From the NCBI GenBank assembly GCA_015179125.1, contig WHVA01000535.1:1-64000 (forward strand): a DNA stretch of 64,000 nucleotides, read 5' to 3'. The DNA comes from Gautieria morchelliformis. Lineage: Eukaryota; Basidiomycota; Agaricomycetes; Gomphales; Gomphaceae. The translations under genes were made by a program, and so were the position numbers. Positions 1 through 64,000 of this stretch are shown in pieces; the stretch's first letter is position 1, and every line of letters starts with the position of its first letter. The notes under the pieces were generated by a model. It had not been told where the DNA came from and did not search any database. It saw only the letters and a program-made list of their open reading frames with translations.

Positions 1-455
1 CCCTTCTGGGTCCTACGGCTGCATAGCTGCTATCCTTTGCAGTTAGGCACCAATGATGACTAGATCATTGGCTGTTCGGTTCCCCACAACCATCACCTGG
101 TTGTAGGCTTGAGAGCACCCAAGTTGTTCTCAACCGTGGGTTTCGGTTCAGAGGGGGGGGAGACATGCTCCCAAACTAACCAACCACCCACTACAACCTG
201 GGAGTGCCAGCAAAGCCAGCACAACCCCTGGTGTTCAGAACCCTGAACACCAGAACAGGTGTGTGGGCACAGTGCCAACACATCTGCCATGATGCCATAG
301 CATGGCATCATGCTGTTCATGTCAGATCTGAGATATCAGATCCGCTGGTATTCCGATATACATCAGAATAACCTGATCTGTACACCCATCCCTTTCTCAA
401 GGTCAAAGGGGTGCTTCTTTTGGATTACCCAGTGGGTTCCTTCTAGAAGGGGAGG
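1..455. other. No gene seen; probable internal 3' end of a Gypsy-type element
   Basis: I see no convincing coding region. The last bases before position 456 are a purine-rich tract (AGAAGGGGAGGG) of the kind that sits just inside the 3' LTR of retrotransposons, and the same tract precedes the LTR at 26656. The 330-455 stretch is therefore probably the tail of an LTR element related to, but diverged from, the Gypsy element at 22-26.9 kb. Confidence 0.35.
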
Positions 456-647
456 GTGTAAAGAAGTAGATTCCTAGGGGGGGGGGGTCCACAAGACCCC
501 ACTGTATAGTAGTGCATGGGAACTGCCCGGCAGTTCCCCAGCTTAACTTACCTTGTAACTGTCACTTCATAGTATCAGAATCCCACAGCTTGGTCGATCT
601 CTGCTGCTCTTGTGATACCCACAAGGCCATAAGTTTACTACTTTACA
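456..647 (+). mobile_element. LTR of a Gypsy-type element (diverged family member)
   Basis: This 192-bp block starts TGTAAAG and ends TTTACA, after a polypurine tract. It shares ordered blocks with the LTRs at 26656-26867 and 6025-6237: ACTGTATAGT, a TTACCTTGTAACTGTCAC-like segment, ATCAGAAT.CCACA, TGGTC and CTCTTGTGA. It is in the plus orientation. No partner LTR or target duplication is visible, so it is either the 3' end of an element running off the left edge or a partial copy. Confidence 0.6.
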
Positions 648-1488
648 ATAGGCTGGGAGAACACCTTTGCTGGTTCGGATGCAGCCCCAGAGGCTGGCTT
701 TCAGTGTCTTGCAGAAAAGATGAATGATGAAGCCCGAAGCTTAGGGAGCGAAACTTGTCTCGGAGAGCATGTAAATTCAGTTGAGAGACATGAAGATGGT
801 TGCATTTCATAATTCTATACCAAATATATCATTCATACTTCTCCCAATCTATCTAATCCTTCCTACCCACAACACACATGTGCCACTGATCACCAGCCTT
901 TCCCCTCGAACACACACACATCCACACGACACCCCACAACGTTCCCATTGCCCTGTCGACTCGACCCTGACCCAATGCCCGCGGATCCACTCAACCTGAG
1001 TCACAGCCCGAGCCCAAGGAACGCTGATCCATGGAGGAGCTAATCGTTGAGCCACACGTCTACATATCTTCCATGTCATTCCCTTCACTAATTCACAACC
1101 CACATTTCTGATGCCTATGACTACCTACCACCCTTCCCATTCGATACATCGATTCCCTAGCTACCGTTGTCACCGCACCACCGTATTCCCGAGTCCAGAC
1201 GCATCAGTCGACCCATGCGTTCCCCCCTCCACTCTTCGTGCCGCAGCACACCTAGTAGCTAGTTAAATAGTTTAGCATGTGTACAAAGATTCTCTAGTCA
1301 ATTAGAACTCACATTCTTGAAGTAACCTGATACCTTACGACACATATACCTGCGTAGTTTTCACTGGAGAGCATACACACCTTGTGTTTACTCTATCTAT
1401 CTGCATTTACGACCCCACTCGATTCGACTTCAAACCAAAGTCTGAATCCACATCTGCCTCATCATCAACTGCTCTTAATCTTTCACAG
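648..1488. other. No gene recognised; CA-rich simple sequence near 900-940
   Basis: No ORF here has coding character. The stretch around 905-940 is a short ACACAC-type simple sequence. Part of it may be degenerate upstream sequence of the amine-oxidase remnant that follows, but I cannot align any of it with that family. Confidence 0.3.
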
Positions 1489-1910
1489 CATTGCCCTGGT
1501 CACTGACAAGGCAGTATATAATGCTCGCACTGTTGTGTGCACAATCCCTCTCAGCGTGCTAAAGCAAGATTCCCCATGGTTTACACCTCCGCTCCTGGCA
1601 CACAGGCTTGAGACCATAGCAGGAACACATGTCAGCGTGTTGGAAAAGTTGGTACTTGTATACCCTGTTGCATGGTGGCCTGGTGGATCTTCTGTAGGGT
1701 CCTTTACATTTCTCCCCGACCATCTTGCAATATTGAAAGATTATGCAGACACAAAAGCCGTCCTCACATCTCATACCCTCGTTATGTCGCGGTCAGCTTG
1801 GGTTTGCAGGCGAGCACATGGACACTGACCGTAGAGGCAGTGTGGCTGGTTCCATGGTAAGCGGTCAGAGAGAGACAGCTTGGCTGGGAAGACTCCTCAC
1901 TCAGCTGTAA
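1489..1910 (+). pseudogene. Flavin amine oxidase, C-terminal remnant
   Basis: Two blocks of the flavin-containing amine oxidase family (polyamine/spermine oxidase type, FAD-dependent) are visible. From 1489, just after a TTTCACAG acceptor, the frame reads ...YNARTVVCTIPLSVLK..., the family's 'V(V/I)CTLPLGVLK' strand, then VLEKLVLVYP.AWWP and GSFTFLP. Near 1806-1850 another frame reads GFAGEH.....RGSVAGSMVSG, the C-terminal FAD-binding signature, ending with TAA at 1908-1910. About 80-100 residues that normally lie between the blocks are missing and the frame changes. The N-terminal FAD-binding half is absent. It is a decayed fragment and cannot encode an enzyme. Confidence 0.75.
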
Positions 1911-2251
1911 TTCAGCCCCGGAAGTTCAGGCAAACAAAGTATCCACCTGTGCATCGTGGTATGCAAAGGTCTTCTGGATTGAGTAGTATGTGCTGCTTCC
2001 GAGGAAATGCTTGGCCTTGCAACTATCACATGTTGGCTTATGCTAGTTGGATGCTGGATGTGGCTCTATACGTATATATACTGAAAGTTATGCATATTGG
2101 ATTGACACACCGCCCCTGCCTTGCCCTGAACCATTCCTGACCCTGGCTGCTGCATACTACACAGGTTGCTTCACTTGGGATGTAGGCTACATTGGTTGGT
2201 GATTGGGAATTACTATACTGGCCTAGCACCTCTGGGCAGGCAATCATATGG

Positions 2252-2560
2252 TTATGTCAAGATTGGATTTTAGGCGTTAATATCGTGTATTAGTGAATGC
2301 CTGAATGGCTTGTACAATAAGGTGTGTAGTTTGGTGAACAATGTCAAGCCAATAAAGGTTTATGAGGTAAGGGGGATACTCAAATGGAGCTTGCCCTGTC
2401 TACAGTTAAAGTGAAACAGCCCGTGATACTTGGCGATGTAATGTACAAGGTCTCATGGAAAGGATGTCTAGTATTAACAATCCTTTTGCTGGTGAAGGTA
2501 CTCTTTATTATTAAATTATACAGCTCATCAGAACTATAGTGCTTTGGAAGGGTAAGGAGC
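2252..2560. repeat. Decayed copy of dispersed repeat E2
   Basis: From TCAAGATTGG onward this stretch aligns with the insertion inside Copia-1 that starts near 29861 (shared: GGCGTTAATATCGTGTATTAG, then CCTGTCTACAGT / CCTATCTACAGT, then GCTGGTGAAGGTACTC / GCTGGCGAAGGTGCTC). Differences are largely CG in the 30-kb copy against TG or CA here, so this copy looks older. The element class is unknown: I see no coding sequence and no clear terminal repeats. Confidence 0.55.
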
Positions 2561-4108
2561 TCTCCACTGCAAAACTCTGACCAATGTTCAAACAAAACCT
2601 CTTTGTCTTGTTAGTATCGAAGATAAGACTAATAGGAGTATGATTTAAACTTTGAGTGAAAGTTAAATCGAGTGGATCCAGACTAGCAGAATATATGCAC
2701 ATATAACTGGGTATATGTGTCTTACAATATATGCTGTTAAGTGGGAATGAAAGTAGAATTCAGTGTCGATTCTAATGTACAGAGTCAAGTATTTAACTGT
2801 CAGGAAATGGGACTTGGCGTTCTTGGTACATTACGGAGTAAGAATAAAGAAAAGGTGAAATGGGGAGAACGGCGTGTGTGAGGGATTATGACCGATGTGT
2901 GTAGTTTGGTGGAGTGTAAAGCATAGTAGAGAAAGTAAAACAGATCCCAAGAAGAATAGGAGATGCAGTTGAGGTATATGCATGGTCAGCTCATTGTGTC
3001 GCATCCCTTGATTGGGTCATGTGATCATATGATGTGTAGCTCTTGGGACCAGGCTCGGTGTACTTGTACAGGGTGGATAGGGGCGGTCTGGACCGTGGTA
3101 GCATATGGTACATGTTCTTGTGATATCGGAGTGATCGGATGTGTGTATTGGGTAGGTTCAAACGTGTGTGTTGGAGTTCGGCGATCTCAGCGATGGGTTG
3201 GGGTGAGTATATGCGTGTTTGGATATGGGTAGTTGATTCTGTTTGGTGTTAGGGACTGTAGTAGTGAAGATAATGATTTGTTATTGTGTTTCTTCAGTAC
3301 TTCCAACACTTTGTCATCACAGAAGAAGGTTTCTGTGTTTATTATCAAGCCTCCCATTTCAATAACAGACCTGTCTCCAGTTGCCTTGATAGCATCTGGT
3401 TCAAAGGTTTGGGTACTACCCAAAAAGGTAGATATCTTACCAACAATGCTTTTGATAGTCATGTCTTAGTGCTTCGTCTACTATCCCCAAACAGGATGTG
3501 GACCAATTTCCTCAAACTCTATAAAATGGCATGGGCATTTTTATAGAACATGTATCTATATGTCCTTTAACCATCTATGAATTTTCCTAACAAGAAAACT
3601 AAGGGACAGAGGAGCCTGAGGCATCCAAATGCCCAAAATCAGGAAGTGGCTCACTGTGCTAGGCTGTTTTGACCATGGAATATCTGCCTACACAGGTCAT
3701 TTCTATTCCCACAAAAATTAGGCAACATTGGCTTATATTTATCAAGAATTAAGGCCTATTGAGCCACACTTAGAAGTCCACAGGGGTGCCAGTACCAGTG
3801 TGATTCACATCCTGAACTGATCCACATCCTGTGCAGTTATAGTATATGAATTGACAACTTTGTGGAATCAGTTTTTATTTAGTATGCTGTGTGCATTTAT
3901 CTACATGCTACCATACCCATAGTCGCTTAGTGCATAATCAAGCCTGATATTTCTATGAGAAATTTTGTAAAATCTAGAATCTAATTCTGAAAATGGATTT
4001 TGTAAAATATCATCTTCTAGGGGAATTACAAAACACTTGAGATAATACTTTTTGAAATTGCTATGAATATTATATGTTATAAAAGAATCCTTTTCAATAT
4101 ATATTATA
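2561..4108. other. AT-rich stretch without a recognised gene
   Basis: Base composition becomes AT-rich from about 2.3 kb and very AT-rich after 3.5 kb. A 91-codon minus-strand reading frame (3187-3462) and overlapping plus-strand frames exist, but none has a motif I recognise or a splice context that I trust. I call no gene here. Confidence 0.4.
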
Positions 4109-4678
4109 ATGAATATAGGTGTATATTATAAAGAACAATCAGAAGTGAATGCAAAAGTTATTTTGACAACCTCTATTGAAGTTGCTATAAACAAGTACAC
4201 CAATCCTAATAACTTGGAGTGTTACTGGTATGCTCCTTGGAATATAGTTCTCATGGGTTGCTTTGCTGACAGTATGGTGATAACTTCTCAGCATGCATTT
4301 GTTTATGCCACTGAGAATAGGGATGGAGAAGATAGTGTAATGAATTTAATTCCTGACTTTACTGTTACCAAATATACTGGCAATGATAATACCATAAATA
4401 GTACTACATTTCTAATCGTAGAAATAAAAAGAAGTGTTAGAACCAAGGAAGAAATTGGGAAAATCTTTAAAGAAACTCGAAAACAACTCAAGAATCAGAC
4501 AACAGTATTATTCCTAGATACCAATTATAAAAATGTATATGGAATAGTTGCCATAGGAAGTCATTGGAAAATTTTTCAATATGAAAATTCAAATTATCAG
4601 AAGAAACCCAAAAAACCTAGAAGTTCTTGGGATGATGATATTTGCGGTAAAATAGATGAGGCAATAAACAAATATTGA
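4109..4678 (+). CDS. PD-(D/E)XK-like small protein
   Basis: An uninterrupted 189-codon frame starts at an ATG and ends TGA in sequence of roughly 30% GC. The predicted protein has the spacing of a PD-(D/E)XK nuclease core: an acidic residue near the N terminus (EQSEVN, about residue 10), a PDF motif at about residues 83-85 followed some 20 residues later by the hydrophobic strand FLIVEIKR, which supplies E-x-K, and then a helix. The family includes restriction-type and repair nucleases and many inactive relatives. Composition is lysine- and asparagine-rich, quite unlike the GC-rich genes elsewhere in the window. It has no transmembrane segment. The neighbour at 4792 shares the composition and orientation. 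I infer the fold from motif spacing only; the catalytic role is unproved. The frame could also be one exon of a larger gene. Confidence 0.6.
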   Translation: MNIGVYYKEQSEVNAKVILTTSIEVAINKYTNPNNLECYWYAPWNIVLMGCFADSMVITSQHAFVYATENRDGEDSVMNLIPDFTVTKYTGNDNTINSTTFLIVEIKRSVRTKEEIGKIFKETRKQLKNQTTVLFLDTNYKNVYGIVAIGSHWKIFQYENSNYQKKPKKPRSSWDDDICGKIDEAINKY

Positions 4679-4791
4679 AGAATATGGACCTTTTAATATT
4701 TGTAGTGATACATGTGAGGGAGATTTTAGCCACATGAAAAGACTTCTTATGTCAAATTGATATATCTACAATTCTTTAAAGGATATCAGAT

Positions 4792-5136
4792 ATGTACTTC
4801 AGGACTCTAGTAGGATGGAAAGTAACAGAAGACAAGATGATGCAACAATGTACTATAGGAATGAAAGACGTTAAAAATGATTCTAACTATCTCAGTAAAC
4901 TAATTAGAGTCATAAGAGGTCTTGATTGTCCTATCTATATTTCTTTAGAAAGACAGGAAGATCAAAAAGAAAAGGGTAAAGATATCCCATTCATATTGAC
5001 AATATATGAAGGTCCTAAGAGAAAAGGAGAAATAAATGTAGATAAAATACTAAGTAAATTTCCTGAAATATTTGAAACAATAAAAAGAGATCTTGGAATA
5101 AAAGGAGAACCCCAATTCCTTTTAGGAGAGCCTTAG
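4792..5136 (+). CDS. Small lysine-rich hypothetical protein
   Basis: A 114-codon ATG-to-TAG frame lies 113 bp downstream of the PD-(D/E)XK-like frame, on the same strand and in the same AT-rich island. The protein is lysine- and glutamate-rich with an amphipathic centre (VDKILSKFPEIFETIKRDLG, a probable helix). I do not recognise a family. Shared composition and orientation suggest the two frames belong together, either as exons of one gene or as neighbours that arrived together; the region between them (4679-4791) contains no obvious splice pair joining the two frames. Confidence 0.4.
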   Translation: MYFRTLVGWKVTEDKMMQQCTIGMKDVKNDSNYLSKLIRVIRGLDCPIYISLERQEDQKEKGKDIPFILTIYEGPKRKGEINVDKILSKFPEIFETIKRDLGIKGEPQFLLGEP

Positions 5137-5600
5137 AATATAGTATTTATACTTTTTAAAATGTTTTCCTAGGAGGTTAATCAAAAAGGTCATGTGGTAC
5201 AGCATATATGAGTATATAATATATATTATAAGAGTATTAATGACAACATATAGGAATATATAGTTGTATTTATAAGGAGAATAATAGTTGTTATTAGAAG
5301 GTTCTGTATATATCTAAACATCTCAGAGATATATATACATATGAGAGAGTATTAGACTACAAGATAGAGTAATAGATACTTGGACAAATACTTCTAACAG
5401 ATATGAGTAGGAGTATTAGTATGAATAGTTATAATGAGAGAGTATTAGAGTACAGTATGAAGTAATAGTAGTTGGATATATATTTGTAATATATATGAGA
5501 TGACATATCTAATAGAGTGTATTTGTTAGCTAAAAATTATCAGAGAACTAATAAATTATTAGCAAGCTATAATATAAGCGCCAGTGGAGATAATATTTCA
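5137..5600. repeat. AT-rich non-coding stretch with a 93-bp direct repeat
   Basis: There are no ORFs. A segment beginning ATGAGAGAGTATTAGA at 5341 recurs at 5434 in modified form (both continue with AGTAATAG..AG..TTGGA), giving two units of about 93 bp. Many ATATAT runs surround them. Confidence 0.5.
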
Positions 5601-6024
5601 CTAATTAAGCTGTTCTAGGACAATGTCAAAAAGCACGACTGATAAACACATCTGAGCATCATTAGCCCTGCACTGTGCCTGAAAAAATGCCCTCTGGGAC
5701 TCAAGTAGCTCCCTCTCAGTGTTATTCTTCATCTTAACCAAGGGCCTTATTTTTTTCCAACTTCTCAATTGTATCATATGAATCAACCTTGTCTTATTGG
5801 TCCAGGTCAGCGGCTGCGCCCTCGAGGCTTTCAAGGCCCACTGAGCAATCTGAGATCAGCAGAAAGGGGTGCAGCATTTCAAAAGAATTTAAGAGTGTAT
5901 GACATACCAATTTCATCTTCCTCGCCTTCCTCTCTTCATATGCATTTGGCTTGCTGGGCAACAACCCAACGCATTTTCACTTCAGTGTGCCGCTGGGTGA
6001 ACCACTGTTGGTGAAGTCCAGAAC
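5601..6024. other. Unassigned; a short minus-strand reading frame
   Basis: A 77-codon minus-strand frame (5601-5834) contains a plausible helical segment (NTERELLESQRAFFQAQ) but matches nothing I recognise. Other minus-strand pieces to about 5990 are interrupted by stops. It may be a transposase or host gene remnant. Confidence 0.25.
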
Positions 6025-6237
6025 TGTAAAAATGTCTATCTTAAGCCTTAGGTCACAAGAGCACGACAGAACTTGACCAATGTGTGGTATTCTGATGCTA
6101 CGTAGTGACAGTGTAAGGGTAAGATGCGATGGGGACCGCTAGCCGGTTCCCATGCATAAACTATACAGTGGGTCCCTAAGGGGCCCACTGGGATTATGTA
6201 ATAACTAATGTACATGTAGATACACGGGTTATTTACA
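6025..6237 (-). mobile_element. Gypsy LTR (minus orientation)
   Basis: This is the reverse complement of the LTR at 26656-26867. The ends on the plus strand are TGTAAAAATG and TATTTACA, and the internal blocks match closely (GTGGTATTCTGATGCTACGTAGTGACAGTGTAAGG). The adjoining 6238-6400 is the reverse complement of the Gypsy 3' internal end, so the orientation is minus and this is a 3' LTR. Confidence 0.8.
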
Positions 6238-6400
6238 CCCTCCCCCTCTATAGATAACTATAGGGGTTAACTACTACTCATAGAGGTCGTCCATGAGGGA
6301 GTCCTCTAGAGTGGCCGATACGATGACATTGTCGTCCTACGGGGCCGGAGGAGCACGTGACTCCTCCGGGGCACCTCCGCGTCATCGGTGGTGACTGGGA
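6238..6400 (-). pseudogene. 3' end of the Gypsy post-pol ORF (fragment)
   Basis: On the minus strand the frame ending at 6278 reads ...GVTCSSGPVGRQCHRIGHSRGLPHGRPL-stop. It is nearly identical to the C terminus of the ORF that ends at 26615. The purine-rich tract and the LTR follow at once, as in that copy. Only about 38 codons remain; the rest is lost where the minisatellite starts. Confidence 0.7.
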
Positions 6401-6404
6401 TAAT

Positions 6405-6608
6405 TGACATGATACGTAGGCACACTTGAAATAATCGACATGATGCATGTCAGCCATGAGCTTGAAATAATTGACATGGTGTGTGGGCCTGAAATATTTG
6501 CCATGATGTGTAGGAAATATTTGACATGATGTGTAGGCGCACTTGAAATAATCGACATGATGCACATCAGCCGTGAGCTTGGAATAGTTGACATGATGTG
6601 AGGGCCTG
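6405..6608. repeat. Minisatellite, core TTGAAATAATCGACATGATG
   Basis: A degenerate tandem array of 30-50 bp units built on GAAATA(A/T)(T/C)(C/T)GACATGATG alternating with GTCAGCC(A/G)TGAGC. It continues after the solo LTR (about 7161-7306) and again after the LINE tail (about 8190-8310), so it was one array before those insertions. Confidence 0.7.
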
Positions 6609-7160
6609 TGTTACGATATGATCCTTCGTAAGGTTGACCGAGCTCGGGAGTGAAACCTGAGGTAAGGTCCGAGCTTATGGAGCGAGGTTCTGATAGGGAG
6701 GTCGGAGAGGGACTTGGCTTCAGCTTATGTGCTGCCCCAACCCTACATATGAGTCCCAACTTCAGAGGTAAAGGAATAAGAGGTGAGGTTTGGCTAAAGA
6801 GGCAAAGGCTTAGAAACTAACTAAGGATCAAAAGGTATGATAGTTGATTTTCAGACTGAGGAGTAGGAATGCATACAAGGAGGTTTATCTACAGGCGAGG
6901 ATAAGGGTCAGGGGCGAGCATATTCAGAGGGGGTCAGGGCAAGGTCAGGGCGAAGTCAATAAATGAATGATGTGTGATGGAACGGGATCAGTAACTAAGG
7001 GAATTCAGGCATGGGATCAAGGTTGGATATGAGCTCAAACTCGGGCTCAGGCTCGGGCGCAGGATTAGAATCATGAGTACTCGGGCACAAGTATCACAAG
7101 GCTCGGGCTCGGGAAAAGGGTTATACCGGTAAGTAACCGGCCAAAGGCCGGGTCCTTACA
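6609..7160. mobile_element. Solo LTR with 5-bp target duplication
   Basis: A 552-bp block beginning TGTTACGATATG and ending GTCCTTACA is flanked on both sides by GCCTG (6604-6608 and 7161-7165). It sits inside the minisatellite. TG..CA ends plus a 5-bp duplication are the mark of an LTR-element integration, and the absence of internal sequence makes it a solo LTR. A run of GGGCTCGGGCTC-like units lies at about 7040-7110. The parent element is not otherwise present in this window. Confidence 0.75.
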
Positions 7161-7574
7161 GCCTGAAATAGTTGACTTGATGTGTGTCAGCCCTGAGCAC
7201 GCTTGAAATAATCGACAAGATACATTTCAACTGTGAGCTTGAAATAATCGACATGATGTGTCAGGCCGTGAACACACTTGAAACAATGGACATGATATGT
7301 TGTTATGTTTGGGTTGGAAAGGACAGTGGCTTCAATGTATGTGTTGCGTCCCCAATGAACTTGAGCCCAGTACCGTGGTGATAACCAGTTTGCGGCGTTG
7401 AGGTAGATTCAATGGCCATGCTCCTTGTCACAAGACCAGAGGAGGACAGTGAGATAATCTGAATCCCATGGAGAGCTGTCAGACGTGTCCTTTGACCTTT
7501 TAGATTCTGAGAATAAACCTTGCTTACCATTGAATGTTCCAGAGACAAGGTTATGGTCGATGGCAGTTCATCTC
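7161..7574. repeat. Minisatellite remainder and unassigned sequence
   Basis: To about 7306 this is the same minisatellite as at 6405-6608. From there to the start of the recognisable LINE homology I see a short minus-strand reading frame (7303-7548) that I cannot assign. Confidence 0.45.
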
Positions 7575-8177
7575 GACTGGGTGAACTGGAAGCTTTGGGG
7601 GTACTTAAGACTCAACCATGAAGAACATACCATGCAAACAAGCCAGCCTGCTCGTGAAATTGAGGACAGGACACATACCGCTGAACAAGCACTTGTACAG
7701 GATTGGAAAGATGGAATCGCCACTGTGCCCAGCGTGCAGGAATGTGCAAGAAATGGTACAGCATTTCTTATTCCAGTGCCCGTCATACAGGGAGAAAAGG
7801 AAGAGGATGGAGAGGAGACTGGGAAGAGGCGCAAAATCCATAAGGACGTTACTACGAGGACACAAGGCGCTGCAATATTTATTCGGCTACATACAAGATA
7901 CGAGGAGGTTCGAGAAACGGTACAGAGACGTCTCACTCCCGCAGGTGAATGAAGACAAAAGGAAAAGAGAAAGCACAAGGTGGCATGAAGAGGGGAGACA
8001 ATAGCCACACACCCCGCCCACAAAGGCATGGACACACTCGGGGCCACGCCCTAAGAGCAAAAGGAGAGATAGAGGTCCAAAGGCGAGAGGGAAGCAATTC
8101 AAGGAAGAGAATGTACATACCATCTTACATAGGGCGCTGCCCCAAAAGACGTTAAAAAAAAAAAAAAAAAAAAAAAA
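7575..8177 (+). mobile_element. 5'-truncated LINE copy with poly(A) tail
   Basis: The plus-strand frame 7618-8004 is homologous to the C terminus of the LINE at 48901-54907. It reads SLLVKLRTGHIPLNKHLYRI, then CPACRN....HFLFQCPSYREKR, against SLLVQLRTGHAALNRHLHKI and CPACRK....HFLFRCPAYDRQR. The 3' end GGGCGCTGCCCCAAAAGACGTT matches the 3' end of that LINE and runs into 24 A residues (8154-8177). Minisatellite resumes afterwards. The exact 5' junction and target duplication are not resolved. Confidence 0.75.
7618..8004 (+). pseudogene. LINE ORF2 C-terminal fragment
   Basis: About 110 codons survive of the domain that follows RNase H in the LINE ORF2, including the CCHC-type zinc-binding pattern C-x2-C-x7-H-x4-C (CPAC......VQHFLFQC). 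The reverse transcriptase, endonuclease and RNase H are absent, so this is a dead 5'-truncated insertion. Its sequence differs from the 49-kb LINE at many positions, so it comes from a different subfamily or an older copy. Confidence 0.7.
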
Positions 8178-9959
8178 TAAGAAACATGAGTGTCAGCCAT
8201 GAGCCCACAATAGTTATGCTGATGCATGCCAGGATTGAGTACAAATAGTGGACCTCTGCATATCAGGCATGAGCATGCTAGAAATAGTGGACATGATGCT
8301 TTGACCTACACTCGCATGCTGAAACATTGAGAACTTGTACCCCAGTCTTGTTATTCTTACACTCTCTATCCTCCAGAGAATCCATATATCAGCTCCAATG
8401 AGTAAATAGCTTCTGCTAGTTGTATTATTCTCGGATTGACTGTAGAGATGATATGCAAGTGAATATACTTTTGACTCAATTAGCCTTGGCATATATATCT
8501 TTTATAGTAAGTACTGCAAAAAGCAAGGGGATAAAAAAAACTATACAAAGTCACTGCAACAGGCATCCAGAACACACACAAAAAATCTCAGAGCCTCTGT
8601 GAAACTGCCAGCCGACAATTTACTCGATAAGTAGCCATAAGTGCGCATAAGCATAGGCGCTGTTTAAATTTACCGCCGAAATTTACCGGTAAATTTTCGG
8701 CTTGGGAGAGGTAATAGAGGCCTCATCCACAAATATGTCTGATTAAATATATTTTATATACAGCTTAGATGGTCTCTACGAGATATTAGAATATTTCATC
8801 GAGACCTGAGCGAGCTACTTGTCGTTCATTCTGTTGCACTGGATGCCACACGGTAAAACTCCGTCGTAGCTCATGTCACACTGTTGGAAAATATATGCGT
8901 GTACTTGCACCCAGACAAACTTTTTGCAGACCAAATAATTTACACTACCAGCAACTAATAACTATTAAGTCAACAAGTCAGGGCCCAGAGACTCATTCAA
9001 GCAAAACGCGTAATCAGATATAAATAGCTAGTAACAATAACAGTTGAACGCGGTCTGAACGCGTGTTGTTATTGCACGATCACAGGCCACCACCCGCCTT
9101 CGATTTTTCCTTCCTGACCAGCGAGCACCTCCCATCGAAAGTCACGCGCGATCCATACGTGTGTGCATGTGCAGAAACCGAATGTCGACCCCTCGACAAC
9201 CTGGGTGTCCGGATAGCATGGGGATTTTGTACCTGTGTGAGGGGTAAGAACGGGTCAAAATAAGAAAGGTGGCACTCACCAAAAACGATTGACATCCCGG
9301 TACTCTGTCGCGGACCTGTGCGTCTGCGCACCGTCCACCATCGCGTGCGCTGGGGCACCGAATCAGCACGATCAGGACACGCCCGGTTTAGGTGTGATCT
9401 CCCACGGCCACGCACACTGCTGCTCGCCATGCTTGACTACAGGGAGTGCGGCTCCGGCGCAGCACGCTCAGTGGGACGCGTGCCGCTGAGCGCAGACCTA
9501 GAGTGCGGGGCCCACGACGCATCGTGTCATCAGTGCGGATGCACTCTAGGTCTGGCTCCTGAAGGCCAGTGCGGGGCGTGACGATCAATGAAGCAGCGGG
9601 GGCGTGCGCAGACGGCGACGGACGGTCGTGGGAGCGGCAAGGGATGGGAGGGATGAATATACAGCGTTGTGGGTTTTAGGGATGAATATACGGCCTAGCG
9701 GGTTTTGCGTGTCGCTGGTGCGGCCCCAGATTGGCCCAACAGCGTCGTGCGGGATGGAAGCTGCCTGCGCCCACCCGACGCTGGTGTGGCCCTGAGCTGC
9801 GAGCCGTGTCCCCACTTGGTCTGCCAGCACCAGCAGCAGAAGAGCGGTGAGAGGTGAGCAAGTCCCCGTAAACTCGTCATGCCAGAGAGCGGTGCACGCA
9901 TCGCGGGATAGTCCGTGGGCGTCAAGGCGCCGCGGCACCAAAAAGGCCGGTAAATTTGG
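8178..9959. other. Intergenic; minisatellite remnant, small palindromes, no gene recognised
   Basis: 8190-8310 is the last part of the minisatellite. 8675-8701 is a palindrome (GCCGAAATTTACC facing GGTAAATTTTCGGC). 9493-9506 and 9541-9554 are a perfect 14-bp inverted repeat (CAGACCTAGAGTGC / GCACTCTAGGTCTG). 9650-9710 has two copies of a GGGATGAATATAC unit. From 9060 the sequence is GC-rich with several open frames, but none is recognisable. Confidence 0.45.
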
Positions 9960-12900
9960 CGCGCGCCTGCGATAGGAAATGTGAGATCGTGACTGACGTT
10001 CAGCGCACGGACCAACATACAATGATGCTATATAAGGCAAATGCCTCCGTGGCGAGCAGAGATAAGAGCATATTCCTTATACAGCATGATATTCATTATA
10101 CAGCATGATTGTATGGTGGTCCGTGCGCTGCACATTGCACCTCTATATAAGCAGGCGCCCCACACGCCTTTTAAGGGGACCCGTCGTACGCTCGTCTCTC
10201 GTCGCTGACGCCTTGCTCACCGTATGCCCAGTCGCTCTCGCCCTCATTCCCTAGCGAAGTCCCCTCTCACCCTTCAAAAATGTGGGGATCGGCTCCGGTC
10301 GCAGATAGTTCCAATGTGCTGAGACGCTAGCCTCTGTCTGAGGCGAGGTCTTCGCTTGTAGGTAGCGCATCCCACCTTGGTAAGCCACCGCACTGCTACA
10401 TGCCTCCTAGTCACTGATCGCCGCTCAGCTTTAAGGTGGCCTCAATTGGGCCCTTCACCCGTACGGATCCGGTGGACCATGGAGGCCTCTCCGGTACCCA
10501 TATCGCACATCTCCCCATGGTTGCGCCAATTGACGTTTGTCTAGCTCGCCTCCACCTGCCTTCATGCTGCCCGTAGGCGCCACGTCCCCTTGTTAGGCAT
10601 CACTCCTTTATGGATACGTGCCTGTTGCATGACGCCATACTTCTGCAAGTATCTATTGCAGTGTACTACCATGACACGGCGCCGTACGTCTACAAGTAGG
10701 TCCCTCACGGAGTGTCTTGTCCTTCCTTGTTCACTGCCGAACATCCCATTAGCACGGCGCCAACCTCGGGCATCGATTGAGTTCGCCCGTAGAGTTCTAC
10801 ACGAGTCCGGCGACGACCCCGCATCCATGTGGGACGCTGCCGTGTTTCTGCAACGACTGCTGCTCTTGTTTGTCAACTTCGGTTGACCCCCCCTCGCCCC
10901 GCGCATCGGCCGCGCACCTGGACAAATATATAAGTAGTCGCGGACCCTGCTGCACACCCTGGTGGTTCTAAAAGCTATGTTGAGCATGCTGGCTGCGTTG
11001 AGCATGCTGAGCATGCTCAGAGAGCTTGGGGCAGCATGCTGATACCCTGCGAATGCTCGGCCATCCCGGCTGCCGAGTACAGTCATTTGCATGGGGTTCG
11101 ACTATCTGCGTGCTGGAACTCGGCTATCCCTGCCGCCGAGTATACCAATGTGTCGGGGTGCAGCCCGGTCTTCGGCCAGCGCGATGAATTCTTCACATGG
11201 TACGTTCGCGGCACTTTAGCTCTTGCGACTCGTTCTGACCCTGACTTGCTCTGCACTGCAGGGGGCCCATGGTGTGGAGATGATGGTCCTTGGGTTGGGG
11301 CGGCCACCAGGTCATGAGAAGGTGTACCCGTCCCAAGGGGTGGTGGGGAAATTTGGGGCAATTGCAATGCTTGATTGGATTGGTCGTCTTCGGACGTATT
11401 CAAAGTACATTAACCAGCGACGTTGCCTGGCAATGCATTCATGAACCGGGACTCTTTCCGTGTGAGTTAAGCATTTGCAACTACAATGGCGTGGCCACAG
11501 TTCATAACTTAGAAGCGACTGGGCACACTAACAAGGTGCAAGGTAGGGGTAGAATGAATGAACAATGTACTCGGGCAGCCGCCACCCAAGCTTGCTGACG
11601 TTATTACCTTTCCCCCACAGATATCAGCGCAATTACTAATCCTCTCAAATCACTGCCAAGTGCTTTCCCTCTTTGCTTCGCTCTGGCGACGCCGTCGATT
11701 GGACTCCACCCCAGGACTTCCAAGCTATCCGGAAAATGTCTATGCACCTCGGTCTATAGACTAGACCCACACCATATGCACCCATGATGCCCTCAGGCTG
11801 TTCTATTGCCAGTCGTGTCGACAAACCAAACCGTCATGTATTCTGACACCGTCCAATTCAATTTTCCTATCTCGATCTCTCCTTCAAGGCCGGGGAGCGT
11901 TTGGTCTTCACGTCGTACATCACCCAGGCTGCTGGTGGCAGACTCGCGAGGGTGTTCAGCCTCACATTCGGAAGTAGATTAGCATTTAACATGGTACACA
12001 TGGATGGGCATCTATCTACCTATTCTTCAGTCGCGCGTCGCTACTCGGTGCGCTAACCCCCATTCTCGCTCCCGCCGTTTCTTCGCCTCGCTCTTGGGAA
12101 CACGTGGCCGGAGCGTTCTGGCTGGCCGAGCACGACTTGACTTGCTTTTGACTTTATTAATCTTACCGCGCGCTCAGAAAGACCCTGCCGCCTAAGCAGG
12201 GGTCGGAAGACTCGGACGGGTGTGTTGACCACGAGGGCGTTAGAGGATTCAACGATGGTGCTGACTATAAAATATGTGACACGAGACACGAGACCATGAG
12301 CGATACCTAGAGCTATACCATGAAGACCTGCGTGGCTGCGGCGGCAGGAACAGAGATGATGACTGCAGACTCGGATGCGTGAACGGGGACTTGAAGAGCA
12401 AGGCCATGACGTAATGCATGACAGAGGGTACGCATCGATAGAGAGTCTAGCAGGGTCGCCCTGGTGGCATGTCTCGACCACCACCCATCCGTGCCAAGCT
12501 CCGCACGCCACTGCACAATAGCCGACGGTCCCTCGTGGCCTGAGGTCGTCGTGGTGAGCGTCGTTGGCAGCTAACAACATCCACAATGGTCCTACTGTAT
12601 GACTAACATTAGGGTTAGGTGGTCCACGGACAGGTCCATGGACCAGTCCGTGGACATCCTTCTTGCGGCCGGGTTGCTCTCCGCGTGCTGGGCGCTGGGC
12701 GCTTGCACCTCTCCGTAATAAGTTTGAAACCCAGCTAGGTCGGGACCACACATAATGGACAGAAATGCGAAATTTCTAAATCCTTATCAGCAATTATTAA
12801 TCAAGTATTCGCCCTCACTGCCTCGACTCGTCGACGTGAGTAGTGAATGACAGTAATGTCGCCTTTATTTATTACACCCAAATACATGTTCTCACACTAC

Positions 12901-13370
12901 GGCATCACCATATCAGGCTTTCAGTAACCCAAGCTCTTACCAAGATCAACGAGGCTTTGCTCGAGACTGATCCATCCCCCGAGGATCTCCGAAGACTCCG
13001 TAAATTGCAGCCTTTGCGCCCATGGTTCACATCCTTCAATGTCCTCTGGAACTTGTGCGTTAGGGAAATGCTTGCGATATATCCCGTATACCTGGTTCCA
13101 GTCAAATCATTCGGCTACCACCAAGTATCGTTTCCCCCCCATGGAGGGCGTCGTGAGGGCCAAGAAAAGCAGCCGGCTGCAGTCACGGACATCGACAAAC
13201 CACTCTTCCACAAGGTAAGTGGTGCTATGCAGAGGAAGAGGGACCTGACTCATGGTTGGGGATGGATTTGGCCCCAGCTGTGTCGTTTTTCAGGCCAGAT
13301 GCCGCCGCGCCCGGTGTTAGAGATAGTGCGCCATGCAACATGGGTCCCATGGTCGTCCCTGGCAATGTGG
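9960..13370. repeat. Left arm of an 11-kb inverted repeat
   Basis: This 3.4-kb arm is the reverse complement of 17665-21071: position p here pairs with 31031-p. Every reading frame between 10562 and 12751 on one arm has an identical translation on the other, so the arm middle is essentially identical. The inner 430 bp and outermost 60 bp differ at several percent of positions. The inner end is the 3' half of a reductase gene. The rest has no gene I recognise: it holds a hairpin at 9998-10135, two TATATAAG boxes (about 10029 and 10146), a GAGCATGCT cluster (10982-11040), and two short hairpins of the form CTCGGC..GCCGAG (about 11050-11130). Confidence 0.95.
9998..10135. repeat. Hairpin with TATA boxes inside the arm
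   Basis: CAGCGCACGGACCAACATACAATGATGCTATATA at the left (9999 onward) faces TATACAGCATGATTGTATGGTGGTCCGTGCGCTG at the right, giving arms of about 34 bp with few mismatches around a roughly 65-bp centre that itself repeats TTATACAGCATGAT. A mirror copy lies at 20896-21033. It may be a small MITE-like element or a promoter structure. Confidence 0.6.
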
Positions 13371-14044
13371 TCACCAAATCAAACGAGGTCTGTAATGCGT
13401 ATGACAGTCAGTTACGGTGTAGTGGAAGGACGCCCACTAAAACAGACCTTCTTGACAAACTCCCAGGCTGCCCTCTCGGCCTTGATTTTCGCGACAGCGT
13501 AAGGGAAGAAGGGGGCGGCACTTTTCAACGTCGGATCGTGGGCCACAGGCAGGTTGTTTTCGAATATATTCAATACCGCGTCGTTCCAGTCCCTCGCCGT
13601 AAGTACTCTGGAGCTGTGCATCGGAGGCATCGCTACGGTCCATATTGTGGATACGAAGACGACCCTCTTGATGGACAAGAATTTCTTGGCAGCTCGAAGC
13701 AAAGCACGCGTCGCTGAGACAGCATCAGGCACCAACTGCGGGTCAGATAAGTCGGCCAGAGACAGCGTGGCATGGATGACACCATCGACGTGTTCAAATG
13801 CATTGGTCCATTGTTCTTCGGAACTTAGGTCGTCCACGACCACGAATTCGAGATTCTTATTCAGTTCATCAGCAGGGATGCCCTGCTTTTCGTATGCCGC
13901 CTTGAGGGACGCGGCGCGCGCCATGGATCTGACGGTCCCACGCACGCGATGACTCGCGCGGAGGGCCCATAGGCCGGTGTAAGAGGCAATGTAGCCGCTT
14001 ACTCCTGTAATGGCGATCAGTGAGTTTGGTAGGAGGGCGGGCAT
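12921..14044 (-). pseudogene. NAD(P)-dependent reductase (extended SDR), premature TGA
   Basis: This is an extended short-chain dehydrogenase of the dihydroflavonol/aldehyde reductase-like family, cytosolic and NADPH-dependent in characterised relatives. The ATG at 14044 starts MPALLPNSLIAITGVSGYIA, whose TGVSGYIA is the Rossmann TGxxGxxA motif; YAVAK is the catalytic YxxxK, and VVFVST the preceding strand. Exon 1 ends at 13448; a 58-nt intron (13390-13447, CTGAC branch, TTACAG acceptor) leads in frame to TSFDLVTTLPGTTMGPMLHG. The C-terminal exon reads FVDVRD....LALTTP..GGKRYLVVAE and ends ...SLVDLGKSLGY-stop at 12921. In this arm VVAE is followed by TGA (13107-13109) where the other arm has CGA, and a donor site reads AT in place of GT. 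Both suggest loss of function. The part beyond 13370 lies in the inverted repeat. Confidence 0.8.
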
Positions 14045-17000
14045 GGCGAATGTTATCTGGGGCTTAGCCGTCGCTTTACACCTTTCTTTGATAGGATCGG
14101 GGTTTGCACAAGGTAGCATATGTGAGCGTCGCTTTCATCATGTCTCTCACACGAATTTATGTAACTACGGTGACATCCGACAGGTTCCAAATATTCTGGA
14201 ACTTCCAATTTGGTCGAGCGCTATATGATATATGCCATAGTTGCCAGTCGACACGTTGGGGGAGTAGGAACGTCCAACATCGTCTTGCTGCATGGAGTCG
14301 AAAATATCTGTACCCGGATGGAAACTACCGGACGCAGTCCATGCTTTAGTTAGCTTGGAGCTAAGGAGTTTAGGACGAAGCTTCCGCCCTCTGACTAAAC
14401 ACACCACCCAACAGTACACTTCCCGCTGCTGGGTCACGAGTGCCGTAGCGGCCTCTGTTCGGATGGCGATAGGCACCGTTCACGCGCACGGACCGTTCAC
14501 TCCCACTAGTCAAGGCTCAGAAGCAGCGACTCCTAAGCAGGTCTGGAAGGGCGAGTGGTCGGGGTAGCGGTAGCCCCCTGACGAGAGCTTTCATCGGCTC
14601 TAAACCGCTGCACACCCATCTCCCCTAGCAACCCTCTTCCCTACCAGCGAAAGCCCAATCCTCGGAGACGGCTGTCTGCGGTAGGTGCAAAGGTTGTGGT
14701 CTGCCCAGCGGCGCTCTGTTGGACGCAGCGACCCGCGGCTTCGCTCGCAGGTATCATAGCTAAATGAAGCAGCAGCTTAGTCAGCGGCTGGAGTTGCCAA
14801 AGCAGGGACTGAATCGGCACGCGTTGACTAAGCTGCTTGTCCGGGCTTCAAATCCCTTGGAGTAGAGGCTGATGTAATGTTTAGACCGAGGTTGTCGGAG
14901 ACAGAGTTGTACTATCTTGGAAGAAGATGCCCTACATCTCTGCTTGTTGCCCCCAATGGTTCTCTCAGCTAGTTGGACATCGAACATCTACATCGCTCTG
15001 GGTGGTTTGATATGTGCAACTTTCTTCTTTCTCGTCACGCAACGGAATCACATCCCAAAAAGTCTGGATACAGATCGAACCAGCCTGTACTTGATAATGA
15101 CCTCGTTACATCACAGGCGCACATCTCCCACCAGGGCCTCCGGGGAAGCCATTTACAGGAAACGTCTACAACGCCCCCACGGAGCATGAATGGAAGACAT
15201 ACACTGACTGGGCCAAACAATACAGCATGATATCGCACATCAATGACTGGCGAATAAATTTTAACTTTCTGTTAGGCGACCTTGTCTACATCAAAGTCTT
15301 AAGACACCCCATAGTAATTGTAAATTCTCTTGCTGTCGCGCACGACCTCTTCGAGAAAAGATCGTTGGTTTACTCTGACCGCTATGAGTTCCCTATGATG
15401 AGCGACTTGTACATTGTTGCCGCTTGTCTTTGCCATACTTGAGCCATTTATGGCTATTCTAATAGGATGGGGTTCGACTGGGCTTTCGGGGCGATGCGCT
15501 ACGGAGACAAATGGTGGCGTCACAGCAAGATGTTTTATCAGAATTTCCACCTCGCTGCAGTAACAGCATATACCAGCATTCAGGAAAAATGGACAAAGTG
15601 CGTTTTTCTTAGTGCAATTATGCATCATCGTTGTCTGCTAACTAACACGTGAGCAGAGAGCTTCTTTATCGACTTCACAAATCTCCAGATAATTTTCTCC
15701 AACATATTCGACACCTTGCAGGTGCTACAATCATGGAGGTGAGATGATATGCATCTAAAGAAAACACTGAGTCGACTCCATCATGGCACCTTTAGATTAT
15801 CTACAGCATTGACGTGCTTCCGAGTGGTGACCCCTACATACATCTTGCTGAACAGGCGACGGAGGCCGTGTTGTCAGCGGTCATTCCCGGTGGCTTTCTC
15901 GTCAATACTCTCCCGATATGTGCGTATAGTGAATGTACAAGGTTCAGATGGTCTAACTCAGGTTAGTCTTCAGTGAAATACGTACCCAAGTGGATGCCAG
16001 GGGCAGGGTTCAAAACCAAAGCCCCGTCTGGCGACAGGTCGCCACACAGATGCCTGTTGTTCCGTTTAATGCTTGCAAGAAGGCTTTGGTGAGTCAATCT
16101 TCCATCACTTTGTTCAGTCAATTGAGTCCAACCAAAGAGTGAAGGGAAAGCTACACCCTCTGTCACTGCTTGGCTCCTAGAAAGTATGGCTGATTTACCG
16201 GAGGCGGATGTGCCGCAACAAGAAGAAACCATCCGAAACACTGGAGCTGTTGCGTATCTTGCGGGAGCTGACACTGTACAAACACTCTTTTCGTGACACT
16301 CAGGACACCATTCAGCTCACTGCTCTAGACCACCATCGCTTTATCCTGGTTCATCCTCGCCATGGGCCTTTATCCCAATGTGCATCGCTTGACGAAGTTA
16401 TCGGTGCTAATCGGCTCCCTACCTTTAAGGATCGCGAAAGCCTTCCGTATATGAATGCTGTTTGCAAGGAACTACAAAGATGCCCTAAGCTGATACTCTG
16501 AAAGCCAGAAGTTCACAGATAAAATTTTCTGTATTAGGTGGCGTCCGGTGGTGCCACTGGGCGTTCCACACAGGTTGATGGAAGATGATGTATACAACAA
16601 TAATTTTATCCCCCAAGGCAGTGTTGTGATCGGAAATGCGTGGTGGGGCCATCACCTTTGTGGACCTTAATAGCAGGTGCTTAAATAAGCATGCTTCAAA
16701 GGGCAACCATGACGAGACCGTGTACGGCCCCGATACTGAACACTTTGAGCCTGAGCGTTTCCTTAGGCAAGGTGCCAGAGATCCGTCCACTGCGTTTGGT
16801 TTTGGACGAAGGTGAGACTAATTATGTGATAGTATATTCCCAAGTATCTCGCTAATATGCTATTTTAAATCTGCCCTGGCCGTCATCTAGCCAATAACAC
16901 GATATACCTAGCGGCGAGCTCCATTCTCAAGGTCTTCAATATATCTCACGCCAAAGATGCCAATGGAGCTGAAATACCTGTGCATGATTCCTTCTCTCCG

Positions 17001-17664
17001 GGTGCCGTTCCGTGTGTTCACCTTTTTCCTGTTGTTGCTTCTCAATATGTATGAATATCATTCTAGTCTTCCCAAACCGTTCCAGGGTTCAATTAAACCA
17101 CGAGCAATGACTCCTGAGACCTTTTTGGCCGCAAGGGGCTAAATTGAGACGACTTTGAGAGAAAACAATTTCTTGCTAGTTATAAGGCGTAAGTCTCATC
17201 TATAATTGTGTATGTCTCCCGTGATATGGCCTGTGAATGAGAGGCTTCCATGGCTTCTTTATTGTTTTACTTTTACTGCGAACGTGAACGGTGTATCCCT
17301 CGGCCGGATCTCAAGTACCATCAGGAGTAGCTCTCTCCCAGTCGTAGGCCGAGTGTGTATGCCCGGATGTGAGATGAGAACATGCTAGCTGCAGCGAGGC
17401 GCTGCCAGTGCAGTTTGCCGTCAAGTCGATCTACCATGATGCGGCCATGGGAGAAGTTGACGTCAAAGCCACCAGAAGAGACCATAAAGTCTGAACTGTA
17501 TCAAAATGAATGATACCAAGAAGGGTGTTAGCGGCATAACTGAGGCCAGGTGTAGAAACAGAGATTTGAAACAATTCTTGAGCCCACCAAAGGCTTGCTG
17601 TTCATAATTGCCCCAGGAGCATTTCACATCCTTCTTCATGTGTTTGAATAAGGGTTGTGTAAAA
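13371..17664. other. Spacer (loop) of the inverted repeat
   Basis: The 4.3-kb unique sequence between the arms carries the 5' half of the reductase gene (minus strand) and a degenerate P450 (plus strand). 14120-14955 and 17143-17664 have no recognised gene. Confidence 0.85.
14956..17142 (+). pseudogene. Cytochrome P450 remnant, multi-exon
   Basis: This is a basidiomycete microsomal P450 monooxygenase of the kind often labelled O-methylsterigmatocystin oxidoreductase-like. ATG at 14956 opens a membrane anchor (IYIALGGLICATFFFLV). The proline hinge PPGPPGKPFTGN follows near 15133, then MRYGDKWWRHSKMFYQNFH, the I-helix AYLAGADT (about 16250), the K-helix ExxR (KELQR, about 16470), PLGVPHRL.EDDVYNN, and the heme loop FGFGRR with ICPGRHLA separated by an intron; the heme-ligand Cys is present. 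The 3' end reads PFQGSIKPRA. Signs of decay: a frame change and deletion between LYPNVHR and DEVIGANRLPTF (about 16380), and exon junctions without proper GT or AG (for example before ICPGRH). It is probably non-functional. Confidence 0.8.
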
Positions 17665-18110
17665 CCACATTGCCGGGGACGACCATGGGACCCATGTTGC
17701 ATGGCGCACTATCTCTAACACCGGGAGCGGTGGCATCTGGCCTGAAAAACAACACAGCCGGGGCCAAATCCCTGCCCAACCGTGAGTCAGGTCCCTCTTC
17801 CTCCGCATAGCACCACTTACCTTCTGGAAGAGTGGTTTGTCGATGTCCGCGACTGCAGCCGGGAGCTTTTCTTGGCCCTCACGACACCCTCCTTGGGGGG
17901 GAAACGCTACTTGGTGGTAGCCGAACGATTTGACTGGAACCAGATATATGGGATATATCGCAGGAATTTCCCAAAAGCGCAAGTTCCAGAGGACATCGAA
18001 GGAAGTGAACCATGGGCGCAGAGGCTAGAATTTACCGAGTCTACGGAGATCCTCGGGGGATGGATCAGTCTCAAAGCCTCATTGACCTTGGTAAGAGCTT
18101 GGGTTACTGA
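17665..18110 (+). pseudogene. Inverted partial copy of the reductase, 3' half only
   Basis: The plus strand reads TLPGTTMGPMLHGALSLTPGA, then EEWFVDVRDCSRELFLALTTPSLGGKRYLVVAERFDWNQIYGIYRRNFP and PEDIEGSEPWAQRLEF. This is the second half of the reductase at 12921-14044. Here the Arg codon CGA is retained (17926-17928), but a 4-nt deletion relative to the left arm shifts the last 15 codons, and there is no N-terminal half. It cannot encode a working enzyme. Confidence 0.8.
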
Positions 18111-21071
18111 AAGCCTGATATGGTGATGCCGTAGTGTGAGAACATGTATTTGGGTGTAATAAATAAAGGCGACATTACTGTCATTCACTACTCACGTCGA
18201 CGAGTCGAGGCAGTGAGGGCGAATACTTGATTAATAATTGCTGATAAGGATTTAGAAATTTCGCATTTCTGTCCATTATGTGTGGTCCCGACCTAGCTGG
18301 GTTTCAAACTTATTACGGAGAGGTGCAAGCGCCCAGCGCCCAGCACGCGGAGAGCAACCCGGCCGCAAGAAGGATGTCCACGGACTGGTCCATGGACCTG
18401 TCCGTGGACCACCTAACCCTAATGTTAGTCATACAGTAGGACCATTGTGGATGTTGTTAGCTGCCAACGACGCTCACCACGACGACCTCAGGCCACGAGG
18501 GACCGTCGGCTATTGTGCAGTGGCGTGCGGAGCTTGGCACGGATGGGTGGTGGTCGAGACATGCCACCAGGGCGACCCTGCTAGACTCTCTATCGATGCG
18601 TACCCTCTGTCATGCATTACGTCATGGCCTTGCTCTTCAAGTCCCCGTTCACGCATCCGAGTCTGCAGTCATCATCTCTGTTCCTGCCGCCGCAGCCACG
18701 CAGGTCTTCATGGTATAGCTCTAGGTATCGCTCATGGTCTCGTGTCTCGTGTCACATATTTTATAGTCAGCACCATCGTTGAATCCTCTAACGCCCTCGT
18801 GGTCAACACACCCGTCCGAGTCTTCCGACCCCTGCTTAGGCGGCAGGGTCTTTCTGAGCGCGCGGTAAGATTAATAAAGTCAAAAGCAAGTCAAGTCGTG
18901 CTCGGCCAGCCAGAACGCTCCGGCCACGTGTTCCCAAGAGCGAGGCGAAGAAACGGCGGGAGCGAGAATGGGGGTTAGCGCACCGAGTAGCGACGCGCGA
19001 CTGAAGAATAGGTAGATAGATGCCCATCCATGTGTACCATGTTAAATGCTAATCTACTTCCGAATGTGAGGCTGAACACCCTCGCGAGTCTGCCACCAGC
19101 AGCCTGGGTGATGTACGACGTGAAGACCAAACGCTCCCCGGCCTTGAAGGAGAGATCGAGATAGGAAAATTGAATTGGACGGTGTCAGAATACATGACGG
19201 TTTGGTTTGTCGACACGACTGGCAATAGAACAGCCTGAGGGCATCATGGGTGCATATGGTGTGGGTCTAGTCTATAGACCGAGGTGCATAGACATTTTCC
19301 GGATAGCTTGGAAGTCCTGGGGTGGAGTCCAATCGACGGCGTCGCCAGAGCGAAGCAAAGAGGGAAAGCACTTGGCAGTGATTTGAGAGGATTAGTAATT
19401 GCGCTGATATCTGTGGGGGAAAGGTAATAACGTCAGCAAGCTTGGGTGGCGGCTGCCCGAGTACATTGTTCATTCATTCTACCCCTACCTTGCACCTTGT
19501 TAGTGTGCCCAGTCGCTTCTAAGTTATGAACTGTGGCCACGCCATTGTAGTTGCAAATGCTTAACTCACACGGAAAGAGTCCCGGTTCATGAATGCATTG
19601 CCAGGCAACGTCGCTGGTTAATGTACTTTGAATACGTCCGAAGACGACCAATCCAATCAAGCATTGCAATTGCCCCAAATTTCCCCACCACCCCTTGGGA
19701 CGGGTACACCTTCTCATGACCTGGTGGCCGCCCCAACCCAAGGACCATCATCTCCACACCATGGGCCCCCTGCAGTGCAGAGCAAGTCAGGGTCAGAACG
19801 AGTCGCAAGAGCTAAAGTGCCGCGAACGTACCATGTGAAGAATTCATCGCGCTGGCCGAAGACCGGGCTGCACCCCGACACATTGGTATACTCGGCGGCA
19901 GGGATAGCCGAGTTCCAGCACGCAGATAGTCGAACCCCATGCAAATGACTGTACTCGGCAGCCGGGATGGCCGAGCATTCGCAGGGTATCAGCATGCTGC
20001 CCCAAGCTCTCTGAGCATGCTCAGCATGCTCAACGCAGCCAGCATGCTCAACATAGCTTTTAGAACCACCAGGGTGTGCAGCAGGGTCCGCGACTACTTA
20101 TATATTTGTCCAGGTGCGCGGCCGATGCGCGGGGCGAGGGGGGGTCAACCGAAGTTGACAAACAAGAGCAGCAGTCGTTGCAGAAACACGGCAGCGTCCC
20201 ACATGGATGCGGGGTCGTCGCCGGACTCGTGTAGAACTCTACGGGCGAACTCAATCGATGCCCGAGGTTGGCGCCGTGCTAATGGGATGTTCGGCAGTGA
20301 ACAAGGAAGGACAAGACACTCCGTGAGGGACCTACTTGTAGACGTACGGCGCCGTGTCATGGTAGTACACTGCAATAGATACTTGCAGAAGTATGGCGTC
20401 ATGCAACAGGCACGTATCCATAAAGGAGTGATGCCTAACAAGGGGACGTGGCGCCTACGGGCAGCATGAAGGCAGGTGGAGGCGAGCTAGACAAACGTCA
20501 ATTGGCGCAACCATGGGGAGATGTGCGATATGGGTACCGGAGAGGCCTCCATGGTCCACCGGATCCGTACGGGTGAAGGGCCCAATTGAGGCCACCTTAA
20601 AGCTGAGCGGCGATCAGTGACTAGGAGGCATGTAGCAGTGCGGTGGCTTACCAAGGTGGGATGCGCTACCTACAAGCGAAGACCTCGCCTCAGACAGAGG
20701 CTAGCGTCTCAGCACATTGGAACTATCTGCGACCGGAGCCGATCCCCACATTTTTGAAGGGTGAGAGGGGACTTCGCTAGGGAATGAGGGCGAGAGCGAC
20801 TGGGCATACGGTGAGCAAGGCGTCAGCGACGAGAGACGAGCGTACGACGGGTCCCCTTAAAAGGCGTGTGGGGCGCCTGCTTATATAGAGGTGCAATGTG
20901 CAGCGCACGGACCACCATACAATCATGCTGTATAATGAATATCATGCTGTATAAGGAATATGCTCTTATCTCTGCTCGCCACGGAGGCATTTGCCTTATA
21001 TAGCATCATTGTATGTTGGTCCGTGCACTGCACGTCAGTCACGATCTTACATTTCCTATCGCAGGCCGCGC
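17665..21071. repeat. Right arm of the 11-kb inverted repeat
   Basis: Reverse complement of 9960-13370 and 4 bp shorter (a GAGC deletion in the reductase part). The outer end is ...CCTATCGCAGGCCGCGCGAG, where similarity to the left arm stops. The inner end is CCACATTGCC at 17665. There are no genes in it except the partial reductase copy. Confidence 0.95.
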
Positions 21072-21177
21072 GAGTATAACTTATGCGCGTGTCTCAGAAT
21101 GAGTAAGAATCGAGCACGAACCATTTCCTAGTTAAGCTTCGGACTACGCCGAACTACTCAACGCTCGTTTCCTAACA

Positions 21178-22009
21178 GATCACTTTCCTACTTCGTGGAT
21201 ATATAGCTCAGGCTTCAAGGTCCGAGTACAAAACGTTTGTTCGGTTGAAATTTGGCAGGTTCACGGTTTTAACATGCTCAACCATGATGATAGACTGGCC
21301 ATGGAATAATGTGCGAGTGCCAGTTTCACTGTGACTGTGTTGTCGGTACTGATGAAATATGATGAGATTTAGTGTAACGACGCGAGGAAAAACTATTCTC
21401 GTATGATGCACAGGGCTCGCTCATGCTTCCATGCTGTTATCAGAATACATCACTACAGCAGCATAACTTTGAACACCGCGTGTTGTCCGCGCAACTCCGC
21501 ATCTCAGCTAGTATTGGGCAGCAACCTGATCCTTGCAACCGTGATACTTCCTATCTGGAAGAGACTGTACACTCTGCGGGCTGAGCAACCTCTATCTAGG
21601 GTCTAGGCTGACATACCGATTGAGCTGTGAGTACGTGGTACTACTAGTAGGTCTCAAGACAGTTCAGGGACTATACTGGACCTGTACGTGACCTGGTATT
21701 TTTCTACTGGGTATTATCTGTCGTTGGTATTGACCAGAGTCTGTAGGTACTAAAGACACGTCTGGCTGGCGGCGTGACTATCGGACAACAAGAGTTTGAA
21801 CATCTCAGGAGTTTGAAACCCCTTCAAGTCCTAGTAGCGACAGTACACCTGATATCAATATCAGTACCTAGAATTGAAGGCTATAGACCCTTTAACAAGA
21901 TTATAAAACCAGAAATTCATGTGTTTGTGTGGCAGAGAAGTAGGCCGGTCAAGACTCAACCACTAAGTATTTCTGACATCAAATTCTGCAGAGCTCTCTT
22001 ACTCAATCG
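21178..22009 (+). repeat. Dispersed repeat R1, uninterrupted copy (3' end lost)
   Basis: 832 bp, from CTTTCCTACTTCGTGGATATATAGCTCAGG to CTCTCTTACTCAAT, nearly identical to 38382-38895 plus 43397-43719. It preserves the empty target site CTGTA (21682-21686) into which Copia-2 inserted in the second copy. At 22010 it is abruptly replaced by Gypsy sequence. There is no coding region; the class is unknown (it could be an LTR or a non-autonomous element). Confidence 0.8.
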
Positions 22010-22056
22010 CGGTGCTCGAGGCTCTCATGAAATGGGAGGACAAACTGCTGGGGTGA

Positions 22057-23865
22057 ATGTTCACCCTCGTCACAGACCACAAGGGGCTCGAGTACTTCGA
22101 GACCCAAAAGAGCCTATCTGACCGACAGGTCAGATGGTGGGAGTTTCTCTCCCGGTTCAATTTCAATACCATTCATGTTGACGGTATAGAGAACCAGGTA
22201 ACAGACTGCCTGTCGCGCTACTACGAGAGCGACACGAGTGATGACAATCACCCGGACCACGTCTTCGTAAACGCGGATGTGCATTTAGACCCGGACGTTG
22301 AGTTATTGCCCACCGACCGGTATGTCGAGTTGCGAACAGCGGCAACAAGACCCCCTAAACGCCTCCCTGAGAAGACAGAGGCGAGAGTAACGGAAGCCGC
22401 CGCATTAAACAAGGGCTCACCAGAGCCCGGGAACGTCGCCGCGTCCCGCGACGACGACAATGGCGTCAGAGCCATCACCGCAGGAAATGACGGCGCACCC
22501 CTGCACTGGATCGTCGAGCAAGGCGTAGACCTGTCTAAGGTCCTACGAGACGCGTACCACAGGGACACCATGTTCACAAACATCATGGCGCACCCGGATG
22601 CGCACCCGAAATTCGGGATCCGGGAAGGGCTGATCTGGACTAAGAATCAGCTCAAGAGAGACGTCATTGCCGTCCCCCACTCTGTTCTTCAAGGGGGAAG
22701 GAAGCTGATTGAAATTATCATCGATCAGGCACATCAGATAGTCGGCCACTACGGCCATCTGAAGACTTCGAACTACGTTCGGAGAGCATATTGGTGGGCA
22801 CGCATGAACCCAGACATAGAAGCGTTCTGCACCTCGTGCGCGAGGCATCAGATGATGAAAACCGGGCCACAACGGCCCAAAGGCCTGCTACACAGCCTAC
22901 CCATTCCAGATAGACTGTGGCAGTCGATTGGCATCGACTTCATGGGGCCCTTGCCCAAATCCAATGACTGTGACTACCTGATGGTAGTCATCGACCGACT
23001 AACATCGCTCATACACCTCGTACCAACCATGACGAGCATGTCAGCCAAGGGAGTAGCCTGGCTGTTTCTGAAGGAGGTCATCCGACTACACGGAGTTCCC
23101 GACTCCATCGTCTCGGACAGGGACTCAAAGTTCACGTCGATCTTCTGGCGTGAACTCCAGCGACTAATGGGGACTAAGCTCCTCATGTCAACTGCCTTCC
23201 ATCCACAAACGGATGGAGCAACCGAGCGGGCAAACCACTCAATCGGCCAGATATTGCGCGCAGTCGTCAGAGACGATCAGAAGGATTGGGCAGTGAAATG
23301 CCCAATGGTTGAGGTCGCCCTCAACAGCAACGTCAGCGCGACCACAGGGTTCGCACCTTTTGAGCTGAACCACGGCTATATGCCGCGGATAGACCTCCCC
23401 ATAGCCGCGGACACCCCGCTCAAAGGGGTGGCCCGGTTCGCACATCAGGCAAAATGGAACCTGATGGCGGCACACGATGCAATCATAGAGCATCGAGTGA
23501 CGCAAATGTTTCACGCAAATAAGAAACGTATGGCGAGCGACAGGTATGCGGCGAACGACCACGTCTACCTTTCGACACAAAACCTAACTCTCCCAAAAGG
23601 AAGAGCCAGAAAACTAGTCCCTTGGTACATCGGACCGTACCGCGTCGTCAAGGCTCACAAAAACGCCTCGACGGTGACCCTCGATCTTCCCGACGAACTG
23701 AGAAGCCGTCGCATTTCACCGGTCTTCCATTCAAGCCTCGTACGGCGATATGAGGCTAACAACTCGAATTGTTCCCTCGTCGCGAGGCCAAGTCATTTTA
23801 TGACTTCGGAGCAAATGACGACGAGGAGTGGCTCATTGACGAGATTATCGCACATCGATGGATAA
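22057..23865 (+). pseudogene. Gypsy pol remnant: RNase H tail and integrase
   Basis: The frame reads VTDHKGLEYFETQKSLSDRQ.RWWEFLSRF and IHVDGIENQVTDCLSR (RNase H, LTR type), then a linker, then an integrase with its HHCC zinc-binding domain (H226, H231, C258, C261 approximately) and DDE catalytic triad at about D294 (IGIDFMGP), D354 (VSDRDSKF) and E390 (DGATERAN). Upstream codons from 22010 (AVLEALMKWEDKLLG) are in the same frame but separated by TGA at 22054-22056. The 3' end loses its frame near 23768, by about one nucleotide, just before the chromodomain. The integrase core is intact but the element is dead. Confidence 0.9.
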
Positions 23866-24041
23866 ACTCGACGGACCTGGAAGTCCAGGTCTGTTGGACC
23901 CTAGGCGACGTGACATGGGAACCCATGTCGTCCTGCAAGGACCTTGAAGCCCTAGATAGCTATCTAGAGCTTCGGGGGTGGGCAAGCCACGCGACCTCCC
24001 CAGACGCCGCTAGACGCGTCTGTCACGTGCAGACCACGTGA
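23769..24041 (+). pseudogene. Chromodomain at the end of Gypsy pol
   Basis: In the frame shifted from the integrase frame the sequence reads DDEEWLIDEIIAHRWINS...VQVCWTLGDVTWEPMSSCKDL, which matches the chromodomain pattern (WxVDEI.DHR....YLVKWKGY...TWEP...L). Chromoviral Gypsy elements use this domain to guide integration. The continuity with the frame of the preceding ORF indicates a one-base frameshift, not a separate gene. Confidence 0.75.
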
Positions 24042-24136
24042 CACGCCGGCCACGACGCGGTTAAATTTTCGCCTCGGATCTTTCCGAGGGCGCATCGCTT
24101 CTTGGAAGCAACCACCACCATCATCTACCCACGAAG

Positions 24137-24715
24137 ATGATGCCCCCCAAAGATGGGATGGACGTTGACCCGTCAACATCTACAACGCGAACAACGGCCC
24201 CGAGACAAGGGGCCGCAGACATTCTACGTGCTCCAATAGACCACGAGCACTGGATGATCGTGGGATGGGAGGACGCCCTCGCCATCGTCCACCCGGACGA
24301 TTGCGCAACATGCGCAGACTACGCCATGCACCTTAGGGCCGCGATCGGCACCCGCAAGGTCAAATTGCGGGACGAAGACATCAGCGACGCCGTCGATGCA
24401 CCTTGGGGATGGCTCCCAAGGGGCATCGCACGTGACGCACGAGAAGAGCCCCTCCGGGACGTCCACGACCTTAAAAAAGAGGTCAAGGAGCTGGAACGCG
24501 CGGTCGAGGACCGCAACGACGTGCTCGTAACCGAGCGCGCCAAGATCAAGGAACTGGAGCAGCAGCTGAGTGCAGCCCAGCTCCAGGTTACCCTGGTCCA
24601 CGCTGCCTCAAAAAGGCCGCGACATGACCCGGCCACGGACCCAGTGGCCGGGCCATCTTCACCTCGCGCGACGGTGCCGTTGCCGGCACGTGCAGCATCG
24701 GGGCTAGCGTCCTGA
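24137..24715 (+). pseudogene. Gypsy post-pol accessory ORF, 5' part
   Basis: An ATG frame of 192 codons (MMPPKDGMDVD...) contains a strongly helical, probably coiled-coil segment (LKKEVKELERAVEDRNDVLV.., about residues 110-150). It begins about 95 bp after the chromodomain frame ends. A frameshift near 24715 moves translation to the frame ...APTPTMTTTEGQSAPSDSAYG..., which continues across the solo LTR into the part at 25300. I do not recognise the family. It is probably a structural or targeting protein of the element. Confidence 0.6.
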
Positions 24716-24802
24716 TTGTTGGCGCCGACTCCGACCATGACGACAACGGAAGGTCAGAGCGCACCTTCCGACTCTGCGTACGGCGTCCCAGATGGATGGG
24801 AG

Positions 24803-25299
24803 TGTAGGGGACAGGAATTATAGGCAGTAGGAATGGACTTCTTGCTCAAAAGAATAGACTAGAAATTAATTCACTCTCTCAGTGAATTTAGTTGTCACTG
24901 TAAATATATTATACACTACCTAGAAATTAATTCACTACAGAGGATTTCTAGGTCAATAAATCGAAAGAATACTAGACTAATTTACTTGCCTCTCTCAGTG
25001 AATTTAGTTGTCACTGAGAGAGGGGGAAACTGTTTCACTGCACATGTACTACTACCCGGCCCTTTAGCGCCCAAGAGCTCGCGCGTCGAAGTCATTTCAG
25101 ACTCCGCTGGGTGCAGCCGCTTGTGAAAGTAGGAATAACAAAATGAAATAGAGAGACAGGAAGTGAGTGGAAAATTTCGAAAATAACCAAAGAAATGGAT
25201 GCATAATACAAGAACAAGATGAGAAGAAATTGAGAAACCACACAACAAATTGGATATATTATGCTTGATTTTGGTGCAGGAGCATCAATGCACCCAACA
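24803..25299 (-). mobile_element. Solo LTR of the Copia-3 family
   Basis: A 497-bp block (plus strand TGTAGGGGACAGG ... GCACCCAACA) is flanked by GGGAG on both sides (24798-24802 and 25300-25304). It is the reverse complement of the LTR at 63386-63883. It interrupts the Gypsy post-pol ORF: removing it with one GGGAG joins ...YGVPDGWE directly to SVSSVWKTYDPE in frame. This is one LTR left by recombination. Confidence 0.9.
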
Positions 25300-26615
25300 G
25301 GGAGTCCGTCTCGTCCGTCTGGAAGACGTACGACCCCGAACGGGCACAGCGGCTGGCAGAGCAGCCAAAGAAAAAGCGCAAGAAATTGCGCGGCTCCCCC
25401 CACACCGTCAATGGGCTAGCCATTGCGAAGGAAAGCGCAATTCGCGCTTACCTAGCGGCGTCATTGTTGCACACCATCACCGACCCCGCCCTTCAGCGGC
25501 GGGTAGCACAGGTCGAGGCCCAGTACATCGGGCCTGGCGTGGCCCTGCCTCCGCCGGCGGGGACAGTTCACCCTCCCTACCCGGGGGAGGGACTGATCAT
25601 CCCACTCGGAGATCCACCGATCTCCGAGACGGGCCTCCTACCACGACCAGTAGGAAAGGCCCAACAGCGTCGTACTCAATGGTACGACGTCTGCCCGCTC
25701 GACGACCCACGCTTCGTCGAACTCCTAGCGCGGGCAAAAGAAACACCGCAGCTCGCGCGTACGCGCGAGATGATCGGCATATTCAAACGCATTGAGCGCG
25801 AACAACACGCTCGCAATCCCAAAAGGGATTGTCTCGTGATAGCGGGCGGTACCCCGCACGACATCGCGGCCATTCTAAAGGGTTGGATACACAACCCTGA
25901 AGGAATCCCCTCCGCCATCCGTGACAACGCGGATGGCACCTTCAACCTAGACGACATGGACGTCTGGATGTGGTTGAAGGCCCTTGCGCCCCGGGTCAAA
26001 GGGGTCGCATCACCGCTCAGGGCGAGGCTACTCGACCTCTTCGGCTCGACAGACCAATGGTCGAGCCTCGTCGACGCCAGGGAGGTGCTGACGCCTCAGA
26101 GCACCACCCTGCAACTCTCAATCACGGGCCCATTCCCTGTGGAGGGCCGAGCCGGCCCCGACATCCCACTCGCGGAGATCGCGAGATGGCTGGTCCGCTA
26201 CGCGGGAGTCACTCGCGAGCGAGCGGCGCACATTGAACATTATGTTCAACGCAGCATCACCGGCGCGGCATTCAGTGCCGCCGCCTGCAAGGGCCAACAA
26301 AAGGTCATCGAGACCAGCCACATGAGGGCCGCAGTGCCGCGACCCCTCACTCACGCCCAGCTGACCGAGAGCTGGCGCGCTTCCGGCCCCCTCCTCAGAC
26401 TGAGGACCCGGCCGTTGAGGCCATGCTCCGCAAGGACACGGGCCCCAGCACCCAAGCGGAGACCGCCGCTAGTGGTGAGGCTGACCAGCCTCACCCAATC
26501 ACCACTGATGATGCGGAGGTGCCCCGGAGGAGTCACGTGCTCCACCGGCTCTGTACGACGACAACGTCATCGTATCGGCCACTCTAGAGGACTCCCTCAT
26601 GGACGACCTCTATGA
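25300..26615 (+). pseudogene. Gypsy post-pol accessory ORF, 3' part
   Basis: Open from 25300 to TAG at 26613-26615. After the solo LTR it continues SVSSVWKTYDPERAQRLAEQ, a basic nuclear-localisation-like PKKKRKK (about 25358), then about 400 codons with no family I recognise. The WYDVCPLDDPRFVELL and PHDIAAILKGWIHNPEGIP regions look structured. The C terminus (GHSRGLPHGRPL) ends 40 bp before the LTR. Its position between pol and the 3' LTR, in two copies in this window, makes it part of the element and not a captured neighbour. Confidence 0.6.
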
Positions 26616-26655
26616 GTAGTAGCTAACCCCTATAGTTGTCTATAGAGGGGGAGGG

Positions 26656-26867
26656 TGTAAATAACCCATGTATCTACATGTACATTAGTTATTACATAAT
26701 CCCAGTGGGCCCTTAGGGACACACTGTATAGTTTAAGCGTGGGCACCGACTAGCGGTACACATCGCATCTTACCCTTACACTGTCACTACGTAGCATCAG
26801 AATACCACACATTGGTCAAGTTCTGCCATGCTCTTGTGACTTAAGGTCTAAGATAGACATCTTTACA
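26656..26867 (+). mobile_element. 3' LTR of the Gypsy element
   Basis: 212 bp with perfect short inverted ends TGTAAA..TTTACA, preceded by the purine tract. Matches 6025-6237 (reverse) and more distantly 456-647. Confidence 0.85.
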
Positions 26868-27002
26868 GCTCCATACGTACTTGGTCGTCTCCGCAAGTAT
26901 AGCTGTCTGAGAGGCAACGCGGCTACATATCATGTCGTGCCTGCAGTGAGTGAGCTCCGTGCACGGCCTGGGCAAGTTTCGTGGATCTGTTGTCGCGCCC
27001 AC

Positions 27003-27144
27003 TGTTGAACTGCACTACAGTAAGCTCAGGCGTTCGGATGGACATGAACGACTGAGGAAAAGGGACGATAGCGGGGTTCGAACTGTATATATGGACATGT
27101 ATGTGGGTTCATGTGGGTCCTAGTGTGACATCGTATCTCCAACA
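27003..27144 (-). mobile_element. Copia-1 3' LTR
   Basis: 142 bp, uninterrupted. It shows the original sequence (GTATATATGGACATG) of the site where the pogo-like element entered the other LTR. Confidence 0.9.
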
Positions 27145-27172
27145 CCCCCCCTCGATGGAAAGACGGTATAGG

Positions 27173-29200
27173 TCAAGGATTAGGGTGGATACCGAGGAGT
27201 CTCGTGAGTTTGTCGTGAGCAGGTCTGGGTAGTGCTTTCGTGAGGATATCGGCAATTATGGCGGATGTGGGAACATGGTAGAAGTTGATCTGTTTATTGT
27301 TTACGCGCTCTCGAACGTAATGATGCTGAACGTCGAAATGTTTGGATCTAGTGTGATAGGACGGGTCTTTGATGATGGAGACAGTACCCATGTTGTCGCT
27401 TTGTATGCGCGTGGGAGAGTCCTGCCTGTGGCCTATCAGATCCAGTAAGTTCCGTAACCAGACAGCCTCTGTCGAGGCATGGCAGGTGGAGGAGTATTCG
27501 GCCTCGCAACTGGAGGTCGTCATGGATGACTGCTTCTTGGAGCTCCAGGTGACGGCGCCCACCCCAATAAAGAATGTGTAGCCTGAGACAGACTTCCTGT
27601 TGTCCGTATCAGAGGCATAGTCAGAGTCAGCCAAGCCAGTCAGGGTGATGCGAGCAGATTTTCCCCCGAGGGTGAGGCAATGGGTGCGGGTGGCGTTCAG
27701 GTATGTGAGGACGTGCTTTGCGGCGTTCCAGTGCGGTTCTCCTGGGTTGACGGAGAACTGTGAGAGGTGATTGACAGAGAACGTTATGTCCGGTCTTGTG
27801 CACATGGAGGCGTACATCATCGAGCCTATCGCGGCCTGGTATGGTACTTTGGACATGGCGTTGATCTGATGGGGGGTCGATGGAGATTGGTCTGGCGAGA
27901 GGTCCTTTGTGGCCACATTGAGGGGCGTCCACACTGGGTAAGCCGTGTCCAGATTGAACCATTTTACGATGCGCTCAATGTATGCGGTCTGGCTTAGGGA
28001 TATGGTCCTCGCAGTTCGGTCACGGGTCACTTCAATGCCTAGCATCCATCGGATATTGCCAAGATCGGTAATGTCGATGTCAGATCGTAGGTCATGGACG
28101 ATGGAGTCCAACTCGGCGTTGCTGCTAGCGGCAGCAGCCATGTCGTCAGTATGTATAACGACGATGGACCTTACGTATTTGGTGGAGTGGCTGTACACGC
28201 AGTGGTCAACAGGGTTGCGAGTAAATCCATGTGTGACCATTGCTTTGTCTAGGGTCTTATTCCACTGATGGCCCGATTGCTTTAGCCCATATAGCCCCTT
28301 CCGTTGTCGGCAGACATGGTTCTCCATACCCTTGGAGACACTACCCTCGGCCTGTTCCATATAGATCTCTTCGTCAAGAGTGGAGTGGAGGTAGGCAGTT
28401 TTGACGTCAAGTTGGCGTAGCTCCCAGTTCAGGGTGGCGGCGAGGGCTAGGACGACGCGGAAAGATTCAAGTTGAGCAACAGGCGAGAATGTATCGTGGT
28501 AGTCTTGTCCAGCAATCTGAGTGAACCCTTTTGCAACAATGCGGACTTTGAGTTTGGCCATCTTGCCAGACTCGTCGTGTTTGATATGACAGACCGTTTT
28601 ACTTTTGATGACCCTTTTTCCAGCAGGGACGGAGCTCCGAGGTACGAGGTCCCACACGTGATGTTTCTTCATGGATTGTAGTTCTGATTCCAAGCCCAAT
28701 TGCCATGTCGGACCGTTGGGTCCCTTTAGTGCTTCCGTAAATGAGGTAGGGTCGTCCTCCTCATGTACTATGCCAGCTAGGGCCATGTCTTCGACGAAAT
28801 TGGCTTCGAATTCGGCATTCCTATTGGTGGACCGGGCCAGTCGGGCGGCGATACTGGTCGAAGAGATTTCTGCGACCGCGCGCTCAGTGCGGCTGGTGTA
28901 AGGGAGGTTCCGCATGGCAGCGCCTGCTTCAGAGGGTTTGGGGATGTGTGAGGAACAGCATAGTGGGTTGGCAGCAGCTGTGGGCTCAGGGGGTTCAGGT
29001 GTGTCAGGCTCGATCACAGCCTCTTCGACCACATCGTTTGTTGCTCCCCCTTCTGATGTCACCCTGGTGTCATCCTCCGCAAGTAGAGCAGGTTCGTCTC
29101 TGCTCTCATTCTCATCACTCTTGCTCTTCTCACTGTTTCCAACTACAAGTCCCGGGTGTAGAGGGCAGGGGCAGACGTCTTGTGATTCGATAAAGGTCAC
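27173..29200 (-). pseudogene. Copia-1 reverse transcriptase and RNase H
   Basis: A 675-codon frame. It contains the Copia RT core (FTQIAGQDYHDTFSPVAQLESFR, LDVKTAYLHSTLDEEIYMEQ, YGLKQSGHQWN), the active-site box as VIHTDDM in place of the usual YVDD, and a C-terminal RNase H (LADSDYASD..NRKSVSGY, SSCEAEYSS, HFDVQHHYVRERV). It follows the integrase frame directly in the same reading frame, separated by a single TGA (29243-29245). The first Asp of RNase H and the acidic residues are present, but the altered YVDD box and the upstream stop make activity unlikely. Confidence 0.85.
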
Positions 29201-29242
29201 ATTTCGTGAGGTAATGATTTGACCAGTGGTGCGATTGTAGCA

Positions 29243-29794
29243 TCAGTATGCCTTTGAGTTTTGTGAGTAGCCAACTAGCACACATTCTATCGAGCGATTA
29301 TAGATTTTCGCGACATGTCGGTTCTGTATTAGCATGAATGCTCTGCATCCAATCTCTCTCAGGTGTGAGAGGTCAGGTTTGCGTCCAGACCAGGCCTCAT
29401 GTGGGGTCATATCGTCAAGAGCTCTGGGTGGCATGCGGTTTTTGAGGTATACCGCTGTCATCACACACTCCCCCCAGAGACTGGGGCCGAGATTCGCATC
29501 GGATCGGATGGAGCGTGCTCTAGACATGATGGTACGGTGACTTCGCTCAACTACCCCGTTCTCGGCAGATGTATATGGAGCGGTGAGTAGGTGTTGGACG
29601 CCACGTTCTCGCAGGTAACCCTCATACAGTTTAGAGGTGTATTCCCCCCCGTTAGCTGTGACGAGTCTCTTAACTGCACAGTTAGAGTGGCATTCAACTA
29701 GAGACAGCCATTCAGCGAAAGCGGCAGGGGCATCACTCTTTTTTGCGAGAAGGTACGTCCATGTGTATCTGGAGTGGTCGTCTATGAAGTTCAA
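29243..29794 (-). pseudogene. Copia-1 integrase core
   Basis: Contains FIDDHSRYTWTYLL (first catalytic Asp), RLVTANGGEYTS where Copia elements have R(S/T)DNGGEY, so the second catalytic Asp is Ala, and APYTSAENGVVERSHRT (catalytic Glu). It ends SQNSKAY-TGA; the next codons CYNRTTGQIITSRNV continue in frame, so TGA replaces an Arg codon (KAYRCYN expected). The integrase is dead on two counts. Confidence 0.85.
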
Positions 29795-29860
29795 TGCATA
29801 AAGCTTTCCTACGGCGGGTACATCCTCAGGCCCGGTGATGTCAGAGAAGACGGTGTTGTC

Positions 29861-31076
29861 AAGATTGGTTTTCAGGCGTTAATATCGTGTATTAGTGAAC
29901 ACAGCGAATGCCCGAATAACTTGTGCGAATAAGTATGCCGTTCAGCGAATAAGTGAACCGATGAATGTTCACGAAACAAGAGGGTTGCCCGAACGGGGCT
30001 CGCCCTATCTACAGTCGTAGCGAAATAGCTCGCAGCACTTGACGACGTAACGTGCAAGATATTGCGGAAGGGCTGTCTAAGTTTCGATGGTCCCTTCGCT
30101 GGCGAAGGTGCTCCTTCAGAGCCCTTCACCAACAGCACAGAAAGTAGTTTGAAGGCTAAGGTAACGAAGATGAAGTATGAGAACTCACCAGTGATGCCTA
30201 AGTCCTTGGCTGGTCGAAGATAGAAATCCTCAAGGAGAGGCTCAAGACGATGATCACAGCGAGGTCAAGTTTACACAAGATGGACGACATATGATAATTG
30301 AACTGGGGAATATACATGCGAATGTAAACTACTTATATCGAATGCTCGTAAGGTATCAGCGAATAGGAAAGAGGCCGTCACAAGTCAGGGTTGGATAGGG
30401 ACGCGCAGTCATGATACAGCATAGATGAAATAAACATACAATAGAATGTGATGAGAGGGGGAACATGAAACGACGGAGAGTAAAGGTGGCGAAGGCACTT
30501 ATGGACAAAACCATGTCTTGGGACCCGCATACATGCTACCCTGCACGGACTCTTGGTCTACTGGGTCGATTCTGCACGACCTATGGAAGAGATGCCCTGC
30601 GAACACATTTTGACCATACGAATGCCCAATGGGGTTGGATTAAGAAGACGATGGGGTTAATGATGAACCATCATTCCGGGTGAATGGCATTGATCGTATT
30701 TGATGGTGTGCCTGCTGGCGAATGATGCGAGCAGCGACTAGCCGTTCGGCGAAATGCAAGGAAGGGTGAACAGAGGTGACCTAATGGAGGAGAGGTCGAG
30801 GTAGAGGGCGAAGCCGAGCGAATACCGAGGAGGAGTAGCGAAAGGGAAAATGGGGATACCAAGGTGTAGGAAATACACTGGTCATGGAAATCCAACTATC
30901 AGAACACCATCAGAGGAGGGTCGAACAGCGGAGGTAGTAGACCCAGTGATGACTTGTCAAGTCAGTCCAAAACCGTTGGTCGTGCGTTTAACAGCGTGGC
31001 GGTGGTAACGGGCGCGAATCAGCGAATATCGGTTGCCGAACATGACAATAGCGATCGGAACGAACATGGAAATGGG
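29861..31076. mobile_element. Insertion of repeat E2 in Copia-1 pol
   Basis: About 1.2 kb of sequence unrelated to Copia separates the gag-protease frame (ending KGERANLS) from the integrase frame (DNTVFSDITG). The left part is shared with 2252-2560. I see no coding region, and the exact ends and target duplication are ambiguous. Possible readings are a 5-bp AGATT duplication or none. Confidence 0.65.
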
Positions 31077-31086
31077 GTGAGAAATG

Positions 31087-32718
31087 TCAGGACAGATTAG
31101 CTCTCTCACCCTTGCGAACCTTCGGCACGGGCGTCTTGGCCTGTTTGCCGAATATACAGTGTTCGCAGGTTGGCGGTATAGAGGAGAGGTCGGTGGGCAT
31201 ACCTGTGGCTAAACCCTTCTTCACCATGGCAATGATAGACTGATAGTTGACATGACCTAGCCGTTTGTGCCAGGTCTCGAGGTTGGAGGGCGCTCTGGTG
31301 AGGTTGGCATAGGCTTGGGCAGAGGAGGTGGTGGGCACAAGGTATAGGCCCCCGGATGTCCTCGTTCCTTTGAGTACCTCTCTTTTCTCCTGGTCATAGA
31401 CACGGCATTGGTCCTTGGGGAAGACCGACATGTAGTTGTCGTCATCACCGAGCTTCCCAACCGATATCAGCCTGATAGCGGCATCAGGGACATAAAGGAC
31501 ATTGTGTAGGGTGAGGGGGTATCCGCTTATCGTGTTCACTGCGACATCTCCCATGCCAATGGCTTGAGCAACAGACCCGTTCATTCCTTTGATGGGACGG
31601 GGTATGATTTTTGTTATTTTCGCAAAATCGCCTTTGCATGGTGTACAGTAGACCGATGCTCCAGAGTCAAGGAAGCGTGGGATAGAGTTCATGTCACGTA
31701 CATGTGCTAGCCAGTCAACATTGCACATAGCTTCACCGTTCATGCACGTGAACGACCAGTCAGAGTCGTAAAGGTGGTCCTCGGGCTGATAGAATGTGGT
31801 CGGGCATGACGGCGCTGGAAGAATCGTGGAAGGGTTTGTGGAGGCAACGTTGGCTGAATCGCTCTTATGCTCCCCCAGAACATTGGTGACTGCTGCCAGG
31901 GTGGCAAGGTCCTTCTCTTTCTTCGCGCGAGCGTGAGGACCTCCACCTTCATCGCCACCGCCAGGGCGCCAGCATTTCTCTTTGGTGTGACCCGGCTTGC
32001 TGCAGTTGGAGCAAGTGACTCTGGGCGGTTTCTTCGCGGTGAGTGTGGCAAGAGCTTCTTCGGTGGCAGAGGCTTGGTTCGTGTGGCGGACCTTGGACGC
32101 CTCGAAGCGTAGCCGGGCTTTGAGGCCGTCGAAGGAGATACCGTCCTTGGTGGTCGTGAGTAGACCTTCCAACTGCTCGCGGATGGGGGTGAAGAAGTTG
32201 TGAGAGAGTGCATTTAGACATATCATGATCATCCAATCATCCTCTTTGATGGGTCCAGCGGCAAACATGTCCTTCAGGGTATGTTCGAGCGCGAGCAGGG
32301 TTACATCGATGTCGACGCCAGGGGTAAAGCGAGTAGACAGAGCACGCTTCAATAGAGAGACCTGATGCATCGGACCGAGGGTAGAGAAGGAATCATGGAT
32401 CCGGTTGCACGCATCAGCTGCGGTGGCGCAATTAGATATAATGTGGTGGAGAGAAGGATCCATCATAAGCTGGATGGTAAAAATGAGAGTGGTGTTCTTC
32501 GCAGACCACAGTGCTTTCTCGGACGTTTGGGAGTCGGGACGAGGGATCGAGAATGGATCGTTCTTGTCAATATATTTCCAGAGACCGCTCGTCGCAAGGA
32601 GGGCTTTTGCCTCACTAGCCCAAGAGTCGTAGTTTTCTCCACCCAGGAGTAGCTTCGCCATCTTAGGGCGTGCCCAGTTTTCGGGGATGAAAGAGGTGAG
32701 TGACAACGGAGCAGGCAT
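31087..32718 (-). pseudogene. Copia-1 gag and protease, first part of pol
   Basis: A 543-codon frame from an ATG at 32718. N-terminal Copia gag (LLLGGENYDSWASEAKALL), one CCHC zinc knuckle (CSNCSKPGHTKEKC, about residue 235), aspartic protease with DSGA (RFLDSGASVYCTP, about residue 350), and the GAG-pre-integrase domain (WHKRLGHVNYQSI....CEHCIFGKQ). It stops because the E2 insertion interrupts it. In itself this part appears intact. Confidence 0.85.
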
Positions 32719-32826
32719 TGTGAGGAGATATGGAGGCTATGTGCGCCAGGGAAGAGAAAGGACGTTAGGATCCCGAAGAGTTATTGCATGGTGGATGCTA
32801 TAAGAATGTATCAGTAGTGCAACGGT

Positions 32827-32838
32827 TGGCCCATAACC
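32827..32838 (-). promoter_or_regulatory. Copia-1 primer binding site
   Basis: On the minus strand GGTTATGGGCCAA follows the 5' LTR. It is complementary to the anticodon-loop part of initiator tRNA-Met (..GGGCCCAUAACC), the primer type known from Drosophila copia, and not to a tRNA 3' end. Confidence 0.7.
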
Positions 32839-33152
32839 TGTTGAACTGCACTACAGTAAGCTCAGGCGTTCGGATGGACGTGAACGACTGAGGAAAAGGG
32901 ACGATAGCGGGGTTCGAACTGTATACAGTCAAACCTGTGATAATCCATACCCCTCCGTGGACGCCTCAACCTGTGGGTTGTCATAGAGTATGGGATAGCA
33001 CGGAGGACCTTTGTGGCGCTTAAATCTAGGATTATCACGTGACTAATTGAAGTACCTTCGGATGAATACTTATAGACACTTTTAACACTATCTACAAGTT
33101 TTAGGAGAAGTAGTCAGTTATTTTAGATGTTCCCATTGATCAAGAATAGAGG

Positions 33153-33497
33153 CTACACACGCTTGCGCTTCTTCGAGTCTTTCCCGCCATTTGTCTTATC
33201 TCCATTCGGCTTCTCTTTCTCATAATTGTCTGCAAGTGTCTTCAACCGATTGACCACTTCTCTCTGTTTTGATGAAAGCTGCTGCTGCGCTGTCTCGTAG
33301 TTCGAAGCCTTTTCTAAAAACTCGATAAGATACTCCTCATCAACAAGGTTTGCATCGCCGTCAAGCCAGGCTTCGTCCTCCCCTGTGATCTTTTCTTCAT
33401 CTCTTAATTGACTGGTTAGATCATCTTTACGAAGCTTGACATTGGCAGTAAGCTTAGCCAAGCCCGCTTTCAGCACTTTAAGTGGCGGCACGGTCAT
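33153..33497 (-). CDS. Small coiled-coil protein with C-terminal basic motif, inside the pogo-like element
   Basis: A 114-codon ATG-to-stop frame. The protein is charged and helical (EEYLIEFLEKASNYETAQQQLSSKQREVVNRLKTLA, likely coiled coil, read in two parts) and ends in a lysine-rich tail with SKKRKRV, a classical nuclear localisation pattern. It lies about 230 bp inside one end of the element. Some fungal pogo-type transposases end in a basic tail, so it could be a transposase C terminus, but no DDE or HTH segment is present and it starts with a good ATG; a captured host gene is equally possible. I do not recognise the family. Confidence 0.5.
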   Translation of the reverse strand: MTVPPLKVLKAGLAKLTANVKLRKDDLTSQLRDEEKITGEDEAWLDGDANLVDEEYLIEFLEKASNYETAQQQLSSKQREVVNRLKTLADNYEKEKPNGDKTNGGKDSKKRKRV

Positions 33498-33618
33498 ATC
33501 TGGTCAGACACTTGCACGTGTGAAGCTTTGTTAGCGCTTTTCAGAGTTATTTTTTCCAAAAATAGATACATTTTAATAAATTCATGGGTTATATACCGTC
33601 ACCCGATCATGTATTATT

Positions 33619-34160
33619 CAGGGATGCACACCGTCCGTATTACGGCCACGGCCGTATAATGTACGGCGGGTTGACGGATACGGCAGACCGTATGCCGTCC
33701 GTATGGTCAAGACCTCTCCCCTCTGACGGTACGGTACGGCACCGTACCAGCCATATTACGGTTGACGGCAATATTATACGGTGGGGCTATTGGAAGATCG
33801 GTTAGTGACCGATCCGCATAGACTATGACATTGCATTATATTAGTATGCTCGCCTATGCGGCCTACACAGGTAGCTGCGCTTTATGTCAGCCTATGCAGA
33901 CTAATTAGGCATGCCCGATGTGTACGTGCCAGCAGTAGCGCCCGTCAGGCGCTGTGTTTTTGGCTCGGCTAACACGTTTTCGGCGTTTACCGATGCATGC
34001 CGTATACATACTGTACATACCGTACACGGCCGTATTTGTACGGTATATACGGTGTCAAACCGTACCGTCGGCACAGCACACCGAGCCTTGACGGTACAGG
34101 TGCCGTGGCCGTAATACAGCACCGTACAGCCGTGGATGTACGGCACGGTGTGCATCCCTA
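33619..34160. mobile_element. hAT-like non-autonomous element nested in the pogo-like element
   Basis: 542 bp with inverted ends (C/T)AGGGATGCACACCGT and an 8-bp target duplication GTATTATT (33611-33618, 34161-34168). Eight-base duplications and (T/C)A(G/A)GG-type ends are typical of hAT elements. The interior is packed with CCGTA/TACGG motifs on both strands, possible subterminal transposase-binding repeats. There is no ORF. Confidence 0.9.
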
Positions 34161-34555
34161 GTATTATTGGTTATGGCAGAGTTGATCAGATTACTTATGA
34201 AACATCTCGGTGGACAGCCAAAACTATGGAATGTAGCCGAGTATGGGTTATCTCAGGTATGGATTAAGACAGGTTTGACTGTATACGGACACGTATGTGG
34301 GTTCATGTGGGTCCTAGTGTGACATCGTATCTCCAACACGCACAACATGTGCAAGTAAGCATTTCACCCGCGCGGGCTATCTCATACTTATAGATACTAG
34401 AGGGAGGGCCGCTAGGTAAGGATCTTTTTGTTGGAATTTGAGGCTCAGAGTCCAACAAAGACTTAGCTGGCCCCTCTTCCACAACACGGAAGAAACAGAA
34501 ATAGCGTCTGAGGCGGTCCCCGAGGCGGCCGGAGCACTACATCTCCCGCAAACTG

Positions 34556-34890
34556 GATACTGAGAATGCGGTGGATACGTGACTCCTGAAAGAGCTCGCG
34601 AGACATTCCCTGGTAGATGTGCCGAGCTCTGTCAATGGCGCGAAAACACTCGTGCTTGATCCATCAATAGCTGGCCCGCTTGGTTTGGTGACGGAGGTGT
34701 CGCTGCTTAAGGTGAAATGAATACATGATGCCTACAATTTTTCCCTTCAAATGGACATATTCTAGCTTAGAATGTTAGCACCATAGTGTGGACAAAATGT
34801 TTTGGCTCGAGGCAGGCCCATTATTCGCCACGACGACCAATATTGTATATTTCTGTTGGCCACTGATCAAATGTATCAAAATTATTGCAG
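34556..34890 (+). pseudogene. VPS33: VPS33 5' fragment (Sec1/Munc18 family)
   Basis: Two exons of the vacuolar/lysosomal HOPS-CORVET subunit Vps33. Exon 1 (to 34711) reads LLKELARHSLVDV...GAKTLVLDPSIAGPLGLVTEVSLLK. A 67-nt intron (34712-34778) joins in frame to HHSVDKMFWLEAGPLFATTTNIVY, then PLIKCIKIIA (to 34890), followed by a donor GTACTC. The rest of the roughly 650-residue protein is missing: the next sequence is the X/Y duplication. An in-frame TGA (34580-34582) stands where Arg is expected (DT-R-LLKEL). This is a truncated extra copy; the cell must have a working gene elsewhere. Confidence 0.75.
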
Positions 34891-34929
34891 GTACTCTTCG
34901 TTGTCGAGCGATAAGTTGTGAGTGGCTGC

Positions 34930-35523
34930 GCTCCCTCCCCGCGCAGTGGCACCTCTGAGTCGCTCCTCTCCCTCGCGTCCACCTCCGCCACCGCCTCCAC
35001 GCTCTCCCGCGGACCGCACCGGCGCCCCTGGACCCGCAGCGCCACGGCCACGCGGCGAAGCTCGCGCGGTTCTTCGGCATGGAGTCGAACTGCCGCGCGC
35101 TGTTCCGGGACGTGCTCGCGAGCCTGGAGGAGGGCGTAAGAGAGGAGGGTGAGGAGGGGCAGTTGGGGGTTGATGAGGTGGAGCTGCGTTTTTGGTTGTT
35201 TAATTATTAATATTACTATTAGCTGTTCACGAGCCCACGGCTTTGCTGATTTTCTTTGCTTTTGGCGTTTTGTAGGATTTGTTGGGGACGTTGGGGAATT
35301 TGGAGGTGCGCCGGAATGAGCTCACTGAGTGAGCGAGCTAGCCCCGTGTCGTGCACAGGCACATGCATGCTTCGCCCCACCTCACACGCACTATTGGAGC
35401 ACACCGCACACGACCGGGCACACACACACACTGTACACTACCTACCGAGCACACACGCAGTTCCTTTTTCCTATTTTCTTTCCTTTTCTTCATTTTTTCT
35501 TTTTTGACACTCGGCACCCCATA
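34930..35523 (+). pseudogene. Gene Y, 3' fragment (copy 1)
   Basis: Homologous to 37090-37857: Ser-rich SESLLSLASTSATASTLS, then in another frame ...FFGMESNCRALFRDVLASLEEGV.EEGEEG.LGVDEVE, then after a gap GNLEVRR. Several frameshifts relative to the longer copy. It is followed by CA-rich simple sequence (35410-35460). I do not recognise the protein. Confidence 0.55.
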
Positions 35524-35625
35524 CTAGTTAGTTCTGAACCTGAATCTACGACGTCGCTTGTTCGATATAACAACGTTTTGATTAACGGGAAAAGCGATGT
35601 TCGTAATATACTTATACTGGAAAAG
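35524..35625. repeat. Conserved block P downstream of gene Y (copy 1)
   Basis: The ~100-bp block CTAGTTAGTTCTGAACCTGAATC..CGACGTCGCTTG......AACGGGAAAAGCGATGTT occurs three times: here, 37858-37955, and inverted at 55130-55225. It is better conserved than the flanking coding remnants, and marks the boundary of duplicated segments. Confidence 0.7.
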
Positions 35626-35936
35626 CGTGTACGTGTACGTATAAATGATTATGCATTGCGAGATGCCTGGTTGCCACTCAACGCTTCCACAACATTGCAA
35701 GCCGACATTGTAAGGAGTCGTTGAGCCCAGAGTCACTTAAGTATGCCGGTCGGATATATGTGGTGGAGAATACTTATACTGACGATCGTATCGTGAGGCC
35801 GAGGCGCAGGGCTGCCGCACAGATAAAGGATGGACATGCGGCGGCCGCGTCTGCGCCAGGGCCAGTACTGTGACCGTTGATCGTGCGTCCTTTGACAGGG
35901 AACGGCCTTGGCAGATGCCGTTAAGCCTGTGTGAGA
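35626..35936. other. Unassigned; contains the empty LINE target site
   Basis: 35760-35880 aligns with both flanks of the 49-kb LINE (GCTGCCGCACA...GGACATGC(G/A)GCGGCCGCGTCTG), without the LINE. No coding sequence is recognised. Confidence 0.6.
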
Positions 35937-36860
35937 TTACAATTCTCTCATGGAAGGAGCCGGACGCGCCCGCGGAGGACGCGTAAAAGGCGGGGGAGTC
36001 GGAGCGGGCGGAGGGCTTGCGGCGGAGGGCGTGGTCGGAGTCTGAGGTGGGGGGCGACGGCGGGGTGGGGTGGGGGGGCAGTGTCGTGGCCTTGCGTTAG
36101 ATATGCAGAGAACCGTGGAGTGCCAAACGTGGCTGTTGACGAGGAGGCCGTGCCCGGGCGGGCGCGCGACGGGTGGGCGGGGACGACCTAGAGCTGGAGA
36201 TTGAGCGGGTGGTTCGGCTTTGCGGGGGGCGGGCGGACGACGATGAAGGTCTAATCTGATACGCGAGATCGTCGAGTAAAAGCAGGCTGAAATAGACCTG
36301 CCTCTTTCGAAGAGAGCTTTTTTTTTGTGCTTCTCATTCGAGTCTTCGGACACGTTGGGGCCGTCGTTGAGCCCCTGCTGGCTGGGCGCGTCGTCGGTGA
36401 GCTTGTCGAGTCTCTCGGCAAGTGCGGCGGGGAGGAAGGAGGAGAGTGTGGAGAGCATGTGGGTATAGCGGTTGGAAGAGAGAGGAGCATCGTGACCGGA
36501 AGCGGCGACGTCCCGCGGAACGGGGGCTCGGCGGGCATGGGCGTCGCCGTGGGAGATGGCGCCCAGGGTCCCGCCTGGTGAATACGAATCCGTGCAGCGC
36601 CCTGGCACAGCCCCCGTCCAAGACGCGCAGGCGCCACCAGGAGCCGTGCCGCCCACGGGGGACTCGAGCCAGGCGCTGTTGGCGGAGGATTGGGCGGTGG
36701 CGGCGGCGGCGAGCTTGGTGGGCGGGGTGGGGAGCGGGGGTAGGAAGGGGGGTAAGGATAAGAAGCCGGTGGGGCGGGGGCGGGGGCCAAGGATAAGGAT
36801 AAGAAGAGGGATAAGGACAAGGACAAGGATAAGATGGCGGCGGGGCTGTCGCAGGTGTAC
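35937..36860 (-). pseudogene. Gene X, copy 1 (unrecognised)
   Basis: A minus-strand frame matches the plus-strand frame at 46751-47310. Both share GHDAPLSSNRYTHMLSTLSSFLPAALAERLDKL and DGPNVSEDSNEKHKKK-like helical sequence, and proline-rich tails. Copy 1 lacks the segment HNIRPNTIV....HKRMLEIVDLALLEPAAVWF found at the end of the second copy. The frames shift between copies, so neither is clearly intact. The family is unknown. Because the region is very GC-rich, long open frames on both strands are expected and much of the apparent ORF (beyond the shared blocks) is probably spurious. Confidence 0.45.
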
Positions 36861-37857
36861 ATGTTCTACAGACACTCGCTGAACTCGCTCACGGATATCG
36901 TGGATAAGGTGGGCATTTCGGTTTCGTGTGTGTGCTGTGCTGACGCTGACGCTGATACGGGCGTGCGTGCGTGCAGGACGACAAGGCGAGCCTCGCAGAG
37001 CTGCACCACTACCTCAACCGGTCCGAGTCTGGCTCCTCCACGTCGTCCTACTCCAACGATGAAGACGATGATGCCGACAACGCGGCGTCCACGTCCCTCC
37101 TCGCGCGGCGCCGCTCCCTCCCCGCGCGCACCTCCGTGTCGCTCCTCTCCCTCGCCTCCACGTCCCCCACCGCCTCCACGCTCTCCCGCGACCCCGACCC
37201 GACGCTCGCCCCGCCCTCCGCCTTCTCCTCCACCTTCTCCTTCGCGCCCCCGCCCCCGGACACCATCTTCACGCTCCCCACCTCCTCGCTCTCCCCCACC
37301 CGCAGCGCCGCAAGCGCGCGGCCAAGCTCGCGCGGTTCTTTGGCGTGGAGTCGAACTGCCGCGCGCTGTTCCGGGACGTGCTCGCGAGCCTGGAGGAGGG
37401 CGTGAGGGAGGAGGGGGAGGAGGGCAGGTTGGGGGTTGATGAGGTGGAGGTGCGTTTTTTTGGTGTTTTGGCTGTTCACGGGTTTGCTGATTTTTTTTGC
37501 TTTTTGCGTTTTGTAGGATCTGTTGGGGACGTTGAGGAATTTGGAGGTGCGCCGGATGAGCTCACTGCGTGAGCGAACGAGGCCGCCCGCCGCCCGGCCC
37601 CCCGCGCATAAACACCGGTGTCGTGCGCAGGCACATGCACGCTTCGCCCCACCCCACACACACTATTGGGGCACACCACACCGCAGACACGACCGGGGCC
37701 ACACTGCACACGATCGGGGGCACAAACATACACACTGCACACTGCACACTCCCTACCGGGCACACATGCAGTTCCTTTCTCCTAAATTCCTTTTTTTTTT
37801 TTTTTGCAAATCTTTTTTTTTTTTCGGCACTCCGCACTCGACACTCGGTACCTCGAT
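36556..37857 (+). pseudogene. Gene Y, longest copy (unrecognised)
   Basis: Plus-strand exons can be followed: SSQALLAEDWAVAAAASLVGG, a lysine/aspartate repeat (KDKDKKRDKDKDKDK, about 36790-36834), MAAGLSQVYMFYRHSLNSLTDIVDK, then after an intron (GTGGGC..GTGCAG, about 36909-36976) DDKASLAELHHYLNRSESGSS and a Ser/Thr/Pro-rich region, then RAKLARFFGVESNCRALFRD.LASLEEGV and, after another intron, DLLGTLRNLEVRRMSSLRER. Two frame changes in the GC-rich parts mean that this copy is probably not intact. It could be a cytoskeletal or signalling protein, but I cannot place it. Confidence 0.5.
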
Positions 37858-38381
37858 ACTAGTTAGTTCTGCATCCTGAATCAGCGACGTCGCTTGTATG
37901 ATATAATAACGTTTTGATTAACGGGAAAAGCGATGTTGGTAATATACTTAATCCACAGAAAAAAAAGGAGTGACCGGGACTTGAAGCTTGGAATATGTGT
38001 ACAGCAAGCAGTAAAGTGCACGTGCTCAGCTGGATCCCTGGTTAACTTGTCACCATCGCACACGGCACATTCAGCCACTCGACTGCAAGTAGATATTTAA
38101 TGTAAGGAGTCGTTATGTAGCTGAAATGTTGGGCGAGCCGCGGTGTCGCAGAATTTTCATATAGTTAACATAGCTAGGTAGTACCACCGAATCCGAATTC
38201 CAATTCCACTCCTTGTACTCAAATATACCGAATCTGATCGTATCCTGTAGTCACACCATGCCCGTCGTTTGAGCAATGCTATTTGTGTAATCAACCAGCC
38301 CGTGGCATAGTGAATTATTTTACATGCTGGTTACCGTAGCCTACGCGCCAGTCTCTTCTGTTGACTGTGACGACGACGATC
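37858..38381. repeat. Conserved block P (copy 2) and unassigned sequence
   Basis: 37858-37955 is block P. Poly-T runs at 37788-37826. From 37956 to R1 at 38382 nothing is recognised. Confidence 0.5.
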
Positions 38382-38895
38382 GCTTTCCTACTTCGTGGAT
38401 ATATAGCTCAGGCTTCAAGGTCCATGTACAAAACGTTTGTTCGGTTGAAATTTGGCAGGTTATGGTTTTAACATGCTCAACCACGAATGATAGACTGGCC
38501 ATGGAATAATGTTCGAGTGCCAGTTTCACTGTGACTGTGTCGTCGGTACTGATGAAGTATGATGAGATTTAGTGTAACGACGCGAGGAAAAACTATTCTC
38601 GTACGATGCACAGGGCTTGCTCATGCTTCCAAGCTGTTATCAGAAGGGCGGTCATACATCACTAGAACAGCATAACTTTGAACACCGCGTGTTGTCCGCG
38701 CAACTCCGCATCTCAGCTAGTATTGGGCAGCAACCTGATCCTTGCAACCGTGATACTTCCTATCTGGAAGAGACTTTACACTCTGCGGGCTGAGCAACCT
38801 CTCTCTAGGGTCTAGTCTGACATACCGATTGAGCTGTGAGTACGTGGTACTACTAGTAGGTCTCAAGACAGTTCAGGGGCTATACTGGACCTGTA
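38382..38895 (+). repeat. Dispersed repeat R1, left part of the second copy
   Basis: Near-identical to 21178-21686. The copy is split after CTGTA (38891-38895) by Copia-2 and resumes at 43397. Confidence 0.9.
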
Positions 38896-39117
38896 TGTGG
38901 AACGAAGGAGATATAATAATCTGATATTCTACGATCTCAAGTAGATCGTTCTGCCTTATATACAAAATATGATGTCCATTGTATTACCAATCCCTTCGAG
39001 CTGCTGTGCCAATGCGATGCCGGTGCACCAGCAACCCGGGGTTGAGAGCGATCTCGAACCTCCGGCTAAGTGCGTGCCGGCTCTGCCTTGGCGGTGTCAT
39101 CGTCCCGATTACTAACA
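38896..39117 (-). mobile_element. Copia-2 3' LTR
   Basis: 222 bp, TGTGGAACG..ACTAACA on the plus strand. Confidence 0.95.
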
Positions 39118-40466
39118 CTCCCCCTCAGCGAGAAGTCCCTTCGACAAAATCCTAATTTCCCTAATAGATACCTGTGTTGGTGTAAATCCAATCCCTTTGT
39201 AAATATGTCCGCTATGTTCTCCTTCGTCGGTATGTACGTAAGTGATGCCTCGTGAGAGGCCACTTTCTCACGGATGAAATGATATGCGACATTGATGTGT
39301 TTGGTACGCGGATGATACGTTGCGTCATGCGATAGTGTAATGGCGCCTAGATTGTCTGATCGAAGTGACGTGGGCTGGGTTTGATCGATTCCTACTTCCT
39401 CGATGAAACGCCTCAGCCAGATTAATTGCTTGGCGCCCTCGGTAAGTGCCATGTATTCGGCCTCCGTGGTAGATAGCGCGATCATTCGCTGCTTCTTCGA
39501 GCTCCATGCGATAGCTCCCCCTCCTAGTATAGCTACATAGCCACTAATAGATAGTGCGTCGTTTCTATTAGCATAATCTGAGTCAACGAATATTTCGAGG
39601 TCGAGACCAGTGTCTCGTCGGAAGGTTATGCCGTCGTCACGTGACCCCTTGAGGTACCTGAGCGCGTGCTTGATCACCGTCCAGTGCTCGGTTCCGTAAG
39701 TAGTAGTGAATTGGCTCAAGTGTTGTACGGTAAAAGCCAAATCAGGTCGCGTGCTGAGTGCTGCATACATTAGTGATCCGATCGCTTTGGCATAGGGTAC
39801 TTCGGCAGTTGGACCTGTTGAGTCCATGGGTGTCGTGAGTTTGATCATTTTATGCAGCGGTGTAGATACCGAATGAGCCGTTGTCATGTTGAATCGATCG
39901 AGTATGATGTCGATGTAATGTCCTTGAGACATGATCAGTGTTCCCTCATCCCTATTCCTCTCAACTCTAATTCCCAAGATTTTCTTCATTTCTCCTAAAT
40001 CTGTTAAAGGGAATTTTCCATGGAGCTCCCCCTTGAGCTTAATCATCCCTCCCTTGGAGTCAGCAAATAGTCTGAAGTCGTCCACATATACTGATATGAC
40101 TTCGATTGAATCCTTATCTTGTCTGATGTAGACGCATTCATCGGCTGTACTTTGATGGAAGCCGAGATCGAGTAGTAATTTGCGTAAGCGCTGATGCCAA
40201 GCTCGTCCCGATTGTTTGAGTCCGTAGAGCGCTCTGTATATTCTTAGAACGCGTCCAGATCCATCATCAAAACCGTCGGGCTGGCGCATGTAGATCTCCT
40301 CATCTATGGTTGAATTGAGGTAGGCGCCTTTGACATCCATCATTTCGATTTCCCAATCGAGTGTGTTTGCGATTGCTAATAGAACACGTAGTGAATCGAA
40401 TTTGACCACGGGTGAGGTTATCTCGTAGTAATCCATCCCTGGCCTCTGTGTGAATCCGAGCCACAA
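39066..40466 (-). pseudogene. Copia-2 reverse transcriptase and RNase H
   Basis: The frame contains GFTQRPGMDYYEITSPVVKFDSLR, LDWEIEMMDVKGAYLNSTIDEEIYMRQ, YGLKQSGRAWHQRL and the active-site box ISVYVDDFRLFA. RNase H follows: FVDSDYANRND.LSISGY, LSTTEAEYMAL, KHINVAYHFIREKV. Its last codons run into the 3' LTR. It is separated from the upstream frame by a frameshift at about 40455 (upstream frame ARVVAR, this frame GFTQRP). Catalytic residues look intact. Confidence 0.9.
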
Positions 40467-40542
40467 CCCTTGCTTTAGCCTTATCGAATTGTCCGTCCGG
40501 TTGTGTTTTGACAGCGTATACCCATCGGCAACCGATCGCTAC

Positions 40543-42507
40543 TCATCCGGGTGGTAGTTCTGTTAATTCCCATGTTCCTAATGTCTTGTGTTGATCCATC
40601 TCAATTTCCATCGCTTTCTCCCAGATCGGTGCATCATCACGTGATACCGCCGCTCTGTAATTCTCAGGTTCAGTGACGATTTCTTTCGTTATGTAAACCT
40701 CCTCGGTGCATCCTGAATCATTCAGCTTCCGGTAATCCGGTCTTTGGGTGATACGCGTGCTCCGTCGAATCTGTGGAGCTGGCGCTTGTTCAGGTGGATC
40801 AGGAACAGGTGTTGTCTGGGGTGATGACGTCTGTGGGGTAGATGTGATCGGGTCCAGCACATGCTCGCGCGGTGAGTGCTCCCCCTCGAGCGGTGCCGTG
40901 TCGTTATCGTCGTTATCTGGGATGGGGTAGAGTCGGTTGTCATTTTCGTCAAATGTAATGTTCCTAGAGACTTGAACGTGCTTTGAGGCTTTATTGTAAT
41001 ACCTCCAGGCTTTTGCATGTTCTGATACTCCGACGAAGATATGTTCTTCTGCCTTTGGATCAAGTTTGGCTCGACGTTGATCCGGCACCATAACCCAACA
41101 ATTTGTTCCGAATTCCTCTAGACGTGCTATGTTCGGCTTCTTGCCGAATAGTGCTTGGAACGGCGTTGCGTCATCTCCAAGCGCTCGCGTGGCTGATCGA
41201 TTTTTGATATAGCACGCGTAAGCCACGGCCTCGGGCCAGAGTATTTTTGGCAGGTTCTTGGCAAATATCATTGCCCGTGCGTGCTGGAGTAAGGTCCGGT
41301 TGAGTCGTTCGGCGATTCCATTCTGGGCTGGGGAGTATGGAGCTGTGGTCTCCATGATAATGCCATATTTTGCACAAAAATCCTTGAAATTTTTATTGAC
41401 ATATTCCCCTCCATTATCCGAGCGAAACCTCTTTAGTTTCTGACCTGTTTGGGTCTCGAGGAATGCCTTGTACGTCTTGAAGTGTTTGAGCGCTTCATCT
41501 TTGGTGCTCCCGAAATAAATGACCGTGTACCTAGATTTGATATCCGTGAAAGAATAAAAGTATTTCTCATGCGATGGTCCCTCGGTCTGGGCAGGTCCCC
41601 ATACATCGGATACTGTTAGGTCACCGACCTGTTCTACAGTGTCCTCGGCTCTTTTGGGGAATGGCTCCACATGCCGTTTGCCTTGTATGCATGCTTTGCA
41701 CTGGCTCGGCTCGTTTGACTCGTCGATCTCAAGTCCGGTGACTAGATCGTTAGATTTCAACATCTTTATAGAATTTATGTTGACGTGCCCGAGTATCCTG
41801 TGCCATTTGTCCCATGACCGTCCTTTTGCCGCTGCGGCAAAGTCCCGTGCCTCGACTGATCGAGTGACCGGGGCCTTCATACAGAACAGCCGCCCGCGCT
41901 TCTGTCCCTGTGCGAAGGTAACTCCGGCGCGTGATTTGAATTCAACGCCGGTGCCTGAAAATGTGGCCGTGTTACCCTTATCAGTTAAACGCCCTACACT
42001 GATAAGGTTGTTCGGCGCATCTGGTGCGTGTTTGACGTCACGTAGCTCGATCGTGTTCGTCTTGGCGCCGACCTTGAATTCCATGTAGATCGTGCCTCGG
42101 CCTTGTGTATGTAGTACCGCATCAGGTGAAATTCCTTCAATTTCCGATGGATCCTCGGCATAGCTAGCGAAATCATTTCGGCTTCTAGCTATGTGTGTTG
42201 TTGCCGCTGAATCGGCTAACCAGTCGGATGCAGATATAGCACTGTATGCTACCTCCTTAGATACAAATGCGAAGTCCTTTTCTTCTGCTTGTTTGACTGT
42301 TTCTTTGTTCCCTGATTTGAACCATGTCGGTGCTTGGCCCTCCTTGCCGCCACCTTTCGCCCAGCAGTCTTTCACGTAGACCCTTCTTGCCGCAATTTCG
42401 GCACTTTCCTTTTGTTGCTCCTGAGTCATCTTTCCTGGTTCTGTGACGTTGTTGCGCCTTAAGCGCCGTCTGCCGTGCCGATCCAGCTTTCCGTGCTCAG
42501 TCCTCAT
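40543..42507 (-). pseudogene. Copia-2 zinc knuckle, protease and integrase
   Basis: Order: protease (WLADSAATTHIARSRNDF, where D-S-A-A replaces the usual DSGA), GAG-pre-integrase (WHRILGHVNINSIK...CKACIQGKRH), integrase core with FTDIKSRYTVIYF (D), RFRSDNGGEYVNK (D) and YSPAQNGIAERLNRT (E), then a variable linker and the start of RT. It ends ELPPG-TGA; the next codons are VAIGCRWVYAVKT, so TGA replaces Arg. At the 5' end the CCHC knuckle (CRNCGKKG..VKDC) is split between two frames by one extra base near 42384. Confidence 0.9.
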
Positions 42508-43084
42508 CGAGGACCCGAGCTATTAATATATCAGCTGTTGTCCCGGCTCCACTGGCGTTTACTGCCATAATAAACGCCGACCAAGAATCTGGTAATGACG
42601 TCAGCAACGTGTTCGAGAACTCGGTGTCACTGATGTAATGTCCCCGCGCATTCAGTTCCTGTTGAATGCCGCGGAGCTTGCGTACGTGCTCCTCCATGTT
42701 CTCGCCGTCCTCGGCAAGCGTCCTGAAGAAATCTCTTCGGAGATTTACAATCCCCACTGCTCCCTTTGATTCAAATATTGCTTGTAGACTAGTCCATACA
42801 GCAAATGCAGACATCGTCTGATTGATGTAAACTAGTTGTTCATCGGCAACTCTGAGGCAAATCTCTTTTCTAGCTTTCTTGTCCTTCCTTCTCCAATCGT
42901 CGATTTCCTGCTGTTTGGTCGCAGTGACGTTGATGGCATCTGCCGGTCTCGGTTCCGTCTCCCTGCCGATAGCCACGTCCCACAGATCTAAATCATCGAG
43001 TATCCACTCGAGCCGCCGGCGCCACGCCGCGTAATTATCCCCGTTCAAGGGGTCGATCTTGTACGTGTTGTTGCTACTCGACAT
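42497..43084 (-). pseudogene. Copia-2 gag
   Basis: 195 codons from ATG at 43084: IDPLNGDNYAAWRRRLEWILDDLDLWD, VYINQTMSAFAVWTSLQAIFES, LRRDFFRTLAEDGENMEEHVRKLRGI: a Copia-type gag (UBN2/Retrotran_gag families), forming the virus-like particle. It ends ILIARVLDED-TGA, and the same frame continues ARKAGSARQTALKAQQRHRTRKDD into the zinc knuckle, so the stop replaces an Arg codon inside gag and not at its end. Confidence 0.9.
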
Positions 43085-43174
43085 CGTCGATCGGTTATTG
43101 AGCCGTTGGAGTATAGAGCGTAGTTGGAGTAAGCTAGATGTGTAATAGTTTAGTTATGGCCGGGGCCCATAACC

Positions 43175-43396
43175 TGTGGAACGAAGGAGATATAATAATC
43201 TGATATTCTACGATCTCAAGTAGATCGTTCTGCCTTATATACAAAATATGATGTCCATTGTATTACCAATCCCTTCGAGCTGCTGTGCCAATGCGATGCC
43301 GGTGCACCAGCAACCCGGGGTCGAGAGCGATCTCGAACCTCCGGCTAAGTGCGTGCCGGCTCTGCCTTGGCGGTGTCATCGTCCCGATTACTAACA
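43175..43396 (-). mobile_element. Copia-2 5' LTR
   Basis: 222 bp, same ends as the 3' LTR. Confidence 0.95.
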
Positions 43397-43719
43397 CTGT
43401 ACGTGACCTGGTATTTTTCTACTGGGTATTATCTGTCGTTGGCATTGACCAGAGTCTGTAGGTACTAAAGACACGTCTGGCCGGCGGCGTGACTATCGGA
43501 CAAGAAGAGTTTGAACATCTCAGGAGTTTGAAACCCCTTCAAGTCCTAGTAGCGACAGTACACCTGATATCAATATCAGTACCTAGAATTGAAGGCTATA
43601 GGCCCTTTAACAAGATTATAAAACCAGAAATTCATGTGTTTGTGTGGCAGAGAAGTAGGCCGGTCAAGACTCAACCACTAAGTATTTCTGACATCAAATT
43701 CTGCAGAGCTCTCTTACTC
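43397..43719 (+). repeat. Dispersed repeat R1, right part of the second copy
   Basis: Continues R1 after the Copia-2 duplication and ends CTCTCTTACTCAAT, exactly where the first copy is cut by Gypsy sequence at 22010. Confidence 0.9.
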
Positions 43720-43946
43720 AATTTTCATGAAAGTGGATCATTTTGTACCTAAGCTGCTTACTGATGAGCGAGTAAGCTGACAAGAGGCAATTCTGAGGCG
43801 TTCGCTCACGGTGAGCGAGCGTATTTTCAAACTCCTACGTTGTGTCGGATGCTCTCTCCTAGTACAGTTACGTGGAAGTGCGAGACATAATCCCCATTGG
43901 CGGAACTGTTGCACCCGTGCATTCCCGTACGAGTCGTACGAGAATG

Positions 43947-44010
43947 ATTTTATGCTGGAGGGTAACCGACTCTGTCTCGGACAGAGTCGGTTGACCCTCC
44001 AGTATAAAAT
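43947..44010. promoter_or_regulatory. Large near-perfect palindrome ending in the TATA box
   Basis: ATTTTAT(G)CTGGAGGGTAACCGACTCTGTC (43947-43976), loop TCG, then the inverted arm ending CTCCAGTATAAAAT (43980-44010). The arms pair over about 30 bp with one mismatch and one bulged base. The TATA box (TATAAA, 44003-44008) lies in the right arm, 49 bp before the ATG of the next gene. Directly upstream is GTACGAGTC-GTACGAG (43928-43943), a short direct repeat. Confidence 0.75.
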
Positions 44011-44056
44011 CTGCCCTGCTACGTCCGCATCCTAAACCAACTTGTCTACTTCCACC

Positions 44057-45098
44057 ATGCACGTCCCCTCTTGCCTAAGCCCAAGCAACGTTCGCAAGAG
44101 GTTCACGAAATTTACACGCACGCTGTCTCCGCTCCTACCCTTCTTGCCAGTCAAGTGTGACCGCCCGTATCCTGCATCAACAACCACAACAGCCCCGAGC
44201 GACAGCGCACGAGCCCCAAACCACTTCGCGGTTCTTTCGCGCCCAGGTATGTTCTTAAACCATATGCTCGTAAGTCTTGTCTGACACGCTCCAGCCCCAG
44301 ACGACAGCGCACGAGCCCCAAACCACTTCGCCGTTGTTTCGCGCCCAGGTATGTTCTTAAACCATATGCTCGTAAGTCTTGTCTGACACGCTCCAGCCCC
44401 AGACGACAGCGCACGAGCCCCAAACCACTTCGCCGTTGTTTCGTGCCCAGGTATGTTCTTAAGCCATATGCTCGTAAGTCTTGTCTGACACGCACCAGCC
44501 CCAGACGACAGCGCACGAGCCCCAAACCACTTCGCCGTTGTTTCGCGCCCAGGTATGTTCTTAAACCATGTGCTCGTAAGCCTTGTCTGACACGCACCAG
44601 CCCCAGACGACAGCGCACGAGCCCCAAACCACTTCGCCGTTGTTTCGCGCCCAGGTATGTTCTTGAACCATCTCATCGTAGGTCCTGTCTGACAACGCAC
44701 CAGCCCCAAACAGCGCACCATCATACTCGGTGTTTAAATTATACCCTCAGTCAGACTCACCCCCCATCCAAGACATCCTCGCGTTGCATGCTCATGCTCA
44801 GCTCGTCGAGGTGGCAATCGATATGCGGCACTTTTCACACCATGCCGAGCTACTCAGGACAAATCCGAAGTGTGAAGCACCAGAATGCATTCCAAAGGTG
44901 CGCTGTCAATTCCTGCCTTCTCCTCCCCAGTGTTCTCACATGACCGTGGGTTGTGGCAGCCTGAATCCCCATGCCTTCGGCGCAGGACGCCAATCTGGTA
45001 CGCCGCCCGGCGACAAGACGGACTCGGAGCGACAAAACGCGACAAACATTGCGCCGCGAATTTTGATACGTCCCGTGTATGTAGTCAGACGCGTTTGA
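44057..45098 (+). CDS. Gene with five tandem 54-nt repeat exons (unrecognised protein, 266 aa)
   Basis: Exon 1 runs 44057-44246; repeat exons 44295-44348, 44397-44450, 44499-44552 and 44601-44654; the last exon is 44704-45098. The first repeat unit forms the end of exon 1 (44193-44246). Every intron is 48 or 49 nt, starts GTATGT, has TCTGAC near its end and stops at CCAG. All introns are phase 1, each repeat exon is 54 nt, and the spliced frame (801 nt with stop) stays open throughout, while reading through an intron hits TGA. The repeat encodes APDDSARAPNHFAVVSRP. The N terminus is basic; the last exon continues the same frame (VFKLYPQSDSPPIQDILALH, CEAPEC, ending VYVVRRV). I see no signal peptide or known domain. 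A TATA box and palindrome lie upstream. It is intact as modelled, but expression is unproved. Confidence 0.6.
44193..44703. repeat. Tandem repeat, 102-bp unit, five copies
   Basis: Each unit is one 54-nt exon plus one 48-nt intron. Units 2-5 differ at only a few bases; unit 1 and the last intron are more diverged, so the array grew by copying from within. Confidence 0.95.
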
Positions 45099-45275
45099 CA
45101 TGAATATATGATTCCAAAAGTTTAGCAATAAGTACAAGTACTAAGTTTTGCATCTGTGTCCGCTGGACACAATAACGAACCATGTCGAGTCACACGTTAC
45201 AGTACCAGTGTTGGTCCTCGGCTTTGATCATTAGCCAATGATCTACATTTCTGACCTCCCCCACCACTTGCGACT

Positions 45276-45779
45276 ATGAGTGACCCTGCTGCTGTCCGCA
45301 GACAACTGAAAATCAACTGGATCCGTCAAGCGGTGAGTACTTGCCTATGCCTCTCTGTTTGACTGAATGCTACCACACTCAACCAAATGCCCTGGCAGAA
45401 TACTAAAGGAGTACAACATGTACAAGACAGAGGCGGAGGACCAGCAGCGAAGAGTAGATAACTACATTGCGGATGCCGCGGATGAATGGGATATCAAGAA
45501 CCAGGTATGCCGTTTTGCGCTTGGGGGTTGATTCATTTATGTTGAAGTCGCGATAGCAAAAGCTGCTTGTGGAGTCGCAGAAGATGATCCCGGAAACTCA
45601 GAAGCGTCTTGGGACTGCAGTATCCGAGTTGCGAGAACTAGTGGTGAGTGGACTGGATATTAGCCATCTCCAACCACTCATGTCCTGGCACGCCCAGATC
45701 AGTCACTGCCAGGCCGACGCTCTCCACAGACGAGGACCTTATGAAGGCAGAGGAAGCACTGGAGGAGGCAGGTATCTGA
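45276..45779 (+). CDS. Tubulin-specific chaperone A (TBCA-like), frame unresolved
   Basis: Recognisable blocks of tubulin cofactor A, a small helical chaperone that captures beta-tubulin: MSDPAAVRRQLKINWIRQA (exon 1, ATG at 45276, donor GTGAGT at 45333), ILKEYNMYKTEAEDQQRRVD...DEWDIKNQ (exon 2, donor GTATGC), KLLVESQKMIPETQKRLGTAVSELRELV (exon 3, donor GTGAGT), and TDEDLMKAEEALEEAGI-stop (45779). Length and order fit the family (about 110 aa). The exon 1/2 and 3/4 junctions do not join in frame with the AG acceptors I can see, so either the splicing differs from my model or this is a damaged copy. Confidence 0.7.
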
Positions 45780-46247
45780 GACACTTGCGTTGGAAGACGA
45801 CATGCAGGGTAATCAACGATGTCCATCCGACTACTGGAGCATCAATTTTGATGTCCCTATTACGATTGTCGATATTCGTGCGTGACCCCCAAGCAGATAA
45901 CCTCCTCAAGCCCAGCCAATATCCCAGCCTGCACCTCAAGAAGAGGACGTGACCTCCCAGTTTCCCTAGGGAACTACTAGGTGTAACTGACTCTCCACTT
46001 AGCCTCTAGGAGACAAACCTACAAACTGTAGATTATTGGCTAATGATCAGATCTCCGAGGCGAGGACTAACGCTGGTAACGTGTCGACCCTGGACACAGA
46101 TGCAAAACTTATTACATGTTACACGACATGCTCTCCCTGCGCGGTACTAATCTCCACCGCTAACTCCGTATACGATCGACGCAGATCCCTCCCCACTCAA
46201 TTCCCGTTCACTAACCCCGCTTGCCTCAACGGCGAGTCTTGAGACCT
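45780..46247. other. No gene recognised
   Basis: Sequence between the TBCA-like gene and R1 copy 3. No motif or splice pattern is convincing. Confidence 0.4.
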
Positions 46248-46672
46248 AGGTACTAGTAGTACCACGTACTCACAGCTCAATCGGTATGTGAGACTAGACT
46301 CTAGAGAGAGGTTGCTGAGCTCGGAGAGTGTAGGATCTTCCAGATAGAAAGTATCACGGTTGCAAGGATCAGGTCGCTGCAATGGCTATCCGAGACTCTG
46401 AGATGCGGAGTTGCGCGGACAGCGTTCAAAGTTATGCTGCTAGTGATGTATTCCTTCGGAGAACAGCTTGGAAGCATGAGCGAGCCCTGTGCATCGTACG
46501 AGAATTATTTTCCTCGAGTCGTTACACTAAATCTCATCATACTTCGTCCGTACCGACGACACAGTCACAGTGAAACTGGCACTCGAACATTATTCCATGG
46601 CCAGTCGTCTATCATTCGTGGTTGAGCATGTTAAAACCATGAACCTGCCAAATTTCAACCGAACAAATGAAT
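46248..46672 (-). repeat. Dispersed repeat R1, partial inverted copy
   Basis: About 425 bp, the reverse complement of the R1 5' half (shared blocks include GTACCACGTACTCACAGCTCAATCGGTATGT and AATTTCAACCGAACAAA). More diverged than the other two copies, with indels, and lacks the 3' half. It directly abuts gene X copy 2. Confidence 0.75.
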
Positions 46673-46750
46673 AACCGGCCTACCACCTCATGAGTGGGCA
46701 CTGGCACCTGCAGGCACTGGGTCTAATGTTGCAGAAACTATCCTGGTCGC

Positions 46751-47595
46751 GTGTGCTTCTTGATCTCGCGCATGGGCTGCATCCGGGCGCGGAAAGCAGA
46801 CCCTGGGCGCCATCTCCCACGGCGACGCCCATGCCCGCCGAGCCCCCGTTCCGCGGGCGCCGCTTCCGGTCACGATGCTCCTCTCTCTTCCCACCGCTAT
46901 ACCCACATCCTCTCCACACTCTCCTCCTTCCTGCCTGCCGCACTCGCCGAGAGACTCGACAAGCTCGACGACGCGCCCACCCAGCAGGGCCTCACCGACG
47001 GCCCCAACGTGCCCGAGGATTCGAACAAGAAGCACAAGAAAAAAAGGCTCTCTTCGAGCGAGGCAGGTCTATTTCGGCTTGCTTTCACTCGACGATCTCG
47101 CGTATCAGAGTTGACCTTCATCGTCATCCGCCCGCCCCCCGCAAAGTCGCACCACCCGCTCAATCTCCAGCTCTGGCTCGTCCCCGCGCACCCGTCGCGC
47201 GACCGCCTGGGCACGGCCTCCTCGTCAACAGCCACGTTTGGCAATCCACGGTTCTCTACAGATCTAGCGCAAGGCCACGACACCGCCCCCCTCCACCTCA
47301 GACTCTGACCACGCCCTCCGCCGCAAGCCCCCCGCCTTTTACGCGTCCTCCGCGGGGGCGTCCGGCTCCTTCACGTCCTTCGCGTACACTGCCTCCGCCC
47401 GCCGCACGATCATCCCCCTCTATCACCGCGCACAACATCCGCCCCAACACCATCGTCGGCGCCGGTGCCGACGCGCGCGTCGCCCGCTCCCACAAGCGCA
47501 TGCTCGAGATCGTGGACCTTGCGCTGCTCGAGCCCGCGGCGGTGTGGTTCGACAAGGACGGCATGCCCTGCGCGCGCGCGCACATCAGGATCTAA
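46751..47595 (+). pseudogene. Gene X, copy 2 (unrecognised)
   Basis: A longer copy of gene X than the one at 35937-36860, in the opposite orientation. It shares GHDAPLSSHRYTHILSTLSSFLPAALAERLDKL and DGPNVPEDSNKKHKKK, and adds a C terminus with AHNIRPNTIVGAGADARVARSHKRMLEIVDLALLEPAAVWFDKDG, which looks like a folded domain, ending with TAA at 47593-47595. At least one frame change separates the two coding parts (near 47040, a run of A). The family is unknown. Confidence 0.5.
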
Positions 47596-48889
47596 GCACT
47601 ACAATTTTTATGTTGACCTGTTCTCCTGTGGTATCGTGTCGTGTGTGACGTTGCGTCCTATGGTGACCGTCAGTGCTGCTTGGCTGTCGTGTTCTATTGT
47701 CCACCTCGGTCTGTCCTGCCATATATCGCTTACAACACCACGACCCAGCAACAACGATGTCCGTACGTGCCTGCGCGTCGTGTGTGAGGCGTGTCTCATG
47801 TGGTGCGGTGGACTCGTGCGGTCCAACACTGATCCTGATGGCAGTGGGTGGGCCGTCTTCTCTAGATATCCCTCCCTTCCTACCCTGTCCGTGCGCACTC
47901 TCGTTCTATTCCTGGTTGCTGAGCTATGTGGAGCACCCTTGGCCGGAGGGAGGAACAGAAATAACACTTCCCAGCCACAAATACCGCAATGCAACGTCAC
48001 CGTCGCGGCGCCAATCCTTGCCCAGCGCTCAGCGTTCAATCATCACCCGTCCCTTCTCAGACCGTTTTCCTCCAGGCACAGCGTCGCCCCTCTTGTGCAC
48101 TGTTTCGCTGTGCGGTATAAGGTATAAGGTATTCGTTCGTAGACGCACAGCCAACGTGCACGCATGGAAAGATGATTGCGTACATGTTGCGTATAATGCT
48201 GCTGTAGCTCATAGCTATAGACGTCGAGCGCCGTGCACTGGCGCATATAGTTCATTCGGCGGTAGCCTCCCTTACGCGGCTGATGTTACACCAGCATGTG
48301 GGGACGTTAATCATGGAGTGGACCGAGCGGACGCGACCACCGCGGCAGTTACTATATTGGACTTACGATGCCAGACATATCCTCAGGTGGATGGGTTACA
48401 GCGATGAGAGCAAAGGGGACAGGGTGTACTGGCCCGGCAAGCGCCGCATCACCGTCGAACATAATATGTGACGTTCGATGCCCCCGTCCTGTTCACCCCG
48501 GGTCCCCGCCGACGCGCTGACTGAGGGGGAGTCTACGACCCATGGCAGTCAAGGTATCGGCGGTGCCCCTCATGGCCAACTGCCACCACCCCAACTGCAA
48601 CCGACGGTGGACCCCACACGGCACGTGTGAACGCGCCAGCGTACCCTCGAGGGCTGCCCATGCCCACTGACAGCTCGGCAGCGTCGTCCGCACAGGCAAA
48701 GAAAGACTGGAATCCACTTGCCTGAAGGCAAATTTATCAGCTATGTATACTCTAGGGTGTATAATATCACTATTTAATAATCAGGAAAAAAACAGAGTGT
48801 GTTGGCAACCCCGGGCCCCTTGGCATCGTCGGATTCACCACTCACGATCACAGTACCGGGCCAGGTGCAGACGCGGCCGCTGCATGTCC
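47596..48889. other. No gene recognised; right part is duplicated-locus sequence
   Basis: Several open frames overlap but none has family motifs. From about 48780 the reverse complement aligns with 35830-35880, so this is the part of the X/Y duplication lying left of the LINE. Confidence 0.4.
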
Positions 48890-49156
48890 GTCCTGTGTCG
48901 TTTTTTTTTTTTTTTTTTTTATTATTATCCAATTTTAAGTCTTTTGGGGCTATGCCCTATGTAAGACTTGTTTCTACAAAGCGCCAGTCTACAGGTATGT
49001 CTGCTTTTCCTCTTTTTCTCTATCCCCGCTTGTGCTCCGTGGGCGATGCCCTGGGCGTGTCCGTGCCTGATGAGGCGAGGTGGGTATCGTTGCGCCTGGC
49101 GCCTGTTGCTTCCACCCGGTCTATCCTCTCTGTCTCTCCCCCATCTCCTGTCGCAG

Positions 49157-50206
49157 TTAGAGGTCTCCATATGTTCCCTGTAGTCTTCCAGTCTCGTGTA
49201 CATATCTGAATAGATGTTTCAGCGCTTTTGGTTTTCCAAGGACCGTTCTTGCAGATGTTGCTCCTCGTTGTAGTTGTCTTTGCATGGTCTTTCTCTGTCG
49301 GTCGTATGCTGGGCATCTAAATAGAAAATGATATACCGTCTCCTCTGCCTTCCTGCACGCTGGGCATATAGGCGTGTCAGCCTTGCCTATTTTATGTAGA
49401 TGTCTGTTGAGGGCCGCGTGGCCTGTGCGGAGCTGCACTAGCAGGCTGGAGTGTCTGCGCGGTAGGCCTTCGCAGAGTCTGGCGTAAGCTGTTGACGGCA
49501 TGGATGGGTCGATTTTGAGTGCGATTCTGGCTCTGGGCGACCTGGCGAACTTCTCCCTAGCTTCCCCTTTGATGTGTTTTTGAAATCTCTGCAGTTCCGC
49601 CGCTTTGCTTCTGGGGAGCTTGCCCCTGCACTCGATTGGTATGAGTCTCTCCTCGCTATTCTCCCCTTTCGCTGCCCTCTTTGCTTCCTCATCAGCCCTT
49701 TCGTTTCCTCTTACGCCCTCGTGTCCCGGGACCCATCTCACTACTATTTCTGATGTGGGCTGTCGTTGGTGGACCGCTTGTAGCTGCCTGTGCAGCGCTT
49801 CCGCCAGGTATTGCGCGGGAATGGGCTTCTCTTTCCTAGATGTCCGTATGGCGGCTTGGTTGTCCACCGCTATCACGTACCTGGTTCCTCTCTCTGTTCT
49901 TAGCAGCTTTGCTCCTATCGCCACTCCTGCTAGTTCGGCCTCGAATACCGTGTGGTCCTGATCGGTTCCCATGTGTAGCCTGACCACCTGCTGCTCGATC
50001 CCGTTCCTGTATAGCACCGCCGCCGCCCCTACTCCCCCTTCCAAGCTGGAGCCATCTGTGTATATTATTACTTCCGCTTCTTCCTCTTCTATCTCTTTGA
50101 TGGCGCTCTGCTTGTCCTGTGGTATCCTGATCTCGTGAGATGGGGACCATTTTGGTCCCAGGATGACCGGCCGTATTTTTTTCCATTTCATCGGGCTGTA
50201 GATCAA
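49157..50206 (-). pseudogene. LINE ORF2: RNase H and C-terminal zinc motif
   Basis: Type-I RNase H with all four acidic positions: IIYTDGSS (D51), FEAELAGV (E91), IAVDNQAAI (D115) and GNERADEEA (D172). It is followed at about residue 280 by C-x2-C-x7-H-x4-C (CPAC.....YHFLFRC). The reading frame continues from the RT frame after a one-base slip in a run of seven A (KKIRPVILG against EKNTAGHPG) at about 50180. Confidence 0.9.
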
Positions 50207-52136
50207 ACGCGTGCATCATCTCATGGAGGGGAGCTCTGTGATTCTGGACATATCTTTTGGCTGCCCTCCGAGCCCTGAGCGCGAGCGGGTGTTCTCCTGG
50301 TAAGCACACTATCCTGACCGCTGCTCTGTGTATGACCTTGGCTACTAGCAGCGGGAAAGGGTGCAGGTTCGCGTGTGCGTCCAGTGTGTCGCTTGCGGTG
50401 GTGTTCATGGCTCCTGTTATGGTCAGAGCCGCTTGCCTCTGGATTCTCGTGAGTTTGTTTATAAACCCTTTGGTGCCCTTGTTGTATCTTGTGCCTGGTA
50501 TTAGAAATATATCAGCGGCGTACAGCATTTTGGGCACGGCAACAGCGAGGTAGTATTGTCTCATGTGCTTAGTTGTGGATCCTTTCGTCATTTTCGTTAG
50601 CCTTCTGTATTGCGCGATGTATTTCTCTCCCTTCTTGAGCGCGTAGTTCGCATGTTCTCTGAATCGCAGCTCTTGATCCAGGATGACTCCCAAGCACTTG
50701 TGGGCCGTGGTTGGTTGGATGGTGTGTCGGCCTATCGTGATCTCTGGTCTCGCTGTGGGTCTGGTTTTGCCGGGCCTTCCAGGATCCTTCTCTCTCCTCC
50801 TGGTGAGTCCCATGAGGCCGAACTTGCTTATCTCGAAGGAGCAGTCGTGCATGTCGGCCCATTCTAGCGCGCCTGCCGTTCTGGTCATGATATCTCTGAG
50901 CTTGTTGAAGGCTTCTTGCAAAGTTGACCCTTCGGCCATGACCGTGGTGTCGTCCACGAAACCCACGCAATCCTCTCTGCTTCTACGGTTGGTTGTCTCT
51001 AGCAAGTCGGTGTTGTAATATTGGTACGCGATTGCTGACACCGGGCATCCTTGGTCCATGCCTCGTTGTACTTGTCTCGCCGGCGCCATGTGGTCATCGA
51101 AGCTTACCACGGTGTTTCGGCCCTCCACCCTCCTGCGTATCCAGTTTGTGTATTCTGTGGGTATCCCTTGCCGCCTCATATTGTGTATCAGTCTATCCAG
51201 TACTATACTCGGAAAGGCACCTTTGATATCAAGGAAAAGTATCCCCATGACCCTTCCTCTCCTCCATGCGTCCTTGGTGGCTGACACTATGTGGTGCAGT
51301 GCGTCGGTGGTGGTGCGCCCTGGTCTGCACCCATAATGATTGCTGGGCAACAGCTGATGTCTTTCTGTCATCTTCACCAGGTCTTCAGCCACGCATGCCG
51401 ATAGCACCTTGCCTATCGTCTCAAGGAGGGCTATGGGGCGATATGCATTCGGCGCCGTATAGTCCGGTTTGCCTGGCTTTCTGAGGACTTTGGTGACCGA
51501 ATCCCGCCACTCCTTGGGGTATGTATCCAGACTAAAGGTAGCTCTGAACAGTGGGCCTAGGAGTGGGAGCAATACGTTAATGCAGCGTTTGATCACGACA
51601 TTTGGGATACCGTTAGGCCCTGGGGCCTTGAAGGGGTTCAGTTTTTCGACCGCTCTTGTTATCTGCGCGTCTGTGATGGGTTCGAAATCGAAAGCTGGCT
51701 CCGGATACTCGTAGTCAGCTGGGACTTCCTCCGTTCCAGCCCTTACTTCCGGAAAGAAGTTGTCGTAAAGGACTTGTGTCTTTTGTTCGTTCGTCGCTGC
51801 CACGCACACCGTCCCGTCCTCTTGCCTCGCCCTGAGGGTTGGTATCCTCGCTCTGCCGCTGTCTGATGCATCCGCCGACGCGTATCTATGCGCTGTCCAT
51901 ACTGTTTTCATGTCGACCTCCTCCAGGAACGCATCCCAGTGCTCTCGTTTCGATTTCTCGATGGCGTTTGCATACTGGTTCCTGGTTGTCCTGTAGTCGT
52001 CGTGGACTTTGTCTGTTGGGTCTCCCCTTCGAGCATACGATTTTCTACCGATCTTTCTGGTCTCTGTTTGTGTGCGAGTCAGCTCGGCCGACCACCATCT
52101 CTTCATGTATGGAGATGGCTTAGTTTTGGGAACCAC
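49836..52136 (-). pseudogene. LINE ORF2: reverse transcriptase
   Basis: Contains AVEKLNPFKAPGPNGIPNVV, SYRPI-like AYRPIALLETIGKV, GCRPGRTTTDALHHIV, ILFLDIKGAFPS (first catalytic Asp), GMDQGCPVSAIAY and the active site CVGFVDDTTVM (FVDD), then thumb and connection sequence. The last roughly 110 codons of this frame are the out-of-frame shadow of RNase H. The start is set by a frameshift from the endonuclease frame near 52230, not by a real start codon. Confidence 0.9.
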
Positions 52137-53079
52137 CTCCTCTACCGTCTGAGCGATGGCTGTCGTGACCGCTCTGAGCTGCCGTTCGAACTCTAAGTGC
52201 GCTTGTCGGTTCTGCTTCTGCTGTGCTGTTTTTGAGTTGCTCTTGGAGGTGCTTGTTGAAGTCTTCCCAGTCTACCTGTCTGTAGTTCGCTCTCGGTACA
52301 TACGTGATTGTGTCCGGGGTGATGTCGATGACTGTGTCCACGGGAAGGTGATCACTCTTGGAGGGCTGTTGCTCAGGTACTGTGTTGCAGCTCAATATGG
52401 TTTGTATCATGTCTGTGGAGATGAACACATTGTCAGTGCGTGTGTAATTTCCAGTCGACATAGCTCTCAGCGTTGGTGTTCCTTTCGGTAGCACCATCTG
52501 CATGTCATGATCTGCAACTGCGTTGAGCAGTATCTGTGCTTCGTCCAAGTTGCTTCAAGTGAATAGGTGTGCGTTCCTATCCTCGTCCCATATTGGATGG
52601 TGCCTGTTAAAGTCCCCCAGCCATATCACCCCTTCGACGTTTTCCTGCTGCAGTCGCTCGCTCCTAGCACTTTCCTGTAGGTGTTCCTGTAATGATTTTA
52701 TAGCGTCAGAGTGTGTACAATCACAGTATATGTTGTATATGAGCACGACACCGGTCTCTGTTTTTATCTTTGCTGCCGTGATGTCCGGCGTGCCTACTTC
52801 TATCGCCGCCCACGCCTTGGTTGCTATGCTTTTGTTGACCAGTATCATCGATCTTGTTCTTTTGCTTCTGTCTCGGAAATGTGCTTCTGGGTATATGGAG
52901 TACCAGTGAGGCGACGCTTGAGCATTCCCTAGAAAATCGATGTAGGGTTCTTGTATGGCTATGATGTCGAACTTTTCCGGGTGGCAGCCAGCTAATAGGT
53001 CTGCTGTTGCCGTAAGTGACTTGTTCACGTTCTGTTGTCTAACTCGCAAGTATCGTCTGTTTTCGTTTTCTTCGTTCAT
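52120..53079 (-). pseudogene. LINE ORF2: AP-type endonuclease, interrupted by TGA
   Basis: Starts MNEENENRRYLRVRQQNVNKS at 53079. Endonuclease/exonuclease/phosphatase fold: QQNVNKS (N), IIAIQEPYID (catalytic E), VIWLGDFNRHHPIWD (GDFN), and TRTDNVFISTD with PSKSDHLPV (SDH) at the end. A TGA (52555-52557) interrupts the frame between HLFT and SNLDEAQILL, which continues in the same frame to 52120. All key residues are visible. Confidence 0.85.
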
Positions 53080-53156
53080 CCGCGGTATAGGTCGTGGGTG
53101 TCGTCATCTTGTTGTCGCTCCTCTGTCTGGCCCGGCCTTATGCCGTACTCGTCTAG

Positions 53157-54764
53157 TCATCTTTGCCTGCTCTGCTGGTTAGTCCACCCCTGATCCTGGT
53201 GGCCTGTGGGTGGGTTTCCGCCTCTGTTGTGTCTGCCCTGCTGCCGCCTTCCTCCACTCTCGTCCCTGTGTTGCCATTGGTTCGCTTCGTGGTGCCGTCC
53301 CGTATTTGTGTGTGCTCCTACTCTTCTCATTGTTTCTTCCGTCGTTCCTTCTTCTTCCGCTACGCCTTGCTGTTCCCATGTCCATGGGTTGTCGTTTGGG
53401 AAGTACTTGTAGGTGTGCTCCGGGTCAGCTCTCTCGATCGTTCGGCATGTCGCTTCGAATACTGGGCATGTGCGGTCCCATGATGCATGGCCGTGTTTGT
53501 CGCAGCTTGTGCATTTGAATTTAGCTGGTTCTGTCTCTTCGCATTGCGCCGTCCTGTGATTTTCCCCGCATGTGCCGCATGTCTCCGGTCCGCTACACTC
53601 TGCCGCTATATGCCTTGTGTTGTATCTCTGGCATTTTAAGCATCTCCTCGGCTCCCATCTCATCCTTCTAGCCCATGCCCTTTTGCCCGCTATGATTATG
53701 CCGTCTCTTATGCTCAAGTTGGCCGCCTCCGTTGTCGTGAATTTGGCGATAAGGTGCGCCGATCTTTGTCCCTCCGATCTTCTGTGGGCCGGTTTGATCC
53801 ACTTGGTTGATATTATGGTGTCTGTTGGTAAGCCAGACTCTCGTTCGATCTTTCTTAATTCTGCTAGGGCATTTGGTGAGTGTGAGAGTGGTGCGTATTC
53901 GATGATTACCGATACTGCTCGATCCTTGATTACTGCTGTCCCGCTGAATTTTTCCAGAAATTGCCCCTTGTGCTCTTGTAGCCATTTCTCAGCCCCTGGT
54001 GTGCGCAGCTCGAACACTATCCCCCCGTTCGCTAGTTTTTTGGCTCCTATGAAGCATCCGTATTCGAGCTCGTCTGGCATTTCGATTTGTTCCACTGCCT
54101 CGTTTGCTTTGGCTACGAGCTCCTGCTCTGTGAGATCCGCCAGCGTGTTCTGCTCGCCTCCCGTTTCCCTGTCTATCAGAAGTTTCCTTTCCCTGGCTCT
54201 GGCTCTTGCCAGGGTGTTTGGATGCGAGAGAGGTACGTTACCTTTCAGCGCAGTCGCATATGTCATCCCTCCTGGTCCTTGTTCCCTAACTGTTCCTCCG
54301 TTTTGTATCTGTCCTTGCGCTTCGTCGAACCGCTTGACTATCCCCTGTACTGCCATCCGCGCCTCCTCTGTTAAGTTATATGCCATGTCGGCCGCCTCTT
54401 CAACCTTGCCCACCACTTCTCTTAGCGTTTCGCCCACTTTCTGCGCCATCGTTTCTGCTAGTTTTCCTGCTGCCTCCTCCAGCATCAAGATAGCTACAGC
54501 TCTGGCCCCTTCCTGCAGTGTCTTTCCCGACATCCCATGTGCTACAGAGAGGAGCGTATGGCTGAGCAGTTCCGCTGTCAGCGGCTCTTCCTTGGCGAAG
54601 AAACCGTTTTTGTCCATGAAAGTTCGGGCTGCTTCCTTTGTGCGTATCGCTGCGTACGGGTCTGACAACAATTCGGCTCTGGTCTTGTTGTTTCCCTGCA
54701 GGTTGCTGGATCGCGTTCGGGTCTGTGACGCCGTGGGCATCGTGGGGTCCATGCTGGGCGGCAT
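53157..54764 (-). CDS. LINE ORF1 (gag-like, three zinc knuckles)
   Basis: An intact 535-codon frame from ATG at 54764. An N-terminal helical part (LSHTLLSVAHGMSGKTLQ, then EEAAGKLAETMAQKVGETLR, likely coiled coil, about residues 65-150), a central RNA-binding-like region, and three CCHC motifs at about residues 375-433 (CLKCQRYNTRHIAAEC, CGTCGENHRTAQC, CTSCDKHGHASWDRTC). The tail is rich in Gln, Arg and Gly. It would coat element RNA. This is the only LINE frame without a visible break. Confidence 0.85.
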   Translation of the reverse strand: MPPSMDPTMPTASQTRTRSSNLQGNNKTRAELLSDPYAAIRTKEAARTFMDKNGFFAKEEPLTAELLSHTLLSVAHGMSGKTLQEGARAVAILMLEEAAGKLAETMAQKVGETLREVVGKVEEAADMAYNLTEEARMAVQGIVKRFDEAQGQIQNGGTVREQGPGGMTYATALKGNVPLSHPNTLARARARERKLLIDRETGGEQNTLADLTEQELVAKANEAVEQIEMPDELEYGCFIGAKKLANGGIVFELRTPGAEKWLQEHKGQFLEKFSGTAVIKDRAVSVIIEYAPLSHSPNALAELRKIERESGLPTDTIISTKWIKPAHRRSEGQRSAHLIAKFTTTEAANLSIRDGIIIAGKRAWARRMRWEPRRCLKCQRYNTRHIAAECSGPETCGTCGENHRTAQCEETEPAKFKCTSCDKHGHASWDRTCPVFEATCRTIERADPEHTYKYFPNDNPWTWEQQGVAEEEGTTEETMRRVGAHTNTGRHHEANQWQHRDESGGRRQQGRHNRGGNPPTGHQDQGWTNQQSRQR

Positions 54765-54918
54765 TGACCCTATTTCTTTGGTTCAGTACTTTAGAGCTAT
54801 TACTAGTGTTTGCTAGCAGTGCTCTGTGTGCCTTTTGTAGCGTTTTTTGGGTGATTTGGAGTGTTTTGAAAATTTTCGTTGTTGTGGTAGGCGTGAGAAA
54901 TTTTTTTGTCCTGTGTCG

Positions 54919-55129
54919 TATGTGCGGCAGCCCTGCACCTCGGCCTCACGTATCGATCGTCAGTATAAATATTCCCCAGTGCATACATGTGGCCGGCATA
55001 GAGTGGCACCCAGGCATCTGGCAAGGCATAACGGGTTATACGTACACGTAACAAGCTACTATATGCCACCTCACGACCAACTGTGAAGTTCAAGTTCAAA
55101 TGCTGTCACTCTTTTTTTCTGTGGAATTA
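54919..55129. other. Right flank of the LINE: duplicated-locus sequence
   Basis: The first about 70 bp (TGTGCGGCAGCCCTGC....CGTATCGATCG) are the reverse complement of 35760-35817. The remainder has no recognised feature. Confidence 0.6.
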
Positions 55130-55790
55130 AGTATATTGTGAGCATCGTTTTTCCGTTTAATCAAAACGAATTATATCATACAAGCGACGTCGCAGATTCA
55201 GGATTCAGAACTAACTAGTATTGTGTGCCGAGTGCCGAGTGTCGGTGTGGGGTGGGGTGAAGCGTGCATGTGCCTGTGCACAACACCGGGATTGTGTGCG
55301 GGCGGCCTTGCCCTCGCTCACGCAGTAAGCTCAGTCCGACACACCTCCGAATCCCTTGACGTCCCCAACAGATCCTACAAAAGCAAAAAAGCAAAAAATC
55401 AGTAAATCCGTGACGCGTGAACAGTCCAAAATCAAACACACGAAAAACAACGAAAAAACGCACCTCCACGGCTCCACCTCATCAACCCCCAACCGCGCCT
55501 CCTCGCCTCCAGCCTTCCGCCCTCCTCCAGGCTCGCGAGCACGTCCCGGAACAGCGCGCGGCAGTTGGACTGCACGCCGAAGAAGCGGCGGCGCTCCTGG
55601 AACGCCTGGCGGTGCGGGTCCGCGGGGGTGGCGGGGTCGGTGCGGGCAGGGTCACGGGTGGGGGAGAGAGTGGGGGAGAGCGTGGGGTGGAGAGCATGAA
55701 GATGGGGTCCGGGTGCGGCGGCGCGAAGGAGAATGTGGAGAGCGGGGACTCGAGTGCGTGATCGGGGTCGGGGGAGAGCGTGGAGGCGGA
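55130..55790 (-). pseudogene. Block P and gene Y 3' fragment (copy 3)
   Basis: The minus strand reads Ser/Pro-rich LASASTLSPDPDHALESPLSTFSFAPPHPDPIFMLSTP, then in another frame FFGVQSNCRALFRDVLASLEEG, as in the 37-kb copy. Block P (55130-55225) follows. With the X copy at 46751 this makes an inverted copy of the 34.9-36.9 kb locus. Frames are broken. Confidence 0.6.
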
Positions 55791-56043
55791 GGCGAGGGAG
55801 TGGCGAAGTCCCCTATGTGCGCCCATCAATGTAGAGTCTGCTCTGAAGGCCAACTCATTCGCGTAGTACTACATCGTTTGTGAAGTAAGTATCTCATGTA
55901 GGTCCATGTAGACGCGTCTGCTTCTCTTCCCAGAGACCCAACCTGTGCGTCTGGCACGATGCGATGTCCACGATAGACGCTCCCATTATGAGCGGCAAAG
56001 CTGTCCAGCCTGTGCTCTCGAATACTTCAACCAACTCGACGCT

Positions 56044-56687
56044 ATGGCTGCACTAACAAACCTGGGGATAGTAGGCAAGTCCCTGACAACTCATATCTCT
56101 AGGTAGAATGCTAACGAAACCAATCAGCGAACGTCATTGCCGTCCTTCAACTCACGGTATCGAATATCGGCGTGTGTTCCGAATACGTCGCTGGCGTGAA
56201 GAACGCACCCAGAGATCGGGAGAGGATTATGACAGAGTTGGAGGGACTGTACGTGGTGCTGACACAAGTTTTTCAGCTGGCAAACGAGGAGACAGGACGG
56301 ACCTCCCAATTGGAGTCTGGACGGGCCTCTCGTTTGTCGGCTTTGAATGAGCGACTCCATGTTTGCGGTGACGAGATGAAGCGTCTCCGGACGGCGCTGG
56401 GTGGCGAGATGGAGAGTTTCGAGATGGGGAATCTCGAGACGAGGCCGGATAGCAACGTTGGGGCGGCGCTGGGTCGCGAGATGGAGGGTCTGGGCAAAGA
56501 CCTTGGACGAAAGGGTGGCATGCAAGCATTGATGTGGCCACTGAAAGAGGCTGAAGTTGACAAGACTGTGGACAGTATCAGAAAGCTCAAAGACTCGCTG
56601 ATTATGGCGATGGAAGTAGACCAGACATATGTTGCATTCACTGCTTTTGACATGATGCTGACCATGCCAACAGACGCTTGGCCCTGA
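56044..56687 (+). pseudogene. NACHT-ankyrin gene: N-terminal helical domain
   Basis: ATG at 56044 (MAALTNLGIV). A 53-nt intron with a GC donor (GCAAGT, 56075) and CAATCAG acceptor joins in frame to ANVIAVLQLTVSNIGVCSEYV, a form typical of the N-terminal helical domains of fungal NLR-like proteins. Helices continue (DRERIMTELEGLYVVLTQVFQLA, RLHVCGDEMKRLRTAL, MQALMWPLKEAEVDKTVDSIRKLKDSLI). The next exon (about 56687 on) resumes LALKIDSGIEALQEQGAKLSQSTQDM in a frame that I cannot join with a legal splice, so one junction is damaged or misjudged. Confidence 0.7.
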
Positions 56688-58568
56688 AGATAGATAGTGG
56701 GATCGAAGCATTGCAGGAACAGGGTGCCAAGCTCAGCCAGTCAACACAGGACATGAAAAGTGATGTCCAATACTTGCAGAGACAGACTGCTGAGAATAGC
56801 CAAGTTATGGAACAAGCCAAATTGTGTATGTCACATGTTCCCTGTGTTTCCAAGGTGGTAAGCTGATTCTGCAGCCTTCAATATGTAGAAGAGCATCGTC
56901 AAAAGGTCTATGACTGGTTGGCAGCTCCTAATCATCAATCAAAGCATAGAAATGCATGTAGTATGCGACAGGAGACGACAGGTTTATGGTTTGTGCAAAA
57001 CAAACACTTCCATGAATGGCGAGAAGCCCCGCATTCATTCCTTTGGCTCCATGGTATACGTGAGTCAGCTAAGCTGCACTATTCTGCTTTCCATTAATAG
57101 ATTGTCACAGCTGGCGCAGGAAAAACAATCCTTTGGTATGTATATCGTAATCATTGTGAAATTGGTCTTATCTAACAAATGAATGCATGAAGCTCAACCA
57201 TCATTGAAGAACTTTCAATTCACTGCAGTTCCAACCCCTCCCTCACAATAGCATTTTTCTATTTTGACTTTACCAACAAGGACACCTTTTCAAATGCTGT
57301 GATTCGATCTCTGATCAAGCAATTGTCTGTACAATGCATGAGCATCCCCCCCACCCTGGAATCACTATTCTCTAAGAATGGGCAGGATGGCACAGACCGA
57401 GACCCAGGTCAAGAGGATTTGATGTCAACCTTCAAAATAATCATCAGGAGCTTCCAGGCAATATATCTTGTTTTTGATGCACTTGATGAATGCCCAGAGC
57501 GATCCAGCTTTCTGAAAGTGCTCAGGGAAGTACATGATTGGAAGCTGGATACATTACACCTGCTGGCAACTAGTCGGAAAGAGGGAGATATTCAGAAGGC
57601 ACTTGGTGGCTTGGTTTCACATGAGGTACCAATGGACAAGTGTCTTGTTGATGGTGACATCCAAGTGTATGTTTCCAGGAGAGTTGTGGAGGATATTGAG
57701 TTTAGGATGTGCTCAGCAGGTGAGAAGGAGATGGTAATGACTACCTTGATGCAGGGTGCGCAAGGGATATGAGTTGTTATTTCCCTGCATGTGAATGCTT
57801 TCTGACAGAACAGCAAGGTTTCGATGGGTTGTCTGTCAACTGGACGCACTATGTAAATGCAAAACTCCTGCGGCACTCAAGAAAGCACTCACCTGTCTCC
57901 CAAAGACACTTAATGAGACATACGATCGAATTCTTGCTGCTATTGATGAGGATGACAAGCAGGGTGCTTTGGGCCTGCTGAAATGGCTGGCTTTCTCTTT
58001 TGACACATTATCTTTGGATCAAGCTGTGGACGTGATCGCTACAGATCCTGATGCAATAGATGAACCTCTGTTTGACCTGAGCCGGCCACTTTGGGATCCA
58101 CAAGACATCCTTACGATATGTTCGAGTCTTGTTACCATTACATTCCCCGAGGACAGCAGCAATAAGAGCGATATTGATCACCATGACGACAGGGTTCTCT
58201 CCACAGAAGCGGGAGAAATCAGGCTGGCACACTTTTCCGTGCGAGAATACCTGATCTCAGAACATCTTCGCACAAGCACGACACTTTCCTGTTACCATTT
58301 TAACGAAAAAATTGCACATGTATGCATTGTGAAGACATGCCTGGCATACCTGCTGCAATTTGACCAGGATAATGGTATGAACTCAAATACAGCCAGGTCC
58401 TATCCACTATCTCCGTATGCTGCATATCAGTGGATGGACCATGCTGGGTGGGATCCGGCTGGTGACTGGGATGATCTACATGGGCTGATCATGACACTCT
58501 TGGAGCCCACTAGTTCTGTTTATGTCAACTGGATATGGCTTTACTGTAGGAGAGATCCACGGGCATAA
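56688..58568 (+). pseudogene. NACHT-ankyrin gene: NACHT NTPase region
   Basis: Exons read EEHRQKVYDWLAAPNHQSKH, HSFLWLHG, then Walker A as VTAGAGKTIL (57102-57130), SLTIAFFYFDFTNKD, Walker B as IYLVFDALDECPER (57460-57500), LLATSRKE (sensor), and after an intron FRWVVCQLDALCKC...LPKTLNETYDRIL and IRLAHFSVREYLISEHL, the post-NACHT helices standard in fungal NLR-like proteins. The order and motifs are complete. The junction before Walker A is not in frame, and the donor near 57771 reads AT for GT. An in-frame TAA (58566-58568) precedes the ankyrin part but lies inside a possible 51-nt intron (58546-58596). Confidence 0.8.
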
Positions 58569-59915
58569 TTTGGGACGACTCCTCTTTACTTTGCAGCCAA
58601 GACTGGGTTGGAACGAGCATGCCAATGTCTGGTGCAGAAAGGATCAGACATGAATGCACCTGGAGGATACTATGGCACCCCACTGCAGGTGGCAGCATTC
58701 CAGGGTCATGATATGATTGTCAGGTTACTCCTAGAGAAGGGTGCAGATGTGAATACAAATGGAGGAGGCTGTCAGAGTGCGCTGCTGGTGGTGGCATCAC
58801 TAGGTCATGGTACGACTGTGCGGTTGCTCTTAGATAATGGTGCAGATGTGAATGCAGATGGATCACCCTATGGTAGTGCCCTAGAGATGGCGGCAGCAAT
58901 GGGTTATGATATGATTGTACAGTTGCTCATAGAGAAGGGTGCAGATGTGGCCGCTCATGGAGGAGGCTGTAGGTGTGCGCTGGAGGCTGCGGTGTCACAT
59001 GGTCATGATACAACTGTCCTGCTGCTCCTAGAGAAGGGCACAGATATGAACGCTCACAGAGGATACTATGAGCGTGTGCTTAAGGCAGCAGCATCACGGG
59101 GTTATAATACAATTGTCTGGTTGCTCCTAGAGAAGGGAGAGGATATGAATGCACATGGAGCACACTATGGGAGTGTGCTGAAGGTGGCAGCTAAAAATGG
59201 TCATGATACCACTGTCCTGTTGCTCATAGAGAAGGGTGCAGATGTGAATGCTCAGGGAGGACACGATGGGAGTGCACTGCATGTGGTGGTGATAAAGGGT
59301 CATGAACGAATTGTCAGGTTGCTCCTAGAGAAGGGCACGGATGTCAATGCTCAGGGGGGATACTATGGGAGTGTACTACAGGTGGCGGTGTCACAGAGTT
59401 ATTGGCATGTGTTGCCAGTGGTGGTGTCACAGAGTGATACAATTGTCCGGTTGCTTCTAGAGAAGGGTGCAGAAGTAAATGCTCATGGAGGATGCTATGG
59501 GAGTGTGCTACAGGCAGCAGCATCAGAGGGTTCTGATACAATTGTCCGGTTGCTCCTAGAGAAGGGTGCAGATGTCAATGCTCAGGGAGGAGAGTATGGG
59601 ACTGCACTGATTGCAGCAGCAGATAGTGGTGATGAGATGATTGTCTCGTTGCTCCTAGAGAAGGGTGTTGACATGAATGCTCAGGGAGGACACTATGGGA
59701 GTGCACTGCATGCGGCAGCATCACAGGGTCATGATACAATTGTCCGGTTGCTCCTAGAGAAGGGCGCTGACATCAATGCCCAAGGAGGAGTGTATGGTGG
59801 TGCACTGCAGGCAGCAGCGGTAAATGGTCATGATGCAATTACCTCATTGCTGCTGGAGACATCTGTGGCAGTCCCCAACGTACACCCACATACAGCATTT
59901 CCAGAGTTGAAGTTG
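58569..59915 (+). CDS. NACHT-ankyrin gene: ankyrin array (about 12 repeats)
   Basis: An open stretch with 33-34-residue ankyrin repeats of consensus GxYGSALxAAAxxGHDTIVRLLLEKGADVNAQG. The first is TPLYFAAKTGLERACQCLV; the rest run to about 59870. One repeat has an internal insertion of a dozen residues (about 59400, YWHVLPVVVSQS). Repeats are similar enough to suggest recent duplication. The end (VPNVHPHTAFPELKL) is not ankyrin; it resembles the linker before the WD40 domain of Tup1 and is spliced through a 72-nt intron (59916-59987, GTGCGT..AACAG, phase 0) to the next exon. Confidence 0.85.
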
Positions 59916-59987
59916 GTGCGTTGCCAGCCCTGCATTAGACAACTTTCCACCCCTCAATGTGCTCATCCCCCTTTCTTCTGATAACAG

Positions 59988-61670
59988 GGATCAGGATGGG
60001 CGGCCACTTTCAGCAAGCATGTCCCACAACGCCAAGTAGATGTGGATTTGGTGCATACACTAAAGCATGATCAGAAGAGGTGAGTCACCATGGTTGAGGT
60101 GTTTTGGGACCATAGATTTGGTTTTGGCTGTGACAACCTTGGATCTGATTCATACCTGCACCTTCCAGCATTTAATGGTCTGTCCGCTTCTTGGCTGATG
60201 GGCGCTACCTTGGGACTGAGTCCTGTCATGCGGAGATATATGACATGGTCACCGGAGAATGGACATGGTGAGTGATCGCCTCATCTTTCACTTTACCTGC
60301 ACTGAACCTCTCACTTTCCTTCATCTCCCCACACAGTGACCACACTCCCAACAGTGTGTTCAATGATGATGCTGTCACCTTTCTCTCTGACCTCAACATC
60401 CAAAGCATGTGCTTTAGCCCTGACAGACGCTACCTTGCAATGGGTGGTAACTATGACAAGATTGATGTGCGTGTTTCATCATGTCATGTGCTGACATCCT
60501 TCATTTACCTTTTCACCTACTCCTTGATTCTCTCTAACTCCCACAATATGCACTCATATATGCACTATGTGCTTTCTTCCACCTGCACATTTATCCCTTG
60601 CAACCCATCCTCCCTTTGTGTGACAATACTCTCAGATATGGGAGATTGCGACCAAGCGCCTCCTCTCCAAACTTGAGGGTCATAAACAATGTGTTTCCTG
60701 CCTTGAGTTCTCTCATGATGGCCGCCTCATCATTGCCAGCTGCCGGGACACCACTGTGTGCATCTGGAACATTGAGACTGGGCAGTACCGGACACTGTCA
60801 GTCACAATACCAGTGAACGTGTGTCCTATTGTCACATATTGCCACGTGCGGCATGCTGATACATGTCATTGTGTGTATGTGGGTGTTGATGCCTGGGTAT
60901 GGTGTGTTTTGTGTTGGTTTTGGATTGCATTATTTAGCTCAGTGCTGACATATTCCCTATCTCCATCTCTCCTGATGGGGCCCTCATCGCAGTGGGCTAC
61001 TATGACACTATCATTCGCCTCTGGGATGTCCAAATGGGAAAACTCATCGAGTCCCTCGTGGGTCACACTGACAGTGTGTCCAGTGTGGTGTTCACACCTA
61101 ATGGAATGGGCCTTGTCAGCGGGGGCTCAGACGGGAATTTGAAGTATTGGGATTTGAGGCCATTGCTAAGCAGTGTGCAAAGAGGGGTGTTGAGGCAGTC
61201 GTATGATGTGGGTGAGGATGTGGGCTTGGCTGCAGAGAAGAGTGGGCAGAATGAAGGTATGTGTGTGTGTACAGTCGAGTTTATGGGCCATATGGTGAGT
61301 GGCTGCCTGTGTTACCTTTTGCTTCCTTTGCTTGCTGTCCGGCTTGTAAATCTTCACTCTTCATGAACTGTGATACTCATTAGTATGGATGTAGGGTGCT
61401 GTGAGCTCCATTGCCGTGTCACCTGACAACCAATGGGTCGTATCTGGTTCAGATGACCGGAGTGTGCGGTTCTGGGACCTGTGCACAGGGGAAGAACAGC
61501 TCATACTGCATGGACACAGGCAGGGTGGTACGTCCCAGTGTGTTTGTATCATGCATGTGTATGACTCATTTCTCATGGCACAATGTGTACAGGTATGCAC
61601 CCACCTGTAGTTCTTTCTGTTGACCTGATCCAGACTGGAGGCATGCTGGCCACAAGTGGCAGGGACGGGT
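59988..61670 (+). pseudogene. Tup1-like WD40 domain exons fused downstream of the ankyrin array
   Basis: Exons resemble the C-terminal propeller of the Tup1 corepressor and its lead-in. They read GSGWAATFSKHVPQRQVDVDLVHTLKHD, VRFLADGRYLGT...[146 protein letters not shown] and [21 protein letters not shown]. Most introns have GT..AG and keep frame. The exon after 60178 carries an in-frame TAA (SI-stop-WSVRF), and the last blade is missing. The Tup1 tetramerisation domain is absent, so this is a copied tail and not the native gene. Confidence 0.75.
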
Positions 61671-62227
61671 GTGTGAATTTATGTGTGTGCTTGTCGCTTG
61701 TTCATACAAGACACTCATGTTGATGCTGATGGGTCAACTTGCAGGGAGCTATATGATGCTACAATGATGGTGGTGGGAAATATGTAAACTTGAGCAATGT
61801 TTTTCCCTGCCCTCAGCTCTCACTTCCAGCTACAGCTTGTGACCTGTGGCTTTATCATTTCTGAACTTTCCTGATGATGCACATGAACCATTCCATCTGC
61901 ATGATGATTATTAATTCTTTTTCATTTTTCATGTACTGTGTGACACATATGTCTAGCTATATCCAGTTATGGTACAGCACTACATGGCACAGTGTGAAGC
62001 ATGTGCACTCCTCATAGTTGTTTCTTTGGAAGATCAAATTGGTCCAAGCAGCACTGGAGGTATAGAAACATTTTCTGGTCTGAAAAACTGTTCAAAAAAC
62101 TGTAAAGATTTTCCAAAATATTTTACTGTTTTTAAAACTCTCAATCCCAAAAAAAGACTGAAAAACAAAGTGCAAAAAACTGTAAGAAAAGTGTAAGAAT
62201 TTGGAGTATAAGTGAGGTATGAGCTTA
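61671..62227. other. No gene recognised
   Basis: AT-rich 3' sequence after the WD40 exons; several A-runs (62090-62200). Nothing identifiable. Confidence 0.45.
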
Positions 62228-62899
62228 TCACATGTTGAATTGTGTGCACACATCAGGCTGGTCGCATGAAAGGAGCTCCCCTGTGCCTGCATTCCACACA
62301 CGGATGGTCTGGTCACCAGACCCGGAGACAATCTGCTTGCCATCCTGCGAGAACGTGACCGACATGACCCAGTCGGTGTGGCCTTCGAATGGTGCTGAAA
62401 GAAGCTCCCCGGTGTCTGCATTCCACACATGGGTTGTATTGTCACCACACCCGGAGACGATCCGCTTGCCGTCCTGCGAGAATGCGACCGATGTGACATA
62501 GCTAGTGTGGCCTTCGAATGGTGCTGAAATGCCCTCCCCGGTGTCTGCATTTCACACACGGATCGTGGTGTCAAGAGACCCAGAAATGATCCGCTTGCCA
62601 TCCTGCGAGAATGTGACCGACGCGGCGTAGCTAGTGTGGCCTTCGAATGGTGCTGAAAGGAGCTCCACGGTGTCTGCATCCTATACACGGATAGTCAGGT
62701 CATGCGATCCTGACATGATGCGCTTGCCATTGGGCAAGAATGGTACCAATGAGACACCGAGGTTATGGCCTACCAAGGCGTTTTTGATAGCTGACCACAT
62801 CTCTAGTTTCCCTGTCTCTATGCGGAGTAGTCTGGGAAAGTCTGGGAGGTACGTCTGTGACACTAGGGAATTTTCAGGTGCAAACGGGAGTGCCGACAC
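62228..62899 (-). pseudogene. HET-E-style WD40 repeat remnant
   Basis: The minus strand from 62899 reads ALPFAPENSLVSQTYLPDFPRLLRI, the usual lead-in to the WD40 domain of Agaricomycete NACHT-WD40 proteins, then four very similar repeats of the form LLSAPFEGHTxxVxSVxFSQDGKxIxSGSxDxTIRVWNADTGE. One repeat has TGA for Trp (IRV-stop-NADTGE, about 62555), another has Val-Ser changes that shift its frame (HATSLM). The gene ends in mid-array. The NACHT part is missing, cut off where the LTRs at 62960 begin. Confidence 0.75.
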
Positions 62900-62959
62900 A
62901 GAGATGGGGAGTGCTCTCCGAGATTACACTCACAAAAGTAGCGACAATCTTGCGGGTAT

Positions 62960-63385
62960 TGTTGGGTGCATTTATGCTCCTGCACCAAAATCAAGCATAA
63001 TATATTCAATTTATTGTGTGGTGTTTCAATATTTTCTCATACTGTTCTTGTACCATGCATCCACTTCTCTGCTTATTTTCGAAATTTTCTAGTCACTCCT
63101 TATCTCTCCATTCCACTTTGTTATTTCTATTTTCATAGGCGGCTGCACCCAGCGGAGTTTGAAATGACTTCGACGCGCGAGCCCTTGGGCGCTAAAGGGC
63201 CGGGTGCAAGTATATGCCTTCTGAGACAGGATTACACTCCTCTCTCAGTGACAATAAATTCACTGAGAGAGGCGAGTAGTATTCTTCATATTTACATAGC
63301 ATGTTGACTGAAAATCATGTAGTATATTTGATTCTAGGTATTGTATTAATACATCAGTGACAATAAATTCACTGAGAGAGTATAT
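62960..63385 (+). mobile_element. Older LTR of the Copia-3 family, truncated
   Basis: TGTTGGGTGCATTTATGCTCC..., aligned with 63386-63883 but diverged (GTATATGCCTTCTGAGACAGG) and lacking its last about 100 bp, because the next LTR begins inside it. Confidence 0.8.
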
Positions 63386-63883
63386 TGTTGGGTGCATTTA
63401 TGCTCCTGCACCAAAATCAAGCATAATATATCCAATTTGTTGTGAGGCCTTCCAATTTCTTCTCACATTGTTCTTGTATTATGCATCCATTTCTCTGGTT
63501 ATTTTCGAAATTTTCCACTCATTCCTTATCTCTCTATTTCATCTTGTTATTCCTACTTTCACAAGCGGCTGCACCCAGCGGAGTCTGAAATGACTTCGAC
63601 GCGCGAGCTCTTGGGCGCTAAAGGGCCGGGTAGTAGTACATGCGCAGTGGAACACATTTCCCCCTCTCTCAGTGACCACTAAATTCACTGAGAGAGGCAA
63701 GTAAATTAGTCTAGTAGTCTTTGCATTTATTGACCTAGAAATCCTCTGTAGTGAATTGATTTCTAGGTAGTGTATAATATATTTACAGTGACCACTAAAT
63801 TCACTGAGAGAGTGAATTGATTTCTAGTCTATTCTTTTGAATAACAAGTCCATACCTACTGCCTATAATTCCTGTCCTCTACA
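63386..63883 (+). mobile_element. 5' LTR of Copia-3
   Basis: 498 bp, TGTTGGGTG..CTCTACA, near-identical to the solo LTR at 24803-25299 (inverted). It contains internal inverted repeats CTCTCTCAGTGA / TCACTGAGAGAG. The primer site follows at once. The element runs off the right edge. Confidence 0.9.
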
Positions 63884-63884
63884 G

Positions 63885-63896
63885 GGTTATGGGCCC
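63885..63896 (+). promoter_or_regulatory. Copia-3 primer binding site
   Basis: GGTTATGGGCCC, one base inside the LTR, complementary to the anticodon arm of initiator tRNA-Met, as in Copia-1 and Copia-2. The gag ATG (63889) lies within it. Confidence 0.75.
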
Positions 63897-64000
63897 CGGA
63901 GACACTTCTGAGAAGCTATTGGGTGTTGAGAAGCTTGCTACTGATGGAAGTAATTGGCCATTGTGGCGAGCCACTCTCATCAGTTATTTCGAGTCCAAAA
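63889..64000 (+). CDS. Copia-3 gag, N-terminal part (runs off the window)
   Basis: Open from ATG at 63889 to the end of the window (37 codons): MGPGDTSEKLLGVEKLATDG, then SNWPLWRATLISYFES, the gag N-terminal pattern (DGSN(Y/W)xxWR) common in fungal Copia elements. No break is visible in the part that can be seen. It would form the particle shell. Confidence 0.8.
   Translation, partial: MGPGDTSEKLLGVEKLATDGSNWPLWRATLISYFESK

Follow-up and report, generated by a model that had tools for sequence, protein, structure and literature searches.

Can the unit of a minisatellite be a complete exon together with a complete intron, so that a gene changes length by whole exons? The question is raised by a tandem array in Gautieria morchelliformis, a fungus placed in the Gomphales, which an earlier note on the same DNA had read as a gene built from exon-intron units. 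The alternative is a noncoding minisatellite, untranscribed or unspliced, in which chance splice-like motifs were copied along with the unit and frames are open because the copies are young. We analyzed the array within its window, i.e., the whole stretch of 64,000 nucleotides (contig C599), and searched the G. morchelliformis genome (122 Mb in 1113 contigs).

Tandem Repeats Finder, applied to the 64-kb window, places the array at 44190-44708, with a period of 102, 5.1 copies, and 95% matches. The array consists of five units of 102 to 103 bp, each with one intron of 48 to 49 nt (GTATGT..CTGAC..CAG), and its GTATGT donors lie at 44247, 44349, 44451, 44553, and 44655. Spliced to the CAG sites, the gene has exons of 190, 54, 54, 54, 54, and 395 nt and introns of 48, 48, 48, 48, and 49 nt, all in phase 1; the donor context in the array introns is AG/GT and the acceptor is CAG/CC. 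The spliced frame is then 190 + 4 x 54 + 395 = 801 nt, i.e., 266 codons plus a stop, ending at 45098, and the claimed frame meets a TGA in every intron if read through. Both the coordinates and anatomy given in the earlier note (five units, 54-nt exons, phase 1 introns, and an 801-nt frame) and its statement about read-through were reproduced. The proposed gene comprises the following parts, with the basis of each in parentheses.

44057..44246, plus strand: first exon, 190 nt, from the ATG to donor 1, its final 54 nt being the first repeat exon (same start and donor in two public models of other copies, P0002 and P0003)
44247..44294, plus strand: intron 1, 48 nt, GTATGT..CTGAC..TCCAG (splice signals)
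44295..44348, plus strand: repeat exon, 54 nt, APDDSARAPNHFAVVSRP (splicing model and copy comparison)
44349..44396, plus strand: intron 2, 48 nt (splice signals)
44397..44450, plus strand: repeat exon, 54 nt (splicing model and copy comparison)
44451..44498, plus strand: intron 3, 48 nt (splice signals)
44499..44552, plus strand: repeat exon, 54 nt (splicing model and copy comparison)
44553..44600, plus strand: intron 4, 48 nt (splice signals)
44601..44654, plus strand: repeat exon, 54 nt (splicing model and copy comparison)
44655..44703, plus strand: intron 5, 49 nt, of a second sequence type (..ATCTCATCGTAGGTCCTG..) (splicing model and intron comparison)
44704..45098, plus strand: last exon as proposed (copy comparison and public models)

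The array is one of many copies. Its repeat DNA matches 23 pieces of its own genome, the last exon 21, and the upstream part 59 (palindrome self-matches and weak pieces included). Sixteen copies, counted over the stretches fetched and the window, contain the first exon and reach at least the beginning of the last one. Fourteen of these were parsed; the other two (L020 and L021), in which an insertion of ∼3 kb splits the array and one unit has a broken donor (TTATGT), are left out of all array counts. The parsed copies contain 41 introns of 47 to 51 nt, all with donor, CTGAC, and acceptor, and this retention of signals despite length changes of 1 to 3 nt is not expected of an unspliced minisatellite, although the parser required such motifs and the counts therefore lean toward them. 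The window and L009 have four internal exons each, L012 has three, five copies have two, and six have one. Internal exons are 54 nt long, or 33 nt in L009, L012, and one L016 copy; exceptions of 53 nt occur in L015, which lies ∼1 kb from a contig end and has scattered one-base gaps, and in L018 and L019, which are 99.2% alike over 6971 bp. One copy each of L010, L016, L018, and L019 has an inverted unit inside exon 1, which lengthens that exon from 190 to 268 nt (+78) and leaves it open. L022 (contig C259) has a lone diverged unit on its minus strand (∼3833-3953), near retroelement-like sequence that matches window positions 22006-24297.

Two pairs of near-identical copies differ by exactly one unit, with the caveat that assembly errors could change unit counts. 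L013 and L017 (99.6% alike over 2487 bp and 98.1% over 2336 bp) are 102 bp apart, and L009 and L012 (99.1% over 4341 bp and 96.3% over 1275 bp) are 103 bp apart. The 103-bp unit carries a 49-nt intron, and the frame is therefore kept only if the intron is removed. The gain or loss of a whole unit, predicted earlier to change the protein by 18 residues without breaking the frame, is thus seen between copies in the same genome. The array has sequence features of tandem exon duplication: by its signals the unit is a complete exon with a flanking intron, and the repeat exons are symmetric (54 or 33 nt in phase 1, apart from the 53-nt exons of L015, L018, and L019). Like variable internal tandem repeats in segmental duplications, it differs in repeat number between near-identical paralogues. 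As far as sequence comparison can establish it, the reading as exon-intron units that change in number as wholes is well supported.

Gene models in the public record bear on the same junctions. Four G. morchelliformis proteins (P0001 to P0004, from contigs C292, C799, C680, and C282, respectively) belong to this family of copies, and their gene models are deposited predictions. P0002 runs from the first exon through two repeat exons to the last exon via introns of 51, 48, and 51 nt, exactly at the array junctions, and exits the last exon by an additional 61-nt gap. P0003 uses two 48-nt array introns and stops within the final one, and P0001 shares the final 49-nt intron, preceded by odd junctions. 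Three, two, and one array junctions are therefore used by P0002, P0003, and P0001, and each model departs elsewhere from the gene as drawn in the earlier note. That the same junctions were picked in three copies argues against chance motifs in a minisatellite, and the proposal of exon-intron units gains support from these predictions as well as from the splice signals in the copies.

The last exon fares less well. In 10 of the 14 copies, the same spliced frame extends into the part of this exon at ∼44704-44898. Beyond ∼44898 its structure is uncertain: the frame varies among copies, and public models put other introns there. The window has a one-base deletion of its own in this exon, a run of four C's compared with five in all 12 of the other aligned copies that include the stretch. 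Because this deletion underlies the C-terminal stretch, which is encoded by the window copy alone, and because the public models disagree on the 3′ end, the last exon and C terminus proposed earlier are not supported as drawn.

How readily could such motifs arise by chance? The strict pattern (GTATGT..CTGAC..YAG, 40 to 80 nt) has five matches on both strands of the 64-kb window, all inside the array, whereas a loose intron pattern has 29 matches on the plus strand and 15 on the minus strand. In 5000 dinucleotide shuffles of one unit, the strict pattern appeared once and the loose pattern 83 times, 28 of these with a usable frame. Since the five units are copies of each other, they represent one unlikely event rather than five. 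The explanation as a noncoding minisatellite can draw on that single event and on the 28 shuffles; the rarity of the strict motif tells against it. On this and the evidence given below, we regard it as unlikely.

Open reading frames discriminate less than might be supposed. With introns kept, a plus-strand frame of 260 amino acids is open at 44161-44943 and a minus-strand frame of 233 amino acids at 44032-44733, and all three frames of the unit exon are free of stops, a point in favor of a noncoding array; openness by itself is therefore weak evidence. Across the array only, each of the 14 copies has, after splicing, an open frame on either strand, compared with 6 of 14 (plus strand) and 8 of 14 (minus strand) when introns are kept. 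The spliced frame reaches the conserved stretch of the last exon in 10 of 14 copies, the plus-strand frame with introns kept in 2, and the minus-strand frame in none, and coding with retained introns and coding on the minus strand were rejected on these counts. Measured from the ATG to a point 195 nt inside the last exon, the DNA lengths of the copies fall into all three classes modulo 3, whereas in 11 of 14 copies the spliced lengths share a single class. Four of the 14 copies, including one close to a contig end, have lost the frame. Frame evidence drawn from these comparisons favors splicing but is not overwhelming. Among other readings of the DNA, folding of the RNA of one unit was not unusual (z = −1.18), Rfam at gathering thresholds and ARAGORN gave no matches over the window, and the minus-strand frame had only subthreshold matches in Pfam.

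One relative, L039 (contig C282), lacks the 102-bp unit, and the first part of its gene runs directly into the last. L039 has its own tandem duplication, 168 bp apart, which can be interpreted as an exon of 96 nt with an intron of 72 nt, in phase 1 and in frame. The public model from this contig, P0004, has the same GTTAGT donor as this reading but a later start, another frame, and an acceptor 5 nt further on. Intron-bearing duplications may therefore have been acquired twice at one spot in the gene, and that a different duplication likewise admits a phase 1 reading into exon and intron is a further point against a noncoding minisatellite. A more elaborate proposal treats the locus as a length dial, in which minisatellite units, exon skipping, and isoforms at CACCAG acceptors would together give a ladder of proteins, with the L039 cassette arising independently at the same spot. 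A second CACCAG lies 21 nt into the repeat exon in other copies and not in the window. If the proposal were true, the ladder would have steps of 18 (or 7) residues, from one to four internal units and RNA isoforms, but we consider it improbable.

What carried so many copies through the genome? The surroundings of the gene in the window contain the following elements.

38436..38869, plus strand: left arm of the long inverted repeat that encloses the gene (88% like 46236-46667)
38896..43398, minus strand: copia-type LTR retrotransposon, just upstream in the segment (LTRs at 38896-39119 and 43175-43398, 99.6% alike)
43946..44011, no strand assigned: 66-bp palindrome just 5′ of the ATG, found in other copies too (genome matches)
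45276..45779, plus strand: TBCA-like (tubulin-binding-cofactor-A) pseudogene directly 3′ of the gene (2-bp deletion in exon 1 relative to L039)
46236..46667, minus strand: right arm of the long inverted repeat around the gene (pairs with 38436-38869)

The TBCA neighbor bears on the age of the spread. All 14 dispersed loci that have its exon 1, including the window, share the 2-bp deletion, and L013, L014, L015, and L017 have a further 4-bp gap; in L039, TBCA has its own ATG and reads intact, while L041, also on C282, has a stop in the first exon. Nevertheless, no indel occurs in exon 2 (14 loci), exon 3, or exon 4 (13 loci each), and changes in exons 2 to 4 show no synonymous excess (4 of 29, compared with 6.5 expected). 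Most simply, the dispersed segment would descend from one founder in which TBCA was already dead, and the segment would be young enough for the dead gene to be still tidy. If a dead TBCA looks tidy through youth alone, the open frame of the array gene carries less weight, and this is a point for a noncoding minisatellite.

Under a further reading, the array gene would form the 5′ portion of a longer gene whose transcript is spliced to the TBCA exons, giving an N-terminally extended TBCA. The two lie on the same strand and in the same order in the copies compared, and P0004 links the shared last-exon region to TBCA exon 1 in L039. However, the P0004 junction spans ∼386 nt, has weak sites, and loses the TBCA start; TBCA in L039 has an ATG and open frame of its own; and all 14 dispersed loci with exon 1 are frameshifted. 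We give this extension hardly any credence.

The nature of the copied segment was considered separately. The 434-bp inverted repeats around the gene suggested a DNA transposon, but the flanks beyond them are common to many copies; this idea was rejected, and the copied unit is therefore larger. A subtelomeric origin was likewise set aside, as the exact 4-fold TTAGGG pattern is found on C60 only and lends no support. The stretch to the right of the gene (window positions 46675-47595; also 35953-36570) is itself dispersed, with 53 matching pieces in the genome, and the frames tested in these two stretches had no Pfam match. Elsewhere in the window, 9960-13371 and 17664-21072 form an inverted repeat with 3.4-kb arms (98.8% identical) around an epimerase-like frame (PF01370) at 13412-14134, and parts of this repeat flank other copies of the array segment. 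The left part of the segment occurs a second time, truncated, at 21178-22007, where it lacks the copia split and ends beside a frame with gypsy/Tf2-type integrase domains. Frames with NACHT-like (NPHP3_N) and ankyrin domains and 99-bp repeats, together with a WD40 frame, occupy 57191-59981 and 60624-62761, with 129-bp repeats nearby.

If the array is spliced, is its protein maintained by selection? Such a protein might be a functional repeat protein whose length variation is useful, e.g., a symbiosis-related effector or surface protein comparable to the repeat effectors of variable length in other fungi, and a published account describes the host as an ectomycorrhizal fungus (PMC7550596). Exon 1 provides evidence for this: 16 of 34 changes among copies are synonymous, compared with 10.2 expected (P = 0.020), in the claimed frame only, and the excess persists without L020 and L021 (12 of 23; P = 0.018). 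Neither the repeat exons (5 of 24 classified changes) nor the last exon in its 5′ part (6 of 25) has a synonymous excess; in its 3′ tail, the last exon has 0 of 6 in the claimed frame compared with 4 of 6 in the +1 frame. Relative to L039, omega for the last exon is 0.38 to 0.45 in the claimed frame, though it is 0.47 to 0.51 in the +1 frame; for exon 1 it is 0.88 to 1.63, against a lower 0.41 to 0.53 in the +1 frame. Comparisons of the last exon with L022, L010, and L018 give 0.49 to 1.17. A third-position test on pooled regions gave 38 of 84 changes (P = 0.015) but is not taken as proof because the regions were pooled post hoc and the copies are related.

The synonymous-change tests excluded gapped sequences by rule (which removed L039 from that of exon 1). 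L015 was omitted when exon 1, the last exon, and the 54-nt unit exons were tested (in the unit-exon case, its own units) and when exon and intron variability were compared; the last-exon synonymous test omitted L011, L009, L012, and L039, and that of the tail also omitted L022. With L015 left out, the unit exons differ more between copies than the introns do (mean pairwise differences of 0.126 and 0.070), which speaks for a noncoding minisatellite, and splice-motif positions are less variable than the remaining intron at P = 0.10 only.

Coding constraint on the array gene is weak or absent. Searches of Pfam and NCBIfam with the array gene gave no match, and inspection by eye, with no predictor, found no clear signal peptide. 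Together with the loss of the frame in 4 of 14 copies, these results make a functional protein under selection decidedly improbable. Two protein searches (8000 candidates scored in each) returned G. morchelliformis proteins only, with one and four matches. The earlier suggestion of a length-variable repeat protein can be kept for the variation, since length changes by whole units between copies, and not for a functional protein.

The explanation that we prefer, with a probability of roughly two in three, is that the array belongs to a young, G. morchelliformis-specific gene or gene remnant that was dispersed as the passenger of a duplicated segment and whose minisatellite unit is one exon plus one intron. 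Under this explanation, a gene beside TBCA would have been carried through the genome within a transposon-rich segment, its middle being a minisatellite in which each unit of 102 to 103 bp holds a complete 54-nt exon and a complete intron of 48 to 51 nt. The pre-mRNA would be spliced at the array sites, and unequal recombination between units would add or remove one exon together with its intron. Because the repeat exons are a multiple of three and the introns are in phase 1, each such change would amount to 18 residues and keep the frame. Many copies may be on their way to becoming pseudogenes. As an exon-intron structure, the array is better supported than the earlier note could know; as a functional gene, it is less so.

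The locus offers a compact and recent case of tandem duplication that multiplies introns along with exons, with many paralogous steps in one genome. Those steps are preserved as copies with one to four internal exons, as a relative without the unit, and as similar pairs one unit apart. Since the 103-bp unit is harmless only if spliced, the copies could be used to test the shielding of repeat arrays from frameshift by introns. They also carry a warning for fungal genomes rich in transposons, where a gene model may turn out to be the passenger of a duplicated segment.

Several known systems resemble the array in part. Near-identical introns occur many times in one genome as fungal introner-like elements, as outlined in a review (PMC3443670), and the array introns share this repetition within a genome. 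Matches to the two intron types (21 and 13, with at most three mismatches and no gaps) are all on contigs of the array family, and the idea of an introner was rejected because of this confinement. The same review describes how tandem genomic duplication creates or multiplies splice sites and how “imprecise” intron gain adds coding sequence (PMC3443670). L039, which lacks the 102-bp unit but has a duplication of its own, resembles a counterpart without the intron at that spot, either from before a gain or from after a loss. Unlike such intron gain, the array has CAG/CC rather than AG/GT at its acceptors, and its unit already holds a complete intron.

Rows of 54-bp exons in collagen genes are old and fixed, and the exons start with whole Gly codons. 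In fibrillar collagen genes, unequal recombination is one route named for the extension of these rows, and the array shares with them rows of 54-bp exons that encode 18 residues each (PMC4450265). The array differs in having no Gly-X-Y in its translation, phase 1 introns, no homology, and variation between copies. SP7-like effectors of arbuscular mycorrhizal fungi have tandem repeats that vary in number and, in the members covered by that account, a conserved intron before the first repeat (PMC11333574); the array has one intron per repeat rather than a single one ahead of the repeats, and no SP7-like sequence was matched by the protein searches.

The closest described case found is that of human genes within segmental duplications whose internal tandem repeats are variable (De Grassi and Ciccarelli 2009; PMC2812944). 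There, as in the array, units are of minisatellite size, their number varies among recent paralogues, and the frame is mostly kept, and variable repeats at exon-intron boundaries can make introns. The array differs in that each unit holds a whole exon and a whole intron, up to five in a row, in a fungus and an orphan protein. In the literature searched, no published description of the array-gene family was found. The earlier statement that no such family was known stands for the sequence within the two protein searches, and the human repeats limit it for the kind (PMC2812944). The sequence family is best filed as an orphan, and the process as one of a known kind: tandem exon duplication inside a recent segmental duplication.
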